Counted from the stretch's first letter, positions 1-64,000 are shown. The stretch: 64,000 bases of DNA from Arcobacter aquimarinus (GCF_013177635.1 NZ_CP030944.1:1674001-1738000), one strand, 5' to 3'. Notes: a model not told the origin generated them from the sequence alone. Program-made: numbers and translations.

Positions 1-1330
1 GCCAAACTGGATTATTTACTTTTCCTCCTGAAGCTATTGTATCCACAACTAAAGAACCTGAATCAGATGATGTCACAAAAAATGTAACAACTAAAATAAT
101 TGCAATAATTGATACAAAACTTGAAAAAGGAAAATGTTCTAAAAATTTAAAAAGTGCTGTTGAAACATCAGCTGAAACAGCAGTTGATAAAATGGTAAAA
201 CCTTCATTCATAATAGAATATAAAGCACTATTTCCAAATATAGTCATCCAAATAAAAGTAAAACCAACAGGTACAAATAAAACTCCAATAACAAATTCTC
301 TAATTGTTCTTCCTCTTGAAACTCTTGCTATAAACATTCCAACAAATGGAGCCCAAGCTATCCACCAAGCCCAATAAAATAGAGTCCAAGAACTCATCCA
401 TGAAGAAGTTGTATCATACGAGTATTGATTAAAAGTCATAAATACAATATTTGATAAATATGAACCAATATTTTGTATCAAAGTATTTAGTAAAAAAAAT
501 GTAGGTCCTGCTAAAAATATAAATAAAAGTAAAAAGCCTGCTAAATAAAGATTTAATTCAGATAATCTTTTAATACCTCCATCTAAACCTAAAATAACTG
601 AAATAGTTGCAATTGCTGTAATTAATGCAATTAAAATAATTTGAGTAGTAATTCCAACAGGTATTTCAAAAAGATAGTTTAATCCTGAATTTATTTGCAA
701 TACTCCAAATCCCAAAGAAGTAGCAACTCCAAAAACTGTTCCTAAAACTGCTATTGTATCAACACTATGCCCTATTTTTCCATAGATTTTATCTCCAATT
801 AAAGGATATAAAGCTGACCTAATAGATAAAGGTAATCCATGTCTAAAAGAAAAATATGCTAAAACCAATCCAACTATTGCATAAATTGCCCATGCGTGTA
901 ATCCCCAGTGAAAAAACAAAATATTCATTGCCATTTTTGCTGAATCAATACTTTGAGCTGTTCCAACAGGAGGAGAAACATAGTGCATTACAGGTTCTGC
1001 CACACTCCAAAACATAAGTCCTATTCCCATTCCAGCTGAAAAAAGCATAGCAAACCATGAAAGATTACTATAGGTAGGTTTTGATTGATCTGGTCCTAAT
1101 CTAAATTTTCCAAAAGGAGAAACAGCTAAAAAAAGTGCAAATAAAGTAAAAATACCTACACCTAACATATAAAACCAACCAAATTTATCTGCAACAAAAT
1201 TCCTAACATTTGTAAAAACTTCATTTGCAATTTGAGGCTCTAAAATAGTAAAACTTACTAATGCTATTATAAAAATAACAGAAGGTATAAATACTGGTTT
1301 TAAAATTGTGATTTTAAAATTATTTTCCAT
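1..1330 (-). CDS. BCCT-family betaine/choline-type transporter (3' part outside window)
   Basis: Inner-membrane uptake carrier for quaternary ammonium compatible solutes, probably Na+-coupled. About 443 codons are visible from an ATG at 1330; the C-terminus runs off the left edge. The glycine-rich TM3 motif GMGIG (residues ~100-104) followed by MFWSVAEP, and the signature WWIAWAPFVGMFIAR (~330), identify the family; GMGIG resembles Na+/betaine symporters. A ribosome-binding site AAGGAAAAAG precedes the ATG. The first 11 bases overlap the end of the upstream MFS gene, so the two are probably translationally coupled. The substrate (betaine, choline, carnitine, ectoine) cannot be told from sequence. 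Confidence 0.9.
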   Translation of the reverse strand, partial: MENNFKITILKPVFIPSVIFIIALVSFTILEPQIANEVFTNVRNFVADKFGWFYMLGVGIFTLFALFLAVSPFGKFRLGPDQSKPTYSNLSWFAMLFSAGMGIGLMFWSVAEPVMHYVSPPVGTAQSIDSAKMAMNILFFHWGLHAWAIYAIVGLVLAYFSFRHGLPLSIRSALYPLIGDKIYGKIGHSVDTIAVLGTVFGVATSLGFGVLQINSGLNYLFEIPVGITTQIILIALITAIATISVILGLDGGIKRLSELNLYLAGFLLLFIFLAGPTFFLLNTLIQNIGSYLSNIVFMTFNQYSYDTTSSWMSSWTLFYWAWWIAWAPFVGMFIARVSRGRTIREFVIGVLFVPVGFTFIWMTIFGNSALYSIMNEGFTILSTAVSADVSTALFKFLEHFPFSSFVSIIAIILVVTFFVTSSDSGSLVVDTIASGGKVNNPVW

Positions 1331-2600
1331 CTTTTTCCTTTTCATTTTCATTTTCTAAATCTTGTCTTGGGTCTAACTCCACAACTACACTTCCTGAAGC
1401 TACTGGAATATTTACAAAAATACTCATATCATCATCTGCCACTCGTTTTTTTGATAAAGAGTAAAATCCTAAAAATAATCCTAAAATAGCAAAAATTAAA
1501 AAGATAAATTCTAAATAATAAAAAAGTCCTATACCTAAAATAATAGGAGCAATAAAAGAACCTAAGCCATAAGCAAAAAGTAATGTCCTACTTATCTCAA
1601 CTATATCTTTGTTTTCATCTACCACATCATTTGCTCTTGCAAGAGATAAAGGATAAATACTAAAAATAGAGAAACCAAGAAAAATTCCTAAAAAATAAAT
1701 ATAGTTATCCAATAAGTGTGAAGACAAAAAAAGTAAAGATATAAAAAAGATATAAAAACCACTATAAGCTATGATTTTTCTTCTCCCATATTTATCAGAC
1801 AAAAGTCCAATTGGCCATTGTGAAATCAATCCTCCAATTATCGAACAAGCCATAAAAAGAGATACTACTTCAATAGATGAATATTTTTGCATTAAATAAA
1901 TAGGTACCATTGTAAAAAAACCACCAACAAAAAATCCACCAATAAAACTTCCGGTAAGTGCTAGAGGAACTACACTATAGAGTTTTGGAAAACTATATTT
2001 CTCAAAAGGTTTTAAAATTGGTTCTTTTATTTTTGTCATAGAGATAAAAAGAACTGAAAAAAGAATCAAAACTGAACCTAATATAAAAATTATATAAGTT
2101 GTATCACCTTTGATATTTAAAAAAACTTGTCCAAGTGCAGTAGCTAGATAAAAAATAATTGTATAAATAGCAAGTATTTTTCCTCTGTGAGTATGGCTAG
2201 ATTTTTCGTTTAACCAACTTTCGATGATTATTAAAAGTGCATAAAAAGCAAAACCAGAGACAAAACGTAAAAATGCCCATAGATATTCATTAAAAAAGAG
2301 AGATTGAATCAAAAAAGAGATAACCATCAAAGAAGCAAAAGTTGCAAAACTTCTAATATGTCCGACGGAGGATATTATTTTTTGACTAAATATTGAGGAG
2401 CCAATGGCGCCTAAAAAAAATGAAGCATTTATCAAACCGATAACTGCATCATTTAAACCTAATTCCTTTAGATAAACTCCCACAAAAGTAAGTATCATCC
2501 CATATCCAATAGCCAAAAAAGCTATTGCAAAAAACAAAGATGAAACAGGACTTAATGAAAATTTATCTATATACGAGTTTGTGTTTATATTTTCATTCAT
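1320..2600 (-). CDS. MFS transporter, YcaD-like
   Basis: Major facilitator of 426 aa with about 12 hydrophobic segments. A motif-A-like loop, WPIGLLSDKYGRRK, lies near residue 265, between the sixth to ninth helices, and the repeated GGFFVGGFF helix precedes it. The overall pattern resembles the YcaD/Bcr-like group. The last ~30 residues are a charged cytoplasmic tail ending in an acidic/lysine run. The gene overlaps the downstream BCCT gene by 11 bases, suggesting a two-gene transport operon. The substrate is unknown. Confidence 0.85.
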   Translation of the reverse strand: MNENINTNSYIDKFSLSPVSSLFFAIAFLAIGYGMILTFVGVYLKELGLNDAVIGLINASFFLGAIGSSIFSQKIISSVGHIRSFATFASLMVISFLIQSLFFNEYLWAFLRFVSGFAFYALLIIIESWLNEKSSHTHRGKILAIYTIIFYLATALGQVFLNIKGDTTYIIFILGSVLILFSVLFISMTKIKEPILKPFEKYSFPKLYSVVPLALTGSFIGGFFVGGFFTMVPIYLMQKYSSIEVVSLFMACSIIGGLISQWPIGLLSDKYGRRKIIAYSGFYIFFISLLFLSSHLLDNYIYFLGIFLGFSIFSIYPLSLARANDVVDENKDIVEISRTLLFAYGLGSFIAPIILGIGLFYYLEFIFLIFAILGLFLGFYSLSKKRVADDDMSIFVNIPVASGSVVVELDPRQDLENENEKEKDGK

Positions 2601-2660
2601 CTTTTCAAAGTAACATATCTATTCTTAATTTTATCTTTAGATTAAAAAAAGGTAACCACT

Positions 2661-3293
2661 TTAGAATGATTTTAAACTTGGAAAATTTTTTCTTAAATTT
2701 TCCATAAATTCTTCACTTGGGTCTTGTTTTACAGTTCTATAATTATTGTCTTTTTCCAAAAACAAAGGATGATTTTCAAAATTTCTATATTCATAATGAC
2801 CAATTAAATACTCTATAGTTTTATATTTATTTTTTAAATACTCTACAAGTTTTATATTTGCTTCTAATTGTTCATTTGTTAAAGATTTTTTATTTCCACC
2901 GATATTTTCTATTCCAATACTTGAAAGATTTAGACCTATTACGTGTCTTGCCATAAAAGTTTCATTCATCAAAGAGTAAATAGTTCCGTCATAATCTACT
3001 AAAAAATGTGCTGAAACATTTACATTTCCTGCTTTTAATATATAACTTCTCTCTTTTGATAAAATTTCTGGATTTAACTTATCAAAAGAGTCTTTCAAAT
3101 TATCTATTCCTGTGTGATGAATCACTATTATTTTAGGAATAATTTCAATATTTTCAACTTCTAAATCGTAAGATTTTTTTATATATTGTTTTGTTAATTC
3201 AACTCTATTTTCACTAAACATTATAGGCATTTGCTTGATTTGTATAGCATTTAAAGTTATTAAAAAACTTGTTATTATTAGTATTATTTTCAT
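2661..3293 (-). CDS. exported N-acetylmuramoyl-L-alanine amidase (Amidase_2/PGRP fold)
   Basis: Predicted zinc amidase that cleaves the MurNAc-L-Ala bond in peptidoglycan. It has a hydrophobic signal peptide at residues 1-17. Conserved features are the IVIHHTG motif (His59/His60), SAHFLVDYDGTIY, a distal GHYEY histidine and KQDPS near the C-terminus, which fit the three zinc ligands. At 210 aa it has little beyond the catalytic domain. There is no Shine-Dalgarno sequence; the ATG lies 7 bases after an extended -10 (see regulatory entry). Monocistronic or upstream of the MFS gene with a 60-base gap. Confidence 0.88.
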   Translation of the reverse strand: MKIILIITSFLITLNAIQIKQMPIMFSENRVELTKQYIKKSYDLEVENIEIIPKIIVIHHTGIDNLKDSFDKLNPEILSKERSYILKAGNVNVSAHFLVDYDGTIYSLMNETFMARHVIGLNLSSIGIENIGGNKKSLTNEQLEANIKLVEYLKNKYKTIEYLIGHYEYRNFENHPLFLEKDNNYRTVKQDPSEEFMENLRKNFPSLKSF

Positions 3294-3309
3294 AAAGGGG
3301 ATTGTATCA
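3294..3309 (-). promoter_or_regulatory. extended -10 promoter, possible leaderless start
   Basis: On the minus strand TGATACAAT (3309-3301) matches an extended -10 (TGn plus TACAAT). Only seven bases, CCCCTTT, separate it from the amidase ATG at 3293, and no purine-rich ribosome site is present. Transcription would begin at about the A of the start codon. Confidence 0.45.
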
Positions 3310-3372
3310 AAAAATTCATTTGTAAATTAAATAAAGAAGATAATATAATTTAAAACCAATAAAAGGAAATAA

Positions 3373-3663
3373 ATGGAAAATATTAAAGATAAATTAAAAG
3401 ATTTAATTGAAAATGTTATGATGCCTGAAGTTGAAGAATACTTAGAAGATTTATACAAACTTTTAGAAACAGACTCTCAAACGCAAGATGACAAAGAAGC
3501 TATGGAAGAAATGGAATCTTTTTTAGTTGAACTTCAAAATGTTCTAGCTGTTATTGAAGAAAACAAAACTAATGATGAAGAGTATCAAAGAATTTATGAT
3601 TATATTATGCAAAACATCCAAGAACACGAAAATGAACATGAAAATATTGGTCATAATGATTAA
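3373..3663 (+). CDS. small acidic protein of unknown function
   Basis: I do not recognise this 96-aa protein. It is strongly acidic, predicted mostly helical, and ends in a histidine/glutamate-rich stretch (QEHENEHENIGHND) that could bind metal. No signal peptide or membrane segment is visible. A TATAAT box lies about 35 bases upstream and AAAAGGAAATAA precedes the ATG, so expression is well supported. It is followed after 33 bases by another small cytoplasmic gene with its own -10. Confidence 0.75.
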   Translation: MENIKDKLKDLIENVMMPEVEEYLEDLYKLLETDSQTQDDKEAMEEMESFLVELQNVLAVIEENKTNDEEYQRIYDYIMQNIQEHENEHENIGHND

Positions 3664-3696
3664 TTAATCTGATATAATTGCGTCAAAGGATTTAAT

Positions 3697-4032
3697 ATGA
3701 AAAAAACGTTCCAACTAAATGTATCAAACAAAAATAGAGATAGACAAGTTGACTCTATAAAAAATGAAGTAAGAAAATATATCAAAAGAGAAAAAAGCAA
3801 AAGACCTCCTGAAGGTTTTAATTTTTGGGCATTTGATTGTAAATTTGGGAAAACAGCAAATGAAGCTAGTGAGATAAAATTTGTTGATGTAACAAAATTT
3901 ATCGATTTTGCAGCAAGTGAAAATTATGATAGTTTTTATTTAGAACTTATTGCTAGAGCTGATATTAAAAAAGTAAAAGAAAAAAATAATTCTAATGAAG
4001 AGCAAAATGACGAAGAGATAGAAGAAAACTAA
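3697..4032 (+). CDS. DUF6172-like conserved protein
   Basis: Cytoplasmic 111-aa protein. The basic N-terminal half (VDSIKNEVRKYIKREKSKR) followed by PPEGFNFWAFDCKFG matches my memory of the DUF6172 family, whose function is unknown. The tail is acidic. An extended -10 (TGATATAAT) and AAAGGA ribosome site precede the ATG. No functional link to neighbours can be claimed. Confidence 0.75.
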   Translation: MKKTFQLNVSNKNRDRQVDSIKNEVRKYIKREKSKRPPEGFNFWAFDCKFGKTANEASEIKFVDVTKFIDFAASENYDSFYLELIARADIKKVKEKNNSNEEQNDEEIEEN

Positions 4033-4166
4033 TTTTCTATCTTTTAAACCAAAACAAATACTATCTAAAATAAAATCAAAACCTAAATATTATAAAATAG
4101 CAATTTTTGGATTGTTAAAATTTATTAATTAGGTTATTGTTTTAAAAATAAAAATTGGAGAAAAAG

Positions 4167-5429
4167 ATGAGTTATATAACAAGTGCGAATTTAAAAGAAG
4201 CAGATAATGAAGTATTTTCAATAATTGAAAAAGAATTAGAAAGACAAACAAACCATTTAGAAATGATTGCTAGTGAAAACTTCACTAGTCCTGCTGTTAT
4301 GCAAGCTATGGGTTCTGTTTTTACTAACAAATATGCTGAGGGTTATCCTTACAAAAGATATTATGGTGGTTGTGAGCAAGCTGATGCTGTTGAGCAATTA
4401 GCTATTGACAGAGCTTGTAAAATCTTTGGTTGTACTTATGCTAATGTTCAACCTCATTCAGGTTCTCAAGCTAATGGTGCTGTTTATGCTGCGTTATTAA
4501 GTGCTGGTGATAAAATCTTAGGTATGGATTTATCTCATGGTGGACATTTAACTCATGGTTCTAAACCATCATTTTCTGGTAAAAACTATTCTGCATTTTA
4601 TTATGGTGTTGAATTAGATGGAAGAATCAATTATGATAAAGTTTTAGAAATTGCAAAAATAGCTCAACCAAAAATCATTGTTTGTGGAGCAAGTGCTTAT
4701 GCTAGAGAGATTGATTTTTCTAAATTTAGAGAAATAGCTGATGCTGTTGGTGCTATTTTATTTGCTGATATTGCTCACATTGCAGGACTTGTTGCTGCTG
4801 GTGAACACATGTCACCATTTCCATATGCTGATGTTGTTACAACTACTACTCACAAGACTTTAAGAGGTCCAAGAGGTGGTATGATTATGACAAATGATGA
4901 AGAGATTGCTAAGAAAATCAATTCAGCTATTTTCCCAGGATTACAAGGTGGACCACTTGTTCATGTAATTGCTGCAAAAGCTGTTGCATTTAAAGAGATA
5001 TTAGCTCCAGAATGGAAAGATTATGCAAAACAAGTAAAAGCAAATGCAAAAGTATTAGCAGAAGTATTAATGAAAAGAGGATATGACATCGTTTCAAATG
5101 GAACAGATAATCACTTAGTATTAGTAAGCTTTTTAAATAAACCATTTTCAGGAAAAGATGCAGATGCAGCTTTAGGAAATGCTGGAATTACTGTAAATAA
5201 AAACACAGTACCAGGAGAAACAAGAAGTCCATTTGTAACATCAGGGATTAGAATAGGATCTCCAGCATTAACAGCTAGAGGGATGAAAGAAAAAGAGTTT
5301 GAGATTATTGCAAACAAAATTTGTGATGTATTAGATAACATTGAAGATTCAGCATTACATGCTAAAATCAACAAAGAATTAGAAGAATTAGCTTCTAATT
5401 TTGTGATTTACAATCAATCGACTTTTTAG
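4167..5429 (+). CDS. glyA: serine hydroxymethyltransferase, copy 1
   Basis: PLP enzyme interconverting serine plus tetrahydrofolate with glycine plus 5,10-methylene-THF; the main cytoplasmic one-carbon source. It is 420 aa, normal for the family. The PLP lysine is Lys230 in [16 protein letters not shown], and [13 protein letters not shown] and QPHSGSQAN are conserved. The ATG at 4167 is chosen over a TTG 12 bases upstream because GGAG sits 7 bases before it. An ada-like and a glycosylase gene follow at 22 and 3 bases, probably in one operon. A second, diverged glyA lies at 7487-8722. Synonymous codons shift from T-ending to A-ending along the gene. Confidence 0.97.
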
Positions 5430-5451
5430 GGTTTTATAATTTGGAGTATTA

Positions 5452-6279
5452 ATGCCTACTTTAGATACTACTTATAAACAAATAGAAAAAGCCATAAAAT
5501 ATATAGATGAAAACTTCAAACAACACCCTAGTGTTGAAGAAGTTGCCAAAAATATAGGTATGAGCAAATTTCATTTTATAAGAGTATTCAAAGAGTATGT
5601 GGGTGTTACTCCAAAACAATTTTTACATTGTGTAACGCTAAATTATGCAAAAGAGCATATAAAAGAGTCCAAATCCATACTAGATAGTAGTTTGGATATT
5701 GGACTATCTAGTACAAGTAGACTTCATGAACTTTTTGTAAACTTGATTGGAGTTACTCCAAAAGAATGGAAAGAAAAAGGGAAAGACGTACAAATCACTT
5801 ATGGTTTTGGAGAAACTCCTTTTGGTGAAGCTTTGATTGGATTTACTGATAAAGGGATTTGCTATTTAGGTTTTATTGATGAAAATAAAACTGAAATTTT
5901 TAATCGTTTCAATGAACTTTGGGAAAATGCAAATTTAGTTCACGATGAAACTGCTGCAAATGAATACTTAGAAAATATCTTCATAAAAAATAAAAAATAT
6001 AACCTTTTTGTAAAAGGAACAAACCTTCAAATAAATGTTTGGAAAGCCCTACTAAATCTACCAAATGGAATAGTTGCAACATATCAAGATATTGCAAACT
6101 ATCTAGATAAACCAAAAGCGGTAAGAGCAATTGCAAGTGCTATTGGGAGAAATCATATTGGTTATTTAATTCCTTGTCATAGAGTTATTGCTAAAAGCGG
6201 AGCTATGAGTGGATATAGATGGGGAATTGAACGAAAAAAAATTTTAATTGCTTATGAATCTGTAAAAGAAAATAGTTAA
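5452..6279 (+). CDS. Ada-like AraC regulator/O6-methylguanine-DNA methyltransferase
   Basis: Fusion of an AraC-type helix-turn-helix domain (residues ~8-107) to an O6-alkylguanine-DNA alkyltransferase domain (~110-268). The acceptor cysteine is Cys242 in the PCHRV motif, preceded by the conserved AIGRNHIGYLI helix. It repairs O6-methylguanine by irreversible transfer and may switch on repair genes. The N-terminal phosphotriester-sensing zinc domain of E. coli Ada is absent, so activation, if any, must be triggered by the C-terminal cysteine. The glycosylase gene three bases downstream suits an alkylation-repair pair. Confidence 0.92.
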   Translation: MPTLDTTYKQIEKAIKYIDENFKQHPSVEEVAKNIGMSKFHFIRVFKEYVGVTPKQFLHCVTLNYAKEHIKESKSILDSSLDIGLSSTSRLHELFVNLIGVTPKEWKEKGKDVQITYGFGETPFGEALIGFTDKGICYLGFIDENKTEIFNRFNELWENANLVHDETAANEYLENIFIKNKKYNLFVKGTNLQINVWKALLNLPNGIVATYQDIANYLDKPKAVRAIASAIGRNHIGYLIPCHRVIAKSGAMSGYRWGIERKKILIAYESVKENS

Positions 6280-6282
6280 GAC

Positions 6283-6993
6283 ATGAATAAAGTTTTTAGT
6301 ATTTATCAAAAACTTTATGATACTTATGGTCCCCAAGGTTGGTGGCCTTTTATAAATTATAAAGGAAAAAATGATTTAAAAGAGGGAAATAACGATGGTT
6401 ATCATATTTTAGATTATAGTTTTCCAAGAGATGAAGATGAGATATTTGAAGTTTGTTTAGGTTCGATTTTAACACAAAATACAACATTTACTTCTGTTGT
6501 AAAATCACTAAATAATTTAAACAATATTAACTCTTTAAACTATAAAAAAATCAAAGAATTACCTCTTGAAGAGTTAAGATTACTTATCAAACCATCTGGG
6601 TATCATAACCAAAAATCAAATTATATTTTAGAATTTATCAATTTTTTTGAATCCCTAAAAGGTAAAATTCCAACACGAGAAGAACTTTTAGCTATAAAAG
6701 GAATTGGTCCTGAAACTGCTGATTCTATACTTTTATATGCATATAACCAAGCTCAATTCAAAGTAGATGCTTATACTAAACGTCTATTGGTTCATAATAA
6801 ACTTCTTCCTGAGAATGTGAAATACCATGATATAAAATATTTTATGGAAAGTGAACTAAAAAAAGAAATCTTTGATGAAAAAGAATTAGTGATTGTTTAT
6901 CAAGAATATCATGCTTTAATAGTAAATCATTCAAAACTTTTTTATTCAAAACAACCATTTGGAAATGGCTGTTTTTTGAATACTATTTTATAA
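6283..6993 (+). CDS. HhH-GPD DNA glycosylase, MagIII-like (3-methyladenine)
   Basis: Endonuclease III-superfamily glycosylase of 236 aa. ILTQNT (~65-70), the helix-hairpin-helix IKGIGPETADSILLYA (~143-158) and the catalytic aspartate in KVDAYTKR are visible. The lysine that gives endonuclease III lyase activity is replaced by glutamate (IGPETAD), and the C-terminal four-cysteine Fe-S loop is missing. Both traits match Helicobacter MagIII, a monofunctional 3-methyladenine glycosylase. Location beside the Ada-like gene supports alkylation repair. Confidence 0.85.
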   Translation: MNKVFSIYQKLYDTYGPQGWWPFINYKGKNDLKEGNNDGYHILDYSFPRDEDEIFEVCLGSILTQNTTFTSVVKSLNNLNNINSLNYKKIKELPLEELRLLIKPSGYHNQKSNYILEFINFFESLKGKIPTREELLAIKGIGPETADSILLYAYNQAQFKVDAYTKRLLVHNKLLPENVKYHDIKYFMESELKKEIFDEKELVIVYQEYHALIVNHSKLFYSKQPFGNGCFLNTIL

Positions 6994-7000
6994 ATAATAA

Positions 7001-7474
7001 CTACTTATAATATCTACCTACACATTCTAAAATATCTATTTTTATAACAGCTGTTCCATTTATCATTTTAGAAGGTAACTCTTTATCTACTAAGTGAGGT
7101 GTGAATTTTGCAACAATAGAAGATAAAGCCATCTTTTTTTCATCAAAATCACTGACTAAAGAGGCTTTTCCTTCTACAATAATACTATTAAATTCTGTAT
7201 TTACATCACAAGGATTTTCAACACCTTCATAAAGAAGAGAAAGCATTTCATCTACTTCAAAACATACATTTGAATTGAATTTAATATTATCTATTTTTTT
7301 TCCTTTTGGTAATCCATGCATATATATTTTATTATCAACATAAACAAAATGCATAGGCAAAACATAGGGAAAACCGTTAGAAGAAAAGGTACCTAATCTT
7401 CCAACTTCTGCTCTTTTAAATAAATCATCTATTTGTTCTTTTGTCAAAAGATGTGTTTTTGTTCTATGTCTCAT
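7001..7474 (-). CDS. pyridoxamine 5'-phosphate oxidase-family flavin-binding protein
   Basis: A 157-aa split-barrel protein: VGRLGTFSSNGFPYVLPMHFVYVDNKIYMHG followed by KIDNIKFNSNVCFEVDE is typical of the NimA-like/PNPOx-type FMN-binding family. The exact reaction is unknown; members bind FMN, haem or F420. It is last in a probable operon MOSC-argD-glyA2-this gene, 12 bases after glyA2, and ends 7 bases from the convergent glycosylase gene. Confidence 0.85.
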   Translation of the reverse strand: MRHRTKTHLLTKEQIDDLFKRAEVGRLGTFSSNGFPYVLPMHFVYVDNKIYMHGLPKGKKIDNIKFNSNVCFEVDEMLSLLYEGVENPCDVNTEFNSIIVEGKASLVSDFDEKKMALSSIVAKFTPHLVDKELPSKMINGTAVIKIDILECVGRYYK

Positions 7475-7486
7475 AATAATCTTCTT

Positions 7487-8722
7487 TTAAATATAAATAG
7501 GAAATTGTTTAGATAAGAACTCTAAATCTTTTTTTATTTGTAGGTGTTTTTCTTTATTTTCTATATCATCTAAAACATCACAAATTTTATTTGCTATAAA
7601 TTCAAACTCTTTTTCTTTCATACCTCTTGTTGTAAGAGCTGGACTTCCTATTCTAATACCTGAAGTTATAAAAGGGCTTCTTTTTTCATTTGGTACGCTA
7701 TTTTTATTTATTGAAATTCCTGCATCATGTAAAGCAAACTGAGCATCTTTTCCACTAAAATCTTTATTTAGTAAAGAGACTAAAACTAGATGATTATCTG
7801 TTCCATTTGAGATTAACTCATATCCTCTTTTTATCAATACATCAGCAATTATTTTTGCATTTGCTTTTACTTGTTTCGCATACTCTTTCCACTCTTTTGA
7901 TAAGTTATATTTAAATCCAACTGCTTTTGCTGCAATAGTATTCATCAAAGGTCCACCTTGAGTTCCTGGGAAAATTGCACTATTGATTTTTGACATTAAC
8001 TCTTCATCATTACTTAAAATAACTCCACCTCTAGGTCCTGCTAAAGTTTTATGAGTTGTAGTTGTAACCACATGAGCATAAGGAAATGGATTCATATGTT
8101 CACCAGCCACAATAAGTCCAGCTATATGAGCCACATCAGCTAAAAAATAAGCCCCAACGATATCTGCAATTTCTCTAAATCTTCTAAAATCTATCTCTCT
8201 AGCATACGCAGAAGCTCCACAAACTATCATTTTTGGTTTGATTACTTTTGCAATTTCTAAAACTTTTTCATAATCAATATATCCATTTTCATCTAAACCA
8301 TAAAAGAAACTTTGATAGTTTTTCCCTGAAAAATTCACTTTTGAACCATGAGTTAAATGTCCACCATGAGATAAGTCCATTCCTAAAATAGTATCACCAT
8401 GATTTAACAATGCCATATAAACAGCTGCATTTGCTTGGCTTCCTGAATGTGGTTGAACATTTGCATATTTACATGAAAACAACTCACAAACTCGACTTAT
8501 AGCTAATTCTTCAACTCTATCGACATATTCACAACCACTATAATATCTCTTATTTGGATAACCTTCTGCATATTTATTTGTAAAAACCGTACCTAATGTT
8601 TCCATAACAGCTGGTATTGTAAAATTTTCACTAGCAATCATCTCTAAATATTCATTTTGTCTATTTAGCTCTTGTGTGGCTAAATTGTAAATTTCGTTAT
8701 CAAAATCTTTTAAACTATTCAT
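7487..8722 (-). CDS. serine hydroxymethyltransferase, copy 2
   Basis: Second SHMT paralogue, 411 aa, with PLP Lys225 in [14 protein letters not shown] and all core motifs intact ([42 protein letters not shown]). It is clearly diverged from the copy at 4167-5429, for example in its N-terminus and in residues 140-165, so it is not an assembly duplicate. Its start overlaps the argD stop by four bases (ATGA), giving translational coupling. Sitting in an aminotransferase operon, it may act on another beta-hydroxy amino acid or serve under other conditions; this is inference. Confidence 0.95.
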
Positions 8723-9909
8723 TTTCTTTTTTCCTCTTTTAAAATTTCTATTAATGAACTCTCAAATCTTTCAAAACCTTGCTTTATCTCCTTTTTTGAA
8801 ATATTTAAAGCAGGTAAAAATCTAATTATATTTTTTCCTGATTTTAAAACTAAAACACCTTTTTTTAGTGATTTTTTTACTATTTCATCAAGTTTATTTT
8901 CATCATTTAAAACAAGCCCTTGCATAAATCCCCAACCATTTTTTTGTAAAAATAAAGATGGATATTTATCTACAAAATAGTGTAAATAGTTATTGAAATA
9001 TTTTATATTTACACCCAATTTCCCACTATTTAAATACTCTTCTAAAATATTTAAAACTTTAGTGCAAACTGTTGTTGACATATGATTTCCACCAAAAGTA
9101 GAACCATGGTCACCAGCTTTAAAAATATTTTTTAAACTACTCATCATTACACCTATTGGAATACCCGTTGCTAAGCCTTTTGCTAAAGTTATTATGTCAG
9201 GTTTGATTCCAAAATATTGGGAAATCAAAAAGTTACCACTTCTATAAACTCCTGTTTGAACCTCATCAATTATCAAAAGCAATTTTTTACTTTTTAAGAT
9301 TGTTTCTAACTCTTTTATTTTGTGAAAATCTTGCATAAAGATTCCACCCTCACCTTGAATTAACTCAAGCATCACAGCAACTGTACTTTCATCTATTAGT
9401 GTTATTGCTTCATTTATATCTTTTGCATAAACAAACCCATCTGGATATGGACCAAAAAATTTATGTTTATCTTCTTGGGCTGTTGCTTTTAAAGTAGCAA
9501 TTGTTCGCCCATGAAAAGAGTTTTTTATAGTAATAATTTTATATTTTGGTTTAGCAAATTCTGTATTTCCATATTTTCTAGCTAGTTTAATAGCACTTTC
9601 ATTTGCTTCTGCTCCACTATTACAAAAAAAACATTGCATATCAAGATTGCTTAATTCAACTATTTTTTTTGCACATTTTTCTTGTGATTTTATTCTATAA
9701 ATATTTGAAGTATGTAAAATATTTTTTGCTTGTTCTTTTATAGTTTTTACAACTTCTTTATTTGCATATCCTAAACTATTTACACCAATTCCTGATGTAA
9801 AATCTACATAATCTTTTCCTTTTTCATCATATAAAATAGATTTCTTTCCTTTTACAAAACTTACATCTAATCTTTTGTATAAGGGTAATAAATATTCATC
9901 TTCTTTCAT
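8719..9909 (-). CDS. argD: acetylornithine aminotransferase-type class III transaminase
   Basis: PLP-dependent transaminase of 396 aa. In arginine synthesis ArgD converts N-acetylglutamate semialdehyde to N-acetylornithine. The PLP lysine is Lys244 in [14 protein letters not shown], with [13 protein letters not shown] (~213-225) and [18 protein letters not shown] (~94-111). The N-terminal sequence DVSFVKGK...[15 protein letters not shown] resembles campylobacterial ArgD. It lies 9 bases after the MOSC gene and overlaps glyA2. Other class III activities (succinylornithine, omega-amino acid) cannot be excluded. Confidence 0.88.
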
Positions 9910-9918
9910 TTTTATTCC

Positions 9919-10620
9919 TTATGTGTGATAATGAGAAAATTGTTCATCTTTATCTTTTAATTTATATCTTTTTTCAAGTGATGTTAAAAATGCTTTTCCC
10001 AAGTCCTCACAATTTAAAGCTTCTTGGGTTAAATTTTCATCTAACATTGGATTTACAATCAATTGATTCAATTTTTCAATTGTTAAATTTGGATTTTTCC
10101 TTGTTTGTAAAATAACCTCATCATCTTTACAAATAAACCCCTCTTCTAAAACTTTCGCATACCAGCCTGTAAGACCACTATCAAAGATAAACTTTGTCAT
10201 AATTTTTTTATTTGTATTTGCACTCAATTTCCAACAAGGTTGCCTTGGTTGTGTTATTTGAACTAAACTTTCTCCAATTTGCAGTACATCTCCAACACAA
10301 ATATCTTTTTCACAAATATCAGATAAGATAAGATTTTCTCCAAAATAAGCCATATCTCTCATATCAAAACTATCACTAAAAAAAGAGTTTATTTTTTCAT
10401 ATGTAAGTTCTGAAAACAAAAATAGTGCTTTATTTTCTCCTCCATGATGAAGTAAATCAGCTTGAAAATCATCTTTAAAACCTGTTTTTGTAAGATATGA
10501 TTTTTCTATTGGATATTTTTTTATGCCTGAAACTAACTCTTGACGTTTACTATTTTCAAGTTTTGTAGTAGTTACAATTCCAACTTTTACATATAAAACA
10601 TTTGCAATTTTTTTACTCAA
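9919..10620 (-). CDS. MOSC-domain protein, YiiM-like
   Basis: MOSC proteins bind a molybdenum cofactor and a sulfur-bearing cysteine; YiiM-type members reduce N-hydroxylated compounds. The core is HHGGENKALFLFSELTYE, MAYFGENL and TQPRQPCWKL, whose cysteine is the expected Mo ligand. I place the start at TTG 10620, giving about 233 aa, because GGAG lies 8 bases upstream. An in-frame ATG at 10686 falls inside the Crp-type site and upstream of the -10. First gene of the argD-glyA2 operon, with a class II Crp-type site in its promoter. Confidence 0.8.
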   Translation of the reverse strand: MSKKIANVLYVKVGIVTTTKLENSKRQELVSGIKKYPIEKSYLTKTGFKDDFQADLLHHGGENKALFLFSELTYEKINSFFSDSFDMRDMAYFGENLILSDICEKDICVGDVLQIGESLVQITQPRQPCWKLSANTNKKIMTKFIFDSGLTGWYAKVLEEGFICKDDEVILQTRKNPNLTIEKLNQLIVNPMLDENLTQEALNCEDLGKAFLTSLEKRYKLKDKDEQFSHYHT

Positions 10621-10645
10621 TGAAAATACTCCAATTTTTTTGATA

Positions 10646-10688
10646 ATTGTATCAGTTAGAAAAAAACAGTATGTGACTTTTATCACAT
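10646..10688 (-). promoter_or_regulatory. promoter with perfect Crp-type site before the MOSC operon
   Basis: An 18-base palindrome (10671-10688) contains TGTGA-N6-TCACA, the Crp consensus. On the minus strand a -10 TACAAT lies at 10651-10646, giving a predicted start near 10639. The palindrome is therefore centred about 41 bases upstream, the class II activator position. The adjacent Crp-type regulator (10741-11379) has the RExxxR recognition residues known to read TGTGA in Crp. Binding is inferred. Confidence 0.7.
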
Positions 10689-10740
10689 TTTTTTATTTTT
10701 GTTATGGAAAGGATTATTTAGGGAAAAGAGGTCTAATAAT

Positions 10741-11379
10741 TTAAATGAACTCTAAATCATTTTCTTGAAATTTTATAAAAGTTTCCAAAAATTCTTCATT
10801 TAAAATTATTATTTCATTTTTATTTTTTTTGATAGCTTTATATTCTATAAAAAAACTAATAGCTCTTGAAACAGATTCACGTGTAGTATTTAAAAGGCTA
10901 GACATTTCAGTTATAGAAATATATTGTAAATAAGTTTTATGTTCTAATAAAAACATTGCACATTTTACTTTTGTGTTTACAGAAGTGATTGTACTAATAG
11001 TTCTTTGTAAAAATCTTACTTTACTTATCATTGCTCTTTGAAAGATTTTATTTAATTCATCTTTTGAAAAATTTGAATTATTCAACGAAGTTCTACTTAT
11101 AACTACTGCTTTTCCACTTGTCACAAACTTTGCACTCAAAGCGTAGTTTTTTTCTTCTAAAAACGAGATTTCTCCTATAAACATTTTTGGAAAAAAATAG
11201 TGAAATATTTTTTCTCTTTTATTTTCAAATATTCCACCTTTTACAAATCCAGAAAGAATAATATAAAAGTTATTTGCTTTTTCATTTTCATAAAATAAAA
11301 TAGCATCTTCATCATAATTTTTTATTTGTCCAATTCTTTTAAAAAGTTCTATCTCTTCATTTGTTAATTCAAAAAACAT
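10741..11379 (-). CDS. Crp/Fnr-family transcriptional regulator
   Basis: Homodimeric regulator of 212 aa: cyclic-nucleotide-binding-like beta barrel (~10-110), long dimer helix (~112-138) and winged helix (~150-200). The recognition helix TRESVSR carries Arg167, Glu168 and Arg172 at the spacing of E. coli Crp Arg180, Glu181 and Arg185. No N-terminal cysteine cluster is present, so it is not an Fe-S Fnr; the effector is unknown. Its start codon is directly adjacent to the epimerase stop codon. A matching TGTGA/TCACA palindrome lies ~55 bases beyond its stop. Confidence 0.9.
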   Translation of the reverse strand: MFFELTNEEIELFKRIGQIKNYDEDAILFYENEKANNFYIILSGFVKGGIFENKREKIFHYFFPKMFIGEISFLEEKNYALSAKFVTSGKAVVISRTSLNNSNFSKDELNKIFQRAMISKVRFLQRTISTITSVNTKVKCAMFLLEHKTYLQYISITEMSSLLNTTRESVSRAISFFIEYKAIKKNKNEIIILNEEFLETFIKFQENDLEFI

Positions 11380-12246
11380 CTAAATCTCAATACTGTAAGA
11401 ACAAGAAAATTCTTCATCTTTTTTTAAACTATTTATTCCTCTTTTTTCTTCTATTTTTTGATTTGAATTTTTATCATCTGCAACTCCAAACCAAGGTTCT
11501 ATACATAAAAAAGGTGCACCACTAGGTTTTGACCAAATACCTAGATATGGAAAATTATCAAAGTTTACTTTTACAAACTTATCGCTTTTACTGCTTTTAA
11601 AAACTACTTGTTTTATATTAAAATCATTAAAAATTAAAGCATCATCTTTAAATAGTTCTTCATTTAAAAATAGTTTTTTATCTTCAAATTCTAAATCTTT
11701 ATTTTTATAAACTAAACCCAAATTATTTAAAAAATATCTTTTTGCATTTGTTACTTCAAACTCTAAAAAATAATCCTCTTTTTTTAGATTTTTTTCTAAA
11801 GCCCAATTAAATGCTGGATGTGCTCCAATTGAGAAAAACATAGTTTCATTACTTTTATTTACAACTTTATAAGAAATTATTAGCTTTGATTTTTCTAGTT
11901 TATAACTAATAATTAATTCAAACAAAAATGGATAAATTTCTAAACTCTTTTCATCATTACAAAGTTTAAACTCTATAAAATTTTCTTCATTTTTTACAAC
12001 TTCAAACTTTTTATCTCTGGCAATTCCATGTTGTGACATAGAATATTTTTTATCTTTATAAATATAACTATCCTCTTTTAATCTTCCAACTATTGGAAAA
12101 AGTATAGGAGAGTGTCTTGCCCAATATTTGTCATCTGCTTGCCAAATATATTCGCAATCATTTCCAAGTTTTTGCAAACTATTTAGCTCTGCTCCAAATG
12201 AGTTGATTTTTGCTTTTAAAAACTCACTTTTTATTTCGTAATTCAT
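11380..12246 (-). CDS. aldose 1-epimerase-like protein
   Basis: Galactose-mutarotase superfamily protein of 288 aa, cytoplasmic. Landmarks are the N-terminal IKSEFLKAKINSFGAELNSL strand pair, ARHSPILFPIVGRL (~43-56), the catalytic-histidine region SIGAHPAFNW (~140) and FLCIEPWFGVAD near the C-terminus. It resembles the LacX/YeaD-like branch rather than classical GalM. Its ATG overlaps the beta-lactamase stop by one base and its stop abuts the Crp-type gene, so all three are likely cotranscribed. The sugar is unknown. Confidence 0.82.
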   Translation of the reverse strand: MNYEIKSEFLKAKINSFGAELNSLQKLGNDCEYIWQADDKYWARHSPILFPIVGRLKEDSYIYKDKKYSMSQHGIARDKKFEVVKNEENFIEFKLCNDEKSLEIYPFLFELIISYKLEKSKLIISYKVVNKSNETMFFSIGAHPAFNWALEKNLKKEDYFLEFEVTNAKRYFLNNLGLVYKNKDLEFEDKKLFLNEELFKDDALIFNDFNIKQVVFKSSKSDKFVKVNFDNFPYLGIWSKPSGAPFLCIEPWFGVADDKNSNQKIEEKRGINSLKKDEEFSCSYSIEI

Positions 12247-13010
12247 TATATAATACCTTTGATTTTCAAAGCTTCTAAAGTGATAGCTTTTCTTTTTGCT
12301 AAATCTTCTTTTGTTTTTGTATCAATATTTAAAGCAAAAAACCAAACATCATCTTTTGTTTCAATATAACCAACATACCAACCATATCTACCTTCCCAAC
12401 CAGTTTTTGCTCTAATAGTATAGTTTTCATTTTTTTCATCAATCATAATTTCTTTTAGAGTATTTATATCTTCTTGTTTAAATGGCAAATTATTTGAATA
12501 CAATCTTTTCAAAAAACTTAATTGTCCAAAAATTGTTATTCTCAAACTTTCATCTAACCAAAAAGTTGTTACATCATCACCTATTTTTTTATTTCCATAA
12601 TTTAATTTTTTTAAATATTTTTTATATTTTTCAATTCCAATTTGAGAAGCAAACTCTTGATAACACCAAACACAAGAGCTTTTAAATGCAGTTTGTAAAG
12701 TCTGGTCTTTGTTCCAAGATTCATATTCTCTTAGTTTTTTGTCCCATAAAATCATAGAATCTTTTGTTATGATACCTTCATTTAAAGCTATCAAACTATT
12801 TGGAATTTTAAAAGTAGAAGCAGGACTAAGTAATTTTTCGGCTCTTTTATCATTGTAAATATAATTTTTCTTTTTATTCATAGATTCAATAACTATCGTT
12901 CCCTCAACTTGTTTGTTTTTAAATATATTTTCAAGTTCCAAATCTTTGGCAAATAAAAAGGAATTTGATAATAAAAATATTGTAAAAAGTAGTTTGATTT
13001 TTTTGTGCAT
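12246..13010 (-). CDS. class D (OXA-type) beta-lactamase
   Basis: Periplasmic serine beta-lactamase of 254 aa with a signal peptide ending near Ala21. The catalytic STFK is at 65-68 (carbamylated Lys68), SxV is Ser112-Cys-Val114, YGN is 138-140 and KTG is 202-204, followed by the GWYVGYIE strand. All active-site motifs are intact. Arcobacter-type chromosomes are known to carry such genes, and base composition resembles the surroundings with no mobile element visible, so it looks resident. It is coupled to the epimerase and Crp-type genes. Confidence 0.95.
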   Translation of the reverse strand: MHKKIKLLFTIFLLSNSFLFAKDLELENIFKNKQVEGTIVIESMNKKKNYIYNDKRAEKLLSPASTFKIPNSLIALNEGIITKDSMILWDKKLREYESWNKDQTLQTAFKSSCVWCYQEFASQIGIEKYKKYLKKLNYGNKKIGDDVTTFWLDESLRITIFGQLSFLKRLYSNNLPFKQEDINTLKEIMIDEKNENYTIRAKTGWEGRYGWYVGYIETKDDVWFFALNIDTKTKEDLAKRKAITLEALKIKGII

Positions 13011-13026
13011 TTGTAGTTCCTAAATT

Positions 13027-13063
13027 TTAAGTAAGGTATTTTATAAAATACTACCTTACTTAA
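13027..13063 (-). terminator. long hairpin between rhlE and the beta-lactamase gene
   Basis: Arms TTAAGTAAGGTA (13027-13038) and TACCTTACTTAA (13052-13063) enclose a TTTTATAAAA core, giving a near-complete stem with a 3-base bulge. It begins at the rhlE stop codon and lies upstream of the beta-lactamase start at 13010. It probably ends rhlE transcription, though the following T-run is weak, so it could also influence the beta-lactamase promoter. Confidence 0.6.
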
Positions 13064-14259
13064 ATATTTTTTGAACTATTAGCTTTGTTACTTCTATTTC
13101 CAATAGGTTCTGCTTTGATATTTGGATTTACTTTAAATCCATTTATTTCTATCTTTTTAATCTTTTGCTTGATTAATCTTTCAATACCAAACAAATAATC
13201 ATGTTCATCTACACAAACTAAAGATATAGCCTCACCTGAATTCCCAGCCCTTCCTGTTCTTCCAATTCTGTGAACATAATCTTCTGCAACATTTGGTAAT
13301 TCGAAGTTTATAACATAAGGAAGATTATCTATATCAATTCCCCTTGCAGCAATATCAGTTGCAACTAAAACTTTTACGTTTCCTAGCTTGAAATCATCTA
13401 AAGCTTTTGTTCTTGCACCTTGAGATTTGTTTCCATGAATTGCAGATGAAGAGATACCATTTTTTACAAGTGCTTCACTTAGTTTATTTGCTCCATGTTT
13501 TGTTCTTGTAAAAACTAAAACTTGTTGCCAATTGTTTTTATTTATTAAATGCAATAAAAGCTCTTTTTTTCTATCTCTATCCACATGATGAACAGTTTGC
13601 TCAACCTTGTATGAAGTGCTATTTGCCTTTGCTGCTTCTATTAAAATAGGAGAATTTAGTAAACCATCTGCTAATTTTTTAATATCAGGCGAAAATGTTG
13701 CTGAAAAAAGTAAATTTTGTCTTTGTTTTGGAACTAATTTTAAAATCTTTTTAATATCATTTATAAATCCCATATCAAGCATTCTATCTGCTTCATCTAA
13801 AATTAGAAATTCAATTTTTGATAAATTCAAACTATCTTGAGAAATCAAATCAAGTAATCTTCCAGGAGTTGCTATCACAATATCCACACCTTTTCGTAGA
13901 AGTGCTTTTTGTGGATTTATACCAACTCCTCCAAAAATAACTGCCGTTTTAAAAGGAAGATGTTTTCCATAAGTTTCTACACTTTGTGCAACTTGAGCTG
14001 CAAGTTCTCTTGTGGGAATTAAAATCAAAGCTCTTATATGAGATTTTTTATCCTTTGAATGACTCTTTTTTAATCTTTGTAAAAGTGGAAGTGTAAAACC
14101 AGCTGTTTTTCCAGTACCCGTTTGAGCAGCTGCTAAAACATCTTTTTTTGATAAAATCACTGGAATTGATTTTGACTGAATTGGCGTTGGCGTTGTGTAT
14201 CCCTCTTCTTTAATTGCACGAAGAAGTTCTGAACACAAACCTAATTTTGAAAATGACAT
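13060..14259 (-). CDS. rhlE: DEAD-box ATP-dependent RNA helicase, RhlE type
   Basis: RNA helicase of 399 aa for ribosome assembly or mRNA remodelling. Motifs in order: Q motif TPIQ (~20), Walker A AQTGTGKT (~45), [17 protein letters not shown] (in [12 protein letters not shown]), SAT, then ARGIDID and [10 protein letters not shown] in the second RecA domain. The C-terminal extension is short and basic. The ~200-base region upstream contains a hairpin (separate entry) and may be a regulated leader, as is common for cold-inducible DEAD-box genes. Confidence 0.95.
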
Positions 14260-14529
14260 AAATACCTTGTCTTTATAAACCTACAAAAGTTATAAACTAA
14301 AGTTACGGTCTAGGTTGAATAATTTGAGTTTAATTGAGTTGCAAATTGAATACAAAAACGAAGTCAGGCATAGACCGATGTATGCTGAAATTGTTGGATT
14401 ATAGCGTAAATTTATTTATATTGATTTCTTTTTGTAATCAATATTTATATCCTATTCTTGAAATATATTTTTTTTAGCTATACTATAAACTATCTAATCA
14501 AAAACTTACAAAGAAAGAACAAAAATCAA
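14260..14529. other. intergenic region between rhlE and ycaO, with a hairpin
   Basis: This divergent spacer carries the ycaO promoter (TATACT/TATAAA around 14479-14489) on the plus strand and the rhlE leader on the minus strand. A compact hairpin, GCATA-N8-TATGC extended by flanking pairs, spans 14367-14389. A separate 7-base inverted pair, CGGTCTA (14306-14312) and TAGACCG (14371-14377), brackets the rhlE-proximal part. No ORF of note. It could be a structured 5' UTR or a small RNA. Confidence 0.4.
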
Positions 14530-16155
14530 ATGAATTTATTATCAAAAAACTCTCCTGTAGAACAATCTATCTCAAAAATGAAAGCTGTATTAAAAGATGT
14601 TGGTTGTGAAGCTACTTTTTCACAAGAAAAACATCCTTTAAAAAACTGTTTTTCAGTAAATTTAGCTTCAATCGAAGCTCCAAATCACATCTATTCAAAT
14701 GGAAAAGGTGTTATTTCTGATGCTTCAATTGCTAGTGCTTATGGTGAATACATCGAAAGATTACAAACAAACAACTTTTTTATAGATTTTTATTTACCAA
14801 ATAGAAAATATTATCCAGACGAGCTTGCCTTTGATTTTGGTGGGGATTATTTAAATCCTGAATTAAAAAAAATATATAGTGCAAATGGAGAACTTGAAGA
14901 TAAAGATTTAGTTGATTTCAACAGCGATTATATGGATAAAATTGTTGCTCTTCCATTTATAAAACAATCAACAAATGAAAAAACATATATTCCAATAAAT
15001 ATTTTAAGTAACCTATTTGTAAGCAACGGACTTGCAACTGGAAACACAGCAAATGAAGCAAAAGTTCAAGCTTTAAGTGAAATATTTGAAAGATATGTAA
15101 AAATCAAAATAATCAAAGAAGGATTATCTCTTCCAAAATTTCCCAACGATGTTATAAAATCTTTTCCAAAAGTATATGAAGATATTCAAGCATTAAGAGA
15201 ATTAGGTTATAAAGTAGAAGTTTTTGATGCTTCTTTAGGTGGAGTTTTTCCTGTTACTGCTATTTCATTTATCAATCCAAAAAATTCAACCTTATTTGTC
15301 TCTTTTGGAAGTCATCCTATTTTAGAAGTAAGTCTTGAGAGAACTATGACTGAACTTATGCAAGGAAGAGATTTAAACAATCTTAATAGCTTTGAAATCC
15401 CTACTTTTGATATGGAACTTGTAAGTGATTATTTCAACATAGAAGCTCACTTTATTGATTCAAATGGAAAAATGGGTTTTTCATTTTTAAGCTCTAAAAA
15501 AAGTTTTGAATACTCTGCTTGGAAATATACTGGAAATGGAAGTGAAGATGAATATGCATTTTTACTTGATATTTTAAAATCTGTAAACAAAGAGATGTAC
15601 TTAAGAGAATATACATATTTAGATTTTTACTCTTGTCAAATGATAATTCCAAACTTTTCAGAAGTTTATCCCCTTGATGATATGGTTTATAACAACAAAA
15701 ACAATGGAAAACTAATCCGAGATATGGTTTTAAACTTTGAAAAATATGATGAAAATGAGATTTTAGATGCTATTGATAGTTTAGATAATTCTTTAAATAT
15801 GCAACTTTATATTGGTGTTATTTTTGAAGAAAATTTTACTATGGGTGATTTTAAAGCTCAACTTTTATTACTTTTAGGTGAAATTGATGATGTTATAGAA
15901 CTTTTAGAATTTGGAAATAACAAGTTAGGTCATTTAGTAGCTCAACTTCTTAGAATGCAAAATGATGAACTTGATTGGGAAGAATATGAAAGTGCTTTAA
16001 ATGATATTTATGGAGAAGAAAAAATCAAAAAAGCTATAAATATAATAGAAGGAAATGAGTTTTTAATAAATAGAACTTTACATAAAGACTATTATAATAT
16101 GTTAAGTATGTTTGATAAATTAGAAGTAAAAAAGAGAGCTTTTTATAAAAATTAA
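14530..16155 (+). CDS. ycaO: YcaO-domain protein, S12 methylthiotransferase accessory-factor type
   Basis: Cytoplasmic 541-aa member of the YcaO family, which in E. coli supports RimO-mediated beta-methylthiolation of ribosomal protein S12. The ATP-binding YcaO core is clear: SNGKG, SAYGEYIERLQTN, NGLATGNTANEAKVQALSEIFERYVK, SLGGVFPV, then LERTMTELMQGRDL and a helical C-terminal segment. The length matches E. coli YcaO (586 aa) and no azoline-peptide cluster is present, arguing against RiPP synthesis. I use ATG 14530; an in-frame ATG at 14458 lies upstream of the apparent -10. Confidence 0.9.
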   Translation: MNLLSKNSPVEQSISKMKAVLKDVGCEATFSQEKHPLKNCFSVNLASIEAPNHIYSNGKGVISDASIASAYGEYIERLQTNNFFIDFYLPNRKYYPDELAFDFGGDYLNPELKKIYSANGELEDKDLVDFNSDYMDKIVALPFIKQSTNEKTYIPINILSNLFVSNGLATGNTANEAKVQALSEIFERYVKIKIIKEGLSLPKFPNDVIKSFPKVYEDIQALRELGYKVEVFDASLGGVFPVTAISFINPKNSTLFVSFGSHPILEVSLERTMTELMQGRDLNNLNSFEIPTFDMELVSDYFNIEAHFIDSNGKMGFSFLSSKKSFEYSAWKYTGNGSEDEYAFLLDILKSVNKEMYLREYTYLDFYSCQMIIPNFSEVYPLDDMVYNNKNNGKLIRDMVLNFEKYDENEILDAIDSLDNSLNMQLYIGVIFEENFTMGDFKAQLLLLLGEIDDVIELLEFGNNKLGHLVAQLLRMQNDELDWEEYESALNDIYGEEKIKKAINIIEGNEFLINRTLHKDYYNMLSMFDKLEVKKRAFYKN

Positions 16156-16195
16156 TTAGATATAATCCAATAAAATTTCGCAAAAAAGGTAATAA

Positions 16196-16573
16196 ATGCA
16201 ATATATAGAAGTATCAAATAAAAGTGTTCAAGAAGTTGTTGAAAAGATAAAAGAAGTTTGTCCTAAACACAAATTTGGTGTTCAACATATCCACAATGTA
16301 AAAGAGAATTTAAAAACAAAAGGAATTGATTTTAAAAATGAGTGTCAAATAGTTGATATTTGTAATCCATTTATTGCTGAACAATTTTTGAGTATTGATA
16401 TGTCACTTTCTATTATCATGCCTTGTAAAATCTCTGTTTATTCAGAAAATGGACAAACAAATATCGCTATGAATTCTTTGGTTCAATTAGTTGATGATAT
16501 AAACCCTGATATGATTGAAACTGCTCAAAAAGTTCAAGAACAAATCTTACAAATTATTGATGAAGTAAAATAG
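16196..16573 (+). CDS. DUF302-family protein
   Basis: A 125-aa cytoplasmic protein. The pattern VQEVVEKIKEVCPKHKFGVQHIHNVKENLKTKGIDF, then CQIVDICNPFIAEQFL and IIMPCKISVY, is typical of DUF302, a small alpha/beta family of unknown function. TATAAT and AAAAGG precede the ATG. A 35-codon membrane-peptide frame starts four bases after its stop. Confidence 0.85.
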   Translation: MQYIEVSNKSVQEVVEKIKEVCPKHKFGVQHIHNVKENLKTKGIDFKNECQIVDICNPFIAEQFLSIDMSLSIIMPCKISVYSENGQTNIAMNSLVQLVDDINPDMIETAQKVQEQILQIIDEVK

Positions 16574-16577
16574 TTTT

Positions 16578-16685
16578 ATGGAATATTTATACAAAATATT
16601 TGAAATAGGAATTATTCTATTTTTTATTTATATGCTCATAAAAATTTTTAGATGTAAATTTGGAAAGTGTGATTTAAAAAAGTAA
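16578..16685 (+). CDS. putative 35-aa single-span membrane peptide
   Basis: A short frame begins four bases after the DUF302 stop and ends at 16685, inside the terminator stem. It encodes one hydrophobic helix (residues ~8-23, IGIILFFIYMLIKIF) followed by a basic tail with two cysteines (RCKFGKCDLKK). The positive-inside tail and close spacing suggest a translationally coupled gene. No clear ribosome-binding site of its own is seen, so confidence is moderate. Confidence 0.45.
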   Translation: MEYLYKIFEIGIILFFIYMLIKIFRCKFGKCDLKK

Positions 16686-16708
16686 AAACAAAATGTTTTT
16701 ACTTTTTT
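16675..16708. terminator. bidirectional terminator (DUF302 unit / ridA)
   Basis: Perfect 9-bp stem AGTAAAAAC / GTTTTTACT (16681-16689 and 16695-16703) with a 5-base loop. T5 follows on the plus strand and A-run 16676-16680 gives a T-run on the minus strand. Confidence 0.85.
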
Positions 16709-17049
16709 ACGTTTGTAAAAATTATCTCTACCAAAGTTTGAGGTGTTGACATACTAGCTTGCACACAAGCTCTTGCTGGTGGATTTTCTTTAGAAACCCA
16801 ATTGTCCCAGATTTCATTGAAGTCTGCAAAATCTCTATCTATATCTTTTAGATAAATCTCTGCTCTTAAAATATTTTCTTTATCAGTATTAGCCTCTTCA
16901 AAAAGCTCTTTTGCAATATTTAATACATCTATTGTTTGCCCTTTAACATCAAGTGTTTTATCATTTGGAACTATTCCTGCAAAATAAATAACACCATTAT
17001 GCTCAACTATTTTACTCATTCTACTTCCAACAATTTTTCTTGTTATCAT
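16699..17049 (-). CDS. ridA: RidA-family enamine/imine deaminase
   Basis: RidA hydrolyses reactive 2-aminoacrylate and related enamines released by PLP enzymes. The 116-aa protein shows the YjgF/RidA pattern: VEHNGVIYFAGIVPND, VKGQTIDVL, then RAEIYLKDIDRDFADFNEIWDNWV and the conserved PPARACVQA containing the key arginine. The ATG at 17049 follows an AAAGGAG ribosome site; an in-frame ATG at 17136 gives an unsupported basic extension. Confidence 0.92.
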   Translation of the reverse strand: MITRKIVGSRMSKIVEHNGVIYFAGIVPNDKTLDVKGQTIDVLNIAKELFEEANTDKENILRAEIYLKDIDRDFADFNEIWDNWVSKENPPARACVQASMSTPQTLVEIIFTNVKK

Positions 17050-17161
17050 GATGACTCCTTTAATATTTGGGTGTTTTTTAGTATAGCATTTTAAAATAAA
17101 AAACCATTTATTAATTTTATAAATACTAAAATCCATTTCAAATTATCAAATAAGGCTTTTT

Positions 17162-17392
17162 ATGTATACTCCAATTTCATGTGAATTTTTTGACCAATTA
17201 AATGTAGCAATGCAAAGAAAAATTCCTTCAACAGTTGTTTATTTAGAAAATAATGAAAAAAAGACTTTAAAAGGTTTAATTCAAACTATGAGTGTAATAG
17301 ATGGAATTGAATATGTAATTTTAAATAAAAACGACCAAATTAGACTTGATACTGTTTTAACTTTTAATGGAAGAAGATACAAAGAAGAGTAA
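17162..17392 (+). CDS. Rof-like Rho-binding antiterminator
   Basis: A 76-aa Sm-like beta-barrel protein. The opening YTPISCEFFDQLNVAMQRK and the closing DQIRLDTVLTFNG match the Rof (YaeO) family, which binds Rho factor and inhibits termination in E. coli. Function in Campylobacterota is unproven. It ends in a terminator stem. Confidence 0.75.
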   Translation: MYTPISCEFFDQLNVAMQRKIPSTVVYLENNEKKTLKGLIQTMSVIDGIEYVILNKNDQIRLDTVLTFNGRRYKEE

Positions 17393-17416
17393 AAGAGAAA
17401 ACTCTTTTACTCTTTT
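17387..17416. terminator. terminator between the Rof-like and chemoreceptor genes
   Basis: Perfect 11-bp stem GAGTAAAAGAG / CTCTTTTACTC (17387-17397 and 17402-17412), loop AAAA, followed by TTTT. It lies between convergent genes. Confidence 0.75.
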
Positions 17417-17420
17417 ACTC

Positions 17421-19652
17421 TTAAAAAGAGTTTTTACCATTGAACTCTTTTGCATCAGCTTGAGATATTATAGTATTTGAAATCTCTAGTGTTTCTTGAG
17501 CTATTTCATTTGCTTGAGAAGCATTTTGAGCGTTTATTTGAGTTATTTTATCAAGATTATTTACAGCATCATTGATTTGAACTATTCCACTTGATTGCTC
17601 TTTACTAGCTGTTGTAACATTATCTATTAACTCTAAAGTTATTGATATGTTTTTATTCAATTCTCCATATCCTTCTATCATATTAGAAGCTATATCTTTT
17701 CCTTCTTTAGTTTTCTTTTGAGCATTTTCAACTAAATCTTTTATCTGTTTAGCAGCTTCAGCACTTCTACTTGCTAATGTTCTAACCTCTTGTGCAACAA
17801 CAGCAAATCCTTTTCCAGCTTCACCTGCGGTTGCTGCTTCTACTGCTGCGTTTAAACTTAAAATATTTGTTTGAAATGCAATTTGGTCAATTATTGTAAT
17901 TGCTTCAGTTATTGCTGTCGTTTGAGCATTTATCTCTTCCATAGACAAGGCTGTTTTATTTGCTAATTCTTGTCCTAAAGTAATTGATTTTTTTACTTCA
18001 TTTCCAAAACCAGCCATTTTTATTGTTGTTTGAGTGTTGTTTGTGATATTTGAAGTTATCTCTTCAAGTGATGCTGCTGTCTCTTCAAGTGATGTTGCCT
18101 GAGAATTCGCTGCTTGAGCAATGCCTTCCATATTTTTTGTTAATATTTGAGCATTAGAACTTAATGTTACTCCAATTCTTTTATTTTCCATCAAAGTTTG
18201 AGTAATAACATCACCTAAAATATTTACATCTTTTTCAAGTTCTTTTATTAAACCTTCAAGGTCATTATCAGCTAATTTTGGTCTAAAATCTAGTTTTGAA
18301 TAAGAAGTTAAAACTTTTAAAATATTTGAAATATTACTATTTAATGTTCCTAACATTTCATTTATAATATCTTTTAGTTCATTTAATGATGGATTATTAG
18401 AACCTAATTTTATTTTTGAATCTAAATATCCTTTATTTATTTGATTAGCAACTCTTATCGTATCAGCTATTAAAGCTCTATCTTTTTGGATATTTGCTTT
18501 TGTTTCTTCAATATTTTTATTGATAATTCTTGACATCATTCCTAATTCATCATTAGAATTAATCTTAATTAACTCAATATCATCTTTTTCAAAATTGATA
18601 AAAGCAAAAAAGTTTTCAACTCCTCTTTTAACAGAATCAACATCAATTAATATTGTAAAAGCAATAGTTCTTGCTAAAATCATAGTCAAAGCAATTCCTA
18701 AAGCACTTAAAAGACCAAAAATAATCATATTTCTATTTGCTTCTGCCATTTCTTGATTAATAGTAATAATTAAATTATCTGAAATATAATCTTCAATTTT
18801 CTTTAGAATATTTATTTTATCGGTCATTTGTTTGAACCAATAATTAGCATCTACTCCAAAATTTGATTCTATATTACTATATAAAAGAGTTTTTCTCATT
18901 TTTTGAATCTCTTCTATAGCTTCACCTTGAAAATTTGTTTTGTAAAATTCAACCAATTCTAAAGGTGCTACTTTCAAAAATGAATCCATATAAGCATTTT
19001 GTTCAGCAACTAAAGTATAAAGTCTAGCTTTCATTCCCTCACCAAAACTATTTTTCGCAAAGGTATTAGTTCCAACTGCTCTTTCTATTCCAGCTCTTTC
19101 TTTTGATAATAAAAAGTTCATATAAGATACAAGTTCTTGAGATACTTTAGAACTATTTGATAATTTTGTTATTGTTCCAATTGTATTTAAAAGAGAAGTA
19201 TTAGTATCAGTGTAGTATCCAATAGCAATACTTGCATTGATAGATAGTGCATCAACACCGTTTCTTGTAGTATTTAAATCTTGAAGTTTTTTCAAACTAT
19301 TATTTAAATTCTCCAAAAATTCTGAACTATATTCATCTTTATTAAATGTATTTAAAAAATTATTTAATTCATTTAATTTATCATTAACTGCTAATCTTTG
19401 AGTTGGAAGTTCTGTTTTAAATTTATTTCCATTACTTCCTAAAAATCCAGCGGTCATACCTCTTTCTTTTTGTGTTTCATGAACTAAATCACCTATTTTA
19501 ACTGATAATATAACAACATTATCCAAGGCTCTTAGATTTTTAGATGTACTAAAAGAATCTACTGCTAATTTTGCTGCTAATAAGATAACTACTGTTAAAG
19601 GAATTAGCATTATCAAAATCAATTTTTGTTTGATTGATAATTTTGAAAGCAT
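17421..19652 (-). CDS. methyl-accepting chemotaxis protein with NIT sensor domain
   Basis: Chemoreceptor of 743 aa. A transmembrane helix (~9-30) is followed by a periplasmic NIT domain (~45-300, marked by [16 protein letters not shown]), a family linked to nitrate/nitrite sensing. A second helix (~310-330), a HAMP-like linker and the signalling domain follow, with the hairpin tip [29 protein letters not shown]. The start at 19652 has AAGGAG; an ATG at 19694 lies upstream of it. Probable role: chemotaxis toward respiratory electron acceptors. Confidence 0.92.
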
Positions 19653-19765
19653 GAACTTCTCCTTATTATTAAAGATTTTTAATATTATAACCAATTAATT
19701 TCGGATTAGTAATGTATAGAATCAAGATTTGTAGGAATATATTTTTAAAAATAATAATTTATATA

Positions 19766-19912
19766 TTAGTTTTTATTATTACTTAATATCAGTTTTGTTT
19801 GTTCAATATTTAATCCAGCTTTAGAACTTGCGTCCTCTAAACTTTCATTGTTTTCTAAAAGTCTTAATAAAACTTCGATTTTTTTGTTTGTTTTTATATG
19901 TGTAATTGACAT
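19766..19912 (-). CDS. small HTH-like protein (48 aa)
   Basis: A 48-codon gene with a good ribosome site (AAGGA, ~7 bases before ATG 19912) and no longer competing frame. The sequence after a lysine-rich start (HIKTNKKIEVLLRLLENN) contains ESLEDASSKAGLNIEQTKLIL, which resembles a helix-turn-helix of the sigma-region-4/resolvase kind. I do not recognise a family. A 15-base palindrome sits just upstream (19929-19943), compatible with autoregulation. Confidence 0.55.
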   Translation of the reverse strand: MSITHIKTNKKIEVLLRLLENNESLEDASSKAGLNIEQTKLILSNNKN

Positions 19913-19928
19913 ATTGTTTTCCTTTTTT

Positions 19929-20044
19929 CTTCATTTAATGAAGTGTAGTTAAAAAGATAAAAGTGAGCTTGTTGTCTAAATGAGTAATATCAAAAGTGTG
20001 AGAATTAATAAAAGGCATAATAACAGATGAAACTCGATTCATCT
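19929..20044. promoter_or_regulatory. two inverted repeats sharing ATGAA/TTCAT half-sites
   Basis: CTTCATTTAATGAAG (19929-19943) is a perfect odd palindrome directly upstream of the small HTH-like gene's ribosome site. AGATGAA-N6-TTCATCT (20025-20044) lies about 90 bases away, toward rnhA. The shared half-site suggests a dimeric regulator bound at two positions. The rest of the spacer to 20144 holds the rnhA -10 (TATAAT at 20104-20109) and nothing else I can identify. Confidence 0.4.
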
Positions 20045-20144
20045 TAATTGACAAACAGTATAACGCAATAAAATATTAAAAGCAAGAGCTTTATATATTT
20101 TTTGTATAATCTTCTCTTAAATTTAAAAAATAAAGAAAAAATAT

Positions 20145-20951
20145 ATGAAAATAGATAAAGATTTTATAGAATTAATTTCTCATAAAAATAGTTTAAATAA
20201 AGAACAACTAAAAATCTTAGATTTAGATGAAACTTCAAATTGGGAAGAATTAGCATTAAACAAAGAAGTTTCAAGAAATGATGCTAATTTACTTATGCTT
20301 TTAAAAGGTGATTTAACTCAAAAAGCTCAAGAGCAAATAATCAAAAATTATCATATGGTTTTAAAATTTAATAACATAAAAGCAAAAGTTTATACACCTA
20401 AAAAAGAAGAGATAAAAATAGAAGAAAAAGATGATGATGAAGAACATATAAAAATTTATTGTGATGGTGCATGTTCAGGAAATCCTGGAAATGCAGGGAG
20501 TGGACTTGCTATTTATTCAAACAAAAAAAATCCTGTTTTATTATATGGAGCTTATGAAGAGGAAGGAACAAATAATATAGCTGAATTAAATGCTTTACAT
20601 CAAGCTTTAATCATAGCTTCCCAAACTTCTAGTGAAAATATCATCTCTATATTTTCTGATTCAAAATATGCGATTGATTGTATTTCAACTTGGGCATACT
20701 CTTGGAAAAAAAACGGTTGGAGTAAAAAAGGTGGAGAGATAAAAAATCTAGAAATAATCCAAGAAGCTCATGAATTATATTTGAAATTAAAAGACAAAAT
20801 AGAGATTATTCATGTAAAAGGTCATTCAGGAATTGAGGGAAATGAACTAGCTGATAGAATGGCTGTTTATACAATAAAGGCTAAAAATAAGGATTTTGCT
20901 TTCTATTCTTACAATAAGATAGAAGAAGTTTTGAGTATGAAATCTTATTAA
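20145..20951 (+). CDS. rnhA: ribonuclease HI with N-terminal extension
   Basis: Degrades RNA in RNA-DNA hybrids. The catalytic domain begins near residue 102: Asp107 in YCDGACSGNPG, Glu147 in AELNA, Asp172 in SDSKYA, His227 in KGHSG and Asp237 in NELADRM are all present. About 100 residues precede it; they are helical and acidic and do not look like the eukaryotic hybrid-binding domain. Total length is 268 aa, against ~150 for minimal RNase HI. Confidence 0.93.
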   Translation: MKIDKDFIELISHKNSLNKEQLKILDLDETSNWEELALNKEVSRNDANLLMLLKGDLTQKAQEQIIKNYHMVLKFNNIKAKVYTPKKEEIKIEEKDDDEEHIKIYCDGACSGNPGNAGSGLAIYSNKKNPVLLYGAYEEEGTNNIAELNALHQALIIASQTSSENIISIFSDSKYAIDCISTWAYSWKKNGWSKKGGEIKNLEIIQEAHELYLKLKDKIEIIHVKGHSGIEGNELADRMAVYTIKAKNKDFAFYSYNKIEEVLSMKSY

Positions 20952-21018
20952 AGATTGATTTGAGTGGCTTTTAGATATTATATTACTAATTATTTTTTAG
21001 AAAAAACAAGGAACAATG

Positions 21019-21987
21019 ATGATTGAAAAAAAGGGTTCAATACTAACAGTTAGAGAAGATATCAAAGTTTTTGATTGTACGATTAGAGATGGTGGATTAG
21101 TAAATAATTACCATTTTAGTGATGCTTTTGTAAAAGCACATTATGAAACTTGTGTAGCTGCTGGGGTTGATTATATGGAAATCGGGAAAAATGTATCACC
21201 TACGATTATGAGTGTTGATGAGTATGGTCCTTGGAATTTCTGTAAAGAAGAAGATATAAGAAGAATTGTTGGTGAAAATAAAACTGATATGAAAATTGCT
21301 GTTATGGCTGATATTGGAAGAAGTTTAAAAGAAGAATTAATTCCAAAATCTGAAAGTGTTGTTGATATGATAAGAATAGCAACATACATTCACCAAATTC
21401 CAGCAGCTATTGAATTAATCGAAGATGCTCACGCAAAAGGTTACGAAACAACTGTAAATATTATGGCTATTTCAAAATCATTTGATGATGAATTAGATGA
21501 AGTTTTATCACAACTTTCAAAAACAAATGTTGATGTTATTTATATTGCTGATAGTTTTGGTTCATTTTACCCTGAACAAATCAAAAAATTAACAGAAAAA
21601 TACCTAAAAGTTGCCCAAGAAAATGGTAAAAAAGTTGGAATTCACGCACATAATAATCTTCAATTAGCTTATGCAAATACTTTAGAAGCTATGATTTATG
21701 GAACAAGCTTTTTAGATGTTACTATTTCAGGATTAGGAAGAGGTGCTGGAAACTGTCCTCTTGAATTGCTAATTGGCTTTTTGAAAAATCCAAAATACAA
21801 ACTTATGCCTGTATTGAAATTTATCGAAGAGTATATTGTTCCACTAGAAAAAGAGCTTGATTGGGGATATAGTATTCCATATATGCTAACAGGTCAACTA
21901 AATGAACATCCAAGAGCTGCTATGAAAGCAAGAGATGAAAAAGATACAAAATATAGAGAGTTTTATAAATCTTTAATGGTTGATTAA
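21019..21987 (+). CDS. DRE-TIM metallolyase-family aldolase
   Basis: TIM-barrel C-C bond enzyme of 322 aa. The family signature DCTIRDGG (D-x-x-x-R-D, residues ~15-22) provides the metal/catalytic residues, and IHAHNNLQLAYAN provides the second metal histidine pair, with GLGRGAGNCPLE closing the barrel. It is closest in pattern to HMG-CoA lyase-like/4-hydroxy-2-oxovalerate-aldolase-like proteins; the substrate cannot be set. Two ATGs lie in tandem; the second (21019) is better spaced from AAGGA. A strong terminator follows. Confidence 0.8.
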   Translation: MIEKKGSILTVREDIKVFDCTIRDGGLVNNYHFSDAFVKAHYETCVAAGVDYMEIGKNVSPTIMSVDEYGPWNFCKEEDIRRIVGENKTDMKIAVMADIGRSLKEELIPKSESVVDMIRIATYIHQIPAAIELIEDAHAKGYETTVNIMAISKSFDDELDEVLSQLSKTNVDVIYIADSFGSFYPEQIKKLTEKYLKVAQENGKKVGIHAHNNLQLAYANTLEAMIYGTSFLDVTISGLGRGAGNCPLELLIGFLKNPKYKLMPVLKFIEEYIVPLEKELDWGYSIPYMLTGQLNEHPRAAMKARDEKDTKYREFYKSLMVD

Positions 21988-22007
21988 AAAGGGCTTTGCC
22001 CTTTTTT
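21986..22007. terminator. rho-independent terminator
   Basis: AAAAAGGGC-TTT-GCCCTTTTTT forms a 9-bp stem with T-run on the plus strand and a mirrored A-run, serving the aldolase gene and probably the convergent YdhR-like gene ending at 22006. Confidence 0.9.
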
Positions 22008-22311
22008 ATAAAAAGTTTGCTTTTGTAATTTTGCTTAACTCTTCACTTACTTTAAAAATTTTTCCTCTTATATTTTTATATCCAAAACTCTCAAGTCTTT
22101 TTGTATGTTTTTCCAAATATCTTTTTGCATCAGCTTCATTTGAAAATAAATAAATTCCACCAGCTTCTTTTGTAGTTTCACTTTCAGTCCAAATTTTCCA
22201 AAGTAATCCCTCTTCATTTGATATATCTTTTGCTAAATCAACAAAAGCTTTAGAAAATTCTTCACCAAAAATTCCATCATGTGGAAAATCTACCTGTAAA
22301 ATATAACTCAT
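22006..22311 (-). CDS. YdhR-like putative monooxygenase
   Basis: A 101-aa ferredoxin-like dimeric alpha/beta-barrel protein. The patterns LQVDFPHDGIFGEEFSKAF, GLLWKIWTESE and GGIYLFSNEADAKRYLEKHTKRL match the YdhR family, which resembles antibiotic-biosynthesis monooxygenases. Its reaction is not established. Convergent with the aldolase gene; starts 43 bases downstream of the polymerase gene and may be cotranscribed with it. Confidence 0.82.
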   Translation of the reverse strand: MSYILQVDFPHDGIFGEEFSKAFVDLAKDISNEEGLLWKIWTESETTKEAGGIYLFSNEADAKRYLEKHTKRLESFGYKNIRGKIFKVSEELSKITKANFL

Positions 22312-22354
22312 TTAATACTCCTATTTTTTTACAAAATATACTCTAAAATTGATT

Positions 22355-23629
22355 TTATTTCTCTTTAATCTCAAATCCACTTTTTACAATATCTATACCG
22401 TATTTTACCCTTAATTTTTGCATCTGATTTGTAAGATTTCTTTTTTTTAAATCAGATTCATACTCAAAAAGATTATAAGTATATTCATTTACTTTCGCAA
22501 AATTCAAAACTGTTATATTTAGTTGTATTATTCCATGGGTTTTATGATTATCTGTTATATCAAAAAGTTTTATCATCTCATTTTTAAAATCCATTTCATT
22601 AAAAATCCTATTTACATTTATATAATTTTTTGATTTAATTCTATACTCGTATCTTATTTTTATAGCATAAGTCAAAGGATTAACATTTGCTTTTTTTATT
22701 AAAAAACACAAATATCTACAAAGAATCATAACTCTTCTTCTTAATTCATTTCTATCAAAAATTACATCAAAAGTTCTTCCTATTCCTATTGATTTTTTTT
22801 CTCTTTCAACACTTAATTTATTATCTCTAATTCCACAAATACGATTGTACAAATCAATTCCTGGTTTTTTCCAAGAATAAAATAACTTTTGATTTTTTTT
22901 TATATCACCTAAAGTTTTTATTCCATATCCTTTTAATCTATCTTGAAAAGCTTTACCAATACCAGGAAATTCACCTATTGGAATATTTCTTATGAAATTT
23001 GGAATATCATCCAAACTTACATATTTTACTCCATTTGGTTTTGCATATTCAGTTATTAATTTTGAAAGATATTTGGTATTTGCAATTCCTATAGAAATGG
23101 GTAGATTTAACTCATCTTTTATTTTTTTCTTTAAAAAATATGCAAATTCTACTACTTCATTTTCATTGATAAAACCTGTAACATCTCCAAAAAATTCATC
23201 TATTGAAAACTGTTCTACTAAAGGTATTTCTTTTATTAAAATCTCTTTTAGTTTTGATGATAATTCGTGATATAAAGGGTAATTTGGAGCCAACATTTTT
23301 AAGTGTGGACACAAAGACAATGCTTCATTTACACTCATAGCTGTTTTAACTCCAAAAGCTCTTGCTTCATAAGAAGCTGTAGTTATTATTCCTCTTGTTT
23401 TCCCGTTTTCATCGACAAAATACTCTTTAAAACTTTTCATTCCTTCGTTTGTAAGAATATTACTAACAAAGGCTCCACTATTAGAAGATATTTCTCTAAT
23501 TTCTTTTTTTGATGAAAAAATATTAAGATTGCTTCGTCCTCCAACCGCAACTGGAATATGTAATAAACTCTCATCAATACTTCTATGAGCAGAAACAAAA
23601 AAACAATCTATATCTAAGTGTAAAAACAT
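22355..23629 (-). CDS. Y-family DNA polymerase (DinB/UmuC superfamily)
   Basis: Translesion polymerase of 424 aa. The catalytic carboxylates are in MFLHLDIDCFFVSAHR (Asp6/Asp8 region) and SIDEFFGDV (~143-151); ITTASYEARAFGVKTAMS marks the fingers and EFPGIGKAFQDRLKGYGIKTLGDI the thumb helix-hairpin-helix. An insertion of about 45 residues separates VAVGGRS from the SYEAR segment compared with DinB. There is no clear beta-clamp motif at the C-terminus. No neighbouring SOS genes are seen. Confidence 0.9.
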   Translation of the reverse strand: MFLHLDIDCFFVSAHRSIDESLLHIPVAVGGRSNLNIFSSKKEIREISSNSGAFVSNILTNEGMKSFKEYFVDENGKTRGIITTASYEARAFGVKTAMSVNEALSLCPHLKMLAPNYPLYHELSSKLKEILIKEIPLVEQFSIDEFFGDVTGFINENEVVEFAYFLKKKIKDELNLPISIGIANTKYLSKLITEYAKPNGVKYVSLDDIPNFIRNIPIGEFPGIGKAFQDRLKGYGIKTLGDIKKNQKLFYSWKKPGIDLYNRICGIRDNKLSVEREKKSIGIGRTFDVIFDRNELRRRVMILCRYLCFLIKKANVNPLTYAIKIRYEYRIKSKNYINVNRIFNEMDFKNEMIKLFDITDNHKTHGIIQLNITVLNFAKVNEYTYNLFEYESDLKKRNLTNQMQKLRVKYGIDIVKSGFEIKEK

Positions 23630-23770
23630 GATGAAACTTTATCAAAATTACAAAAATACACTTCATTTTATTACAATTTGAAATATTTTTTAAAAAAATA
23701 ATTTATCTATTTTTAAGATTAATAAATTATTATATTCTTGTTTATACAGGTTCTAACAAAAGGAGAGAAA

Positions 23771-24067
23771 ATGAAAAAAATTGCACTATTAATGGCGTGT
23801 CTATTTGGACTGTCTTATGCTGCTGAATATGATCCAGTACGAGGAGAAATGTTATCTCTATCTTGTGCTTCTTGTCATGGTACAAATGGAAAATCTGAAG
23901 CAATTACTCCGTCTATTGCAGGTATGGGTAAAGCTAGTTTACACCAAATTTTATTAGACTATAAAAGTGGTAAAAGAACTGAAACTATGATGCAAAAACA
24001 TGCTAAAGGTTTTAGTGATGAAGAATTGGAGCAAATTGCTTATTTCTTTTCAAAAATTGAAAGATAA
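23771..24067 (+). CDS. fccA: flavocytochrome c sulfide dehydrogenase, cytochrome c subunit
   Basis: Periplasmic c-type cytochrome of 98 aa with a signal peptide (cleavage after SYA, ~18) and one haem site CASCHG. The distal methionine is probably in the ETMMQKHAKG loop. It takes electrons from the flavin subunit during sulfide oxidation. ATG 23771 follows AGGAGAG; an in-frame ATG at 23738 lies upstream of it. The flavin gene follows after 11 bases. Confidence 0.88.
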   Translation: MKKIALLMACLFGLSYAAEYDPVRGEMLSLSCASCHGTNGKSEAITPSIAGMGKASLHQILLDYKSGKRTETMMQKHAKGFSDEELEQIAYFFSKIER

Positions 24068-24078
24068 AGGATAATATC

Positions 24079-25362
24079 ATGATAAATAGAAGAAGTTTTA
24101 ATAAAATACTTTTAGGAACAACAGCTTTATCTTTAGCTGCTTGTACAGGTATAACTGAAGTTTCTCTACCAGCAAATAAAAAAAGAGTTGTAATTGTTGG
24201 TGGTGGTTTTGGTGGTGCTACTGCTGCTAAATATATAAAAAGATTTAGTCCTGATACAGAAATTATATTAATAGAGCAAAATAAAGAGTATTTTACTTGT
24301 CCATTTAGTAATACTGTAATCGCAGGTATGAATAAAATTGATTATATTAAACACGACTATAAAACTTTAGAAAAAAAATACAATATTATTGTAATGCATG
24401 AAAAAGTAAAAAAAGTTGATGGTGCTACAAATACAGTTATTTTAGAAAATGGAAAAGTAATTCCATATACAAAAGCTATTGTTGCTCCTGGAATTGATTT
24501 TAAATATGAAAAAGGATATGTTGAAGGTTCTGAAAAATATGCACCTCATGCATATAAAGCAGGAGAACAAACTGTTCTTTTAACAGAACAACTTCATAGT
24601 ATGAAAGATGGTGGAACTTTTGTAATGGTTGCTCCACAAAATCCATTTAGATGTCCTCCTGGACCATATGAAAGAATTTCATTAGTTGCTCATTATTTAA
24701 AAGAAAATAAACCTAATTCTAAAATTATAATTTTAGACCAAAAAAATAAATTCTCAAAACAAGGATTATTCCAAGAAGGTTGGGATAAACTTTATAAAGA
24801 TATTATTGAGTGGAGAAGTGTTGAATTTGGTGGTAAAGTAGTATCTGTTGATCCAAAAAATAGAGTTGTAAAAACAGAAGATGAAGAAGTAAAAGCAGAT
24901 GTGTTAAACTACATCCCAGATCAAAAAGCTGGAAAATTAGCATTTGATTCAGGATTAACACAAGGTGATTGGTGTCCAGTAAATACAAAAACATTTGAAT
25001 CTAAACTTGTAAAAGATATTTATGTAATTGGTGATGCAGCTGTTGCTTCTCCTATGCCAAAATCTGGATTCTCTGCAAATTCTCAAGCTAAAATCGCTGC
25101 TTTACAAATTTCAAGAATTTTAGCAAATCAACCGGTTGTAAATCCTCCAAAACTTGCTAATACTTGTTATAGTTTAGTTTCTCCTACTTATGGAATCTCT
25201 ATTGCTGCTGTTTATGAAGCACAAGAAGATAAAATAACTGATTTAAAAGATTTAGGTGCTGGAGGATTAAGTCCTGCTTATGCTGATGAAGGTATTAGAA
25301 TGCAAGAGGCTGAATATGCAGTTGGTTGGTATAAAAACCAAATGTCGGATATTTTTAAATAA
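24079..25362 (+). CDS. fccB: flavocytochrome c sulfide dehydrogenase, flavin subunit
   Basis: FAD enzyme of 427 aa oxidising sulfide to polysulfide/sulfur. The N-terminus has a Tat motif (NRRSFNK) and a lipobox (LSLAAC, Cys22), so it may be an exported lipoprotein carried folded with FAD. The FAD fingerprint VVIVGGGFGGATAAK is at ~37-51; the redox-active cysteine pair fits Cys74 (YFTCPFSN) and Cys363 (NTCYS). A C-terminal FCSD flavin-binding domain is present (GWYKNQMSDIF). Pairs with fccA; terminator 25364-25392. Confidence 0.92.
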   Translation: MINRRSFNKILLGTTALSLAACTGITEVSLPANKKRVVIVGGGFGGATAAKYIKRFSPDTEIILIEQNKEYFTCPFSNTVIAGMNKIDYIKHDYKTLEKKYNIIVMHEKVKKVDGATNTVILENGKVIPYTKAIVAPGIDFKYEKGYVEGSEKYAPHAYKAGEQTVLLTEQLHSMKDGGTFVMVAPQNPFRCPPGPYERISLVAHYLKENKPNSKIIILDQKNKFSKQGLFQEGWDKLYKDIIEWRSVEFGGKVVSVDPKNRVVKTEDEEVKADVLNYIPDQKAGKLAFDSGLTQGDWCPVNTKTFESKLVKDIYVIGDAAVASPMPKSGFSANSQAKIAALQISRILANQPVVNPPKLANTCYSLVSPTYGISIAAVYEAQEDKITDLKDLGAGGLSPAYADEGIRMQEAEYAVGWYKNQMSDIFK

Positions 25363-25363
25363 T

Positions 25364-25392
25364 AAATAAAAGAGTTCTAAACTCTTTTATTT
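25364..25392. terminator. bidirectional terminator between fccB and the fdh operon end
   Basis: A 13-bp perfect stem, AAATAAAAGAGTT / AACTCTTTTATTT, with a 3-base loop lies between the convergent transcription units. Confidence 0.88.
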
Positions 25393-25623
25393 GTTGATAT
25401 ATTGAATTATCTTCTGAGGTGCTTCACCTATTTTTACAATAGTTGGAGCATCAATTAAATCTCTTTTATCTCTATCCAAATTAAAAGTAACTTCATAATC
25501 ACCACTTGGACAAGAAATAATACTTTTTGCTTCACTTAATTTTAGTTCTTTACATCCTTGAAAATCTTCTAATGCAAATAAAGATATATTTACAATTAGC
25601 AATATAAAAAATATTTTTTTCAT
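25387..25623 (-). CDS. small exported protein of unknown function, last gene of fdh operon
   Basis: A 78-aa protein with a signal peptide (residues 1-17, ending SLFA) and two cysteines, Cys24 and Cys38, that could form a disulfide. I do not recognise a family. It follows the cysteine desulfurase-like gene by 20 bases and ends in the operon terminator, so it is probably the last gene of the formate dehydrogenase unit. No role can be assigned. Confidence 0.65.
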   Translation of the reverse strand: MKKIFFILLIVNISLFALEDFQGCKELKLSEAKSIISCPSGDYEVTFNLDRDKRDLIDAPTIVKIGEAPQKIIQYINK

Positions 25624-25643
25624 TTTTCATCCTTTAAATAAAT

Positions 25644-26624
25644 CTAAGAAATAGATTTTAATTGTTTATACTTTAAATAGATTATATCTACAATTTTCTC
25701 AATTTCTTTATCATTAAAAAAATCGACAAAAGCTATTTGTATAGAATTTCTACTTGTAATTTCATCATATCCCATAGCTTGTATTATTCTTGAAGGTTTA
25801 GAAAGTCCCAATGAACAACCTTCTCCATTTGTTAAAAAGATTTTATTTAAAGCTAAAGTTCTTATAAGTTCTCTTGCTTTTATATCTTTTAAGCCAAAAT
25901 GTAAAGAGTAAGCCAAAGTATCATTTGGGTTTACAAAAAAGTATAAATCTTTTTTAAATTTCTCTTCTAATTTTTTTTGAAATTTTTCTTTCATCTCAAA
26001 ATTAAATTTTTGTGTTTTTAAAGCTTCAAAACAACATTTAACTGCAAGAGTATCAATAAAACCTATATTTAAAAGTTCAAAAAAATTATCTTCTTCAAAA
26101 AGTAAAACACCTGATAAACTATAACCTGTTAGTTTATAATTATCAAAATATATAGCATCACTTAAAGTGGAGAAATTAGCACTTGCATTTGAAACAATTT
26201 TAGCAGTTGTTAGTTTTTTCACATCACTTAAAGAAGTCATAATAAAAGTATCCATAACATAAGAAGACAAGAAAAGAAAATCTATATTTTTGTTTTCTAA
26301 TTGAGATAAATTTATTTTTCCATCTTTATTTAAATCAATCCAAATAATTTCAAATCCAAAAGATTCATATAACTTTGCACCATTTATTAAAGCTTCACAT
26401 TCTCCATAACTTACAGCAATATTTCCTTTTAATTCTAAAAAAAGCCCTAAAAATCCCTCTTTTGAAAAAGAAAAAGTTTTGACCTTTGAGAAATTAAAAC
26501 TTTTTTTATATTCCATACATAACTCTTCAAAATTACTATTTGATAATAAAGAATCTAAAGAATATTTTTCAAAAGAGAAATTTATATCCAAAGGATTGTA
26601 TTGAAGAGTATTTAATCTTATCAA
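25644..26624 (-). CDS. divergent cysteine desulfurase-like class V aminotransferase
   Basis: PLP-fold protein of 326 aa that aligns by eye with NifS/IscS. Lys164 (DNYKLTG) occupies the PLP-lysine position, although the usual preceding histidine is tyrosine. Cys270 in NGEGCSLGLSKPSRII matches the persulfide cysteine before the conserved PS. The rest is strongly diverged. FdhD needs sulfur from a desulfurase to sulfurate the molybdenum cofactor, and fdhD is two genes upstream, so a dedicated sulfur donor is a reasonable inference. It overlaps the upstream gene by four bases. Confidence 0.7.
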   Translation of the reverse strand: MIRLNTLQYNPLDINFSFEKYSLDSLLSNSNFEELCMEYKKSFNFSKVKTFSFSKEGFLGLFLELKGNIAVSYGECEALINGAKLYESFGFEIIWIDLNKDGKINLSQLENKNIDFLFLSSYVMDTFIMTSLSDVKKLTTAKIVSNASANFSTLSDAIYFDNYKLTGYSLSGVLLFEEDNFFELLNIGFIDTLAVKCCFEALKTQKFNFEMKEKFQKKLEEKFKKDLYFFVNPNDTLAYSLHFGLKDIKARELIRTLALNKIFLTNGEGCSLGLSKPSRIIQAMGYDEITSRNSIQIAFVDFFNDKEIEKIVDIIYLKYKQLKSIS

Positions 26625-27037
26625 GCTTTTTTCCCATTTTTTGTTCTAAAACATCCAAGCTGGCAATGACTAACTTGAATATCACTATTTTTTACAGTTG
26701 AACCAACTGTTTTTAAAGTAGATCTTTTTGCTTCATCCCACAACACTTTGCATTCTAAAGTTTTATGTCCCATATAATTTTGTTTTAATCTATTATAAAC
26801 TTGAATATTTGGGTCTTGAAATCTTAATTTTCCAAAAACACCAAGTTCACAATTTGTGATTCTTATGCCCATACTTTTAGTAATTGTACTCATTTCTTTG
26901 GGTTTTTTACCTATAAGTCTTGCCACTTTAAAAGCTTTCAGACAAGATAATTTACCATCTTCATCTAAATTTGTTAATAACAATTCTTTTTGAATTTCAT
27001 CTAAACTTATAACTATATTATCATCTATACTAGACAT
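26621..27037 (-). CDS. unrecognised protein with two CxLGxF motifs, fdh operon
   Basis: A 138-aa cytoplasmic protein I cannot name. The motif C-x-L-G-x-F occurs twice, in ITNCELGVFGKL (~60-71) and VSHCQLGCFRTK (~122-133), each preceded by a small winged-helix-like stretch (LIGKKPKEMSTITKSMG in the first). The paired cysteines could handle sulfur, molybdopterin or a metal. It overlaps fdhD by 8 bases and the desulfurase-like gene by 4, so it is translated with both. Confidence 0.7.
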   Translation of the reverse strand: MSSIDDNIVISLDEIQKELLLTNLDEDGKLSCLKAFKVARLIGKKPKEMSTITKSMGIRITNCELGVFGKLRFQDPNIQVYNRLKQNYMGHKTLECKVLWDEAKRSTLKTVGSTVKNSDIQVSHCQLGCFRTKNGKKA

Positions 27038-27860
27038 CTATTCTTCCACTATGAGTATAAACATTCATTTTATTTCCTCTTGCAAATCCAATAAGTGTAA
27101 TTCCGTGTTCATTTGCTGATTTTATTCCTTGAAAAGTAACTGCAGCTTTTGAAACAACTATTGGAATTCTATGCATTACACATTTTACAACCATTTCCAT
27201 AGATAATCTACCAGTTGCATATAAAACAGATTTTCTAATATCTTTTTTATTTATACTTGCAAGTCCCACAACTTTATCAATAGCATTGTGCCTTCCAATA
27301 TCCTCAGCAACAAAAATCTCACCATCTTCTAATACTAATTCAGCTTTATGAACACATCCTGTATTATCAAAAAGCTTAGAAGAGGTATTGAATAATTTCA
27401 TATTTGATAAAATATTTTTTACACTTACCTTATAATCAGTATTTATAAATGAACAATCAAAAACTTTTTCAGCATTTCCAGTAACTCCAATACAACATCC
27501 TGAAGTTAAAGTTTTTTCTTTAAATAAATTTGCATACCCCTCATCACTAACATTTGCAATTACTTCAACTTTTAATCCATCTTCACTTATAACTATTGAT
27601 TCAACATCATCAAAACTTTTTATAACAGCTTCACTAAGTAAAAAGCCTAAAATATGTGCATCTTGATGTTGTGCGATACTCATAACTGATAAAAATTTAT
27701 TTCCATTTAAAAAGAATTCTATTTTATCCTCTTTTATAACATAATCTTCAACTACTTCCATCCCATCTTCATAAAATTTTTCTACGATTATCTCTTTTGT
27801 GTAATCATCTAAATTATCATGAAAAAGGGAGAAGTTTTCACTTCTCATAGCTCTTGTCAT
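27030..27860 (-). CDS. fdhD: formate dehydrogenase accessory sulfurtransferase FdhD
   Basis: FdhD passes sulfur from a cysteine desulfurase to the bis-MGD cofactor before it enters formate dehydrogenase. The 276-aa protein shows LTSGCCIG with the functional cysteines (~140), AEDIGRHNAIDKVVG, LYATGRLSMEMVVKC and IGFARGNKMNVYTH. It overlaps fdhC by 4 bases and the CxLGxF gene by 8. Confidence 0.95.
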   Translation of the reverse strand: MTRAMRSENFSLFHDNLDDYTKEIIVEKFYEDGMEVVEDYVIKEDKIEFFLNGNKFLSVMSIAQHQDAHILGFLLSEAVIKSFDDVESIVISEDGLKVEVIANVSDEGYANLFKEKTLTSGCCIGVTGNAEKVFDCSFINTDYKVSVKNILSNMKLFNTSSKLFDNTGCVHKAELVLEDGEIFVAEDIGRHNAIDKVVGLASINKKDIRKSVLYATGRLSMEMVVKCVMHRIPIVVSKAAVTFQGIKSANEHGITLIGFARGNKMNVYTHSGRIDV

Positions 27861-28831
27861 GCCACTTTTCCTTTTTTATTTTCAATATCAGCCAATACAT
27901 CAGGTGCAAGTTGCTCTAAATGTTCTCTTGGATATTTTCCTGTAATTAAACCTTTTAAATTACCTTTTACAGCAACTAAAGCAGAATATACAAAATCCAT
28001 TAAGAAAAACATTATTAAAACACTAGACCCAAAATGAACATAAAGTAATGCTCTTTTAAACTGAATAAATTGTGCATGAGTATATGCATCTGGATGTAAA
28101 AACCAAATTAAAAAACCACTTGTTAATAAACCTGCCCCCATAGCAACAAATACTATAAAAATAATTCTTTTCATAGGTTTATATTGACCTGGTAACACAA
28201 GTTTAGCTAACAAACTATTTTTTGATAATAATTTCACATCTTTAAAAGCTATAATACTCATTAACAACCATATAGGAAACCATACTAACCCTGTAACTTC
28301 ATGGGTTCCACGTAAAATATATGGAATATATCCACCCTCACTTCTTAAACTCCAAGTTATGTTGAATCCTGTAATTATTAAAGTAATAACTATAAAAACA
28401 TTCAACCAAATTATAGTTCGATGAAACAATGAAAATACTTCTATTTGGTCATTTGGATTTTTTATAACAGCTTCTTTTCTTCCACTAATTGTGTACATTA
28501 CACAAAAAATAGCAATTTCAGCTACGAAAACCCACCAAATATAAAGTTGTCTTTCATTACTTGCTCTGATAATTTCAGGAGCAATTGCTTCATAATTTGG
28601 TCCAAATGCTGCATTTACCATAGCTTTATAATTAGAATCTGGAGGAGTAATAACTCCATCCAAATTTCCGCCTGTAATTATATGAATTGTATATTTTATT
28701 AAATATTCCCAATCTATAATCATTAGAAAATTAATAAATACAAATCCTACTAATCCAAGCCCAAGAAGAGTGAAAATATATGCCTTATTTTTTTCAAAAA
28801 ATGAGCTATTTTCCATATTATTTCCTACCAT
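27857..28831 (-). CDS. fdhC: formate dehydrogenase cytochrome b subunit
   Basis: Inner-membrane di-haem cytochrome b (gamma subunit), 324 aa, passing electrons from formate to the quinone pool. Four C-terminal membrane helices carry candidate haem histidines (LFHRTIIWLNVF, LRGTHEVTGLVWFP, LLYVHFGSSVLIMF). An extra N-terminal helix and ~70-residue periplasmic segment, plus another helix near 93-113, are typical of epsilonproteobacterial FdhC. Overlaps fdhB by 7 bases. Confidence 0.93.
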   Translation of the reverse strand: MVGNNMENSSFFEKNKAYIFTLLGLGLVGFVFINFLMIIDWEYLIKYTIHIITGGNLDGVITPPDSNYKAMVNAAFGPNYEAIAPEIIRASNERQLYIWWVFVAEIAIFCVMYTISGRKEAVIKNPNDQIEVFSLFHRTIIWLNVFIVITLIITGFNITWSLRSEGGYIPYILRGTHEVTGLVWFPIWLLMSIIAFKDVKLLSKNSLLAKLVLPGQYKPMKRIIFIVFVAMGAGLLTSGFLIWFLHPDAYTHAQFIQFKRALLYVHFGSSVLIMFFLMDFVYSALVAVKGNLKGLITGKYPREHLEQLAPDVLADIENKKGKVA

Positions 28832-29418
28832 CCGTATGAATCAGTGGCAATACCCTTACCTTGAGTAGTAGCTCTATATGTTTTTATTAAAGCAACTTCA
28901 TCAGCATCACCTACAAGTAAGGCTTTTGTTGAACACATAGCTGCACACATAGGTACTTTACCTTCACTAATTCTATTTTGTCCATATTTATGGAACTCTT
29001 CAGGAGAGTTTGTCTCTTCAGGACCTCCTGCACACATAGTACATTTATCCATTTTTCCTTTTGTTCCAAATGCACCATCCCTTGGGAATTGTGGAGCACC
29101 AAAAGGACAAGCGAATAGACAATATCCACAACCTATACATTTATCTTTATCATGTAAAACAATACCATCTGTTCTAATGTAAAAACAATCTGTTGGACAT
29201 ACTTGTTGACAAGGAGCATCACTACAATGCATACAAGCCATAGATAAAGAGATTTCTTTACCTACAACACCCTCATTCACAGTGATTACTTTTCTTCTAT
29301 TAACTCCAACTGGAACTTCATGAGCCTCTTTACAAGCTACAACGCAACCATTACAATCAATACATAAGTTTTCATCACAATAAAATTTCATTTTTGAAAA
29401 ATCTACAGTTTTACTCAT
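28825..29418 (-). CDS. fdhB: formate dehydrogenase iron-sulfur subunit
   Basis: Electron-transfer subunit of 197 aa with four cysteine clusters for [4Fe-4S] centres: CIDCNGCVVACKEAH (~20-34), CMHCSDAPCQQVCPTDC, CIGCGYCLFACPFG and CTMCAGG with CAAMC. It links FdhA to cytochrome b. The C-terminal membrane anchor of E. coli FdnH is missing, so FdhC must hold it. Starts 10 bases after fdhA. Confidence 0.95.
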   Translation of the reverse strand: MSKTVDFSKMKFYCDENLCIDCNGCVVACKEAHEVPVGVNRRKVITVNEGVVGKEISLSMACMHCSDAPCQQVCPTDCFYIRTDGIVLHDKDKCIGCGYCLFACPFGAPQFPRDGAFGTKGKMDKCTMCAGGPEETNSPEEFHKYGQNRISEGKVPMCAAMCSTKALLVGDADEVALIKTYRATTQGKGIATDSYGW

Positions 29419-29428
29419 AACTACTCTC

Positions 29429-32230
29429 CTATGCTCTTTCTATTCTTACCAAAGAACATTTAGTCTCTGGACAAGAAGTCTGTTGGTCGTAACCATAACT
29501 TGTAACTTGGTTTGAACTTTCACCAAGTCCAAAAGGTGCAGTTTGTGCAGGATATCTATCTACTAAACTTTCACCACTCCAAACTCCTGAGAAATTTTGA
29601 GGTAAGAACACTGAATTCTCATCTACTCTTAAACTATATTTACATTTAATTTTGATTTTTCCTCCACCAGTTCCATAAACCCACATCATTTCATTATCTT
29701 TAAGTCCAAGTTTTCCAGCTAAAGTTGGATGTAATTCTCCATACATTTCACCTGAAAGTTCTGATAAATATTTAGATGCTCTTGTTTCTGTTCCTGTTCC
29801 CATATGTTCAACAAGTCTTCCTGAAACAATATTGATTGGATAATCTTTCAACCAATCTTGTGCATTTTGTTCACTTTCATATCTAACATCAACTCTAAAG
29901 TGGTTAAGTTTATCTTTGATTGCTGGATATTTAGATACTAAATCTGGTCTAAATGTGTGTAATGGTTCTCTATGTTTTGGAATTGGATCAACAAATTCCC
30001 AAACAATAGTTCTTGCACGTGCATTTCCATAAGGAGCAAGTCCCGCTTGAAGTGCATATTTTACTAAAATTCCACTATCATCATTTTTCCAGTTTTTACC
30101 TTCAACTAATTTTTTCTCATCTTCAGTTAAAGTAATTCCTGCTAATTCTTCAATATTTTTAGCTGTAATCTCATCGTATCCACCTTTGATTCTTGAACCA
30201 ACAGGTGCAGAACCATCAGCTGCTAACAAGCTTTTTCCATCTCTTTCAACACCAAATCTTGTTCTAAATCCCATACCACCTTGAGAAACTGGTAAATTAA
30301 TATTATATAAAACTGGGCTTCCAGGATGTGATTCATCCCAACAAGGCCAAGGTAATCCATAATACTCTTTTTCAGTTACGCCTCTTCCTTTTAATGAAGT
30401 AGAGTTAAATAGATGCCAATTTTCTTGATGTTTTTTAATTCTTTCAGCCGTTCTTCCTTGCATTCCAATAGTTTTTAATGCTTTTGCAATTTCGTTTGTT
30501 GCATCTTCTGGCCAAGTAAATTTATCACCTTTACCCATACCTGCAATAAATTCATTATAGAATCCCATTCTTTTTGCAAAGTCAAATAAAATATCATGGT
30601 CAGTTCTTGATTCATATAATGGCTCAACAACTTTAGTTCTCCATTGTGCAATTCTTGAAGTATTTACAACTGTTCCTTCTGTTTCAACTTGTGAAGCAGC
30701 AGGTAATAAGAACATATTATCCTTTCTTGTTGTAATAACAGCAGCATCATTTACATAAGGATCAATAAATACAACTAATTCTAAATTATCTAAAGCCTCT
30801 TTTACTTTATGTGTTTGAGTAATAGTTGAAATACCATTTCCAATACAAACTAATGCTTTTAAAGGAGTTCCTGCGTTATTTTTAGCATTTGCATCATCAA
30901 CAACATTATGAATCCATAAAGATAAACTATTACCTTTTGCTTGCATCATTTCAGGAGCTTTAAATCTTCCTTTTAACCATTCATAATCAACTTTCCATTG
31001 TTTTGCAAAGTATTTCCATGAACCTTCAGCTAATCCATAATATCCTGGTAATGTATCAGCAAGACAACCCATATCAGTTGAACCTTGAACATTATCATGA
31101 CCTCTTAAAATATTACATCCACCACCTGGTTTTCCTAGGTTTCCAAGAGATAATTGCATGATTGAACCAAGTCTTGTATTTGATGAACCAATTGTATGCT
31201 GTGTCCATCCTTGATTCCAAATTAAACATCCTGGTTTTGCACTTGCAAAAGCTGTTGCTGCTTGAATTAAAATCTCTTTAGGACATCCTGTTATATCTTC
31301 TACGTGCTCAGGAGTATACTCTTCACACTCTTTGAAAATATCATCCATTCCAAAAACTCTTTGTTCAATAAATGATTTATCGTACCAATTATTTTCTCTA
31401 ATAAGTCTAATAATTCCGTAAAGGAATGCTATATCTGTACCTGTTCTGATTCTACAATAAAGATCTGCTTTAGCAGCAGTTTTAGTAAATCTTGGATCTA
31501 CAACTATAATTTTTGCACCATTTTGCTCTTTTGCTTTCAAAATATGTTGCATAGCAATAGGATGGTTCGCAGCAGGATTAGCACCCATAATTATAATTGC
31601 TTTTGAGTTTTGCATATCACCTAAATGATTTGTCATAGCTCCATAACCCCATGTATTTGCCACACCGGCAACTGTTGGACTATGTCAAATTCTAGCTTGG
31701 TGATCTATGTTGTTTGTTCCAAACATTGCTGCAAATTTTCTAATATAATAAGCTTGCTCATTACTTACTTTTGCAGATCCTAAAAATTGAATTGCATCTG
31801 GACCAAATTTCTCTCTTAAAGCTACTAACTTATCAGTAATTTTACTCATAGCATCATCCCATGAGATTCTATTCCATTTTCCAGCTACTTTTTCAATAGG
31901 ATATTGTAATCTATTTGTTGCTCTGATTTTATCAATCATATCAGCACCTTTACAACAATGTCCACCATGACTAATTGGATGGTCTTGAGCAACTTCTTGT
32001 CTAACCCATACACCATTATGAACTTCAGCGATAACACCACAACCAACTGAACAATGCGAACAAATAGTCTTAATCAATTTTGAACCAGGGAAAGGGTTTC
32101 TAACCTCTTCTTCTGTTGCATTTCTTAAAACTTTTTCTGTACTTGCAAAGGCAGATGTTGCTGTTACTGCTGTTGCAAGTGAAGCCATCTTAAGAAAACT
32201 TCTTCTTCCAAAGCTTTTCAGCATTTCCAT
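29429..32230 (-). CDS. fdhA: selenocysteine formate dehydrogenase, catalytic subunit
   Basis: Periplasmic molybdenum/tungsten bis-MGD enzyme oxidising formate to CO2; 933 aa. An in-frame TGA at 31687-31685 falls at residue 182 in HQARI-U-HSPTV, exactly where formate dehydrogenases carry Sec, and both flanks are in frame and conserved. A SECIS-like hairpin follows. Tat signal GRRSFLKMASLA; [4Fe-4S] cysteines CSHCSVGC and HCCKGADM; later GTGTETRASKYLSEL and the MGD-binding C-terminal domain. AGGAGG precedes ATG 32230. The selenium genes at 41.5-46 kb provide the decoding machinery. Confidence 0.96.
31657..31671 (-). promoter_or_regulatory. SECIS-like hairpin in fdhA
   Basis: Reading the minus strand, TTGCC-GGTGT-GGCAA starts 13 bases after the UGA. 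Stem length, spacing and the GGU in the apical loop resemble the E. coli fdhF bacterial SECIS bound by SelB. Confidence 0.7.
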
Positions 32231-32253
32231 TAAATCCTCCTTTTAATTTACTT

Positions 32254-32478
32254 TTATTTTGCAGCGTCGTAAAACGTATTCCAATTCGCTGTTTTTTTAT
32301 AAAGTATCTCTTTTTTTGTAGATGTTCCTACTACTACACCGTTACCAACATTGCTTCCAGCACCTCTGTCTTTACTTTCAGTAGTTGCTGCAGTTGCAAC
32401 AACAGATCCAGCTAAAACAGAAGCAGCTATTCCAGCTCTTTTGATAAAGTTACGTCTTTCATTTAACTTATCGCTCAT
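32254..32478 (-). CDS. formate dehydrogenase-region Tat-target peptide
   Basis: A 74-aa protein with a twin-arginine signal (NERRNFIKRAGIAASVLAGSVVATAA), matching the small family found just upstream of fdhA in many operons. The mature part is about 45 residues. AAAGGAG lies before ATG 32478; an in-frame ATG at 32496 lies upstream of that site. The function is not established; it may assist Tat export or maturation. Confidence 0.8.
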   Translation of the reverse strand: MSDKLNERRNFIKRAGIAASVLAGSVVATAATTESKDRGAGSNVGNGVVVGTSTKKEILYKKTANWNTFYDAAK

Positions 32479-32507
32479 GATAACTCCTTTCTTCAATTGG
32501 GTAAAAG

Positions 32508-32576
32508 CCCCTTTAAAAATTTATAAAACTCTTAAAGGGACTTTTTATTCCTAAATTATCTATTTAATTTAGGAAT
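32508..32576 (-). repeat. two consecutive hairpins between the TorD-like and Tat-peptide genes
   Basis: A 12-bp perfect stem with 6-base loop (32547-32576) overlaps the last codons of the TorD-like gene. A second stem, CCCTTTAA / TTAAAGGG (32532-32539 with 32509-32516), follows. Neither is followed by a good T-run on the minus strand, so they look like mRNA processing or stabilising elements within the operon rather than a full terminator. Confidence 0.5.
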
Positions 32577-33167
32577 ATCCAAATAAGCTCTTTCAAAATT
32601 ACAGAAATTAGCAAGTATTACTCCAACTTGACTATAAATTTTGCTAGAACTTCCTATTAATTTATAAAATAATTCATCACAATAAGGATTTATTACCTCT
32701 TTAAATAACTCTTTTTGTAAATCTTCTTTAATCTCTTCTTTGATTTGTTGCTCTAATAAATAAGAAGCTAATGTAAAAATAAAACCATAGTGATCTTCAG
32801 GAGCTTTAAATGAGTTTTCATCTCTTCTAATTTTAGTTTTAGCTAATACATCTTTTACTTTTAATTGCATCAAGCCACCCTCTCTTTGTTCATGATACCA
32901 AGATGCACTCAATGATACAAACTCTCCAAAAGGAACTATAAACAACTCTTGATAATCAATATACAATTTATCAAAACCATTAGTTTCTAAATAATTCAAA
33001 ATCTCTTTTGCGGCAATACAAACATCTTCATCAAAAGAGTTAGTAGAAATAATCTGTAATGCCTCTTTCAATTCTTTGTTTGAATTTTTTACATACTCTT
33101 CAACAAACAATAAAGATAAAGTGTTATACAAAAAAGCCCTAGCTTTATTTATTTCTACGTTATGCAT
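32556..33167 (-). CDS. TorD/DmsD-family chaperone for formate dehydrogenase
   Basis: All-helical 203-aa cytoplasmic chaperone that would bind the FdhA Tat signal and hold the enzyme for cofactor insertion. The conserved APEDHYGFIFTLASYLLEQQ (~117-136) corresponds to the family E-P-D-H motif, and YIDYQELFIVPFGEFVSLSASWY is also typical. It overlaps the ferredoxin gene by 8 bases and precedes the Tat-peptide gene. Confidence 0.87.
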   Translation of the reverse strand: MHNVEINKARAFLYNTLSLLFVEEYVKNSNKELKEALQIISTNSFDEDVCIAAKEILNYLETNGFDKLYIDYQELFIVPFGEFVSLSASWYHEQREGGLMQLKVKDVLAKTKIRRDENSFKAPEDHYGFIFTLASYLLEQQIKEEIKEDLQKELFKEVINPYCDELFYKLIGSSSKIYSQVGVILANFCNFERAYLDIPKLNR

Positions 33168-34833
33168 CTAATAATCCTTGTTTTATCATCAATTTAGCTT
33201 TACAATCTTCACAGCAATAAAGTGTTCTTTTTTTAGTCTCACTAACTTTCGCAAAAATTGGTCCCATGATTGAAGCAATTTTTTCAATAGCTTTAGTTGT
33301 TGCAAACTCTTTTCCACATTCAACACAAGCAAATAAACTATCTTTTGCTAAAATATTCTCTTTAAACCACATAGGTTGAAGTTGAATTTCATCTCTTTTT
33401 ATAGTTAAACAATCTTTTTCAGGACAAGTAACTTCACAATAACCACAAGCTGTACACAAACTTGGATTAACTCTTAATGTAAAATCAGTTTGGTTGGCAA
33501 ATATTGCATCAACATTACAGGCTCCAACACATGACATACACAAAGTACAATTAGAATCGTTTACTTCCACTGTTCCATAGTGAACAAATTTAGATGTTTT
33601 TACAACTCCTAAATCCTCATTTTCAACTATTTTTTGTAATCTTTGAGAGAATACTTCTCTTTTTTTTAGTCCTTTTTGGTTGAAGTTAAAATATGAATCC
33701 TCAACAAATGAAACATTTGAAATAGCCTCTTCTAACTCTTGCGTATTTGTAACCAAAAATATAGCTTCAATATTATATTTTCTTCTGTAAATCTCATTTA
33801 AAATATCTATTGATTCTTTTGTTCCTATAGAAATTGAATCACTAAAATATATTAGCTGTGAACCTGATAGTTGTAAAAGAGTTAAAAGTGAACTTTCATC
33901 AAAAATATCACCTTCACAAAAAAAAGGTAAAACATTCTGCTTTAAAGCTATCTCTAAATTAGAAATATCAACTTTTGACGAAACAATAAAAGGATGTTTA
34001 TTTTTATAAAACTGACTAATTTCATATAAAGAATCTCTATTTGTAACAGCACTATCTAAAGAACCACTTGGACAAACACTTACACAATCACCACATGAAA
34101 TACACTCAATAGGAGAAAAAATCAATTTCTTATTTTTATCATTTTTTATAATTGCAGTTGTGGGACAAACTTCAACACAAGCAGAACAAATTTCAACTCT
34201 TCTTTCATCATATTGACAAATACTTTGATTATAAGTAGTAAATTTTTTATATGAATATGAATTTATATTTGCTTTTAATTTTTCAATAACCTCATCTATA
34301 TTTGAAATATTAATATCAAATATCCCTGTTTGTTTTAATATCTCTTCTTTAGCATCAAAATAGACTATTTGAGAAACATTTAAAACAATATCCTCATCTT
34401 CATCATTTACAGTAACTTGAAGATTTCCTATATTTCCATTTATGTTTTTCAAGATTTTTTCTTCTATAGAAAAAATTTCAAAATCACTAACATTTACTTT
34501 TTTTATAAATTCATCATATTGTTCTTCGTTATTTGTAATTAATAAAATCGTGTTAGAAACTTCTTGGAAATATGAAATATCTTGTGAAAAATCATATTTA
34601 GTAGCAGCTATTTCATAAAGTTTTGAAACATTTTTGATTTTGTCTGATAGATTATCTTGTGAATTCTTAATATAAAAATCTATTTCTTTTGAAACTAACT
34701 CACAATTTATTTCATCTGTATTTGAAATAATAAAATTCTTATCTTTGGTATCTTCAATATTTGTAGTTACAAATATCTCTTCACCAACGGGAAAATCAAG
34801 TCCCAGAGGATTGTAATATATAAACTCTTGCAT
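33160..34833 (-). CDS. polyferredoxin-like 4Fe-4S protein, first gene of fdh operon
   Basis: A 557-aa soluble protein with two pairs of ferredoxin clusters: CSACVEVCP and CISCGDCVSVCP (~220-262), then CTLCMSCVGAC and CTACGYCEVTCP (~430-470). A C-terminal zinc-ribbon-like part follows, CVECGKEF ... CCEDCKAKL. The N-terminal ~200 residues are unassigned. Similar proteins accompany fdh genes in Campylobacterota; the partner is unknown. Start 34833 follows AAGGG. A -10 (TATAAA, 34877-34872) and a GTAAAA-N4-TTTTAC palindrome precede it. Confidence 0.82.
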   Translation of the reverse strand: MQEFIYYNPLGLDFPVGEEIFVTTNIEDTKDKNFIISNTDEINCELVSKEIDFYIKNSQDNLSDKIKNVSKLYEIAATKYDFSQDISYFQEVSNTILLITNNEEQYDEFIKKVNVSDFEIFSIEEKILKNINGNIGNLQVTVNDEDEDIVLNVSQIVYFDAKEEILKQTGIFDINISNIDEVIEKLKANINSYSYKKFTTYNQSICQYDERRVEICSACVEVCPTTAIIKNDKNKKLIFSPIECISCGDCVSVCPSGSLDSAVTNRDSLYEISQFYKNKHPFIVSSKVDISNLEIALKQNVLPFFCEGDIFDESSLLTLLQLSGSQLIYFSDSISIGTKESIDILNEIYRRKYNIEAIFLVTNTQELEEAISNVSFVEDSYFNFNQKGLKKREVFSQRLQKIVENEDLGVVKTSKFVHYGTVEVNDSNCTLCMSCVGACNVDAIFANQTDFTLRVNPSLCTACGYCEVTCPEKDCLTIKRDEIQLQPMWFKENILAKDSLFACVECGKEFATTKAIEKIASIMGPIFAKVSETKKRTLYCCEDCKAKLMIKQGLLDA

Positions 34834-34851
34834 AAACTATGCCCTTTTTTA

Positions 34852-34867
34852 GTAAAAAATATTTTAC
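34852..34867. promoter_or_regulatory. palindrome GTAAAA-N4-TTTTAC over the fdh operon start
   Basis: Perfect 6-base arms. With the minus-strand -10 at 34877-34872, the predicted transcription start (~34865) falls within this palindrome, a position expected for repression. The same motif recurs at 34906, 41424 and 42791. Confidence 0.45.
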
Positions 34868-34905
34868 CTATTTTATAGCTATAAAAATTAATTTGAACTT
34901 AATCA

Positions 34906-34921
34906 ATAAAATATTTTTTAC
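34906..34921. promoter_or_regulatory. second copy of the GTAAAA-type palindrome, before the binding-protein operon
   Basis: ATAAAA-N4-TTTTAC differs from the 34852 copy by one arm base and lies 54 bases from it centre to centre, about 38 bases upstream of the binding-protein ATG. The inverted 15-base match to the first copy is GTAAAAAATATTTTA. Confidence 0.4.
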
Positions 34922-34958
34922 CTTTTTACTTTAAAGCTTATTTTTTGTAAACTTTCTC

Positions 34959-36107
34959 ATGTCAAAAAAACTATTTATATTTACTTCTATCTTTATTCTA
35001 TTTTATTTATTTATAAAAGATGATGTTTTTGAAGATAAAACTATTTCAATTGGAACATCTATCCCAAATACTGGAATTATAAAATCTTGGGGAGAAGCTG
35101 TTTACAGTGGTGCAAATGCTTATTTTTCTTATACCAATGAAAACAATATAATAAAAAATAAAAAGATAAATTTTTTAGTTTATGATGATAAATATGAACC
35201 TGAATTAACCTATGAAAATACTCAAAAATTAATTTATAAAGATAAAGTTTTTGCTCTTTTTGGTTTTGTAGGAACTCCAACAGTTAAAAGAGTTTTACCT
35301 ATTTTATATGATGAAAACATTCCATTTTTTTCATCTTTTACAGGAGCTTCTTTTTTAAGAGACGAAAAAAATAAAAACTTTATAAATTTTAGAAGTTCTT
35401 ATGAGCAAGAGATAGAGACTTTAATAAATTATTTAAATAGTATAAAAAAATTAAATAAGATTGCAGTTTTTTATCAAAATGATGATTATGGTGAAGAGGG
35501 GTATATCTCTTTAATAAACTCTTTAAAACAAAAAAATCTGAAACTTATAGCAGAAGGTTCCTATAAAAGAAATACTCTTTCAATAAATCACGCTTTTAAT
35601 GAAATAGAGGATGCAAAACCTGAAGTTATTTTTATGATAGGAGCATATAAAACAAACTCTTTATTTATAAAAAAAGCAAAAGAAAATGAAAATCTAAAAG
35701 ATGCAATATTTTGTACTATCTCTTTTGGTGATGCAAATTCAATTGTAAAAGAGTTAGAAAATTTAAATTCAAATACTAAAAACATAATCTTTTCTCAAGT
35801 AGTTCCTAGTTACACAAACAAAAATCTTCCTGTGGTTATTGAGTATCAAGAACTTATGAAAAAATATTATCCAAATAATGAATTAGGATTTTTATCTTTT
35901 GAAGCTTTTTTATCTTCAAAAATTTTAGTAAATGCAATATCAAGAATAAAAGGAGAAATTACAAGAAGTAAATTTTTGTATATGTTAAAAACTACCCCTA
36001 CAAATCTTCTTGAAGGGATTCCTTTAGCTTATAATCAAACTCAATTATTAAATAAAACCTATCTTTTTGAGTATAAAAATAATGAATTTATTGAGATTGA
36101 AAAATGA
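34959..36107 (+). CDS. periplasmic ligand-binding protein (type 1, LivJ-like), sensor partner
   Basis: A 382-aa type 1 periplasmic binding protein. A short N-terminal hydrophobic segment (~5-20) exports or anchors it. ISIGTSIPNTGIIKSWGEAVYSGANAYF, LFGFVGTPT, PFFSSFTGASFLRD and IAVFYQNDDYGEEGY are family landmarks; the class binds branched-chain amino acids, amides, urea or aromatic acids. No ABC permease or ATPase genes are nearby. Instead it overlaps a histidine kinase by four bases (ATGA), so it probably serves as the kinase's ligand receptor. Confidence 0.87.
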   Translation: MSKKLFIFTSIFILFYLFIKDDVFEDKTISIGTSIPNTGIIKSWGEAVYSGANAYFSYTNENNIIKNKKINFLVYDDKYEPELTYENTQKLIYKDKVFALFGFVGTPTVKRVLPILYDENIPFFSSFTGASFLRDEKNKNFINFRSSYEQEIETLINYLNSIKKLNKIAVFYQNDDYGEEGYISLINSLKQKNLKLIAEGSYKRNTLSINHAFNEIEDAKPEVIFMIGAYKTNSLFIKKAKENENLKDAIFCTISFGDANSIVKELENLNSNTKNIIFSQVVPSYTNKNLPVVIEYQELMKKYYPNNELGFLSFEAFLSSKILVNAISRIKGEITRSKFLYMLKTTPTNLLEGIPLAYNQTQLLNKTYLFEYKNNEFIEIEK

Positions 36108-37693
36108 AAAATTTTTTTAAAAAACTTTTCATCTATTTTGATGAATTAAACTTCAATTACAAAACAGCTTTTTTAGTTTTCATAATTGCAGGTGGGATGA
36201 TATGTATAATTATCCTATCACAAATATCAATTTTTACTATGAAACAAGATTTTGATACTTTATTTGATAAAAGAACAAAAAGTTTAATGCAACTTGAAAA
36301 TATAAAAGATTCATATAAAGTAAATCTTCAAGATACTTTACTTGATTTTGAAAAAGAACAAATAAGCCATACTCAAGCAATAGAAGTTCTATTTTTAGCC
36401 CAAGAGATTATAGACAAAAATTGGGATTTGTACAAACAACAAATAGAACTAAAAAATAAAGAGTTATTAACCACTTTCATAAAAACTTTTATTGTAAAAG
36501 AAGAGAATTATTATGAAAACAAAGCATTGAAAAACTCTATTATGGAAAATATAAATAAGAAAAAAGAGATTATAAAAAAAGAGATTGAAAAGATAAATCA
36601 ACACATAGATTATAAAAAATTTTCAAATATAAATCTTGAAATAAATGCTATTTCAATCTATCTTACAAGTTTGATAAATTATGATTTAAATCTTGCAATA
36701 AATGAAAAAAGAAACACAGATAAGATTTTTAATGTAATTATTATTTTTTCAATTATCTCTATTTTTATAGTATTTCTATTTTCTGTTATTTTATCTTTAT
36801 TAATTATTGATAATTTTAGGAAACTACATAATTCTCTTGAACATAAGGTAAAAGAAAAAACAAAAGAATTACAAGAATTAAATAACTATCTTGAAATAAA
36901 AATTTCAAAAGAGGTAGCTCAAAATAGAAAAAAAGATATTATTATGTTTCAACAAGCAAGATTTGCTTCTTTAGGTGAAATGCTAAATAACATAGCTCAT
37001 CAGTGGCGTCAACCTTTAGGTTCAATCACTATGATTATTCAAAGTTTTCAAACAAAAATGTCTTTGGGAAAATTAACTGCTTCATTTGTAGATGAAAAAG
37101 TAAATGACGCCCTACTTTTAGCATCTAATATGTCAAACACTTTAGATGATTTTAGAAATTTTTTCTCACCTAATAAAATAAAAAGTCAATTTTATATCAA
37201 AAATTGTTTAGAACACTCTATTGAATTATCAAAATATTTTTTAAATCAGGAAAATATTCAAGTTATATTAAAAATTAGAAATAATGTAAAAATAGATAGT
37301 TATTACAATGAACTTTCTCATGTATTTTTGAATCTTATCTCAAACTCAAAAGATGCTTTAACTTCTAATGTTGACAAAAATGATAGAATTATAAAAATTG
37401 TTGTAAATAGATTTAAAAATCATCTTGTTATAAATTTTGTTGATAATGGTGGAGGAATTCCAAAAGAGATTTTGCCAAAAATTTTTGAACCTTATTACAC
37501 TACAAAATATAAAAGTGCAGGAACTGGTATCGGACTTTATATGTCAAAACAGATAATCGAAAAACATATGAATGGAGAGATTTTATATAAAAATATTTTT
37601 TATAAAATAAAAGATGACAGGGTTTTTTCATGCTCTTTATTTACAATAAAAATACCACTAAATCAAACAAACGGAAATGAAAATGAAAAATAG
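36104..37693 (+). CDS. membrane sensor histidine kinase (HQWRQPL type)
   Basis: Kinase of 529 aa with TM1 (~20-45), an extracytoplasmic helical domain (~46-205), TM2 (~207-232) and a coiled coil. The phosphoacceptor is His299 in NNIAHQWRQPLG, and the ATPase boxes are NLISNSKDAL, VDNGGGIP, FEPYYTTK and GTGIGLYMSKQII. The helical periplasmic domain is a plausible docking site for the binding protein encoded just upstream. It overlaps the response-regulator gene by 17 bases. Confidence 0.92.
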   Translation: MKNFFKKLFIYFDELNFNYKTAFLVFIIAGGMICIIILSQISIFTMKQDFDTLFDKRTKSLMQLENIKDSYKVNLQDTLLDFEKEQISHTQAIEVLFLAQEIIDKNWDLYKQQIELKNKELLTTFIKTFIVKEENYYENKALKNSIMENINKKKEIIKKEIEKINQHIDYKKFSNINLEINAISIYLTSLINYDLNLAINEKRNTDKIFNVIIIFSIISIFIVFLFSVILSLLIIDNFRKLHNSLEHKVKEKTKELQELNNYLEIKISKEVAQNRKKDIIMFQQARFASLGEMLNNIAHQWRQPLGSITMIIQSFQTKMSLGKLTASFVDEKVNDALLLASNMSNTLDDFRNFFSPNKIKSQFYIKNCLEHSIELSKYFLNQENIQVILKIRNNVKIDSYYNELSHVFLNLISNSKDALTSNVDKNDRIIKIVVNRFKNHLVINFVDNGGGIPKEILPKIFEPYYTTKYKSAGTGIGLYMSKQIIEKHMNGEILYKNIFYKIKDDRVFSCSLFTIKIPLNQTNGNENEK

Positions 37694-38345
37694 AGATTTA
37701 AATATCTTACATAATTTTAATGTCCTCTATCTTGAAGATGATGATAGTTTATTAAAACATACAACTGATGTTTTAGAGGATTTTATAAATCATATATATA
37801 CAGCGAAAACATCAAAAGAGGCTTTAGATATTTTATTAAATAAAAAAATTGATGTGATTATCTCAGATATTTTACTAAAAGATGAAAATGGAATAGATTT
37901 TTTAAAACATATAAAAAGTAAAAATATCAATGTTCCAACTATTCTTACAACTGCTCACACAGATACAAACTACTTACTTGATGCTATAAAATTAAAAGTT
38001 GAAAACTACATAGTAAAACCTATAAATATAAAAGAGTTATTAAACTCTTTACATGATGTATTACTTCCAGTAATTCAAGAAAAAGAGATAAGAAAAAACA
38101 ATAATGTAATAAAAACAATTTCAGCAATTACAGATAGTAAACAAGTAGAAATTGTGAAGTTTATTATAAATAGTTTAGATAATGAAAATCTTTTTGTAGC
38201 TTCATATACTGATATTATGGAAAACTTTTCTATTTCAAAACCTACACTAATCAAACTTTTTAAAGATTTAGCAGAAAAAAATATATTGGTAAAAATTCAA
38301 CACAAAACTTACAGATTCAATGAAAAGAGTTTAAATGACAACTAA
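37677..38345 (+). CDS. response regulator with winged-helix output domain
   Basis: A 222-aa regulator: receiver domain (~14-130) with acidic pocket LEDDDS, phosphoacceptor Asp64 in IISDILL, TTAHT and KPIN. The C-terminal ~85 residues form a helix-turn-helix (YTDIMENFSISKPTLIKLFKDLAEKNILVKI) unlike OmpR or NarL outputs. It probably controls this unit and may bind the GTAAAA-type palindromes nearby; that is inference. It overlaps the kinase gene by 17 bases and the transporter gene by 11. Confidence 0.9.
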   Translation: MKMKNRDLNILHNFNVLYLEDDDSLLKHTTDVLEDFINHIYTAKTSKEALDILLNKKIDVIISDILLKDENGIDFLKHIKSKNINVPTILTTAHTDTNYLLDAIKLKVENYIVKPINIKELLNSLHDVLLPVIQEKEIRKNNNVIKTISAITDSKQVEIVKFIINSLDNENLFVASYTDIMENFSISKPTLIKLFKDLAEKNILVKIQHKTYRFNEKSLNDN

Positions 38346-39588
38346 ATTAAAAAATATTTATAAAATCTTTGGACCAGGGATTTTGATGGCAACGGCTGCT
38401 ATTGGTGGTTCACATTTAGTTGCATCAACACAAGCAGGAGCTTTATTTGGTTGGGGTTTAGCTATTTTTATACTTTTAATAAACATTTTTAAGTACCCTT
38501 TTTTCTTAGCAAATGTTCAATATACAATGGCTACAAAAAAAAGTTTAATAGAAGGTTATGCAACTTTAGGAAATGGTTGGCTTTGGTTATTTACAGTTTT
38601 AGCTGTTATTGCTGCTGTTGTAAATACTGCTGCTGTATCAATGTTTGCAGCAAGTTTATTAGGATATTTCATACCTATTCAACTAACTTTAAATTTACTT
38701 AGTTTTATTATAATTTTTGGCTGTTTACTCATACTTATAGCAGGAAAATATCATCTTTTAAATAATGTTTCTAAAATTATTATGATAACTTTAAGTATCT
38801 CTACAATTATAGCTGTTGTTATGGCTGCTACAAAAGAAGTTACTGTTGTAGAAAATTTTATTTCTCCATCACCTTGGACACTTGCAAGTTTAGGATTTAT
38901 AGTTATTATGACAGGTTGGATGCCAGCACCAATAGAAGTTTCAAGTATTAGTTCTCTTTGGTTAAAAAGTCAGATGAAACAAGAAAGCATAAACTATAAA
39001 AATGCTTTGTTAGATTTTAATGTAGGATATTTTATAACTGCATTTTTAGCTCTATTTTTTCTAGCTCTTGGTGCTTTAGTTTTACATGGAAGTTCTTATG
39101 AGTTTAAAGATGGTATTGCATTTTCTCATCAACTTGTATCTATGTACACTTCTGTAATGGGTGAATGGTCAAGACTTCTAATAGCGTTTATTGCTTTTGC
39201 TTGTATGTTTGGAACATCTATAACTGTTATTGATGGGTATGGAAGAGCTGTAGCAGAAGCTTTTTCTTTGATAAAACGTAAAAAGTCAGCAAATAATACA
39301 AATGTTATGATATGGACAATTATTGTAGGAATAATTGGATTTTTGATAATATTATATTTTACAAGTTCTTTGCGAGCTATGCTTGATTTTGCAATGATTC
39401 TATCATTTGCAACAACTCCGATTTTTGCACTTTTAAACTACAAATTAGTAAAAAGTACAACTCTTCCAAAAGAGTTAAAAAATGGAATATTTTTAAATAT
39501 CTTGTCAATTTTTGGGCTAATATTTTTATTTGGATTTTTAGTTTTATTTATAATTTACAGATGGTTCCCATCTATTTTAGGAATCTAA
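38335..39588 (+). CDS. NRAMP-like transporter lacking the DPGN metal motif
   Basis: A 417-aa membrane protein with about 11 helices and an NRAMP-type opening IFGPGILMATAAIGGSHLVASTQAGA. Where true NRAMP proteins have DPGN, whose Asp and Asn bind Mn/Fe, this has AIGGSH (~22-27). The TM6 methionine is kept (Met196 in GWMPAPIE) but the usual MPH is MPA. The substrate is therefore probably not a classical transition metal. It ends the unit binding protein-kinase-regulator-transporter, overlapping the regulator by 11 bases, so the sensed ligand may be the substrate. Confidence 0.82.
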   Translation: MTTKLKNIYKIFGPGILMATAAIGGSHLVASTQAGALFGWGLAIFILLINIFKYPFFLANVQYTMATKKSLIEGYATLGNGWLWLFTVLAVIAAVVNTAAVSMFAASLLGYFIPIQLTLNLLSFIIIFGCLLILIAGKYHLLNNVSKIIMITLSISTIIAVVMAATKEVTVVENFISPSPWTLASLGFIVIMTGWMPAPIEVSSISSLWLKSQMKQESINYKNALLDFNVGYFITAFLALFFLALGALVLHGSSYEFKDGIAFSHQLVSMYTSVMGEWSRLLIAFIAFACMFGTSITVIDGYGRAVAEAFSLIKRKKSANNTNVMIWTIIVGIIGFLIILYFTSSLRAMLDFAMILSFATTPIFALLNYKLVKSTTLPKELKNGIFLNILSIFGLIFLFGFLVLFIIYRWFPSILGI

Positions 39589-39590
39589 AC

Positions 39591-39869
39591 TTACTTTTCA
39601 TACGCTTTTGTAGAAATTTCTACACCTTCGTATGAAGTTGTTTTTATAGCTTTTAAAATCTCATCTATTTTTAATTTTTCATCATAAACCACACTTACTT
39701 CTTTTGTATTAAGTCTTGCACTTACTTTTTGCACTCCATCAAGCTCTTTTATAGCTTTTTTTACAGCTGTTGTACAAAGTGGACAATGCATTCCTTCTAC
39801 TTTAAAAACCGAAATATTTGAAGCAAATATAAGATTTGCCAACATTAAAAATAAAATAAAAATTTTCAT
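39591..39869 (-). CDS. MerP-like periplasmic heavy-metal-binding protein
   Basis: A 92-aa protein with a signal peptide (to ~Ser17) and one heavy-metal-associated domain whose GMHCPLC motif supplies Cys29 and Cys32. In mer systems MerP hands Hg(II) to MerT; Cu or other soft metals are possible here. Encoded 3 bases after the MerT-like gene and convergent with the NRAMP-like gene. Confidence 0.87.
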   Translation of the reverse strand: MKIFILFLMLANLIFASNISVFKVEGMHCPLCTTAVKKAIKELDGVQKVSARLNTKEVSVVYDEKLKIDEILKAIKTTSYEGVEISTKAYEK

Positions 39870-39872
39870 AAT

Positions 39873-40199
39873 CTAATCCATAAAATAAGGTATTAATTCA
39901 GGGTAAAAAAGTAAAGCAATAACAACTATAAAAAATATAGAAAATAAAATATATTGTTTAAAAAGCTCTTTTTTCGTACATTTGCAAGAAATTTTTTTCT
40001 TAAAATTAAAAAAAGCAAATAAAAAAAATCCTATTGTCAAAATCGCAAGGGGAATTCTTGTGTATTCTAAAGTTGTAAAGTAAGTTAAAACTCCACTTGA
40101 AACTCCAAAAAAAAGAAATAAAAAAGCAGGTAAACAACAAAGAGTTGATAATAGTGCAGTAAAAACTGCACCAATTATCGCTAAACTATTTTTTTTCAT
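39873..40199 (-). CDS. MerT-like metal transport protein
   Basis: A 108-aa inner-membrane protein with three helices. The cysteine pair Cys21-Cys22 in TM1 (STLCCLP) and a cytoplasmic-loop CxC (Cys72, Cys74 in SCKC) reproduce the MerT arrangement for passing a soft metal inward. No MerA reductase or MerR is nearby. It overlaps the transglutaminase-like gene by four bases. Confidence 0.85.
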   Translation of the reverse strand: MKKNSLAIIGAVFTALLSTLCCLPAFLFLFFGVSSGVLTYFTTLEYTRIPLAILTIGFFLFAFFNFKKKISCKCTKKELFKQYILFSIFFIVVIALLFYPELIPYFMD

Positions 40200-41290
40200 A
40201 CTCTTTCTTGAGAAGTATATGTATAAACAAACTCTTTTGGTTTATAATAATCAAGAGCATCTTCTCCAACTTCTGCATAAGGATAACCTAACATATTTAA
40301 AGGATATTGAGCTGGTTTTGGAGTTAAAATAAAATCTCTTGCACTATTAAATGCAACCCAATTCATCTCCCAAGAACCAAAGAAATACTCTTTTGTATCT
40401 TTTAATTTTTTATCTTCATTTGTTAATTTTTCTGCAAGTCTTACTTTTGTAACATCAGCAGGGTCTGTTGGAACCCATCCTAATCCATCTACATAAAATT
40501 CAGCTCTACAATGTTGTGCACCTGTAATATCTGCAAAACCTTTGTCATTTGCTTTTCCACAAGCATTTGAGATTTTTGATTGCCCTGCTCTTATTCCAAA
40601 AATCTCTCTTGCTGGAATTCCTGCATTTCTTAATAAACAAACAAACACTGAACTAATATCTGTACATTTTCCACCATAAATTTTTTCTTCAATTGATTTT
40701 TTAGCATCACCAATTCCGCAACCAACTACACTTTCATCTCTGTACATAGTAGTAACTGTCCAATCATAAATAGCTTGTGCTTTTTCTAATGGTGTTTTAG
40801 CATTTTTAGTAATTTCATTTGCATATTTAGTCAACCCTTCTGTAACAGGGATATGTTTTGTTCCTTCTAAATATACTTTTATATCACTTGGATAGTTTGT
40901 GTTTGATGTTGCTTTTGAAAAATCTGTTGTTCTTTCTTGCATAATTACATCAAAGTTCACTTCTAATTGTGATTTTTCTTGCGATTTTTCCCATTTTACA
41001 TATAAAACTCTTGTGTCATATTCATTTTTCACAATTGTTGCTTCACTAAAGTTTCCTTTATAAGAAAAAGCAACTACTTGATGGTAACTTTCATCTTTTG
41101 GAAGTGGTACCCAAAGTTGAGTGATTTCTTGGCTTGGATTAAAAGAGTAGTTATTTGTAACACTAAATTTTCTAGGAGTTTTAGTAATTCCAAATGAATT
41201 TGTTTCCTCTTTTGCAAATGCAAAATGTGGAGCTAAAATAGCAGCACTTGATAAAGCAGCCGTTGTTTTTAAGAATGTTCTTCTTTGCAT
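40196..41290 (-). CDS. Tat-exported transglutaminase-like protein
   Basis: A 364-aa protein with a twin-arginine signal (QRRTFLK...APHFAFA, cleavage ~26). After an N-terminal beta domain comes a transglutaminase/protease-like core with an apparent triad Cys209 (GGKCTD), His260 (AQHCRAEF) and Asp276 (PTDPAD); further cysteines at ~191, 218, 244 and 261 are unusual for a periplasmic protein and could hold a metal or disulfides. Bacterial relatives are mostly peptidases or amidases. Tat export suggests it folds, or binds a cofactor, before transport. First gene of a unit with MerT and MerP. Confidence 0.82.
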   Translation of the reverse strand: MQRRTFLKTTAALSSAAILAPHFAFAKEETNSFGITKTPRKFSVTNNYSFNPSQEITQLWVPLPKDESYHQVVAFSYKGNFSEATIVKNEYDTRVLYVKWEKSQEKSQLEVNFDVIMQERTTDFSKATSNTNYPSDIKVYLEGTKHIPVTEGLTKYANEITKNAKTPLEKAQAIYDWTVTTMYRDESVVGCGIGDAKKSIEEKIYGGKCTDISSVFVCLLRNAGIPAREIFGIRAGQSKISNACGKANDKGFADITGAQHCRAEFYVDGLGWVPTDPADVTKVRLAEKLTNEDKKLKDTKEYFFGSWEMNWVAFNSARDFILTPKPAQYPLNMLGYPYAEVGEDALDYYKPKEFVYTYTSQERV

Positions 41291-41512
41291 GAGATAAAAC
41301 CTCTAATAGTTTTTGTTCTATTAAGAGATAAAGAGATTAAGTCTTTATATCAAACCATAACCTATGGTCTTTGAACTAATTGTTTGAATACTAATATATC
41401 ATTTATAAACAAAAGCTTAAAAGGTAAAAAAATATTTACTCATTTTTAACTACATTTAATCAAAGATTTGTATAATAAAATTTAAATTTCAAAAAGCTAG
41501 GAAATGCTTAAA
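41291..41512. promoter_or_regulatory. divergent regulatory region between the transglutaminase/MerTP unit and selD
   Basis: Three elements are visible. ACCATA-ACC-TATGGT (41354-41368) is a dyad next to a minus-strand -10 candidate (TATAAA), resembling the ACC...GGT dyads in MerR-family promoters. GTAAAA-N4-ATTTAC (41424-41439) is a near copy of the palindrome at the fdh operon. TATAAT (41471-41476, preceded by TTG) is a strong plus-strand -10 for selD, with a predicted start near 41483. Confidence 0.5.
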
Positions 41513-42550
41513 ATGAACAATGAATATAGGCTAACAAAATTCGTTCAAGCTGCTGGTTGAGCTGCAAAAATGGGTCCGGGTGATCTTAAACAAACTATTT
41601 GTGGTTTAACTCCAAAAGATGAAAGAATTTTAGTAGGATTTGATACAAGTGAAGATGCTAGTGTTTATCAAATAAATGATAATCAAGCAATAGTTCAAAC
41701 ACTTGATTTTATAACTCCCGTTGTAGATGACCCATATATTTATGGGCAAATAGCTGCTGCAAATGCACTTAGTGATGTATTTGCTATGGGAGCTGATGTA
41801 AAAACAGCCATGAATATAGTAGGTTTTGATAAAAAAAATATATCAAAAGAGGCTTTAGGTCTTATACTAAATGGTGGAAATGAAAAAATCAAAGAGTGTG
41901 GAGGAGTGCTTTTAGGTGGGCATACCATTGAATCACCTGAAATGTATTATGGATTATCTGTAACTGGAATGATTCATCCAAATGAGATTATTAGAAATAA
42001 TACTCCAAAGATTGGACATGTTTTAGTTTTAACAAAACCTCTTGGAATGGGTATTTTAACTACAGCTATAAAAAGAGATTTACTAGATATTAATTTAGTA
42101 AAAGAGTGTGCAAAAATAATGTCAAGTTTAAACTACTTGCCATCAAAGATTATGAGAAAATATGATGTAAGTTCTTGTACAGATATCACAGGCTTTGGTC
42201 TTATGGGACATGCTTTAGAGTGTACAAATGATTTAGTAACATTAAGTATTTCATGCAATAATGTTCCAGTAGTAAATGAAGCGATTGATTTAGCAACTAA
42301 TGATGTAATTCCTGGTGGAACAAAAAGAAATATGAAATATACAGAAGATAAAATAACATATTTAAATAATCTTCCAAACCACTGTAAAGCGATACTTTGT
42401 GATGCACAAACTTCTGGTGGTTTATTGATAGCCATGAAAGAAGATGATGCAAAAGAGTATATAAAAGAACTTGAAGAGTTAAGCTTTGGATATGCAAGTA
42501 TTATTGGAGTTGTAATTCCAAGAGGAATAACTCCTATAATTATTCATTAA
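41513..42550 (+). CDS. selD: selenide, water dikinase (selenoprotein form)
   Basis: Makes selenophosphate from selenide and ATP for Sec-tRNA synthesis; 345 aa. The gene starts at ATG 41513 (AGGA 10 bases upstream), and codon 16 is TGA (41558-41560) in the active-site loop VQAAG-U-AAKMGPGDL, where other SelD proteins have Cys or Sec. Starting at the next ATG (41570) would remove the catalytic residue and the lysine after it. GFDTSEDASVY, QTLDFITPVVDDPY and LLGGHTIESPE bind ATP/metal. The enzyme therefore needs its own product. Confidence 0.96.
41573..41585 (+). promoter_or_regulatory. SECIS-like hairpin in selD
   Basis: GGTC-CGGGT-GATC forms a short stem beginning 12 bases after the UGA, with GGU in the loop. 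Spacing and loop resemble the element in fdhA (13 bases), although the stem is weaker with one G-U pair. Confidence 0.5.
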
Positions 42551-42577
42551 AAGAAGAGTAAAAAAAACTCTTCTTTT
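42549..42577. terminator. terminator after selD
   Basis: An 11-bp stem AAAAGAAGAGT / ACTCTTCTTTT with an A-rich loop (42549-42559 and 42567-42577). It ends selD and lies about 58 bases beyond the 3' end of the opposing tRNA-Sec, so it may terminate that transcript too. Confidence 0.8.
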
Positions 42578-42635
42578 ATTAAGATGTAATCCATGTCATA
42601 TATTTAATTTTATTAAAATGATTTTTAAAGAGAAG

Positions 42636-42736
42636 TGGCGAGAAGACGAAGGAATCGAACCTCCCGCGGCGTATTACACATAAACCGCCAATCAGGGTTG
42701 AAGCCTGTGGTGCCCACCAGGTACACTTGTCTCCCA
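42636..42736 (-). tRNA. selC: tRNA-Sec (anticodon UCA)
   Basis: On the minus strand the sequence folds as a selenocysteine tRNA of about 100 nt. The anticodon loop CUUCAAC holds UCA between CAGG and CCUG; a long variable arm has a GGCG/CGCC stem; the T arm GGAGG-TTCGATT-CCTTC has 5 pairs; the encoded 3' end is GCCA. The acceptor helix pairs GGGAGAC with GUCUUCU; the first position next to the discriminator looks mismatched, so the 5' end is uncertain by a base. It lies between selD and selA, antisense to both. A TAATAT -10 candidate is at 42760-42755. Confidence 0.88.
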
Positions 42737-42790
42737 CTTTTTTGTAAGCAAGAAATATTACAGCAAACAATTTTAAAAACATCTGAAAGG

Positions 42791-42806
42791 GTAAAAATGA
42801 TTTTAC
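42791..42806. promoter_or_regulatory. GTAAAA-N4-TTTTAC palindrome over the selA start codon
   Basis: Perfect arms identical to the fdh operon copy (34852). It spans the selA ATG (42797) and lies upstream of the tRNA-Sec promoter on the other strand. It may be an operator or chance, since the codons MILL plus leader generate it. Confidence 0.35.
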
Positions 42807-44143
42807 TAAAATCCATTCCAAAGGTTGATAAGTTTATCACACACGAAGCTTTTGAAGGGTTATCAAAAACTTTAGTTACAAAAATCTCAAAAGAAGTTAT
42901 AGAAAATCTTAGAAATAATATTTTAAATGAAACTATCAAAGAGATAAATGAACAAAGTTTAATATCTGAAGTTTTACAAAATTATGAAAATTTAATATCA
43001 CCATCTTTAAAAAGTGTTATAAATGCAACGGGTATTATCGTTCATACAAATCTAGGAAGAAGTTTATTAGATGAAAATTCACTAAAAAAAACCATCCAAA
43101 TAGCTACAACTTACAATAATTTAGAGTATGACCTAAATGAAGGTAAAAGAGGTGAAAGGTATGCTCACATCACAAAAACTCTAAAAGCACTCACAAATTG
43201 TGAAGATGCAATAGTAGTAAACAACAATGCAAGTGCTGTTTTTTTGATTTTAAACACTTTTTGCAAAAATAAAGAAGTAGTTGTAAGTAGAGGTGAACTT
43301 GTGGAAATTGGGGGAAGTTTTAGAGTTCCTGAGGTTATGACTCAAAGTGGAGCAATTTTAAAAGAGATAGGAACTACTAATAAAACCCATCTAAGAGATT
43401 ATGAAAATGCCATAAATGAAAAAACATCTATGCTTATGAAAGTTCACAAATCAAACTACTCAATTGAGGGTTTTAGTAGTGAAGTTAGCTTTGAAGAGAT
43501 TGTAGAAGTAGCCCAAAAAAACAATATCATAGATTATTATGATATGGGAAGTGGTCATATGATTGATTTACCCTACAATCTAAATAAAAACGAACCCTCA
43601 ATTTTAGAAATTATGCAATATAATCCAAGTTTACTTAGCTTTTCAGGAGATAAACTTTTAGGAAGTGTACAAGCAGGAATCATAATAGGAAAAAAAGAAT
43701 TAATAGAAAAAATCAAAAAAAACCAACTTTTAAGAATGTTAAGAGTTGATAAAATAACTTTAGCACTTCTTGAGGATACTTTAAATTCATATCTAAAAAA
43801 TGACTTAGAACAAATACCAACATTAAAAATGCTTTTTGCATCTACTGAAACCTTAGAGCAAAGAGCAACTAAATTAAAAGAAAAAATAGAAGATATTTAT
43901 AACTGCGAAGTTATAAAAACTTCGACGATGGTAGGAGGTGGAACAACTCCAAATAAAAAGATTCCTTCTATTGCTTTATCACTAGAATACAAAAACTACA
44001 AACCAAACCAACTAGAAAAACTTTTAAGAAAAAATCTAATCATAAGCAGAATTGAAAATGAAAAAGTTTTACTTGATTTTAGAACAATTCAAGAAAATGA
44101 ACTTGAAAAATTAGAGAATATTTTGAAAGGTTTATTTAACTAA
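42797..44143 (+). CDS. selA: L-seryl-tRNA(Sec) selenium transferase
   Basis: PLP enzyme converting Ser-tRNA-Sec to Sec-tRNA-Sec with selenophosphate; 448 aa. The PLP lysine is Lys286 in SFSGDKLLGSVQAG. NATGIIVHTNLGRSLL, YNNLEYDLNEGKRGERYAH and VNNNASAVFL are family hallmarks. ATG 42797 follows AAAGG; the in-frame ATG at 42635 is rejected because the extension translates the tRNA-Sec antisense. The stop overlaps the selB ATG by one base. Confidence 0.96.
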   Translation: MILLKSIPKVDKFITHEAFEGLSKTLVTKISKEVIENLRNNILNETIKEINEQSLISEVLQNYENLISPSLKSVINATGIIVHTNLGRSLLDENSLKKTIQIATTYNNLEYDLNEGKRGERYAHITKTLKALTNCEDAIVVNNNASAVFLILNTFCKNKEVVVSRGELVEIGGSFRVPEVMTQSGAILKEIGTTNKTHLRDYENAINEKTSMLMKVHKSNYSIEGFSSEVSFEEIVEVAQKNNIIDYYDMGSGHMIDLPYNLNKNEPSILEIMQYNPSLLSFSGDKLLGSVQAGIIIGKKELIEKIKKNQLLRMLRVDKITLALLEDTLNSYLKNDLEQIPTLKMLFASTETLEQRATKLKEKIEDIYNCEVIKTSTMVGGGTTPNKKIPSIALSLEYKNYKPNQLEKLLRKNLIISRIENEKVLLDFRTIQENELEKLENILKGLFN

Positions 44144-45972
44144 TGTCAAATATTATTATAGGAACAGCAGGTCATATTGACCATGGAAAAACTGCTTTAA
44201 TTCGAGCTTTAAATGGTTTGGAAGGTGATAGTACAAATGAAGAAAAAGAAAGAGGAATTACTATTGATTTATCCTTTTCAAATATGTCTAAAGGTCAGCA
44301 AAATATAGCTTTTATTGATGTTCCAGGACATGAAAAACTTGTAAAAAATATGATTGCTGGAGCTTTTGGATTTGATTATGTGATGCTTGTAATTAGTGCT
44401 ATTGAAGGAATAAAACCCCAAACTGTTGAACATATAGAAATCATAAATTTATTAGGACTAAAAGAGATAATTGTAGTAATTACAAAAAAAGATTTAGTAA
44501 ATAAAGAAGAACTTGAGCTAAAAAAAGAGGAAATTTTAGAATTTTTAAAAGAGTTTGATTTTGAAATTAAGTTTATTTCTTGTGTCTCTATTTATGATGA
44601 AACTTCAATCGAAAAACTAAAAATTCAATTATTTAGTATAAAAAACTCAACAAAACAAGAAGAGAATTTCTTTAGATTTTATGTGGATAGAGTCTTTTCT
44701 CCAAAAGGAATAGGAACGGTTGTAACAGGAACCGTTCTTGGGAAAAAATGTCTAATTGATGAAAAAGTTTTTATTTGCCAAAATCAAAAAGAGTCAAAAA
44801 TCAAAAATATTCAAGTTCACAATCAAAATGTTCTTGAAGCAAATATCTCTTCTAGAGCTGCTTTAAACTTACAAAATGTAAATATCACCAATCTAAAAAA
44901 AGGTGATTTAATTACAAAAAAAGGTCATATTAGAGGATTTGATGGAATTGACATCTCTTTTAAATGTTTAAAAAACAAAAAACTAAACCACAATCAAACC
45001 TACAATTTGTTTATTGGAGCAAAAAAAATTGATGTAAAAGTTTTACTTTTTGATTGTATTACAAATCTTGAAACTGGATTTGCAACCTTAAAAGCAAATG
45101 AACAACTTTTTACAATATTTGGTGAAAAAATCATCTTAAGAAGTGGAAATGAGACAATTTGTGGGGGAACTATTTTAAACCCAATAATTGACCCAATGAA
45201 AAAAAATCAAAAGAAAAGATTACTTGAAGCTTTAGATAAAAAAGATTTTACAAGCGCCTATAAAGAACTTTTAGAAGCTCATAAAAAAGGTTTAGGAATT
45301 ATTTCTTCAACTCAAAGATTTGCCCTTTCTCATGAAGAAGCCATTAATTTTGCAAAAAATATGAGTGATGTTTTTATAGATGAAAAAGAGTTAGTTATTT
45401 ATCCACTTGATACGAAAAACGAGATAAAAGATTATATAAAAGAGATTTATACAAAGAATTCTTATGCCCTACTTTCAAACTCCTCAATAAACTTAAGATT
45501 AAAATGGGCAAGTCAAGCTTTTATTCAACTTTGTTTAGATGAACTTGTAAATGAAAACTTCTTAATACATGAAACATCTTTATATAAAAATGCAAATATA
45601 AAAGAGGATTTTACAAAAGATTTAGAAAATATTGTTTTACAAAGATTAAAAGATGAAGATATAGAACCAACTGCACCTTATAATATATACGATGATTTGG
45701 ATATTGATAGAAAATTAGGTGATGATATTTTAAAATCTCTTACTTCTAAAAAACAAGTAATAAGACTTCAACACAATCTTTTTATTCATTTTGAAAGTCT
45801 AAATAAAATAGTAAAAACTATGAAAGAGATTATAAAAAAAGATGGATATATAGAACTTTCAAATTTCAAACAAAGATTTGATTTAAGTAGAAAATATCTA
45901 ATAACTTATCTTGATTATTTAGATAATTATTCAGATATTAAAAAAGTAGATACTAAAAGAATTTTTAGTTAA
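44143..45972 (+). CDS. selB: selenocysteine-specific elongation factor
   Basis: GTPase delivering Sec-tRNA to UGA codons marked by SECIS hairpins; 609 aa. G1 GTAGHIDHGKTALI (~7-20), switch region RGITIDLSF, DVPGHEKLVKNMIAG and TKKD define the EF-Tu-like domain. Domains II-III follow, with four C-terminal winged helices (~360-609) for SECIS binding. Translated with selA through a TAATG overlap. Its stop shares bases with the stop of the convergent kinase gene. Confidence 0.95.
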   Translation: MSNIIIGTAGHIDHGKTALIRALNGLEGDSTNEEKERGITIDLSFSNMSKGQQNIAFIDVPGHEKLVKNMIAGAFGFDYVMLVISAIEGIKPQTVEHIEIINLLGLKEIIVVITKKDLVNKEELELKKEEILEFLKEFDFEIKFISCVSIYDETSIEKLKIQLFSIKNSTKQEENFFRFYVDRVFSPKGIGTVVTGTVLGKKCLIDEKVFICQNQKESKIKNIQVHNQNVLEANISSRAALNLQNVNITNLKKGDLITKKGHIRGFDGIDISFKCLKNKKLNHNQTYNLFIGAKKIDVKVLLFDCITNLETGFATLKANEQLFTIFGEKIILRSGNETICGGTILNPIIDPMKKNQKKRLLEALDKKDFTSAYKELLEAHKKGLGIISSTQRFALSHEEAINFAKNMSDVFIDEKELVIYPLDTKNEIKDYIKEIYTKNSYALLSNSSINLRLKWASQAFIQLCLDELVNENFLIHETSLYKNANIKEDFTKDLENIVLQRLKDEDIEPTAPYNIYDDLDIDRKLGDDILKSLTSKKQVIRLQHNLFIHFESLNKIVKTMKEIIKKDGYIELSNFKQRFDLSRKYLITYLDYLDNYSDIKKVDTKRIFS

Positions 45973-47396
45973 ACTAAAGTTTCTTCTAGTTTTAAGAAAA
46001 TAGAAAATTTTGCTCCTGATAATTTCTTATCTTTAAAACTAAAATTTTCATTTTCAACTTTTATTATCCCACTAAAAAGATTTTTAACCATTCCTTCTAT
46101 AATATAAAGACTGATTCCTTTTCCTTGAGTTTTATACTTAGTAGTAAAGTATGGTTCAAAAATTCTATCAATTATATCATTTGGAATTCCACCACCACTA
46201 TCTAAAAATGAAACTTCTATTTCTTTTTCTTTTTTATAAATATCAATAAAAATAAATCTATCTTTTTTTGAAATCACAGCATCTATACAATTATTTATTA
46301 TTCCTATAAATATTTGCATAAGTTCATTCTCACAACCATAAAATCCTATTTTTTCTTTTGTATTTATATTTACTTTTATATTGTTTTCTTTCAAGTTTGA
46401 TTGAAAAATTGTAATAACTTTTTCAAGAGATTTATCCAATAAAAAATAGTCATTTTTTTTATTTGTAGGTCTTAAAAATATCGTAAAATCATCAATAATT
46501 TTAGATAGATTTTGACTTGATTGGTTTATGTTTTCCAAAGATTCTATTAAATAGTTATCATCTAAATCATTTATTTGTTTTTTAATTTTTAGTCCTGTTG
46601 CCAAAGTTGAAATCAAAGATAAAGGTTGTCTCCAATGATGTGCCATATTTTCAAGCATATCAGCCATAGCTGAAAGTTTTGATTGTTGAAGCATTATTTT
46701 TTCATTTTCAACTAATTTTTTTCTATATTTATTTTGCTCTGTAACATCATGAAAAACAAAAACTGCACCTAAAATTTTTCCCTCTTTATTTTTTATAGAA
46801 GCAACAGAATCTTCTATTTCAAATAGTTTATTATTTTTATTTATTAAACCTATATTTTCATCCATTACTCTTATTTTTCCTAGACGCAGAATTTTTTTTA
46901 TTTCTAAATCTATTGGTTTATTAGTTTTTATATCTATTAAATTTAAAATATCATTTATTTTTTTTCCAATAACTTCTTCTTTTGAACAATGCAAAATCTT
47001 TTGTGCAACCAAATTTAAAAATGTAACATTAGCATTTTCATCTATTGTTATTACAGCATCACCTATACTTTTTAAAGTAATAATAGCTTTTTCTTTTTCA
47101 TCATAAAGTTTTTGTTCATACTCATTTTTTTCTTTTCTATATAAATAAAGAAGAATTACTCCGATAAAATTTGATAAAACAAATAAAAAAAGTGCCCATT
47201 TAAACTCTTCATTTCTTTTTTCCAATGCATTTTTTATATATTCTTCTTTTAAAGATATTTCTGAATTTAAAGTTTCGATTCTTTTTAGTGTTTCATTCCA
47301 TTTATTATTAATATTTGCTATTAACCCAAAATCAATTAGAAAAATGATTATTAATGTGATTAACAATATAAGATTTTTTAGTTTATTTATTTTCAT
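45969..47396 (-). CDS. PAS-domain membrane histidine kinase (HHWRQPL type)
   Basis: A 475-aa kinase with TM1 (~8-28), a short extracytoplasmic coiled coil (~30-65) and TM2 (~67-87). A cytoplasmic PAS domain (~103-220, IGDAVITIDENANVTFLN...AVFVFHDVTEQ) is followed by the phosphoacceptor His253 in ENMAHHWRQPLS, then ATPase boxes NNCIDAV, LDSGGGIP, FEPYFTTK and GKGISLYI. No response regulator is adjacent. It converges with selB: the two stop codons overlap (45969-45972). Confidence 0.9.
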   Translation of the reverse strand: MKINKLKNLILLITLIIIFLIDFGLIANINNKWNETLKRIETLNSEISLKEEYIKNALEKRNEEFKWALFLFVLSNFIGVILLYLYRKEKNEYEQKLYDEKEKAIITLKSIGDAVITIDENANVTFLNLVAQKILHCSKEEVIGKKINDILNLIDIKTNKPIDLEIKKILRLGKIRVMDENIGLINKNNKLFEIEDSVASIKNKEGKILGAVFVFHDVTEQNKYRKKLVENEKIMLQQSKLSAMADMLENMAHHWRQPLSLISTLATGLKIKKQINDLDDNYLIESLENINQSSQNLSKIIDDFTIFLRPTNKKNDYFLLDKSLEKVITIFQSNLKENNIKVNINTKEKIGFYGCENELMQIFIGIINNCIDAVISKKDRFIFIDIYKKEKEIEVSFLDSGGGIPNDIIDRIFEPYFTTKYKTQGKGISLYIIEGMVKNLFSGIIKVENENFSFKDKKLSGAKFSIFLKLEETLV

Positions 47397-47522
47397 ATTT
47401 TTCCCTATTTAAAAAAGCGAATTGTACCTTAATTAAATAATCAAATAACTTATAAAATTTAAGAATTAAACTACATTTTTTTATTTTATTCACTATTTAG
47501 AAATGCTCGCTAAAATTACAAA

Positions 47523-49139
47523 ATGAAATTAACTAAAGAACAAGAAGAGATAATAAATAGCTCAAAACTCTCATTTAAAATAAATGCCGTTGCAGGAAGT
47601 GGAAAAACAACAACTTTACTTGAATATGCTAAAAACAATTCTCATTTGAAAATTTTATATCTTGCATACAATAAATCTTTACAAATTTCACTACAAGAAA
47701 AATTAAAAGATTATAAACTTCCATATTTACATGTAAGCACCATTCATTCTCTTGCATATAATAAAATAGAAGCTTATAACTATCATTTAACAGCTGATTT
47801 AAAAAATCATATTGTTGAAAAAGTTATCACAAATTATGAGTTAAGAGAACATCAAAGAACCTATTATCCAATCCCTGAATATATAGCTTTGATAAAAGAT
47901 TTAGTAAATTTTTATTGCAATTCATCATTGATAGCTCTTGATTCAAAACTTCTTGAAAATTATAAAAAACAATCAGATTTAGGTGCTAAAATTTTAGAAC
48001 TTCTAAATAAAAATGAAAAAAGAGTATTAGAACATCTAAAAATCATCCTTTCAAGTATGAAAAACAAAGTTATTGAGGCAACTCATGATTTTTATTTGAA
48101 GATGTTTTATCTAAATAAAAAAGTTTCTACAAATCTTCCTTATGATTTGGTTTTGGTTGATGAAGCTCAAGATATAAGTGATGTAATGATAGGAATTATT
48201 GAAAATCTAAATTGTAGAAGAATTTATGTGGGAGATTCATTTCAACAAATTTATACCTTTAGATTTGCTACAAATGCCTTAAATAAAATAGATTTACCCT
48301 CTTATGATTTAACAAAAAGTTTTAGATTTGGAGATAATTATGCAAAAATTTTACAAAATAATCTAAATAGCTTATATGAAATAAATGGAAGTAAACTTCT
48401 AAAAATTTCAGGAATAGAATCAAATACAAAAATAGGAAAAGAACATATAGATTTTTCAAAACAGCTTTGTATAATAGCAAGAAGCACTTTTGGTCTGGTT
48501 CAACAACTTGTTTATTATATTCATGATAAGAAAAAAATATATTTTGAAGGTGGCTATAATTCATACTCTTTTATGAATCAAACAGTTTATTCTATTTTTT
48601 ATCTAAAACAGAAAAAAAATGACAAAATCACAATAGATGAAATCAAAGATTTTGAAACTATTGGTGAGCTTGAACAGTTTGCAAAAGATACAAAAAATCA
48701 AGATTATTTAAATATTATTAAATTTATAAACACCTATGGAGATAATATTTTTGAAATAAATAAAAAGATAAAAGAGCATTTAGTAACAAATAAAAAAGAT
48801 GCTGATATTATCTTTACAACTACACATAAATCAAAAGGTTTAGAGTATGAACAAGTTATAATGGCAGATGATTTTATTTCTAAAAAAGAGCTTGTAAATA
48901 CAAAAAATAAACTCTCTTTTCAAAGAGCAAATGAAGAGTTAAATATCTATTATGTTGCAGCAACTAGAGCTAAAAAAGCTATACAAATGGCTGATTTAAA
49001 TCTAACATATACTTACAATGAAAATGACGAAACAACAACTTATGTAAAATCAAGATTTATAAGTAAAAGTGCAAATAATAAAAAAAGTAAAGAATTACAA
49101 GAAGAGTGGTTGAAAAAAAATAGGGTTAAAAAAGTATGA
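47523..49139 (+). CDS. UvrD/Rep-like superfamily 1 helicase
   Basis: A 538-aa SF1A helicase. Walker A NAVAGSGKTT (~19-28), LAYNKSLQISL, STIHSLAYN, LVDEAQDISD (motif II, ~210), VGDSFQQIYTFRFA (motif III), TTHKSKGLEYEQVI (motif V) and YYVAATRAKKAI (motif VI) are present. It is compact and lacks a nuclease or RecB-like tail, resembling FBH1/UvrD-like solo helicases. A TAAAAT box lies 6 bases before the ATG with no ribosome site. It overlaps the next, exported-protein gene by four bases. Confidence 0.87.
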   Translation: MKLTKEQEEIINSSKLSFKINAVAGSGKTTTLLEYAKNNSHLKILYLAYNKSLQISLQEKLKDYKLPYLHVSTIHSLAYNKIEAYNYHLTADLKNHIVEKVITNYELREHQRTYYPIPEYIALIKDLVNFYCNSSLIALDSKLLENYKKQSDLGAKILELLNKNEKRVLEHLKIILSSMKNKVIEATHDFYLKMFYLNKKVSTNLPYDLVLVDEAQDISDVMIGIIENLNCRRIYVGDSFQQIYTFRFATNALNKIDLPSYDLTKSFRFGDNYAKILQNNLNSLYEINGSKLLKISGIESNTKIGKEHIDFSKQLCIIARSTFGLVQQLVYYIHDKKKIYFEGGYNSYSFMNQTVYSIFYLKQKKNDKITIDEIKDFETIGELEQFAKDTKNQDYLNIIKFINTYGDNIFEINKKIKEHLVTNKKDADIIFTTTHKSKGLEYEQVIMADDFISKKELVNTKNKLSFQRANEELNIYYVAATRAKKAIQMADLNLTYTYNENDETTTYVKSRFISKSANNKKSKELQEEWLKKNRVKKV

Positions 49140-50068
49140 AAAAGATTTTAATTATTTTAGCTATTGGTTTTTTAATAGCTATTTTTATGTTTATAGAAAA
49201 TCAAAAAAAAGAGAATTTAACTTTTTCTTTTTACCATTGGGAAAATAGTTTTAAAGAAAAAAATATAAAAGAGAAACTTTATATAAAAGTTTTAGATATT
49301 GCATATTCTACAAAACTTGAAATTATAAAATCAAACTTGCAAGAAAAACCAAAAGATTTTATTCCTGTTGTATATATTACAAATGAAACTATGCAAAATG
49401 TAGATTTTTCTTTAGTTTCAAATGCAATTATTCAAGGTTTGAAAAATTATAAGTTTAATGAACTTCAAATAGATTGTGATTGGTCAGGTTCAACTCAATC
49501 AAACTACTTTAAACTTTTAGAAGATTTAAAAACTAAACTAAATAAAACTTTGAGTGCAACAATTAGACTTCATCAAATAAAATATTACACAAAAACAGGT
49601 GTTCCTAACGTAGATTATGGTGTTTTGATGTATTACAATATGTCAAATATTGCTGATTTTAACACAAAAAATTCTATTTTAGATAATAACATTGCAAAAA
49701 AATATCATTATAATTTTGACAATTATCCTTTAAAATTAAAACTTGCTCTTCCTCTTTATTCTCAAACTATTCAATTTAGAGAAAATAAAGCTTTGAGTAT
49801 TTTTGAAGGAGTTGAAAAAAATGATTTTGATTCAAACTTTATAGAAATTTCTGATAATTTATATAAAGTTTTAAATAGTACTTATTTTCAAGGAAGATAT
49901 GTATATAAAGATGATATTTTCAGATTTGAAGATACTAAAGAAAAAGAGTTAAAAATCGCTTTAAATGACTTTTTAAAACTTAGTGACAATAGATTTAATG
50001 AAGTGATTTTTTATACGTTAAAATATAAAAATAAGTTTAATTTAGAAAAATTAATAAAAGGAAAATGA
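49136..50068 (+). CDS. exported/anchored TIM-barrel-like protein, DUF3142-like
   Basis: A 310-aa protein with an N-terminal membrane anchor (~3-20). The strand FSFYHWENSF, the acidic LQIDCDWSGSTQSNYFKLLEDLK and LSATIRLHQIKYY resemble DUF3142, a glycoside-hydrolase-like fold of unknown activity; the assignment is from memory. VPNVDYGVLMYYNMSNI and the later KLALPLYSQTI are also barrel-like. Overlaps by four bases with both neighbours. Confidence 0.6.
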   Translation: MKKILIILAIGFLIAIFMFIENQKKENLTFSFYHWENSFKEKNIKEKLYIKVLDIAYSTKLEIIKSNLQEKPKDFIPVVYITNETMQNVDFSLVSNAIIQGLKNYKFNELQIDCDWSGSTQSNYFKLLEDLKTKLNKTLSATIRLHQIKYYTKTGVPNVDYGVLMYYNMSNIADFNTKNSILDNNIAKKYHYNFDNYPLKLKLALPLYSQTIQFRENKALSIFEGVEKNDFDSNFIEISDNLYKVLNSTYFQGRYVYKDDIFRFEDTKEKELKIALNDFLKLSDNRFNEVIFYTLKYKNKFNLEKLIKGK

Positions 50069-52239
50069 TGATTTTAAGAAGTTTAATTTTAACGCTTTTT
50101 ATAAAGCTTTCAATTTTTGCTTGTGCTGGTGGTTGGGATTATAATCAAAAAGAGTTTGTTTTTTTAGAAAATAGAAAAATGCCTTTTTCGAATATCGCTC
50201 AAGAGATAAACTCAGCAAATGTTTATAATACAATCCTTTGGGCTTATGAAGAAAAGAACAAAGAAGAAAATCTAAAAGAGTGGCAAAAAGAACTAAAAAA
50301 TACCTATAATTTAGAAGAAATTGAAAAGTTTGTCTATAAAAGAGAAAATCTTGAAAAATTAAAAGATAAAGAAATTTTAGATTATATAAAATTAGTAGAA
50401 AAACAAGAAAAACATGTAACTTACAACTATTATATGAGTGATGAAGAAAAAGCAAAACTAAAAGATTATAAACAACTTTTAAATGAAGCTTTAAATAAAA
50501 TAGAAAATACAAACTCTTCTTGGTTAAAAATCAGATATTTTTATTTAGCGTTAAGATTGGCTCATTATAAAAAACAAAATCCTTTGGAAATTTATGAAAA
50601 ATACAAATATTTACTGCAAGATGATACAAAAACAATTGCAAAAGATTGGATTTTAGCTTTAAATGCGGGAGCTTTAGTAAAAAGTGGTGAGATTGTAAAA
50701 GGTGTTTATGAATTCTCAAAACTATTTGATGAAGATAAAATAAATTCCCATTTAAGTTACTATAACTTTTTTCATATAAAAACAAATGACCAATGGAATG
50801 AACTTTTAAATTTTGCAAAAACTCCTGAAGAGAAAACAAAATTTTATGCCCTTAGAGCTTTAAATGAAAATAGCAATATTTTAGAAGAATTAAAAAATAT
50901 CTATGCTTTAGATAAAAATTCAAAATGGTTTGAATTTGTACTTTTTAGAGAACTTTTAAATACTCAACACTATTTTGACCAATACAGTGATTATGAAAGA
51001 AATTTTGATTTCAAAAAATATATAGAATTTTTAAAAGAAGTGAAAAAAGATGATATGTATTTAGTAAATTTAAGCCTTGCTTATTTGAATCTTTATGAAA
51101 AAAACTTTGATGAAAGCTCTAAAATTACCCAAGAATTACTAAAAAACTATCCAAAATCCCATGAAGTTCAAACTCTAGCTTATGTTTTATATTTACAACA
51201 ATTAAAAAATATTGATATAAAAACTGAAAATGATATTTATGAAAAAATGATAAGTCTTACAAAAAATGAGACAAATTCATCATCAATTCATGATTATACT
51301 TTTGTAATTTTAGAAAAATTATATCTTGAAAAAAATGATAAATTAAATGCTTTTTTAGCAAATCATATAAACTATTTAGATGAAGCTGTTTTTGATTTAA
51401 GTTTATTAGAAAAATTTGAAACATTTATGAAAAATCCTAAAGATTCTAAAATGAAAGAGTATTTTGCCCAAGTTTATGCAAAAAATAATAAATTAACTGA
51501 AGAAAATAATAATTTTATTTTAAGTGAATCCTTAATTAATGCAAAAACAAAACTACTAATCAACAACCTAAAATTTAAAGAAGCTTTAACTCTTAATGCT
51601 TCTATTTTAAGTGAAAAAGTTCAATTCAACCCTTTTAATGGCTTAATAAAAGGAAATAATAGAAGTGGTAAACAAGATACTATGAGTTTAAAAGAGTTTT
51701 TGGAAAAAATTTTGGTTATACAAAATGAACTAGAAAAAAATCCAAAAAGTGTTATGGATAACTATCTTTTTGCAAATGCTTTATATAATTTAAGCTATTT
51801 TGGAAACTCAAATATTCTAACAACTGTATATAGAAGCGTTTATTCTTTCAATGATTATGATTTACAAAAAGAAAAAATTGATTTATCAATAAAGCATTAT
51901 ACAATTGCAAAAAATGAAGCAAAAGAAAAAGAGTTTAAAGCAAAAATAACTTATATGCTAGCAAAAGCTGAACTTGCTTCTTATGATATAAAATACTCTA
52001 AAAAAGAACAAGATTACTATAATAAAGACCTTTCTAGATATGATTTAGAAAGATTTTGGTATTTTAGAAATGAAAAAATTTATGATGAATATATAAAAAA
52101 TAATTATGGTAAATATTTTGATATATTAAAAAAAGATTTTAGTGATACAAAATATTACAATGAATTAATCAAAGAGTGTGCTAATCTTAGAGTTTATGAA
52201 AAACAAAATATTAAAAAACCTAAGCCAGCTATGCAGTAA
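50065..52239 (+). CDS. large exported protein of unknown function, helical-repeat type
   Basis: A 724-aa protein with a signal sequence ending IFACAGG; Cys19 could be a lipidation site, but the surrounding residues are not a strong lipobox. The body is rich in helices with TPR-like periodicity (~160-450, for example the SLAYLNLYEKNFDESSKITQELLKNYPKSHEVQTLAY segment). I do not recognise a family. The four-base overlap with the DUF3142-like gene implies the two envelope proteins work together. Confidence 0.7.
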   Translation: MMILRSLILTLFIKLSIFACAGGWDYNQKEFVFLENRKMPFSNIAQEINSANVYNTILWAYEEKNKEENLKEWQKELKNTYNLEEIEKFVYKRENLEKLKDKEILDYIKLVEKQEKHVTYNYYMSDEEKAKLKDYKQLLNEALNKIENTNSSWLKIRYFYLALRLAHYKKQNPLEIYEKYKYLLQDDTKTIAKDWILALNAGALVKSGEIVKGVYEFSKLFDEDKINSHLSYYNFFHIKTNDQWNELLNFAKTPEEKTKFYALRALNENSNILEELKNIYALDKNSKWFEFVLFRELLNTQHYFDQYSDYERNFDFKKYIEFLKEVKKDDMYLVNLSLAYLNLYEKNFDESSKITQELLKNYPKSHEVQTLAYVLYLQQLKNIDIKTENDIYEKMISLTKNETNSSSIHDYTFVILEKLYLEKNDKLNAFLANHINYLDEAVFDLSLLEKFETFMKNPKDSKMKEYFAQVYAKNNKLTEENNNFILSESLINAKTKLLINNLKFKEALTLNASILSEKVQFNPFNGLIKGNNRSGKQDTMSLKEFLEKILVIQNELEKNPKSVMDNYLFANALYNLSYFGNSNILTTVYRSVYSFNDYDLQKEKIDLSIKHYTIAKNEAKEKEFKAKITYMLAKAELASYDIKYSKKEQDYYNKDLSRYDLERFWYFRNEKIYDEYIKNNYGKYFDILKKDFSDTKYYNELIKECANLRVYEKQNIKKPKPAMQ

Positions 52240-52279
52240 TATTTGATAATATTTTAGAAGAAATAAATAAGGAAAATTA

Positions 52280-53026
52280 ATGCAATATTTTGGAGTAATT
52301 GAAACTAAATATGAAGAGGTTTTTTTAACACAAAGTTATATGTACTTCAATGAAGAAAATGAAGAAATAACAGCTAAAGATTTAAAAGATAAAATCAAAA
52401 CAACTAAAGATAGAAAAAAAAATATAATAGGAACAGTTTTTTTATACAATCCTGTCGTAACTCCTATTGGATTTGATTCAAATAAATATTTATTAGAGCA
52501 AGATTTTGATGATTTTGATAAAATGATTGAATTAAAAGCTGAAACTTATATCACTGTTTTCAAACAAGCAATGAGAGAGAGTTGTAAAGGTAAAATTGTA
52601 GAGATTAAGAATCTATTTAACCTAATAGAATCTCATATTGATACAGCAAATTTATTAACAAAATTTAATGAAGATTTAGAAAAATATAATTCAGCTCAAA
52701 ATACAGAGTTTGATAGAGATATTATGTATGTTGACGCAGCAAATTTTATACCTTCTGGTAAATTTGTATTTTTTTGTTGGGGAGATAAAATCAAGGAAAA
52801 AGAATTTCCTTACATAAATGAATACGCAAAAACAATTTATGAAAATAGTTTAAAACTTGGTAAAAAAGTTGTTTATGTTTATAAAAAAGAAAAAAGTGAA
52901 GCAGGAGCAATAGAGTATTTACAATTTTCAAATCCAATGCAAAATCATAAATACAAAAATTCTATTTCAAGTGCTATAAAAAAAGCTTTTGAAGAATTTC
53001 CTCCAACACCAATACCTTATGAATAA
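52280..53026 (+). CDS. unrecognised cytoplasmic protein
   Basis: A 248-aa soluble protein without a signal peptide. The C-terminal half (ANFIPSGKFVFFCWGDKIKEKEF ... KKVVYVYKKEK ... FSNPMQNHKYKNSI) looks like a small alpha/beta domain reminiscent of DUF1643, but I cannot confirm this. It follows the helical-repeat gene by 40 bases and precedes the receiver/PAS gene by 11, so it joins the signalling operon to the helicase unit. Confidence 0.6.
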   Translation: MQYFGVIETKYEEVFLTQSYMYFNEENEEITAKDLKDKIKTTKDRKKNIIGTVFLYNPVVTPIGFDSNKYLLEQDFDDFDKMIELKAETYITVFKQAMRESCKGKIVEIKNLFNLIESHIDTANLLTKFNEDLEKYNSAQNTEFDRDIMYVDAANFIPSGKFVFFCWGDKIKEKEFPYINEYAKTIYENSLKLGKKVVYVYKKEKSEAGAIEYLQFSNPMQNHKYKNSISSAIKKAFEEFPPTPIPYE

Positions 53027-53037
53027 AATGGAAAAAT

Positions 53038-54294
53038 ATGGTGAATTCAGAATTTCTAAAAGAACAAGTTTTACTATTTGTAGAAGATGAAGATTTAGCA
53101 AGAGAACAACTTGGAAAGATATTAACTAGGTTATTTAAAAAAGTAATCTTAGCTGCAAATGGACAAGAAGGGTTTGAAAAATTCAAAGACTCTTTTAATT
53201 CAGAAGAAAAAATTGATTTAATTATCTCTGATATAAATATGCCTATATTAAGTGGTCTAGAAATGCTAGAAAAAATAAGAGAACTTGATAGTATAGTTCC
53301 TCTTATTTATACGACTGCAAGAAGTGAAACAGAAAATATCATAAAAGCTATTGATTTAAATGTTAGTAGTTATATTCTAAAACCTATTGATACAGCCATA
53401 TTAATCAAAAAAATGTCTGATGCTTGTGAAAAGAAATATATCCAAAATCAATTAGATGAAAAACAAAATGAGTTAAAAAAATACCTTGAAGCTGTTGATG
53501 ATGTAGCTTTGATTTATAAAATGGATATAAATGGAAATATTTTATTTGCAAATAAAAGTTTATTAGAAACTTCGAAGTACTCAATAGATGAGTTAAAGCA
53601 GATTGGATTTTATGGTTTAATTCATCCTGATATTCCAAAAGAGTATATAGAAAAAACTTGGAGTATTTTAAAAGAAGGTACAAACTGGAGTGGAAATACC
53701 AAATTTTTATCAAAAGATGGGGAAGCTTTTTATTTAAAAAATACAATTTTTAAACTTAACACAAATAATTGTACTGAATATATAACTATTGGTTTTTCAA
53801 CAACTAAAGAAAATATTGAAAAAAGAGAATTTCAGAAAAAAGTTATTAAAACCTTACAAGATTTTAATAAAAAAGAGTATGCCTATAAAAAATCATTTCA
53901 AGAACTATCGGATAGAATTAAACAATTAGAATCTTATATTCCAAGGCTTCAAGAAGAATTAGAAGAACAAAAAGCAAAAACCTTAAGTAGACAAAGACAA
54001 CTTGACCATTATGAGTTACAAATGCATAACGTTGACGAAAAATATTATGGTCATATGACTACAAAAAGTAAAGAAGCAGAAGAGTATTCAAAAAACGTTT
54101 TGTTATTAAAACAAGAGAAAAATACACTTGTAGAAAAAATAAAAAATCAACAAGAAGAGATAGCTGCAACTAAGAAAGAGTTGGCTTTATTGACTGAAAC
54201 AAATGAACAAAAAAATAAAAGAATTTTAGAATTAAAGGATGTAATTAAATCTTTAGAAACAAAAATAAAAGAGTTAACAGAACCTTCAGAATAA
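53038..54294 (+). CDS. response regulator with PAS domain and long coiled coil
   Basis: A 418-aa protein: receiver (~10-125) with phosphoacceptor Asp65 in IISDINMP, then a PAS domain (~140-255, MDINGNILFANKSLLETSKYSIDEL) and a coiled coil (~280-415) with heptads. There is no kinase, DNA-binding or cyclase domain, so output is presumably by protein contact. First of the receiver proteins in the 53-61.6 kb operon; the HD-GYP gene follows after 22 bases. Confidence 0.87.
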   Translation: MVNSEFLKEQVLLFVEDEDLAREQLGKILTRLFKKVILAANGQEGFEKFKDSFNSEEKIDLIISDINMPILSGLEMLEKIRELDSIVPLIYTTARSETENIIKAIDLNVSSYILKPIDTAILIKKMSDACEKKYIQNQLDEKQNELKKYLEAVDDVALIYKMDINGNILFANKSLLETSKYSIDELKQIGFYGLIHPDIPKEYIEKTWSILKEGTNWSGNTKFLSKDGEAFYLKNTIFKLNTNNCTEYITIGFSTTKENIEKREFQKKVIKTLQDFNKKEYAYKKSFQELSDRIKQLESYIPRLQEELEEQKAKTLSRQRQLDHYELQMHNVDEKYYGHMTTKSKEAEEYSKNVLLLKQEKNTLVEKIKNQQEEIAATKKELALLTETNEQKNKRILELKDVIKSLETKIKELTEPSE

Positions 54295-54316
54295 AATATT
54301 TAATTTAAGGCTTAAA

Positions 54317-55360
54317 ATGAATTTTAAAAGCATGAAAATAGTATCCATAGATGATAATGAAAATAATCTTTTCTTAATAGAATCTATTTGTACAGAAATG
54401 GAACTACAAGTAAGAAGTTTTAGTGAACCTCTTGAAGCACTTATGTATGTACTTCAAAATCAAGTTGATATGATTTTAATTGATTATATGATGCCTAATC
54501 TAAATGGTCTTGAATTTATTGAAGAATATAGAAAAAAAATAAAAAATGTTCCAATTATCATGATTACAGCTGCAGGAGATGATGAGAATATCCATAAGAG
54601 AGCTTTTGAATTAGGAGCAAATGATTTCTTAAGTAAACCTGTTAATTTTGTTATATTTAAAGCAAGAACAATAAATCTTTTAACAAACTATCAAAATCAA
54701 ATATTATTAGAAGATAAAGCTAAACTTTTAGAAAAAGAAGTTGAAAAAGCAACTGAAAATTTATTAAAAAGAGAACATGAAACACTTACAATTTTAGGTA
54801 AAACGGCTGAATATAAAGACCCTGAAACAGCTTCACACGTTGCTAGAGTTGCTTATTATTCCAAATTACTTGCAAAGGGTTATGGACTGAGCGAAAAAGA
54901 ACAAGATATACTTTTTTATTCAGCTCCATTTCATGATTTAGGTAAAATTGGAATTGAAGATAAAATACTTTTAAAACCTTCTAAATTAACTAATGAAGAG
55001 TTTGAAACAATGAAAAAGCATCCCAAAATTGGTTATGAAATTCTAAAAAATTCTCAAAGTGAATATCTACAAGCAGGAGCTATAATAGCACTAACTCATC
55101 ATGAAAAAATAAATGGTTCTGGTTATCCAAATGGACTAAAAGGTGATGATATTCATATTTTTGGAAGAATTGTAGCTATTGCTGATGTATTCGATGCGTT
55201 AACCTCTTTTAGACCATACAAACAAGCTTGGAGTTTTGAAGATGCTGTAAACTATTTACAAGAAAAAAGTGGCAAAGAGTTTGATACAAAATTAGTTGAA
55301 ATATTTATAAATAATATTGATGAAGTAACTGTTATTTATAATTCATTTAAAGATGAGTAA
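54317..55360 (+). CDS. receiver/HD-GYP c-di-GMP phosphodiesterase (RpfG-like)
   Basis: A 347-aa response regulator. The receiver carries Asp56 (LIDYMMP). A helical linker leads to an HD-GYP domain with HD at 206-207 (PFHDLGKIGI), LTHHEKINGSGYP (GYP at 269-271) and IVAIADVFDALTS. Such enzymes hydrolyse cyclic di-GMP, and all metal ligands look intact. A hybrid kinase gene begins 3 bases later, making it the likely phosphodonor. Confidence 0.93.
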   Translation: MNFKSMKIVSIDDNENNLFLIESICTEMELQVRSFSEPLEALMYVLQNQVDMILIDYMMPNLNGLEFIEEYRKKIKNVPIIMITAAGDDENIHKRAFELGANDFLSKPVNFVIFKARTINLLTNYQNQILLEDKAKLLEKEVEKATENLLKREHETLTILGKTAEYKDPETASHVARVAYYSKLLAKGYGLSEKEQDILFYSAPFHDLGKIGIEDKILLKPSKLTNEEFETMKKHPKIGYEILKNSQSEYLQAGAIIALTHHEKINGSGYPNGLKGDDIHIFGRIVAIADVFDALTSFRPYKQAWSFEDAVNYLQEKSGKEFDTKLVEIFINNIDEVTVIYNSFKDE

Positions 55361-55363
55361 ATA

Positions 55364-58012
55364 ATGAAAAAAATATTCTCAATTTTTAAAGACCCATATA
55401 TTGGACCTATTTTTATAATTTCTATAATTCTTCTTGTAATTATGATTTTCATAATTCCAAAATACTCTTATGAAAATCAAAAAAACATTATGGAAAAGAA
55501 AGCTATTGATATTGTAAATAATCTAAAAAAAATAAGAGCTTATTACACAGAATACATAATAAAAGACCTAAAAAATCATCCTGAAATAAATATAAATTTT
55601 GACCATAAAATAAAAGATAATACTATTCCATTACCTGCTACTTTACTTCATGATTTTACAGAACTTTTGGCTGAAGAAAATATGGAAATAAAACTATATA
55701 GTGAATATCCATTTGAAAATAGAAAAGATAGAGTTTTAAATGATTTTCAAAAAGAATCATTAAGTTATTTAATAAACAATCCAACGGAGATTTACTCAAA
55801 AATTATACAAACTTCTATGGGAAAAAAATTTGCTGTTGCAATTCCTGATATATTTTTTGACCAAACTTGTGTAAATTGTCATAATACAAGAATAGATAGT
55901 CCAAAAAGAGATTGGAAATTAGGTGATGTAAGAGGAGTAATTAAAGTAAATATTCCTATAGAAAAAGAGTTACATTTATCAAGTAATCAAGTTTTAACAC
56001 TATTTTTGATTTTAGTAACATTAATATTGATTTTAGGTATTCACTACACTATTATGTCTATGAGACGAACAAAAGAGCATGAAAAAATAAAAATTAATCT
56101 TGAAGAAGAAATAGATAAAAGAACAAAAGAATTACAAAATAGTATAAAAATTTTAAATCAATATAAAAATGCTGTAGATTCAAGTTCTATTGTTTCAAAA
56201 ACTGATAAATATGGAAAAATAACCTTTGTAAATGATGAGTTTTGTAAAATTTCAAAATATACAAAAGAAGAACTAATTGGAAAAAATCACAACATTATAA
56301 GACATGAAGATATGCCAAAAGAGATTTTCAAAGATTTATGGGAAACTATAAAATCAAAACAAATCTGGAAAGGTCAAATAAAAAACAAAGCAAAAGATGG
56401 AGCTTCTTATTATGTAGCTTCAACAATTGCTCCTATTTTAAACTTAGATGATGAAATTGAAGAGTATTTAGCAATAAGACTTGATGTTTCAGAGATTATA
56501 GAAGGTCAACTAAAAGCAAAAAGAGCAGATGAAGCAAAATCTACATTTTTAGCAAATATGAGTCATGAAATAAGAACTCCATTAAATGCAATTATTGGTT
56601 TTTCTGAACTTTTAGATAAATCACAAAATTTAGACACTCAAAGTAAAAAACAAGCACAAATTATAAATTCAAGTGCTGTTTCACTTCTTACAATAATAAA
56701 TGATATTTTAGATGTTTCAAAAATAGATAGTGGAAATTTTACTTTATCTATAGAAGAGTCTAATATTATTTTAATTAGTGAGAATGTAATAGAACTTTTT
56801 TCAAAAAGAGCAATGGAAAAACATCTAAAACTTATATTTAATTTAGACCCAAAAGTTCCTATTTGCATAGAAACAGACGGGGTTAGATTAAAACAAGTTT
56901 TATCAAATCTTTTAAGTAATGCTATAAAATTTACTCCCAAAAATGGAGTTGTATCTTTAAATATTTCATTAATAGAAAATTTAAATAAAAAAGCAAAAAT
57001 AAGATTTGAAGTTGAAGATACAGGAATTGGAATTGCCAAAGAAAAGTTAATCACAATATTTGATCCATTTATTCAAGTTGATAATAAATCAAATAGAGAA
57101 TATCAAGGAACAGGTTTAGGTTTGAGTATTTGTTCTCACATCATAAAATCTTTAAATTCAAATATATTTGTGCAAAGTGTAGAAAATCAAGGAACAAAAT
57201 TTTATTTTGAATTAGAAGTTAAAACTTGCATTGATAACTTATGTATAAATAAAAATTATTTACATCATTTAAATTTTAAAATAATAAATAAAAACAGCTC
57301 TATTTTTAACCACGCTAAACAATATTTAGAACTATTTGGTGCAATTGAAGATGAAACTAAAGCAATTGATGTAATTATTTATTGTTGTAGTAATAATTTC
57401 GAAAAAGAGTTACAAGAAATTAAAAAAAATTATATTAATACAGCTTTATTAATTTTACATGAATATGAAGATGATTTAGAAAACTTAAATTTAGATGAAA
57501 ATGAGTATGCCCTATCTCTTCCTCTTTATGCTTCAAAAATCAATGATGCAATTGAAGAGTTATTGAATAAAACTAATAAAAGAAAAATAGTTATAAATGG
57601 AATCAAAAAATTTAATGGAAAAATCTTAGTTGCAGAAGATAATAGTGCAAATCAAGAACTAATCTCTTATATTTTAGAAGAAATGGGCATAGAATTTACC
57701 ATAAAAAACAATGGTTTAGAAATCTTAAATGAGTTTAAAAAAGAATCTTTTGATTTAATTTTAATGGATATAAATATGCCTGTTTTAGATGGTGTTGAAA
57801 CTTTTAAACAAATAAGAATCTATGAAAAAGAAAATAACTTAGAAAAAACACCTATAGTTGCCCTAACAGCAAATGCTATAAAAGGTGATAAACAAAGATT
57901 TTTAGATATTGGTATGGATAACTATCTTACAAAGCCTATAAATGTAAAAGAGTTAAAAAATATCTTTGATATTTATTTAGTAAATAAAATTTTAAATGAG
58001 GAAAACAAATGA
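55364..58012 (+). CDS. hybrid histidine kinase with c-type haem sensor domain
   Basis: An 882-aa kinase. TM1 (~12-32) precedes a periplasmic DUF3365-like domain with a haem attachment site CVNCH (Cys169, Cys172, His173), then TM2 (~206-228), PAS (~268-375), phosphoacceptor His401 (FLANMSHEIRTPLN), ATPase domain, a degenerate receiver and a C-terminal receiver with Asp802. A haem c sensor suggests redox or gas sensing. The second half is paralogous to that of the next gene, which it overlaps by four bases. Confidence 0.92.
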   Translation: MKKIFSIFKDPYIGPIFIISIILLVIMIFIIPKYSYENQKNIMEKKAIDIVNNLKKIRAYYTEYIIKDLKNHPEININFDHKIKDNTIPLPATLLHDFTELLAEENMEIKLYSEYPFENRKDRVLNDFQKESLSYLINNPTEIYSKIIQTSMGKKFAVAIPDIFFDQTCVNCHNTRIDSPKRDWKLGDVRGVIKVNIPIEKELHLSSNQVLTLFLILVTLILILGIHYTIMSMRRTKEHEKIKINLEEEIDKRTKELQNSIKILNQYKNAVDSSSIVSKTDKYGKITFVNDEFCKISKYTKEELIGKNHNIIRHEDMPKEIFKDLWETIKSKQIWKGQIKNKAKDGASYYVASTIAPILNLDDEIEEYLAIRLDVSEIIEGQLKAKRADEAKSTFLANMSHEIRTPLNAIIGFSELLDKSQNLDTQSKKQAQIINSSAVSLLTIINDILDVSKIDSGNFTLSIEESNIILISENVIELFSKRAMEKHLKLIFNLDPKVPICIETDGVRLKQVLSNLLSNAIKFTPKNGVVSLNISLIENLNKKAKIRFEVEDTGIGIAKEKLITIFDPFIQVDNKSNREYQGTGLGLSICSHIIKSLNSNIFVQSVENQGTKFYFELEVKTCIDNLCINKNYLHHLNFKIINKNSSIFNHAKQYLELFGAIEDETKAIDVIIYCCSNNFEKELQEIKKNYINTALLILHEYEDDLENLNLDENEYALSLPLYASKINDAIEELLNKTNKRKIVINGIKKFNGKILVAEDNSANQELISYILEEMGIEFTIKNNGLEILNEFKKESFDLILMDINMPVLDGVETFKQIRIYEKENNLEKTPIVALTANAIKGDKQRFLDIGMDNYLTKPINVKELKNIFDIYLVNKILNEENK

Positions 58013-61000
58013 AAAATATGTCAATTAGAATAAAGTTAATACTACTTTTTGTCATAATAAAAGTTCTACCATTACTATTGATAGCTTATATTGCATATAA
58101 AGGTGCAATAGAACTTGAAAAATATGTTCAAGATAGCACGAGGTTTTTAAATAATCAAAATAAAGAGATTATTTTAAATACAGCAAATGCTTCAATAGAA
58201 GATAGTATAAAAAATCTAGATTTAAAATCACAATTTACTCTAGAAAGGTTCTCATTTGAAATTGCAAATCAAGTTGCTGATTTTTTATATGAAAGGGATA
58301 AAGATTTACTTTTCTTATCAAAAACAAATATCAATGACAATATTTTAAAAGATTTTTATAATAGCAAAACAAAAGATATTATTATTCATGAAGATTATGT
58401 TTATGATGAAAAAACAAATACATGGATAAGTACAAAAGCTCCTACTAAAGAAGAAAGAGAGATAAAAAAAGCTCAATTAAAAGATAATGAAAGAGAGTTT
58501 AATTTTACGGATCCTTTAAATTTTGAGAAAAAATCTATTCCAATTTATAAAGAAATTTCATATTTTGATTTAGATGGAAAAGAGATATACAAAATTTCTT
58601 CTATTGACAATAATTTAAAAGATATTTCTAATAAAAAAAATACTTATATAAATTCAGAAACTTATTTTGATGAAATTAAAAATCTAAAGCAAGGTGAAAT
58701 TTATGTTTCTGATGTAATTGGAGAATACATAAAATCTAAAATAATTGGAACATTTACAAAAGCAAAAACAGATAAAATCAATATTGACTTTAATCCACAA
58801 GAACATGGATATGCAGGAAAAGAAAATCCTGTAGGAAAAAGATTTGAAGGAATTATTAGATTTGTAACTCCTGTTTATAAAAATAATCAAAAAATAGCTT
58901 ATATTTCACTTGCGCTTGACCATAAACACGTTATGCAATTTACTGAAAAATTTGATCCAACAACACCTGAAGCAAAACAAAATATATCAGATGCCTCACT
59001 TGGGAATTATGCTTTTATGTGGGATTATGAAGGAAAAAGTATTGCTCATCCAAGACACTACTCAATTGTAGGTTATGATAAAAACACAGGTAAAAGAGCT
59101 ATGCCTTGGTTAAGTAGTGAAGTCGCTCAAGAGTTTTATGCCTCAAATAAAGAGATAAATGATTTTTTAAAAACTTACCCTACTTTTGTTGAACAAAGCA
59201 ATGATAAAAAACCAAATATGAAGCAAGTTTTAGAAGATGGAAATCTTGGATTAGATTGTAGATATCTAAATTTTGCACCACAATGTCAAGGTTGGATGCA
59301 ACTTACACAAAATGGTGGTTATGGTTCTTTTATTATTCTATGGAGTAATGTATGGAAATTAACAACAGCAGCAGCGATTCCTTATTATACAGGGAAATAT
59401 GGTGAAACAAAAAGAGGTTTTGGATTTGTTACTATTGGAGCAAATGTTGATGAGTTTCATGCAGCTGCTAATCAAACAAAAACAAATATCACTAAAATAT
59501 TAGATGAGCAAACAAAACAAATGGAAGAGATAGAAAGGGCAAATAAATATGAAGTTGATAAATTTGTTGAATCATTACTTCATGAACTCACCCTTGCTAC
59601 TATTTTAATGATTATTGCAATAATTGCAATAGCATTATGGATTTCAAGTTATATAACTTCTAAAATAGAAAAGATTCTAATAGGAACTAAAAAATTTGCA
59701 AAAAATGATTTTTCATATAGACTACCAATTACATCAAATGATGAAATTGGAAAACTTGAAGAAGCATTTAATTATATGGCTAAAAATATAGAAATACTAT
59801 TAAATAATCAAAATAAAGCTTTGGAAAAAGCCCAAAGAGCAGACCAAGCAAAATCAAGCTTTTTAGCAAATATGAGTCATGAAATAAGAACTCCATTAAA
59901 TGCAATTATTGGGTTTTCAGAACTACTTAGAAATTCAAAAGATTTAAATACAACAAATAAAAAACAAGCTGATATTATCCAATCAAGTGCGAACTCTTTA
60001 TTATGTATTATAAATGATATTTTAGATATTTCAAAAATAGAAAGTGGTAAATTTCAAATGAATTTAGAAAAAACTGATTTATTTATCACTTGTGAAAATG
60101 TTGTTGAATTATTTTCAAAAAAAGCTAGTTCAAAATTTATAAAATTAATATTTGATCTTGATTATAAAATTCCACTATGTGTTCTAACTGATGGTATCAG
60201 ATTAAGACAGGTTTTATCAAATCTATTAAGTAATGCTATTAAATTCACACATGAATATGGTCAAATAAGTATAAATATAACTTTATTAGAAAAAATAAAT
60301 AACAAATCAAAAATTAGATTTGAAGTAATTGATAGTGGAATTGGAATAGAAAAAGAAAAAATTGAAACTATTTTTAGTCCTTTTGTACAGGTTGATAATA
60401 AATCAAATAGAGAGTATGAGGGAACAGGATTAGGATTAAGTATATGTAATCATATTGTTAAATCTATTGGTTCAAAAATTGAAGTTTCTAGTAAAATCGG
60501 CTCTGGAAGTAAATTTTGGTTTGATGTTGAATTTGAAACTTGCGAAGAGAGTATTGGTAAAAAAAGAGAAAATTACTACAATGGTTTAAATTTTAAAGTA
60601 GATGATATGCAAAGTAATACATTTCACTATGCAAAAAGATATTTATCTATTTTTGGCTCAATTAATGAACCTATAGATTTTGACGTTATAATTCATAGTT
60701 TTAAAACTTCTAAAGAGTTAGAAATGGTAAGAGAAGAGTATAAGAATACTCCAATTTTGATACTTTTAGATGATGAAAATTATATGGAATCAATCAATAA
60801 AACACCAAATGAAGAAATTGTTGCGCTACCTTTTTATCCATCAAAAATAAATGATTCATTACAAGAACTTTTAATGAAAACAAAAAAAAGTGTTGAAAAA
60901 ACACAAACAAAACAAATAATAAAAAAACAAGATAGATACAAAGCTAAAATATTAGTAGCAGAAGATAACTTAGCTAATCAAGAGTTATTAAAACATATTC

Positions 61001-61653
61001 TTGATACTTTAGAAATTGAATGCACTATGACAAACAATGGGCTAGAGGCTTTTGAAGAGTTTAAACAAAACTCTTATCCATTGATTTTAACAGATATAAA
61101 TATGCCTATTATGGATGGAGTTGAAGCTTTCAAACAAATAAGAGCCTATGAAGAAGAACATCAATTAGGGAAAACTCCAATCATTGCTGTTACAGCAAAT
61201 GCAATAAAAGGAGATAAAGAGAGATTTTTAGAGCTTGGTATGGATGATTATATTAGTAAACCAATAAATACAACCGATTTAAAAAATATTCTTAATAGAT
61301 ATTTATCAAATACTAAAGAGAATAAAAAAGAAAATGAGCCAAAAGAAAAGAATTTTATAGATTCTAAAAAAGTAGCAGAAAAAATAGGTATTAGCGAAAA
61401 TATTGCTACATTAATTATCAATAAATTTAAAAAAGATATTCACAAAGATTTAGCTGAATTAAAAGAGTTTATAGAAATTAATGATATAGATAAAACCTCT
61501 CAAAAAGCTCATTATATTAAAAATTCTTGTTTAAATGTTTTACTAAATGATATTTGTGAATTATTAAACAAATTAGAAGATAGAACTCTTTCAAAAGATA
61601 AAAAAGAGGAAATTTTCTTTAAAGTTGAAGATATGATAAATCAAAATATCTAA
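58009..61653 (+). CDS. hybrid histidine kinase with large Cache-like sensor and Hpt domain
   Basis: A 1214-aa kinase. TM1 (~8-28), an extracytoplasmic region of ~500 residues of Cache type (YAFMWDYEGKSIAHPRHYSIVGYD and FGFVTIGANVDEFH mark it), TM2 (~534-556) and HAMP follow. His624 (FLANMSHEIRTPLN), ATPase, a degenerate receiver, a receiver with Asp1029 (LILTDINMP) and an Hpt domain with His1168 (KAHYIKNS) complete the phosphorelay His-Asp-His. It probably senses a small periplasmic molecule and feeds the upstream receivers. Confidence 0.92.
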   Translation: MKNMSIRIKLILLFVIIKVLPLLLIAYIAYKGAIELEKYVQDSTRFLNNQNKEIILNTANASIEDSIKNLDLKSQFTLERFSFEIANQVADFLYERDKDLLFLSKTNINDNILKDFYNSKTKDIIIHEDYVYDEKTNTWISTKAPTKEEREIKKAQLKDNEREFNFTDPLNFEKKSIPIYKEISYFDLDGKEIYKISSIDNNLKDISNKKNTYINSETYFDEIKNLKQGEIYVSDVIGEYIKSKIIGTFTKAKTDKINIDFNPQEHGYAGKENPVGKRFEGIIRFVTPVYKNNQKIAYISLALDHKHVMQFTEKFDPTTPEAKQNISDASLGNYAFMWDYEGKSIAHPRHYSIVGYDKNTGKRAMPWLSSEVAQEFYASNKEINDFLKTYPTFVEQSNDKKPNMKQVLEDGNLGLDCRYLNFAPQCQGWMQLTQNGGYGSFIILWSNVWKLTTAAAIPYYTGKYGETKRGFGFVTIGANVDEFHAAANQTKTNITKILDEQTKQMEEIERANKYEVDKFVESLLHELTLATILMIIAIIAIALWISSYITSKIEKILIGTKKFAKNDFSYRLPITSNDEIGKLEEAFNYMAKNIEILLNNQNKALEKAQRADQAKSSFLANMSHEIRTPLNAIIGFSELLRNSKDLNTTNKKQADIIQSSANSLLCIINDILDISKIESGKFQMNLEKTDLFITCENVVELFSKKASSKFIKLIFDLDYKIPLCVLTDGIRLRQVLSNLLSNAIKFTHEYGQISINITLLEKINNKSKIRFEVIDSGIGIEKEKIETIFSPFVQVDNKSNREYEGTGLGLSICNHIVKSIGSKIEVSSKIGSGSKFWFDVEFETCEESIGKKRENYYNGLNFKVDDMQSNTFHYAKRYLSIFGSINEPIDFDVIIHSFKTSKELEMVREEYKNTPILILLDDENYMESINKTPNEEIVALPFYPSKINDSLQELLMKTKKSVEKTQTKQIIKKQDRYKAKILVAEDNLANQELLKHILDTLEIECTMTNNGLEAFEEFKQNSYPLILTDINMPIMDGVEAFKQIRAYEEEHQLGKTPIIAVTANAIKGDKERFLELGMDDYISKPINTTDLKNILNRYLSNTKENKKENEPKEKNFIDSKKVAEKIGISENIATLIINKFKKDIHKDLAELKEFIEINDIDKTSQKAHYIKNSCLNVLLNDICELLNKLEDRTLSKDKKEEIFFKVEDMINQNI

Positions 61654-61689
61654 AAAAAATCATAGCTCTTTTTGAGGAAGAGCTATGAT
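61652..61689 (-). terminator. terminator built into the last codons of the receiver-kinase gene
   Basis: The 12-bp perfect stem ATCATAGCTCTT / AAGAGCTATGAT (61659-61670 and 61678-61689) encodes the C-terminal residues IALPQKEL and the TGA stop of the minus-strand gene. Eight bases of T follow on that strand. Confidence 0.9.
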
Positions 61690-62775
61690 ATATCTTAATC
61701 CTTTATTACTATTATTTACTTTTAAATCTCCTTGAAAACTATTTTTAATTACCAGTTTTACCATATATAATCCAGTTCCAGTTCCAGTTGCTTTAGTAGT
61801 ATAGTAAGGATCAAAAAGTTTTTCTAATGTATCTATCTTAACTCCTCCTGCATTATCCTCAATAATCAAAATCGTATATGAACTTTTTGATAAAACAGTG
61901 ATATTTATTTCTCTATAATCTATATCTCTATCGTTAAAAGCATCAATTGCATTATTTATAATGTTCAAAATAACTTGTTCTAACTCTGTTTCAATACCAT
62001 AAACTTTTTCATCACCTACATCAATATTTAAAATTATTTTATTTACATCAAATTGATTTCCTAATAATTTAATAGAAGTATTTATTGCTTTTTTTATTTC
62101 AAAAACTCTTTTTTGTTTATTTGGATTGAAAAAATTTCTAAAATCATCTATTGTTTCACTTAAAAAATCTATCTGTTTTTTTGTATTCTTAGAGAAATCA
62201 TCAATAAATTTGTCATTTATCTCATTAAATTCATAAGAATTTTTCACATCATTACAATACAAAGATAATATATTTAAAGGTTGTTTTAATTGATGTGCGA
62301 TAACCCCTATCATCTCTCCCATTGTTGCCATTTTCGACTGATGAATTAAAACTCTATCTTTTGCAGCAATCTCTTCCTCATCTGATTTTCTCTTTTCAAA
62401 AATATCAATGTAAACTTTTAATTTTGAATTTAATAAAACATCATGAATTGGTTTAGTTATATATTCAACTGCTCCCAAATTATAACCTTTAGTTTTATAC
62501 TCATCTTTATCATAAATGCCTGTTATAAAAATAACTGGAATATTTTTTGTTCTTTCAATATTTTTTAAATAATCAACAAATTCAAATCCATCAATTTCGG
62601 GCATTTGAACATCAGTTAATATCAAATCAATATTTTCTTTCATCAATATTTCTATACCCTCTTGGGCGCTTAATGCTGAAAAAATATTAACATCGAAACT
62701 ATCTTCAATCATCATTTTTAAAGAATATATATTTTCAGGAACATCATCTACTAATAAAATATTAAATCTTTCCAT
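61660..62775 (-). CDS. receiver-histidine kinase fusion (HQLKQPL type)
   Basis: A soluble 371-aa protein. The N-terminal receiver has Asp55 (LILTDVQMP) and Lys108; a linker leads to the phosphoacceptor His161 in IGVIAHQLKQPLNIL, a variant of the HQWRQPL box, then ATPase boxes NIINNAIDAF, IEDNAGGV, FDPYYTTK and GTGTGLYMV. Receiver-first kinases act as phosphorelay intermediates. Starts one base after the stop of the upstream kinase gene; its 3' end encodes its own terminator. Confidence 0.92.
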   Translation of the reverse strand: MERFNILLVDDVPENIYSLKMMIEDSFDVNIFSALSAQEGIEILMKENIDLILTDVQMPEIDGFEFVDYLKNIERTKNIPVIFITGIYDKDEYKTKGYNLGAVEYITKPIHDVLLNSKLKVYIDIFEKRKSDEEEIAAKDRVLIHQSKMATMGEMIGVIAHQLKQPLNILSLYCNDVKNSYEFNEINDKFIDDFSKNTKKQIDFLSETIDDFRNFFNPNKQKRVFEIKKAINTSIKLLGNQFDVNKIILNIDVGDEKVYGIETELEQVILNIINNAIDAFNDRDIDYREINITVLSKSSYTILIIEDNAGGVKIDTLEKLFDPYYTTKATGTGTGLYMVKLVIKNSFQGDLKVNNSNKGLRYIIALPQKEL

Positions 62776-62776
62776 A

Positions 62777-64000
62777 TTATTTTCCTAAATAGCTTAAAAT
62801 TTTTTCTAGTAATTCAGTTTGAACTAACTCTTTTTTTAAAAAATGTTCTTTATTTTCAGTTGAAGAAACAACTATAAATTTAAGATTTTTATTTCTACAA
62901 TAATCTAAAAAATCATCTATTTCATTTAAGTTTTCATCATAAATAACTACCAATTCATAAATCTCACTAGAAAGAATTTCTTTAGCTTCTTCAATAAATT
63001 TGCAATAATTTAAAATAAAATCATTTTTTTTCAAATATACAGCAATTGGGAAAAAAGAACCATAATCACTATCTATTATAAGAATCTTTTCATTTTTTTG
63101 TGAAAAAGTATCTTCCTCTTTTATATCTGAATCAAAAAATACTATATCTTCAACACCATAATCTTCATCTTTTGAAGAGATAATAACCTTATCATCTGAA
63201 ATATTTTTAATATTTGTTTTTTTAGGTAAAATTAACTCAAAAGTACTTCCTTTATTAAGAACACTAAAAGCCTTAATATCAGCTCCAAGTAAAAGTGCTA
63301 ATTCTTTAGAAATAGCTAAACCAAGTCCTGTACCACCATATTTTCTAGTCGTACTACTATCTGCTTGTTTAAATCTTTCGAAAATATATTTTAATTTCTC
63401 TTCTGAAATTCCTATTCCTTGATCTACTACTTTTATTGTTATATCATTTGCGTTTTCTTCTAAAATTACTTCAATCATCCCTTTTTGAGTAAATTTTATT
63501 GCATTACTTAATAAATTTTTCAGAATTTGCTTTATTCTATGAGAATCTGTAAGTAAAATAATATTTTTAGATAAATTATTCGTTTTTAAAACTAGATTTT
63601 TTTCAATAACTAAAGGTTTCATCTCATTAACTAAATCTTCAATTAACTCATTTATATCTATTTTAGATAAATTAAGAGCGATTTCTCCTGCTTCAATTTT
63701 TGAAATATCTAAAATATCATTGATTAAAAGAAGTAAATCATTTCCACAATTATTTATAATTTTCATATTTTTAACTTGTTCTTCATCAAGTTTTTGATTT
63801 TTATTTTTGCTCATTATAGAAGAGATAACGATTATTGAATTTAAAGGAGTTTTAAGTTCATGACTCATATTTGCTAAAAAATCTGTTTTATACTTATCTG
63901 ATTCAATCAATTTTTGTTGTTGTTCTTTTAGTTCGTTAGTTAGATGTTTTAATATTTTATTTTTATTTTTCATTCTTTGAACATTTAAACATGCATCAAT
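62777..64000 (-). CDS. hybrid histidine kinase, N-terminus outside window
   Basis: The reading frame is open to the right edge, with about 9 codons before the first internal ATG (63973), so the gene is larger than shown. Visible parts are a coiled coil, phosphoacceptor FLANMSHELKTPLNSI, ATPase boxes NLLSNAIKFT, VVDQGIGI, GGTGLGLAIS, and a C-terminal receiver-like domain that lacks the usual acidic cluster context (LIIDSDYG, VVIYDENL) and is probably degenerate. Likely cotranscribed with the receiver-kinase downstream. Confidence 0.85.
   Translation of the reverse strand: MDACLNVQRMKNKNKILKHLTNELKEQQQKLIESDKYKTDFLANMSHELKTPLNSIIVISSIMSKNKNQKLDEEQVKNMKIINNCGNDLLLLINDILDISKIEAGEIALNLSKIDINELIEDLVNEMKPLVIEKNLVLKTNNLSKNIILLTDSHRIKQILKNLLSNAIKFTQKGMIEVILEENANDITIKVVDQGIGISEEKLKYIFERFKQADSSTTRKYGGTGLGLAISKELALLLGADIKAFSVLNKGSTFELILPKKTNIKNISDDKVIISSKDEDYGVEDIVFFDSDIKEEDTFSQKNEKILIIDSDYGSFFPIAVYLKKNDFILNYCKFIEEAKEILSSEIYELVVIYDENLNEIDDFLDYCRNKNLKFIVVSSTENKEHFLKKELVQTELLEKILSYLGK

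Follow-up and report, generated by a model that had tools for sequence, protein, structure and literature searches.

A binding-protein two-component system predicted to regulate formate dehydrogenase and selenium genes in Arcobacter aquimarinus, and its optional Nramp-related transporter

Results

Gene content of the locus

The window, i.e. the whole stretch of 64,000 nucleotides that was analysed, is part of the complete 2.52-Mb genome of Arcobacter aquimarinus. It harbours a cluster of four plus-strand genes for a periplasmic binding protein (SBP), a sensor histidine kinase, a response regulator and a transporter (Table 1). An initial annotation had described the four genes as overlapping, and they do so by 4, 17 and 11 nt. 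Pfam assigns the products to Peripla_BP_6 (143 bits), HATPase_c (67 bits), Response_reg (74 bits) and Nramp (39 bits at a cutoff of 29.8), respectively. Upstream of the SBP gene and divergent from it lies a formate dehydrogenase (FDH) operon with the order polyferredoxin-like protein, TorD-like chaperone, Tat peptide, catalytic subunit, iron-sulfur subunit, cytochrome b subunit and FdhD. An in-frame TGA of the catalytic gene is read as selenocysteine; the corresponding position is a cysteine in relatives (ARICHSPTVAG versus ARI*HSPTVAG in the window). A chemoreceptor with a NIT nitrate/nitrite-sensing domain is encoded near the FDH region (17421-19694). The 3' side of the cluster is occupied by genes for an HMA, a MerT-like and a transglutaminase-like (TGase) protein on the opposite strand, followed by selD, tRNA-Sec, selA and selB. 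A longer SelA reading frame than that of Table 1 would overlap tRNA-Sec (42640-42735). A palindrome-like sequence at 42790-42807 overlaps the likely selA start codon, which may be a coincidence.

Table 1. Features of the cluster and of its neighbours, with positions counted from the first nucleotide of the window
Feature	Position	Strand	Remarks
FDH iron-sulfur subunit, cytochrome b subunit, FdhD	27030..29418	-	
FDH catalytic subunit	29429..32230	-	split by an in-frame TGA read as selenocysteine; ARI*HSPTVAG
TorD/NarJ-type chaperone	32556..33167	-	
Polyferredoxin-like protein, 557 aa	33160..34833	-	gene 1 of the FDH operon, divergent neighbour
Palindromic candidate operator AGTAAAAAATATTTTACC	34851..34868	+	between FDH operon and SBP; conserved (alignment and profile)
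Second palindrome copy GGTAAAAAATATTTTATT	34905..34922	-	inverted, weaker, closer to SBP
PBP1-type periplasmic binding protein (SBP)	34959..36107	+	Peripla_BP_6
Sensor histidine kinase	36104..37693	+	HATPase_c; TM 21-39 and 211-229; phospho-acceptor His299
Response regulator	37677..38345	+	receiver domain with Asp64; C-terminal winged-helix-like (helix-turn-helix-like) DNA-binding domain
Nramp-related LeuT-fold transporter	38335..39588	+	GGSH in TM1 (His27), GWMP in TM6 (Met196)
HMA, MerT-like and Tat-secreted transglutaminase-like (TGase) genes	39591..41290	-	divergent from selD; predicted regulon member
Palindrome copy in the TGase/selD intergenic region	41423..41440	-	3 mismatches, 16.5 bits
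SelD selenide water dikinase	41570..42550	+	predicted regulon member
SelA and SelB	42797..45972	+	likely SelA start about 42797

Binding protein, kinase and response regulator

Residues 1-19 of the SBP are hydrophobic and contain no lipobox cysteine, and the anchor looks uncleaved. The best solved relative is 4kv7 (E 6e-46), and the family assignment gives no pointer to the identity of the ligand. As the initial annotation had noted, the SBP comes without an ABC transporter: neither permease nor ATPase genes adjoin it in the window or in the mapped regions of relatives. Its proposal that the SBP is the receptor of the kinase is most likely correct, because the triad of SBP, kinase and regulator is conserved without ABC genes. 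The periplasmic domain of the kinase (about 170 residues) is modelled as helices only in a weak model (pTM 0.39), and a structure search with this model returned only kinase cores among the matches listed.

A PBP1-type protein encoded together with a kinase and a regulator defines the binding-protein-linked (TorTS-like) two-component systems, and this arrangement is present here. In the TorT-TorS-TorR system of Escherichia coli, a PBP1-type binding protein and a kinase with a helical periplasmic region are encoded beside a molybdo-enzyme operon. The triad shares the PBP1-type SBP and the adjoining molybdo-enzyme operon, and the periplasmic region of its kinase may be helical as well, but its kinase is simple and without phosphorelay, its regulator is not OmpR-like, its partner enzyme is FDH and its predicted regulon includes selenium genes. 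More distant, paralogous SBP-kinase(-regulator) units adjoin cyclophilin-GlnK or GlnK/Amt genes or a NiFe hydrogenase (L247, L252, L165); the SBP-kinase family therefore senses more than one thing.

Linkage of the triad to formate dehydrogenase

We surveyed 104 Arcobacteraceae genomes for an SBP ortholog and for a marker protein of the FDH operon. The SBP was found in 73 and the marker in 74 genomes; 72 genomes have both, 29 have neither and three are discordant (Fisher p 3e-22, uncorrected for relatedness). In 64 of the 72 genomes with both, SBP and FDH locus are divergent and less than 300 bp apart, while the gap amounts to 1.5-6.2 kb in six and the two lie on separate contigs in the remaining two. 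An additional FDH operon or a transposase-like gene intervenes in the four wide-gap genomes that were mapped (G001, G031, G066 and G078). At L138, a transposase-like gene (7986-9017) sits between FDH operon and SBP.

Five further families of the order (f16, f6, f20, f15 and f9) show the divergent layout as well, and in the Sulfurospirillum-like genomes of f20 the regulator gene is followed by selA-selB. Two loci (L137 and L155) have a local FDH that uses cysteine, yet triad and palindrome are retained. In G053, selA, selD and tRNA-Sec were not found in 1.2 Mb, corresponding to about 40 percent of the genome.

A palindrome shared by FDH, triad and selenium genes

Alignment of 31 FDH-SBP intergenic regions revealed an 18-bp palindrome of the form GGTAAAA-N4-TTTTACC (consensus RGTAAAAAATATTTTACC). 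A symmetric profile was built with the site of the window left out, and sites of at least 11 bits located at most 250 bp upstream of a gene were counted. Such sites precede Fer4 in 35/35, SBP in 33/36, TGase in 20/21, SelD in 20/22 and SelA in 4/10 cases, compared with 13/320 for other, unassigned genes; none was found at this threshold and distance upstream of FdhA, FdhB, the kinase, the regulator or the transporter. The Fer4 and SBP sites constitute the training set of the profile, whereas those of TGase and SelD are outside of it. Since Fer4 and SBP on the one hand and TGase and SelD on the other each share an intergenic region, the counts represent about two independent types of region; training of the profile drew on the first of them and not on the second.

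The palindrome stands upstream of the triad beyond the Arcobacteraceae, too. It separates selD from YedE/FdhT-YedF in f16, and from a putative selenate ABC transporter (TIGR04553, 371 bits) in some Arcobacteraceae. A variant of the palindrome precedes paralogous triads that are located away from FDH (L247, L252), which ties the site to the regulator family and is the best evidence for the identity of the binder. Similar patterns are common in these AT-rich genomes even where the triad is missing (G009, G012); a genome-wide palindrome count is not specific and was rejected as proof of the identity of the regulator.

The TGase-MerT-HMA set is divergent from selD at many loci (among L130-L160), with the palindrome common to both sides. 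It may represent a selenium-acquisition module because YedE/YedF or the putative selenate ABC transporter occupies the same place elsewhere. PhnD/C/E-type ABC genes are found near the triad in L148, L149, L161 and L166. At two of these loci (L149 and L166) the palindrome separates them from a divergently oriented selD, and the ABC binding protein of L149 belongs to TIGR04553 (putative selenate).

Fold and substrate site of the transporter

The transporter had been called NRAMP-like, which agrees with the Pfam score above cutoff, and the structure prediction that had been suggested for it gave a confident NRAMP fold (AlphaFold, pLDDT 85.7, pTM 0.86). The model matches DraNramp with Z 39.8 and EleNRMT with Z 36, closely followed by LeuT-fold amino-acid transporters, and the fold is thus modelled as NRAMP/LeuT. 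The reported replacements of the metal-binding motifs were confirmed: TM1 has AIGGSH in place of DPGN, and TM6 has TGWMPA, i.e. MPA for MPH, in which the methionine is retained and the histidine is gone. A displaced but intact DPGN, named by the initial annotation as a possible objection, was rejected, as the profile alignment is gapless and pairs GgSH with the DPSN of SiNRAT. G-x-SH and GWMP occur in 39/39 aligned relatives, with His27 and Met196 invariant, and neither DPGN nor MPH is present in any of 79 far relatives. Judged by these alignments, loss of both motifs characterises the entire subfamily and is not a peculiarity of the gene in the window, and the transporter lacks the canonical Mn/Fe site. 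Of the hallmarks of canonical Nramp/MntH (SLC11) proteins it thus shows the NRAMP/LeuT fold, but neither DPGN nor MPH.

An M-box riboswitch was detected neither in the window nor in the relatives scanned; only some NRMTs carry an M-box. The published ion sites are DxxN-A/CxxM for Nramp and DxxG-TxxA/T for NRMT (PMC8806188). The transporter resembles the NRMT magnesium transporter EleNRMT in its NRAMP fold with an altered ion site, but NRMT retains the TM1 aspartate while the transporter has GxxH-TxxM and no M-box (PMC8806188). Because of its modelled NRAMP fold without DPGN and MPH we place it in the Nramp-related group, whose members are reported to have neither motif (PMC12873925) and which, as Nramp outgroup, has been seen as a bridge to non-metal transporters (PMC4072509). 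It has in common with these proteins the LeuT/NRAMP fold, the missing motifs and a broad bacterial distribution (PMC12873925, PMC4072509); the combination of G-x-SH and GWMP is a signature of its own subfamily.

Distribution and neighbours of the transporter gene

Nine of 31 sampled Aliarcobacter genomes encode the transporter, namely 8 of the 27 with the triad SBP and, in addition, G012 (L129), which has neither triad nor FDH marker and in which the transporter stands alone between dinB-like and helicase genes. Among the more distant relatives examined, outside Aliarcobacter, the transporter never adjoins the triad. In the neighbourhood survey that the initial annotation had suggested to see whether the four genes co-occur, the triad is conserved and the transporter is not a constant member. 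The start of the transporter gene overlaps the regulator gene by 8-11 nt in the relatives measured, and its presence requires five gain or loss changes on a kinase-plus-regulator tree of 22 rows. We read it as an old insertion that was lost several times. We regard the transporter as an optional, probably co-transcribed passenger and not as the reason for the existence of the triad.

In the Arcobacteraceae genus g19 (L150, L162, L163), a transporter of just 40 percent identity is encoded by the last gene of TPP-riboswitch thiamin-salvage operons with thiM, some of which also hold tenA, thiD and thiE. In 30 of 79 far loci (L040-L094, all in the Bacteroidota part) the transporter gene is located directly 5' of lipA, in most cases no more than about 50 bp from it, and many of these 30 loci have an ECF sigma factor gene in front of it. 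No riboswitches were found near the far relatives scanned. A thiamin link was rejected for the transporter of the window itself: the window has no TPP riboswitch, and within Aliarcobacter the presence of the transporter is uncorrelated with ThiM or TPP riboswitches. A link to 5-oxoprolinase (pxpABC), an analogy based on YcsG of B. subtilis, was likewise rejected, as pxpA, though present, lies at a distance of about 950 kb and the transporter of relatives has no pxp genes beside it.

Discussion

We consider it likely that the triad is a binding-protein two-component system which regulates itself, the divergent Sec-FDH operon and a selenium supply centred on selD, possibly in response to formate, and that the transporter is a passenger. 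The divergent linkage to FDH and the palindrome at both FDH and selenium genes make regulation of both by the triad most likely. In our model, the membrane-anchored PBP1-type SBP would bind a small periplasmic ligand and dock on the kinase at its helical periplasmic domain. The kinase, to judge by its conserved residues and those of the regulator, would phosphorylate the latter, which in turn presumably binds to the observed GGTAAAA-N4-TTTTACC sites. The regulator would thereby control its own operon, the divergent Sec-FDH operon and the selD-centred genes; the direction of this control, most likely activation of FDH and selenium-supply genes, is one that we infer. Among possible ligands our best guess is formate, since FDH accompanies the triad constantly and since triad and palindrome are kept beside cysteine-type FDH.

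The same cysteine-FDH loci (L137, L155) argue against selenium as ligand. A sensor that detects a selenium oxyanion outside the cytoplasm and links selenium supply to synthesis of the selenoprotein FDH would be in agreement with a predicted regulon of selD, sometimes selA, YedE/FdhT-YedF and the putative selenate ABC transporter, and with selA-selB directly behind the regulator in f20, but given the triad and palindrome at those loci we regard it as unlikely. We are equally doubtful that the triad senses a selenium oxyanion, or formate together with selenium status, and in this way sets selenium acquisition and Sec-FDH synthesis across much of the order. The palindrome could also be the site of an unrelated regulator, with the triad, though beside FDH, acting on other genes. 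Related palindromes are indeed scattered over these AT-rich genomes, triad-less ones included; however, the palindrome is found in front of the operon of the triad itself in different families, a variant stands before paralogous triads away from FDH, and we hold an unrelated regulator to be unlikely, too.

The initial annotation had assumed a ligand-sensing system that controls solute uptake. The sensing triad is supported by our results, whereas uptake control as its purpose is not. Overlap of the cluster genes, including that of transporter and regulator in relatives, speaks for uptake via the transporter of the same operon. However, the triad's invariant partner is FDH, the transporter is patchy (8/27 SBP-bearing Aliarcobacter, five changes on the tree), G012 keeps it without the triad and the two are never together outside Aliarcobacter, so that we judge this explanation to be quite improbable. 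As to its substrate, import of a cofactor precursor (thiazole or thiamin) instead of a metal is suggested by the thiM-containing operons of g19, by lipA directly 3' in 30/79 far loci and by the missing acidic metal ligand, but the low identity of the g19 member and the lack of tracking of ThiM or TPP riboswitches in Aliarcobacter leave it a rather small chance.

Two-component systems linked to a binding protein are already known, and so are Nramp-related transporters. No such two-component system dedicated to FDH and selenium genes was found in open-access texts, including the available parts of PMC6682613 and PMC2147049. For Campylobacter jejuni, the available part of a Campylobacterota respiration review names posttranscriptional control of FDH through FdhTU (YedE/YedF) and gives no two-component regulator for FDH (PMC6682613). 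As in our predicted regulon, these are selenium accessory genes for Sec-FDH, and homologues are divergent from selD in f16; unlike the triad, FdhTU are no transcription regulators according to the same part of that review (PMC6682613).

The conserved sensor with its predicted 18-bp operator represents a directly testable regulator and a candidate sensor of formate or selenium. If the selenium reading were true, one sensor would set both selenium acquisition and Sec-FDH synthesis. The regulon prediction also provides a handle on unassigned selenium-supply genes such as TGase-MerT-HMA and the putative selenate ABC transporter. The transporter, in turn, is a clear case of a modelled NRAMP fold without the acidic metal ligand, and its neighbours elsewhere suggest links to thiamin or lipoate.
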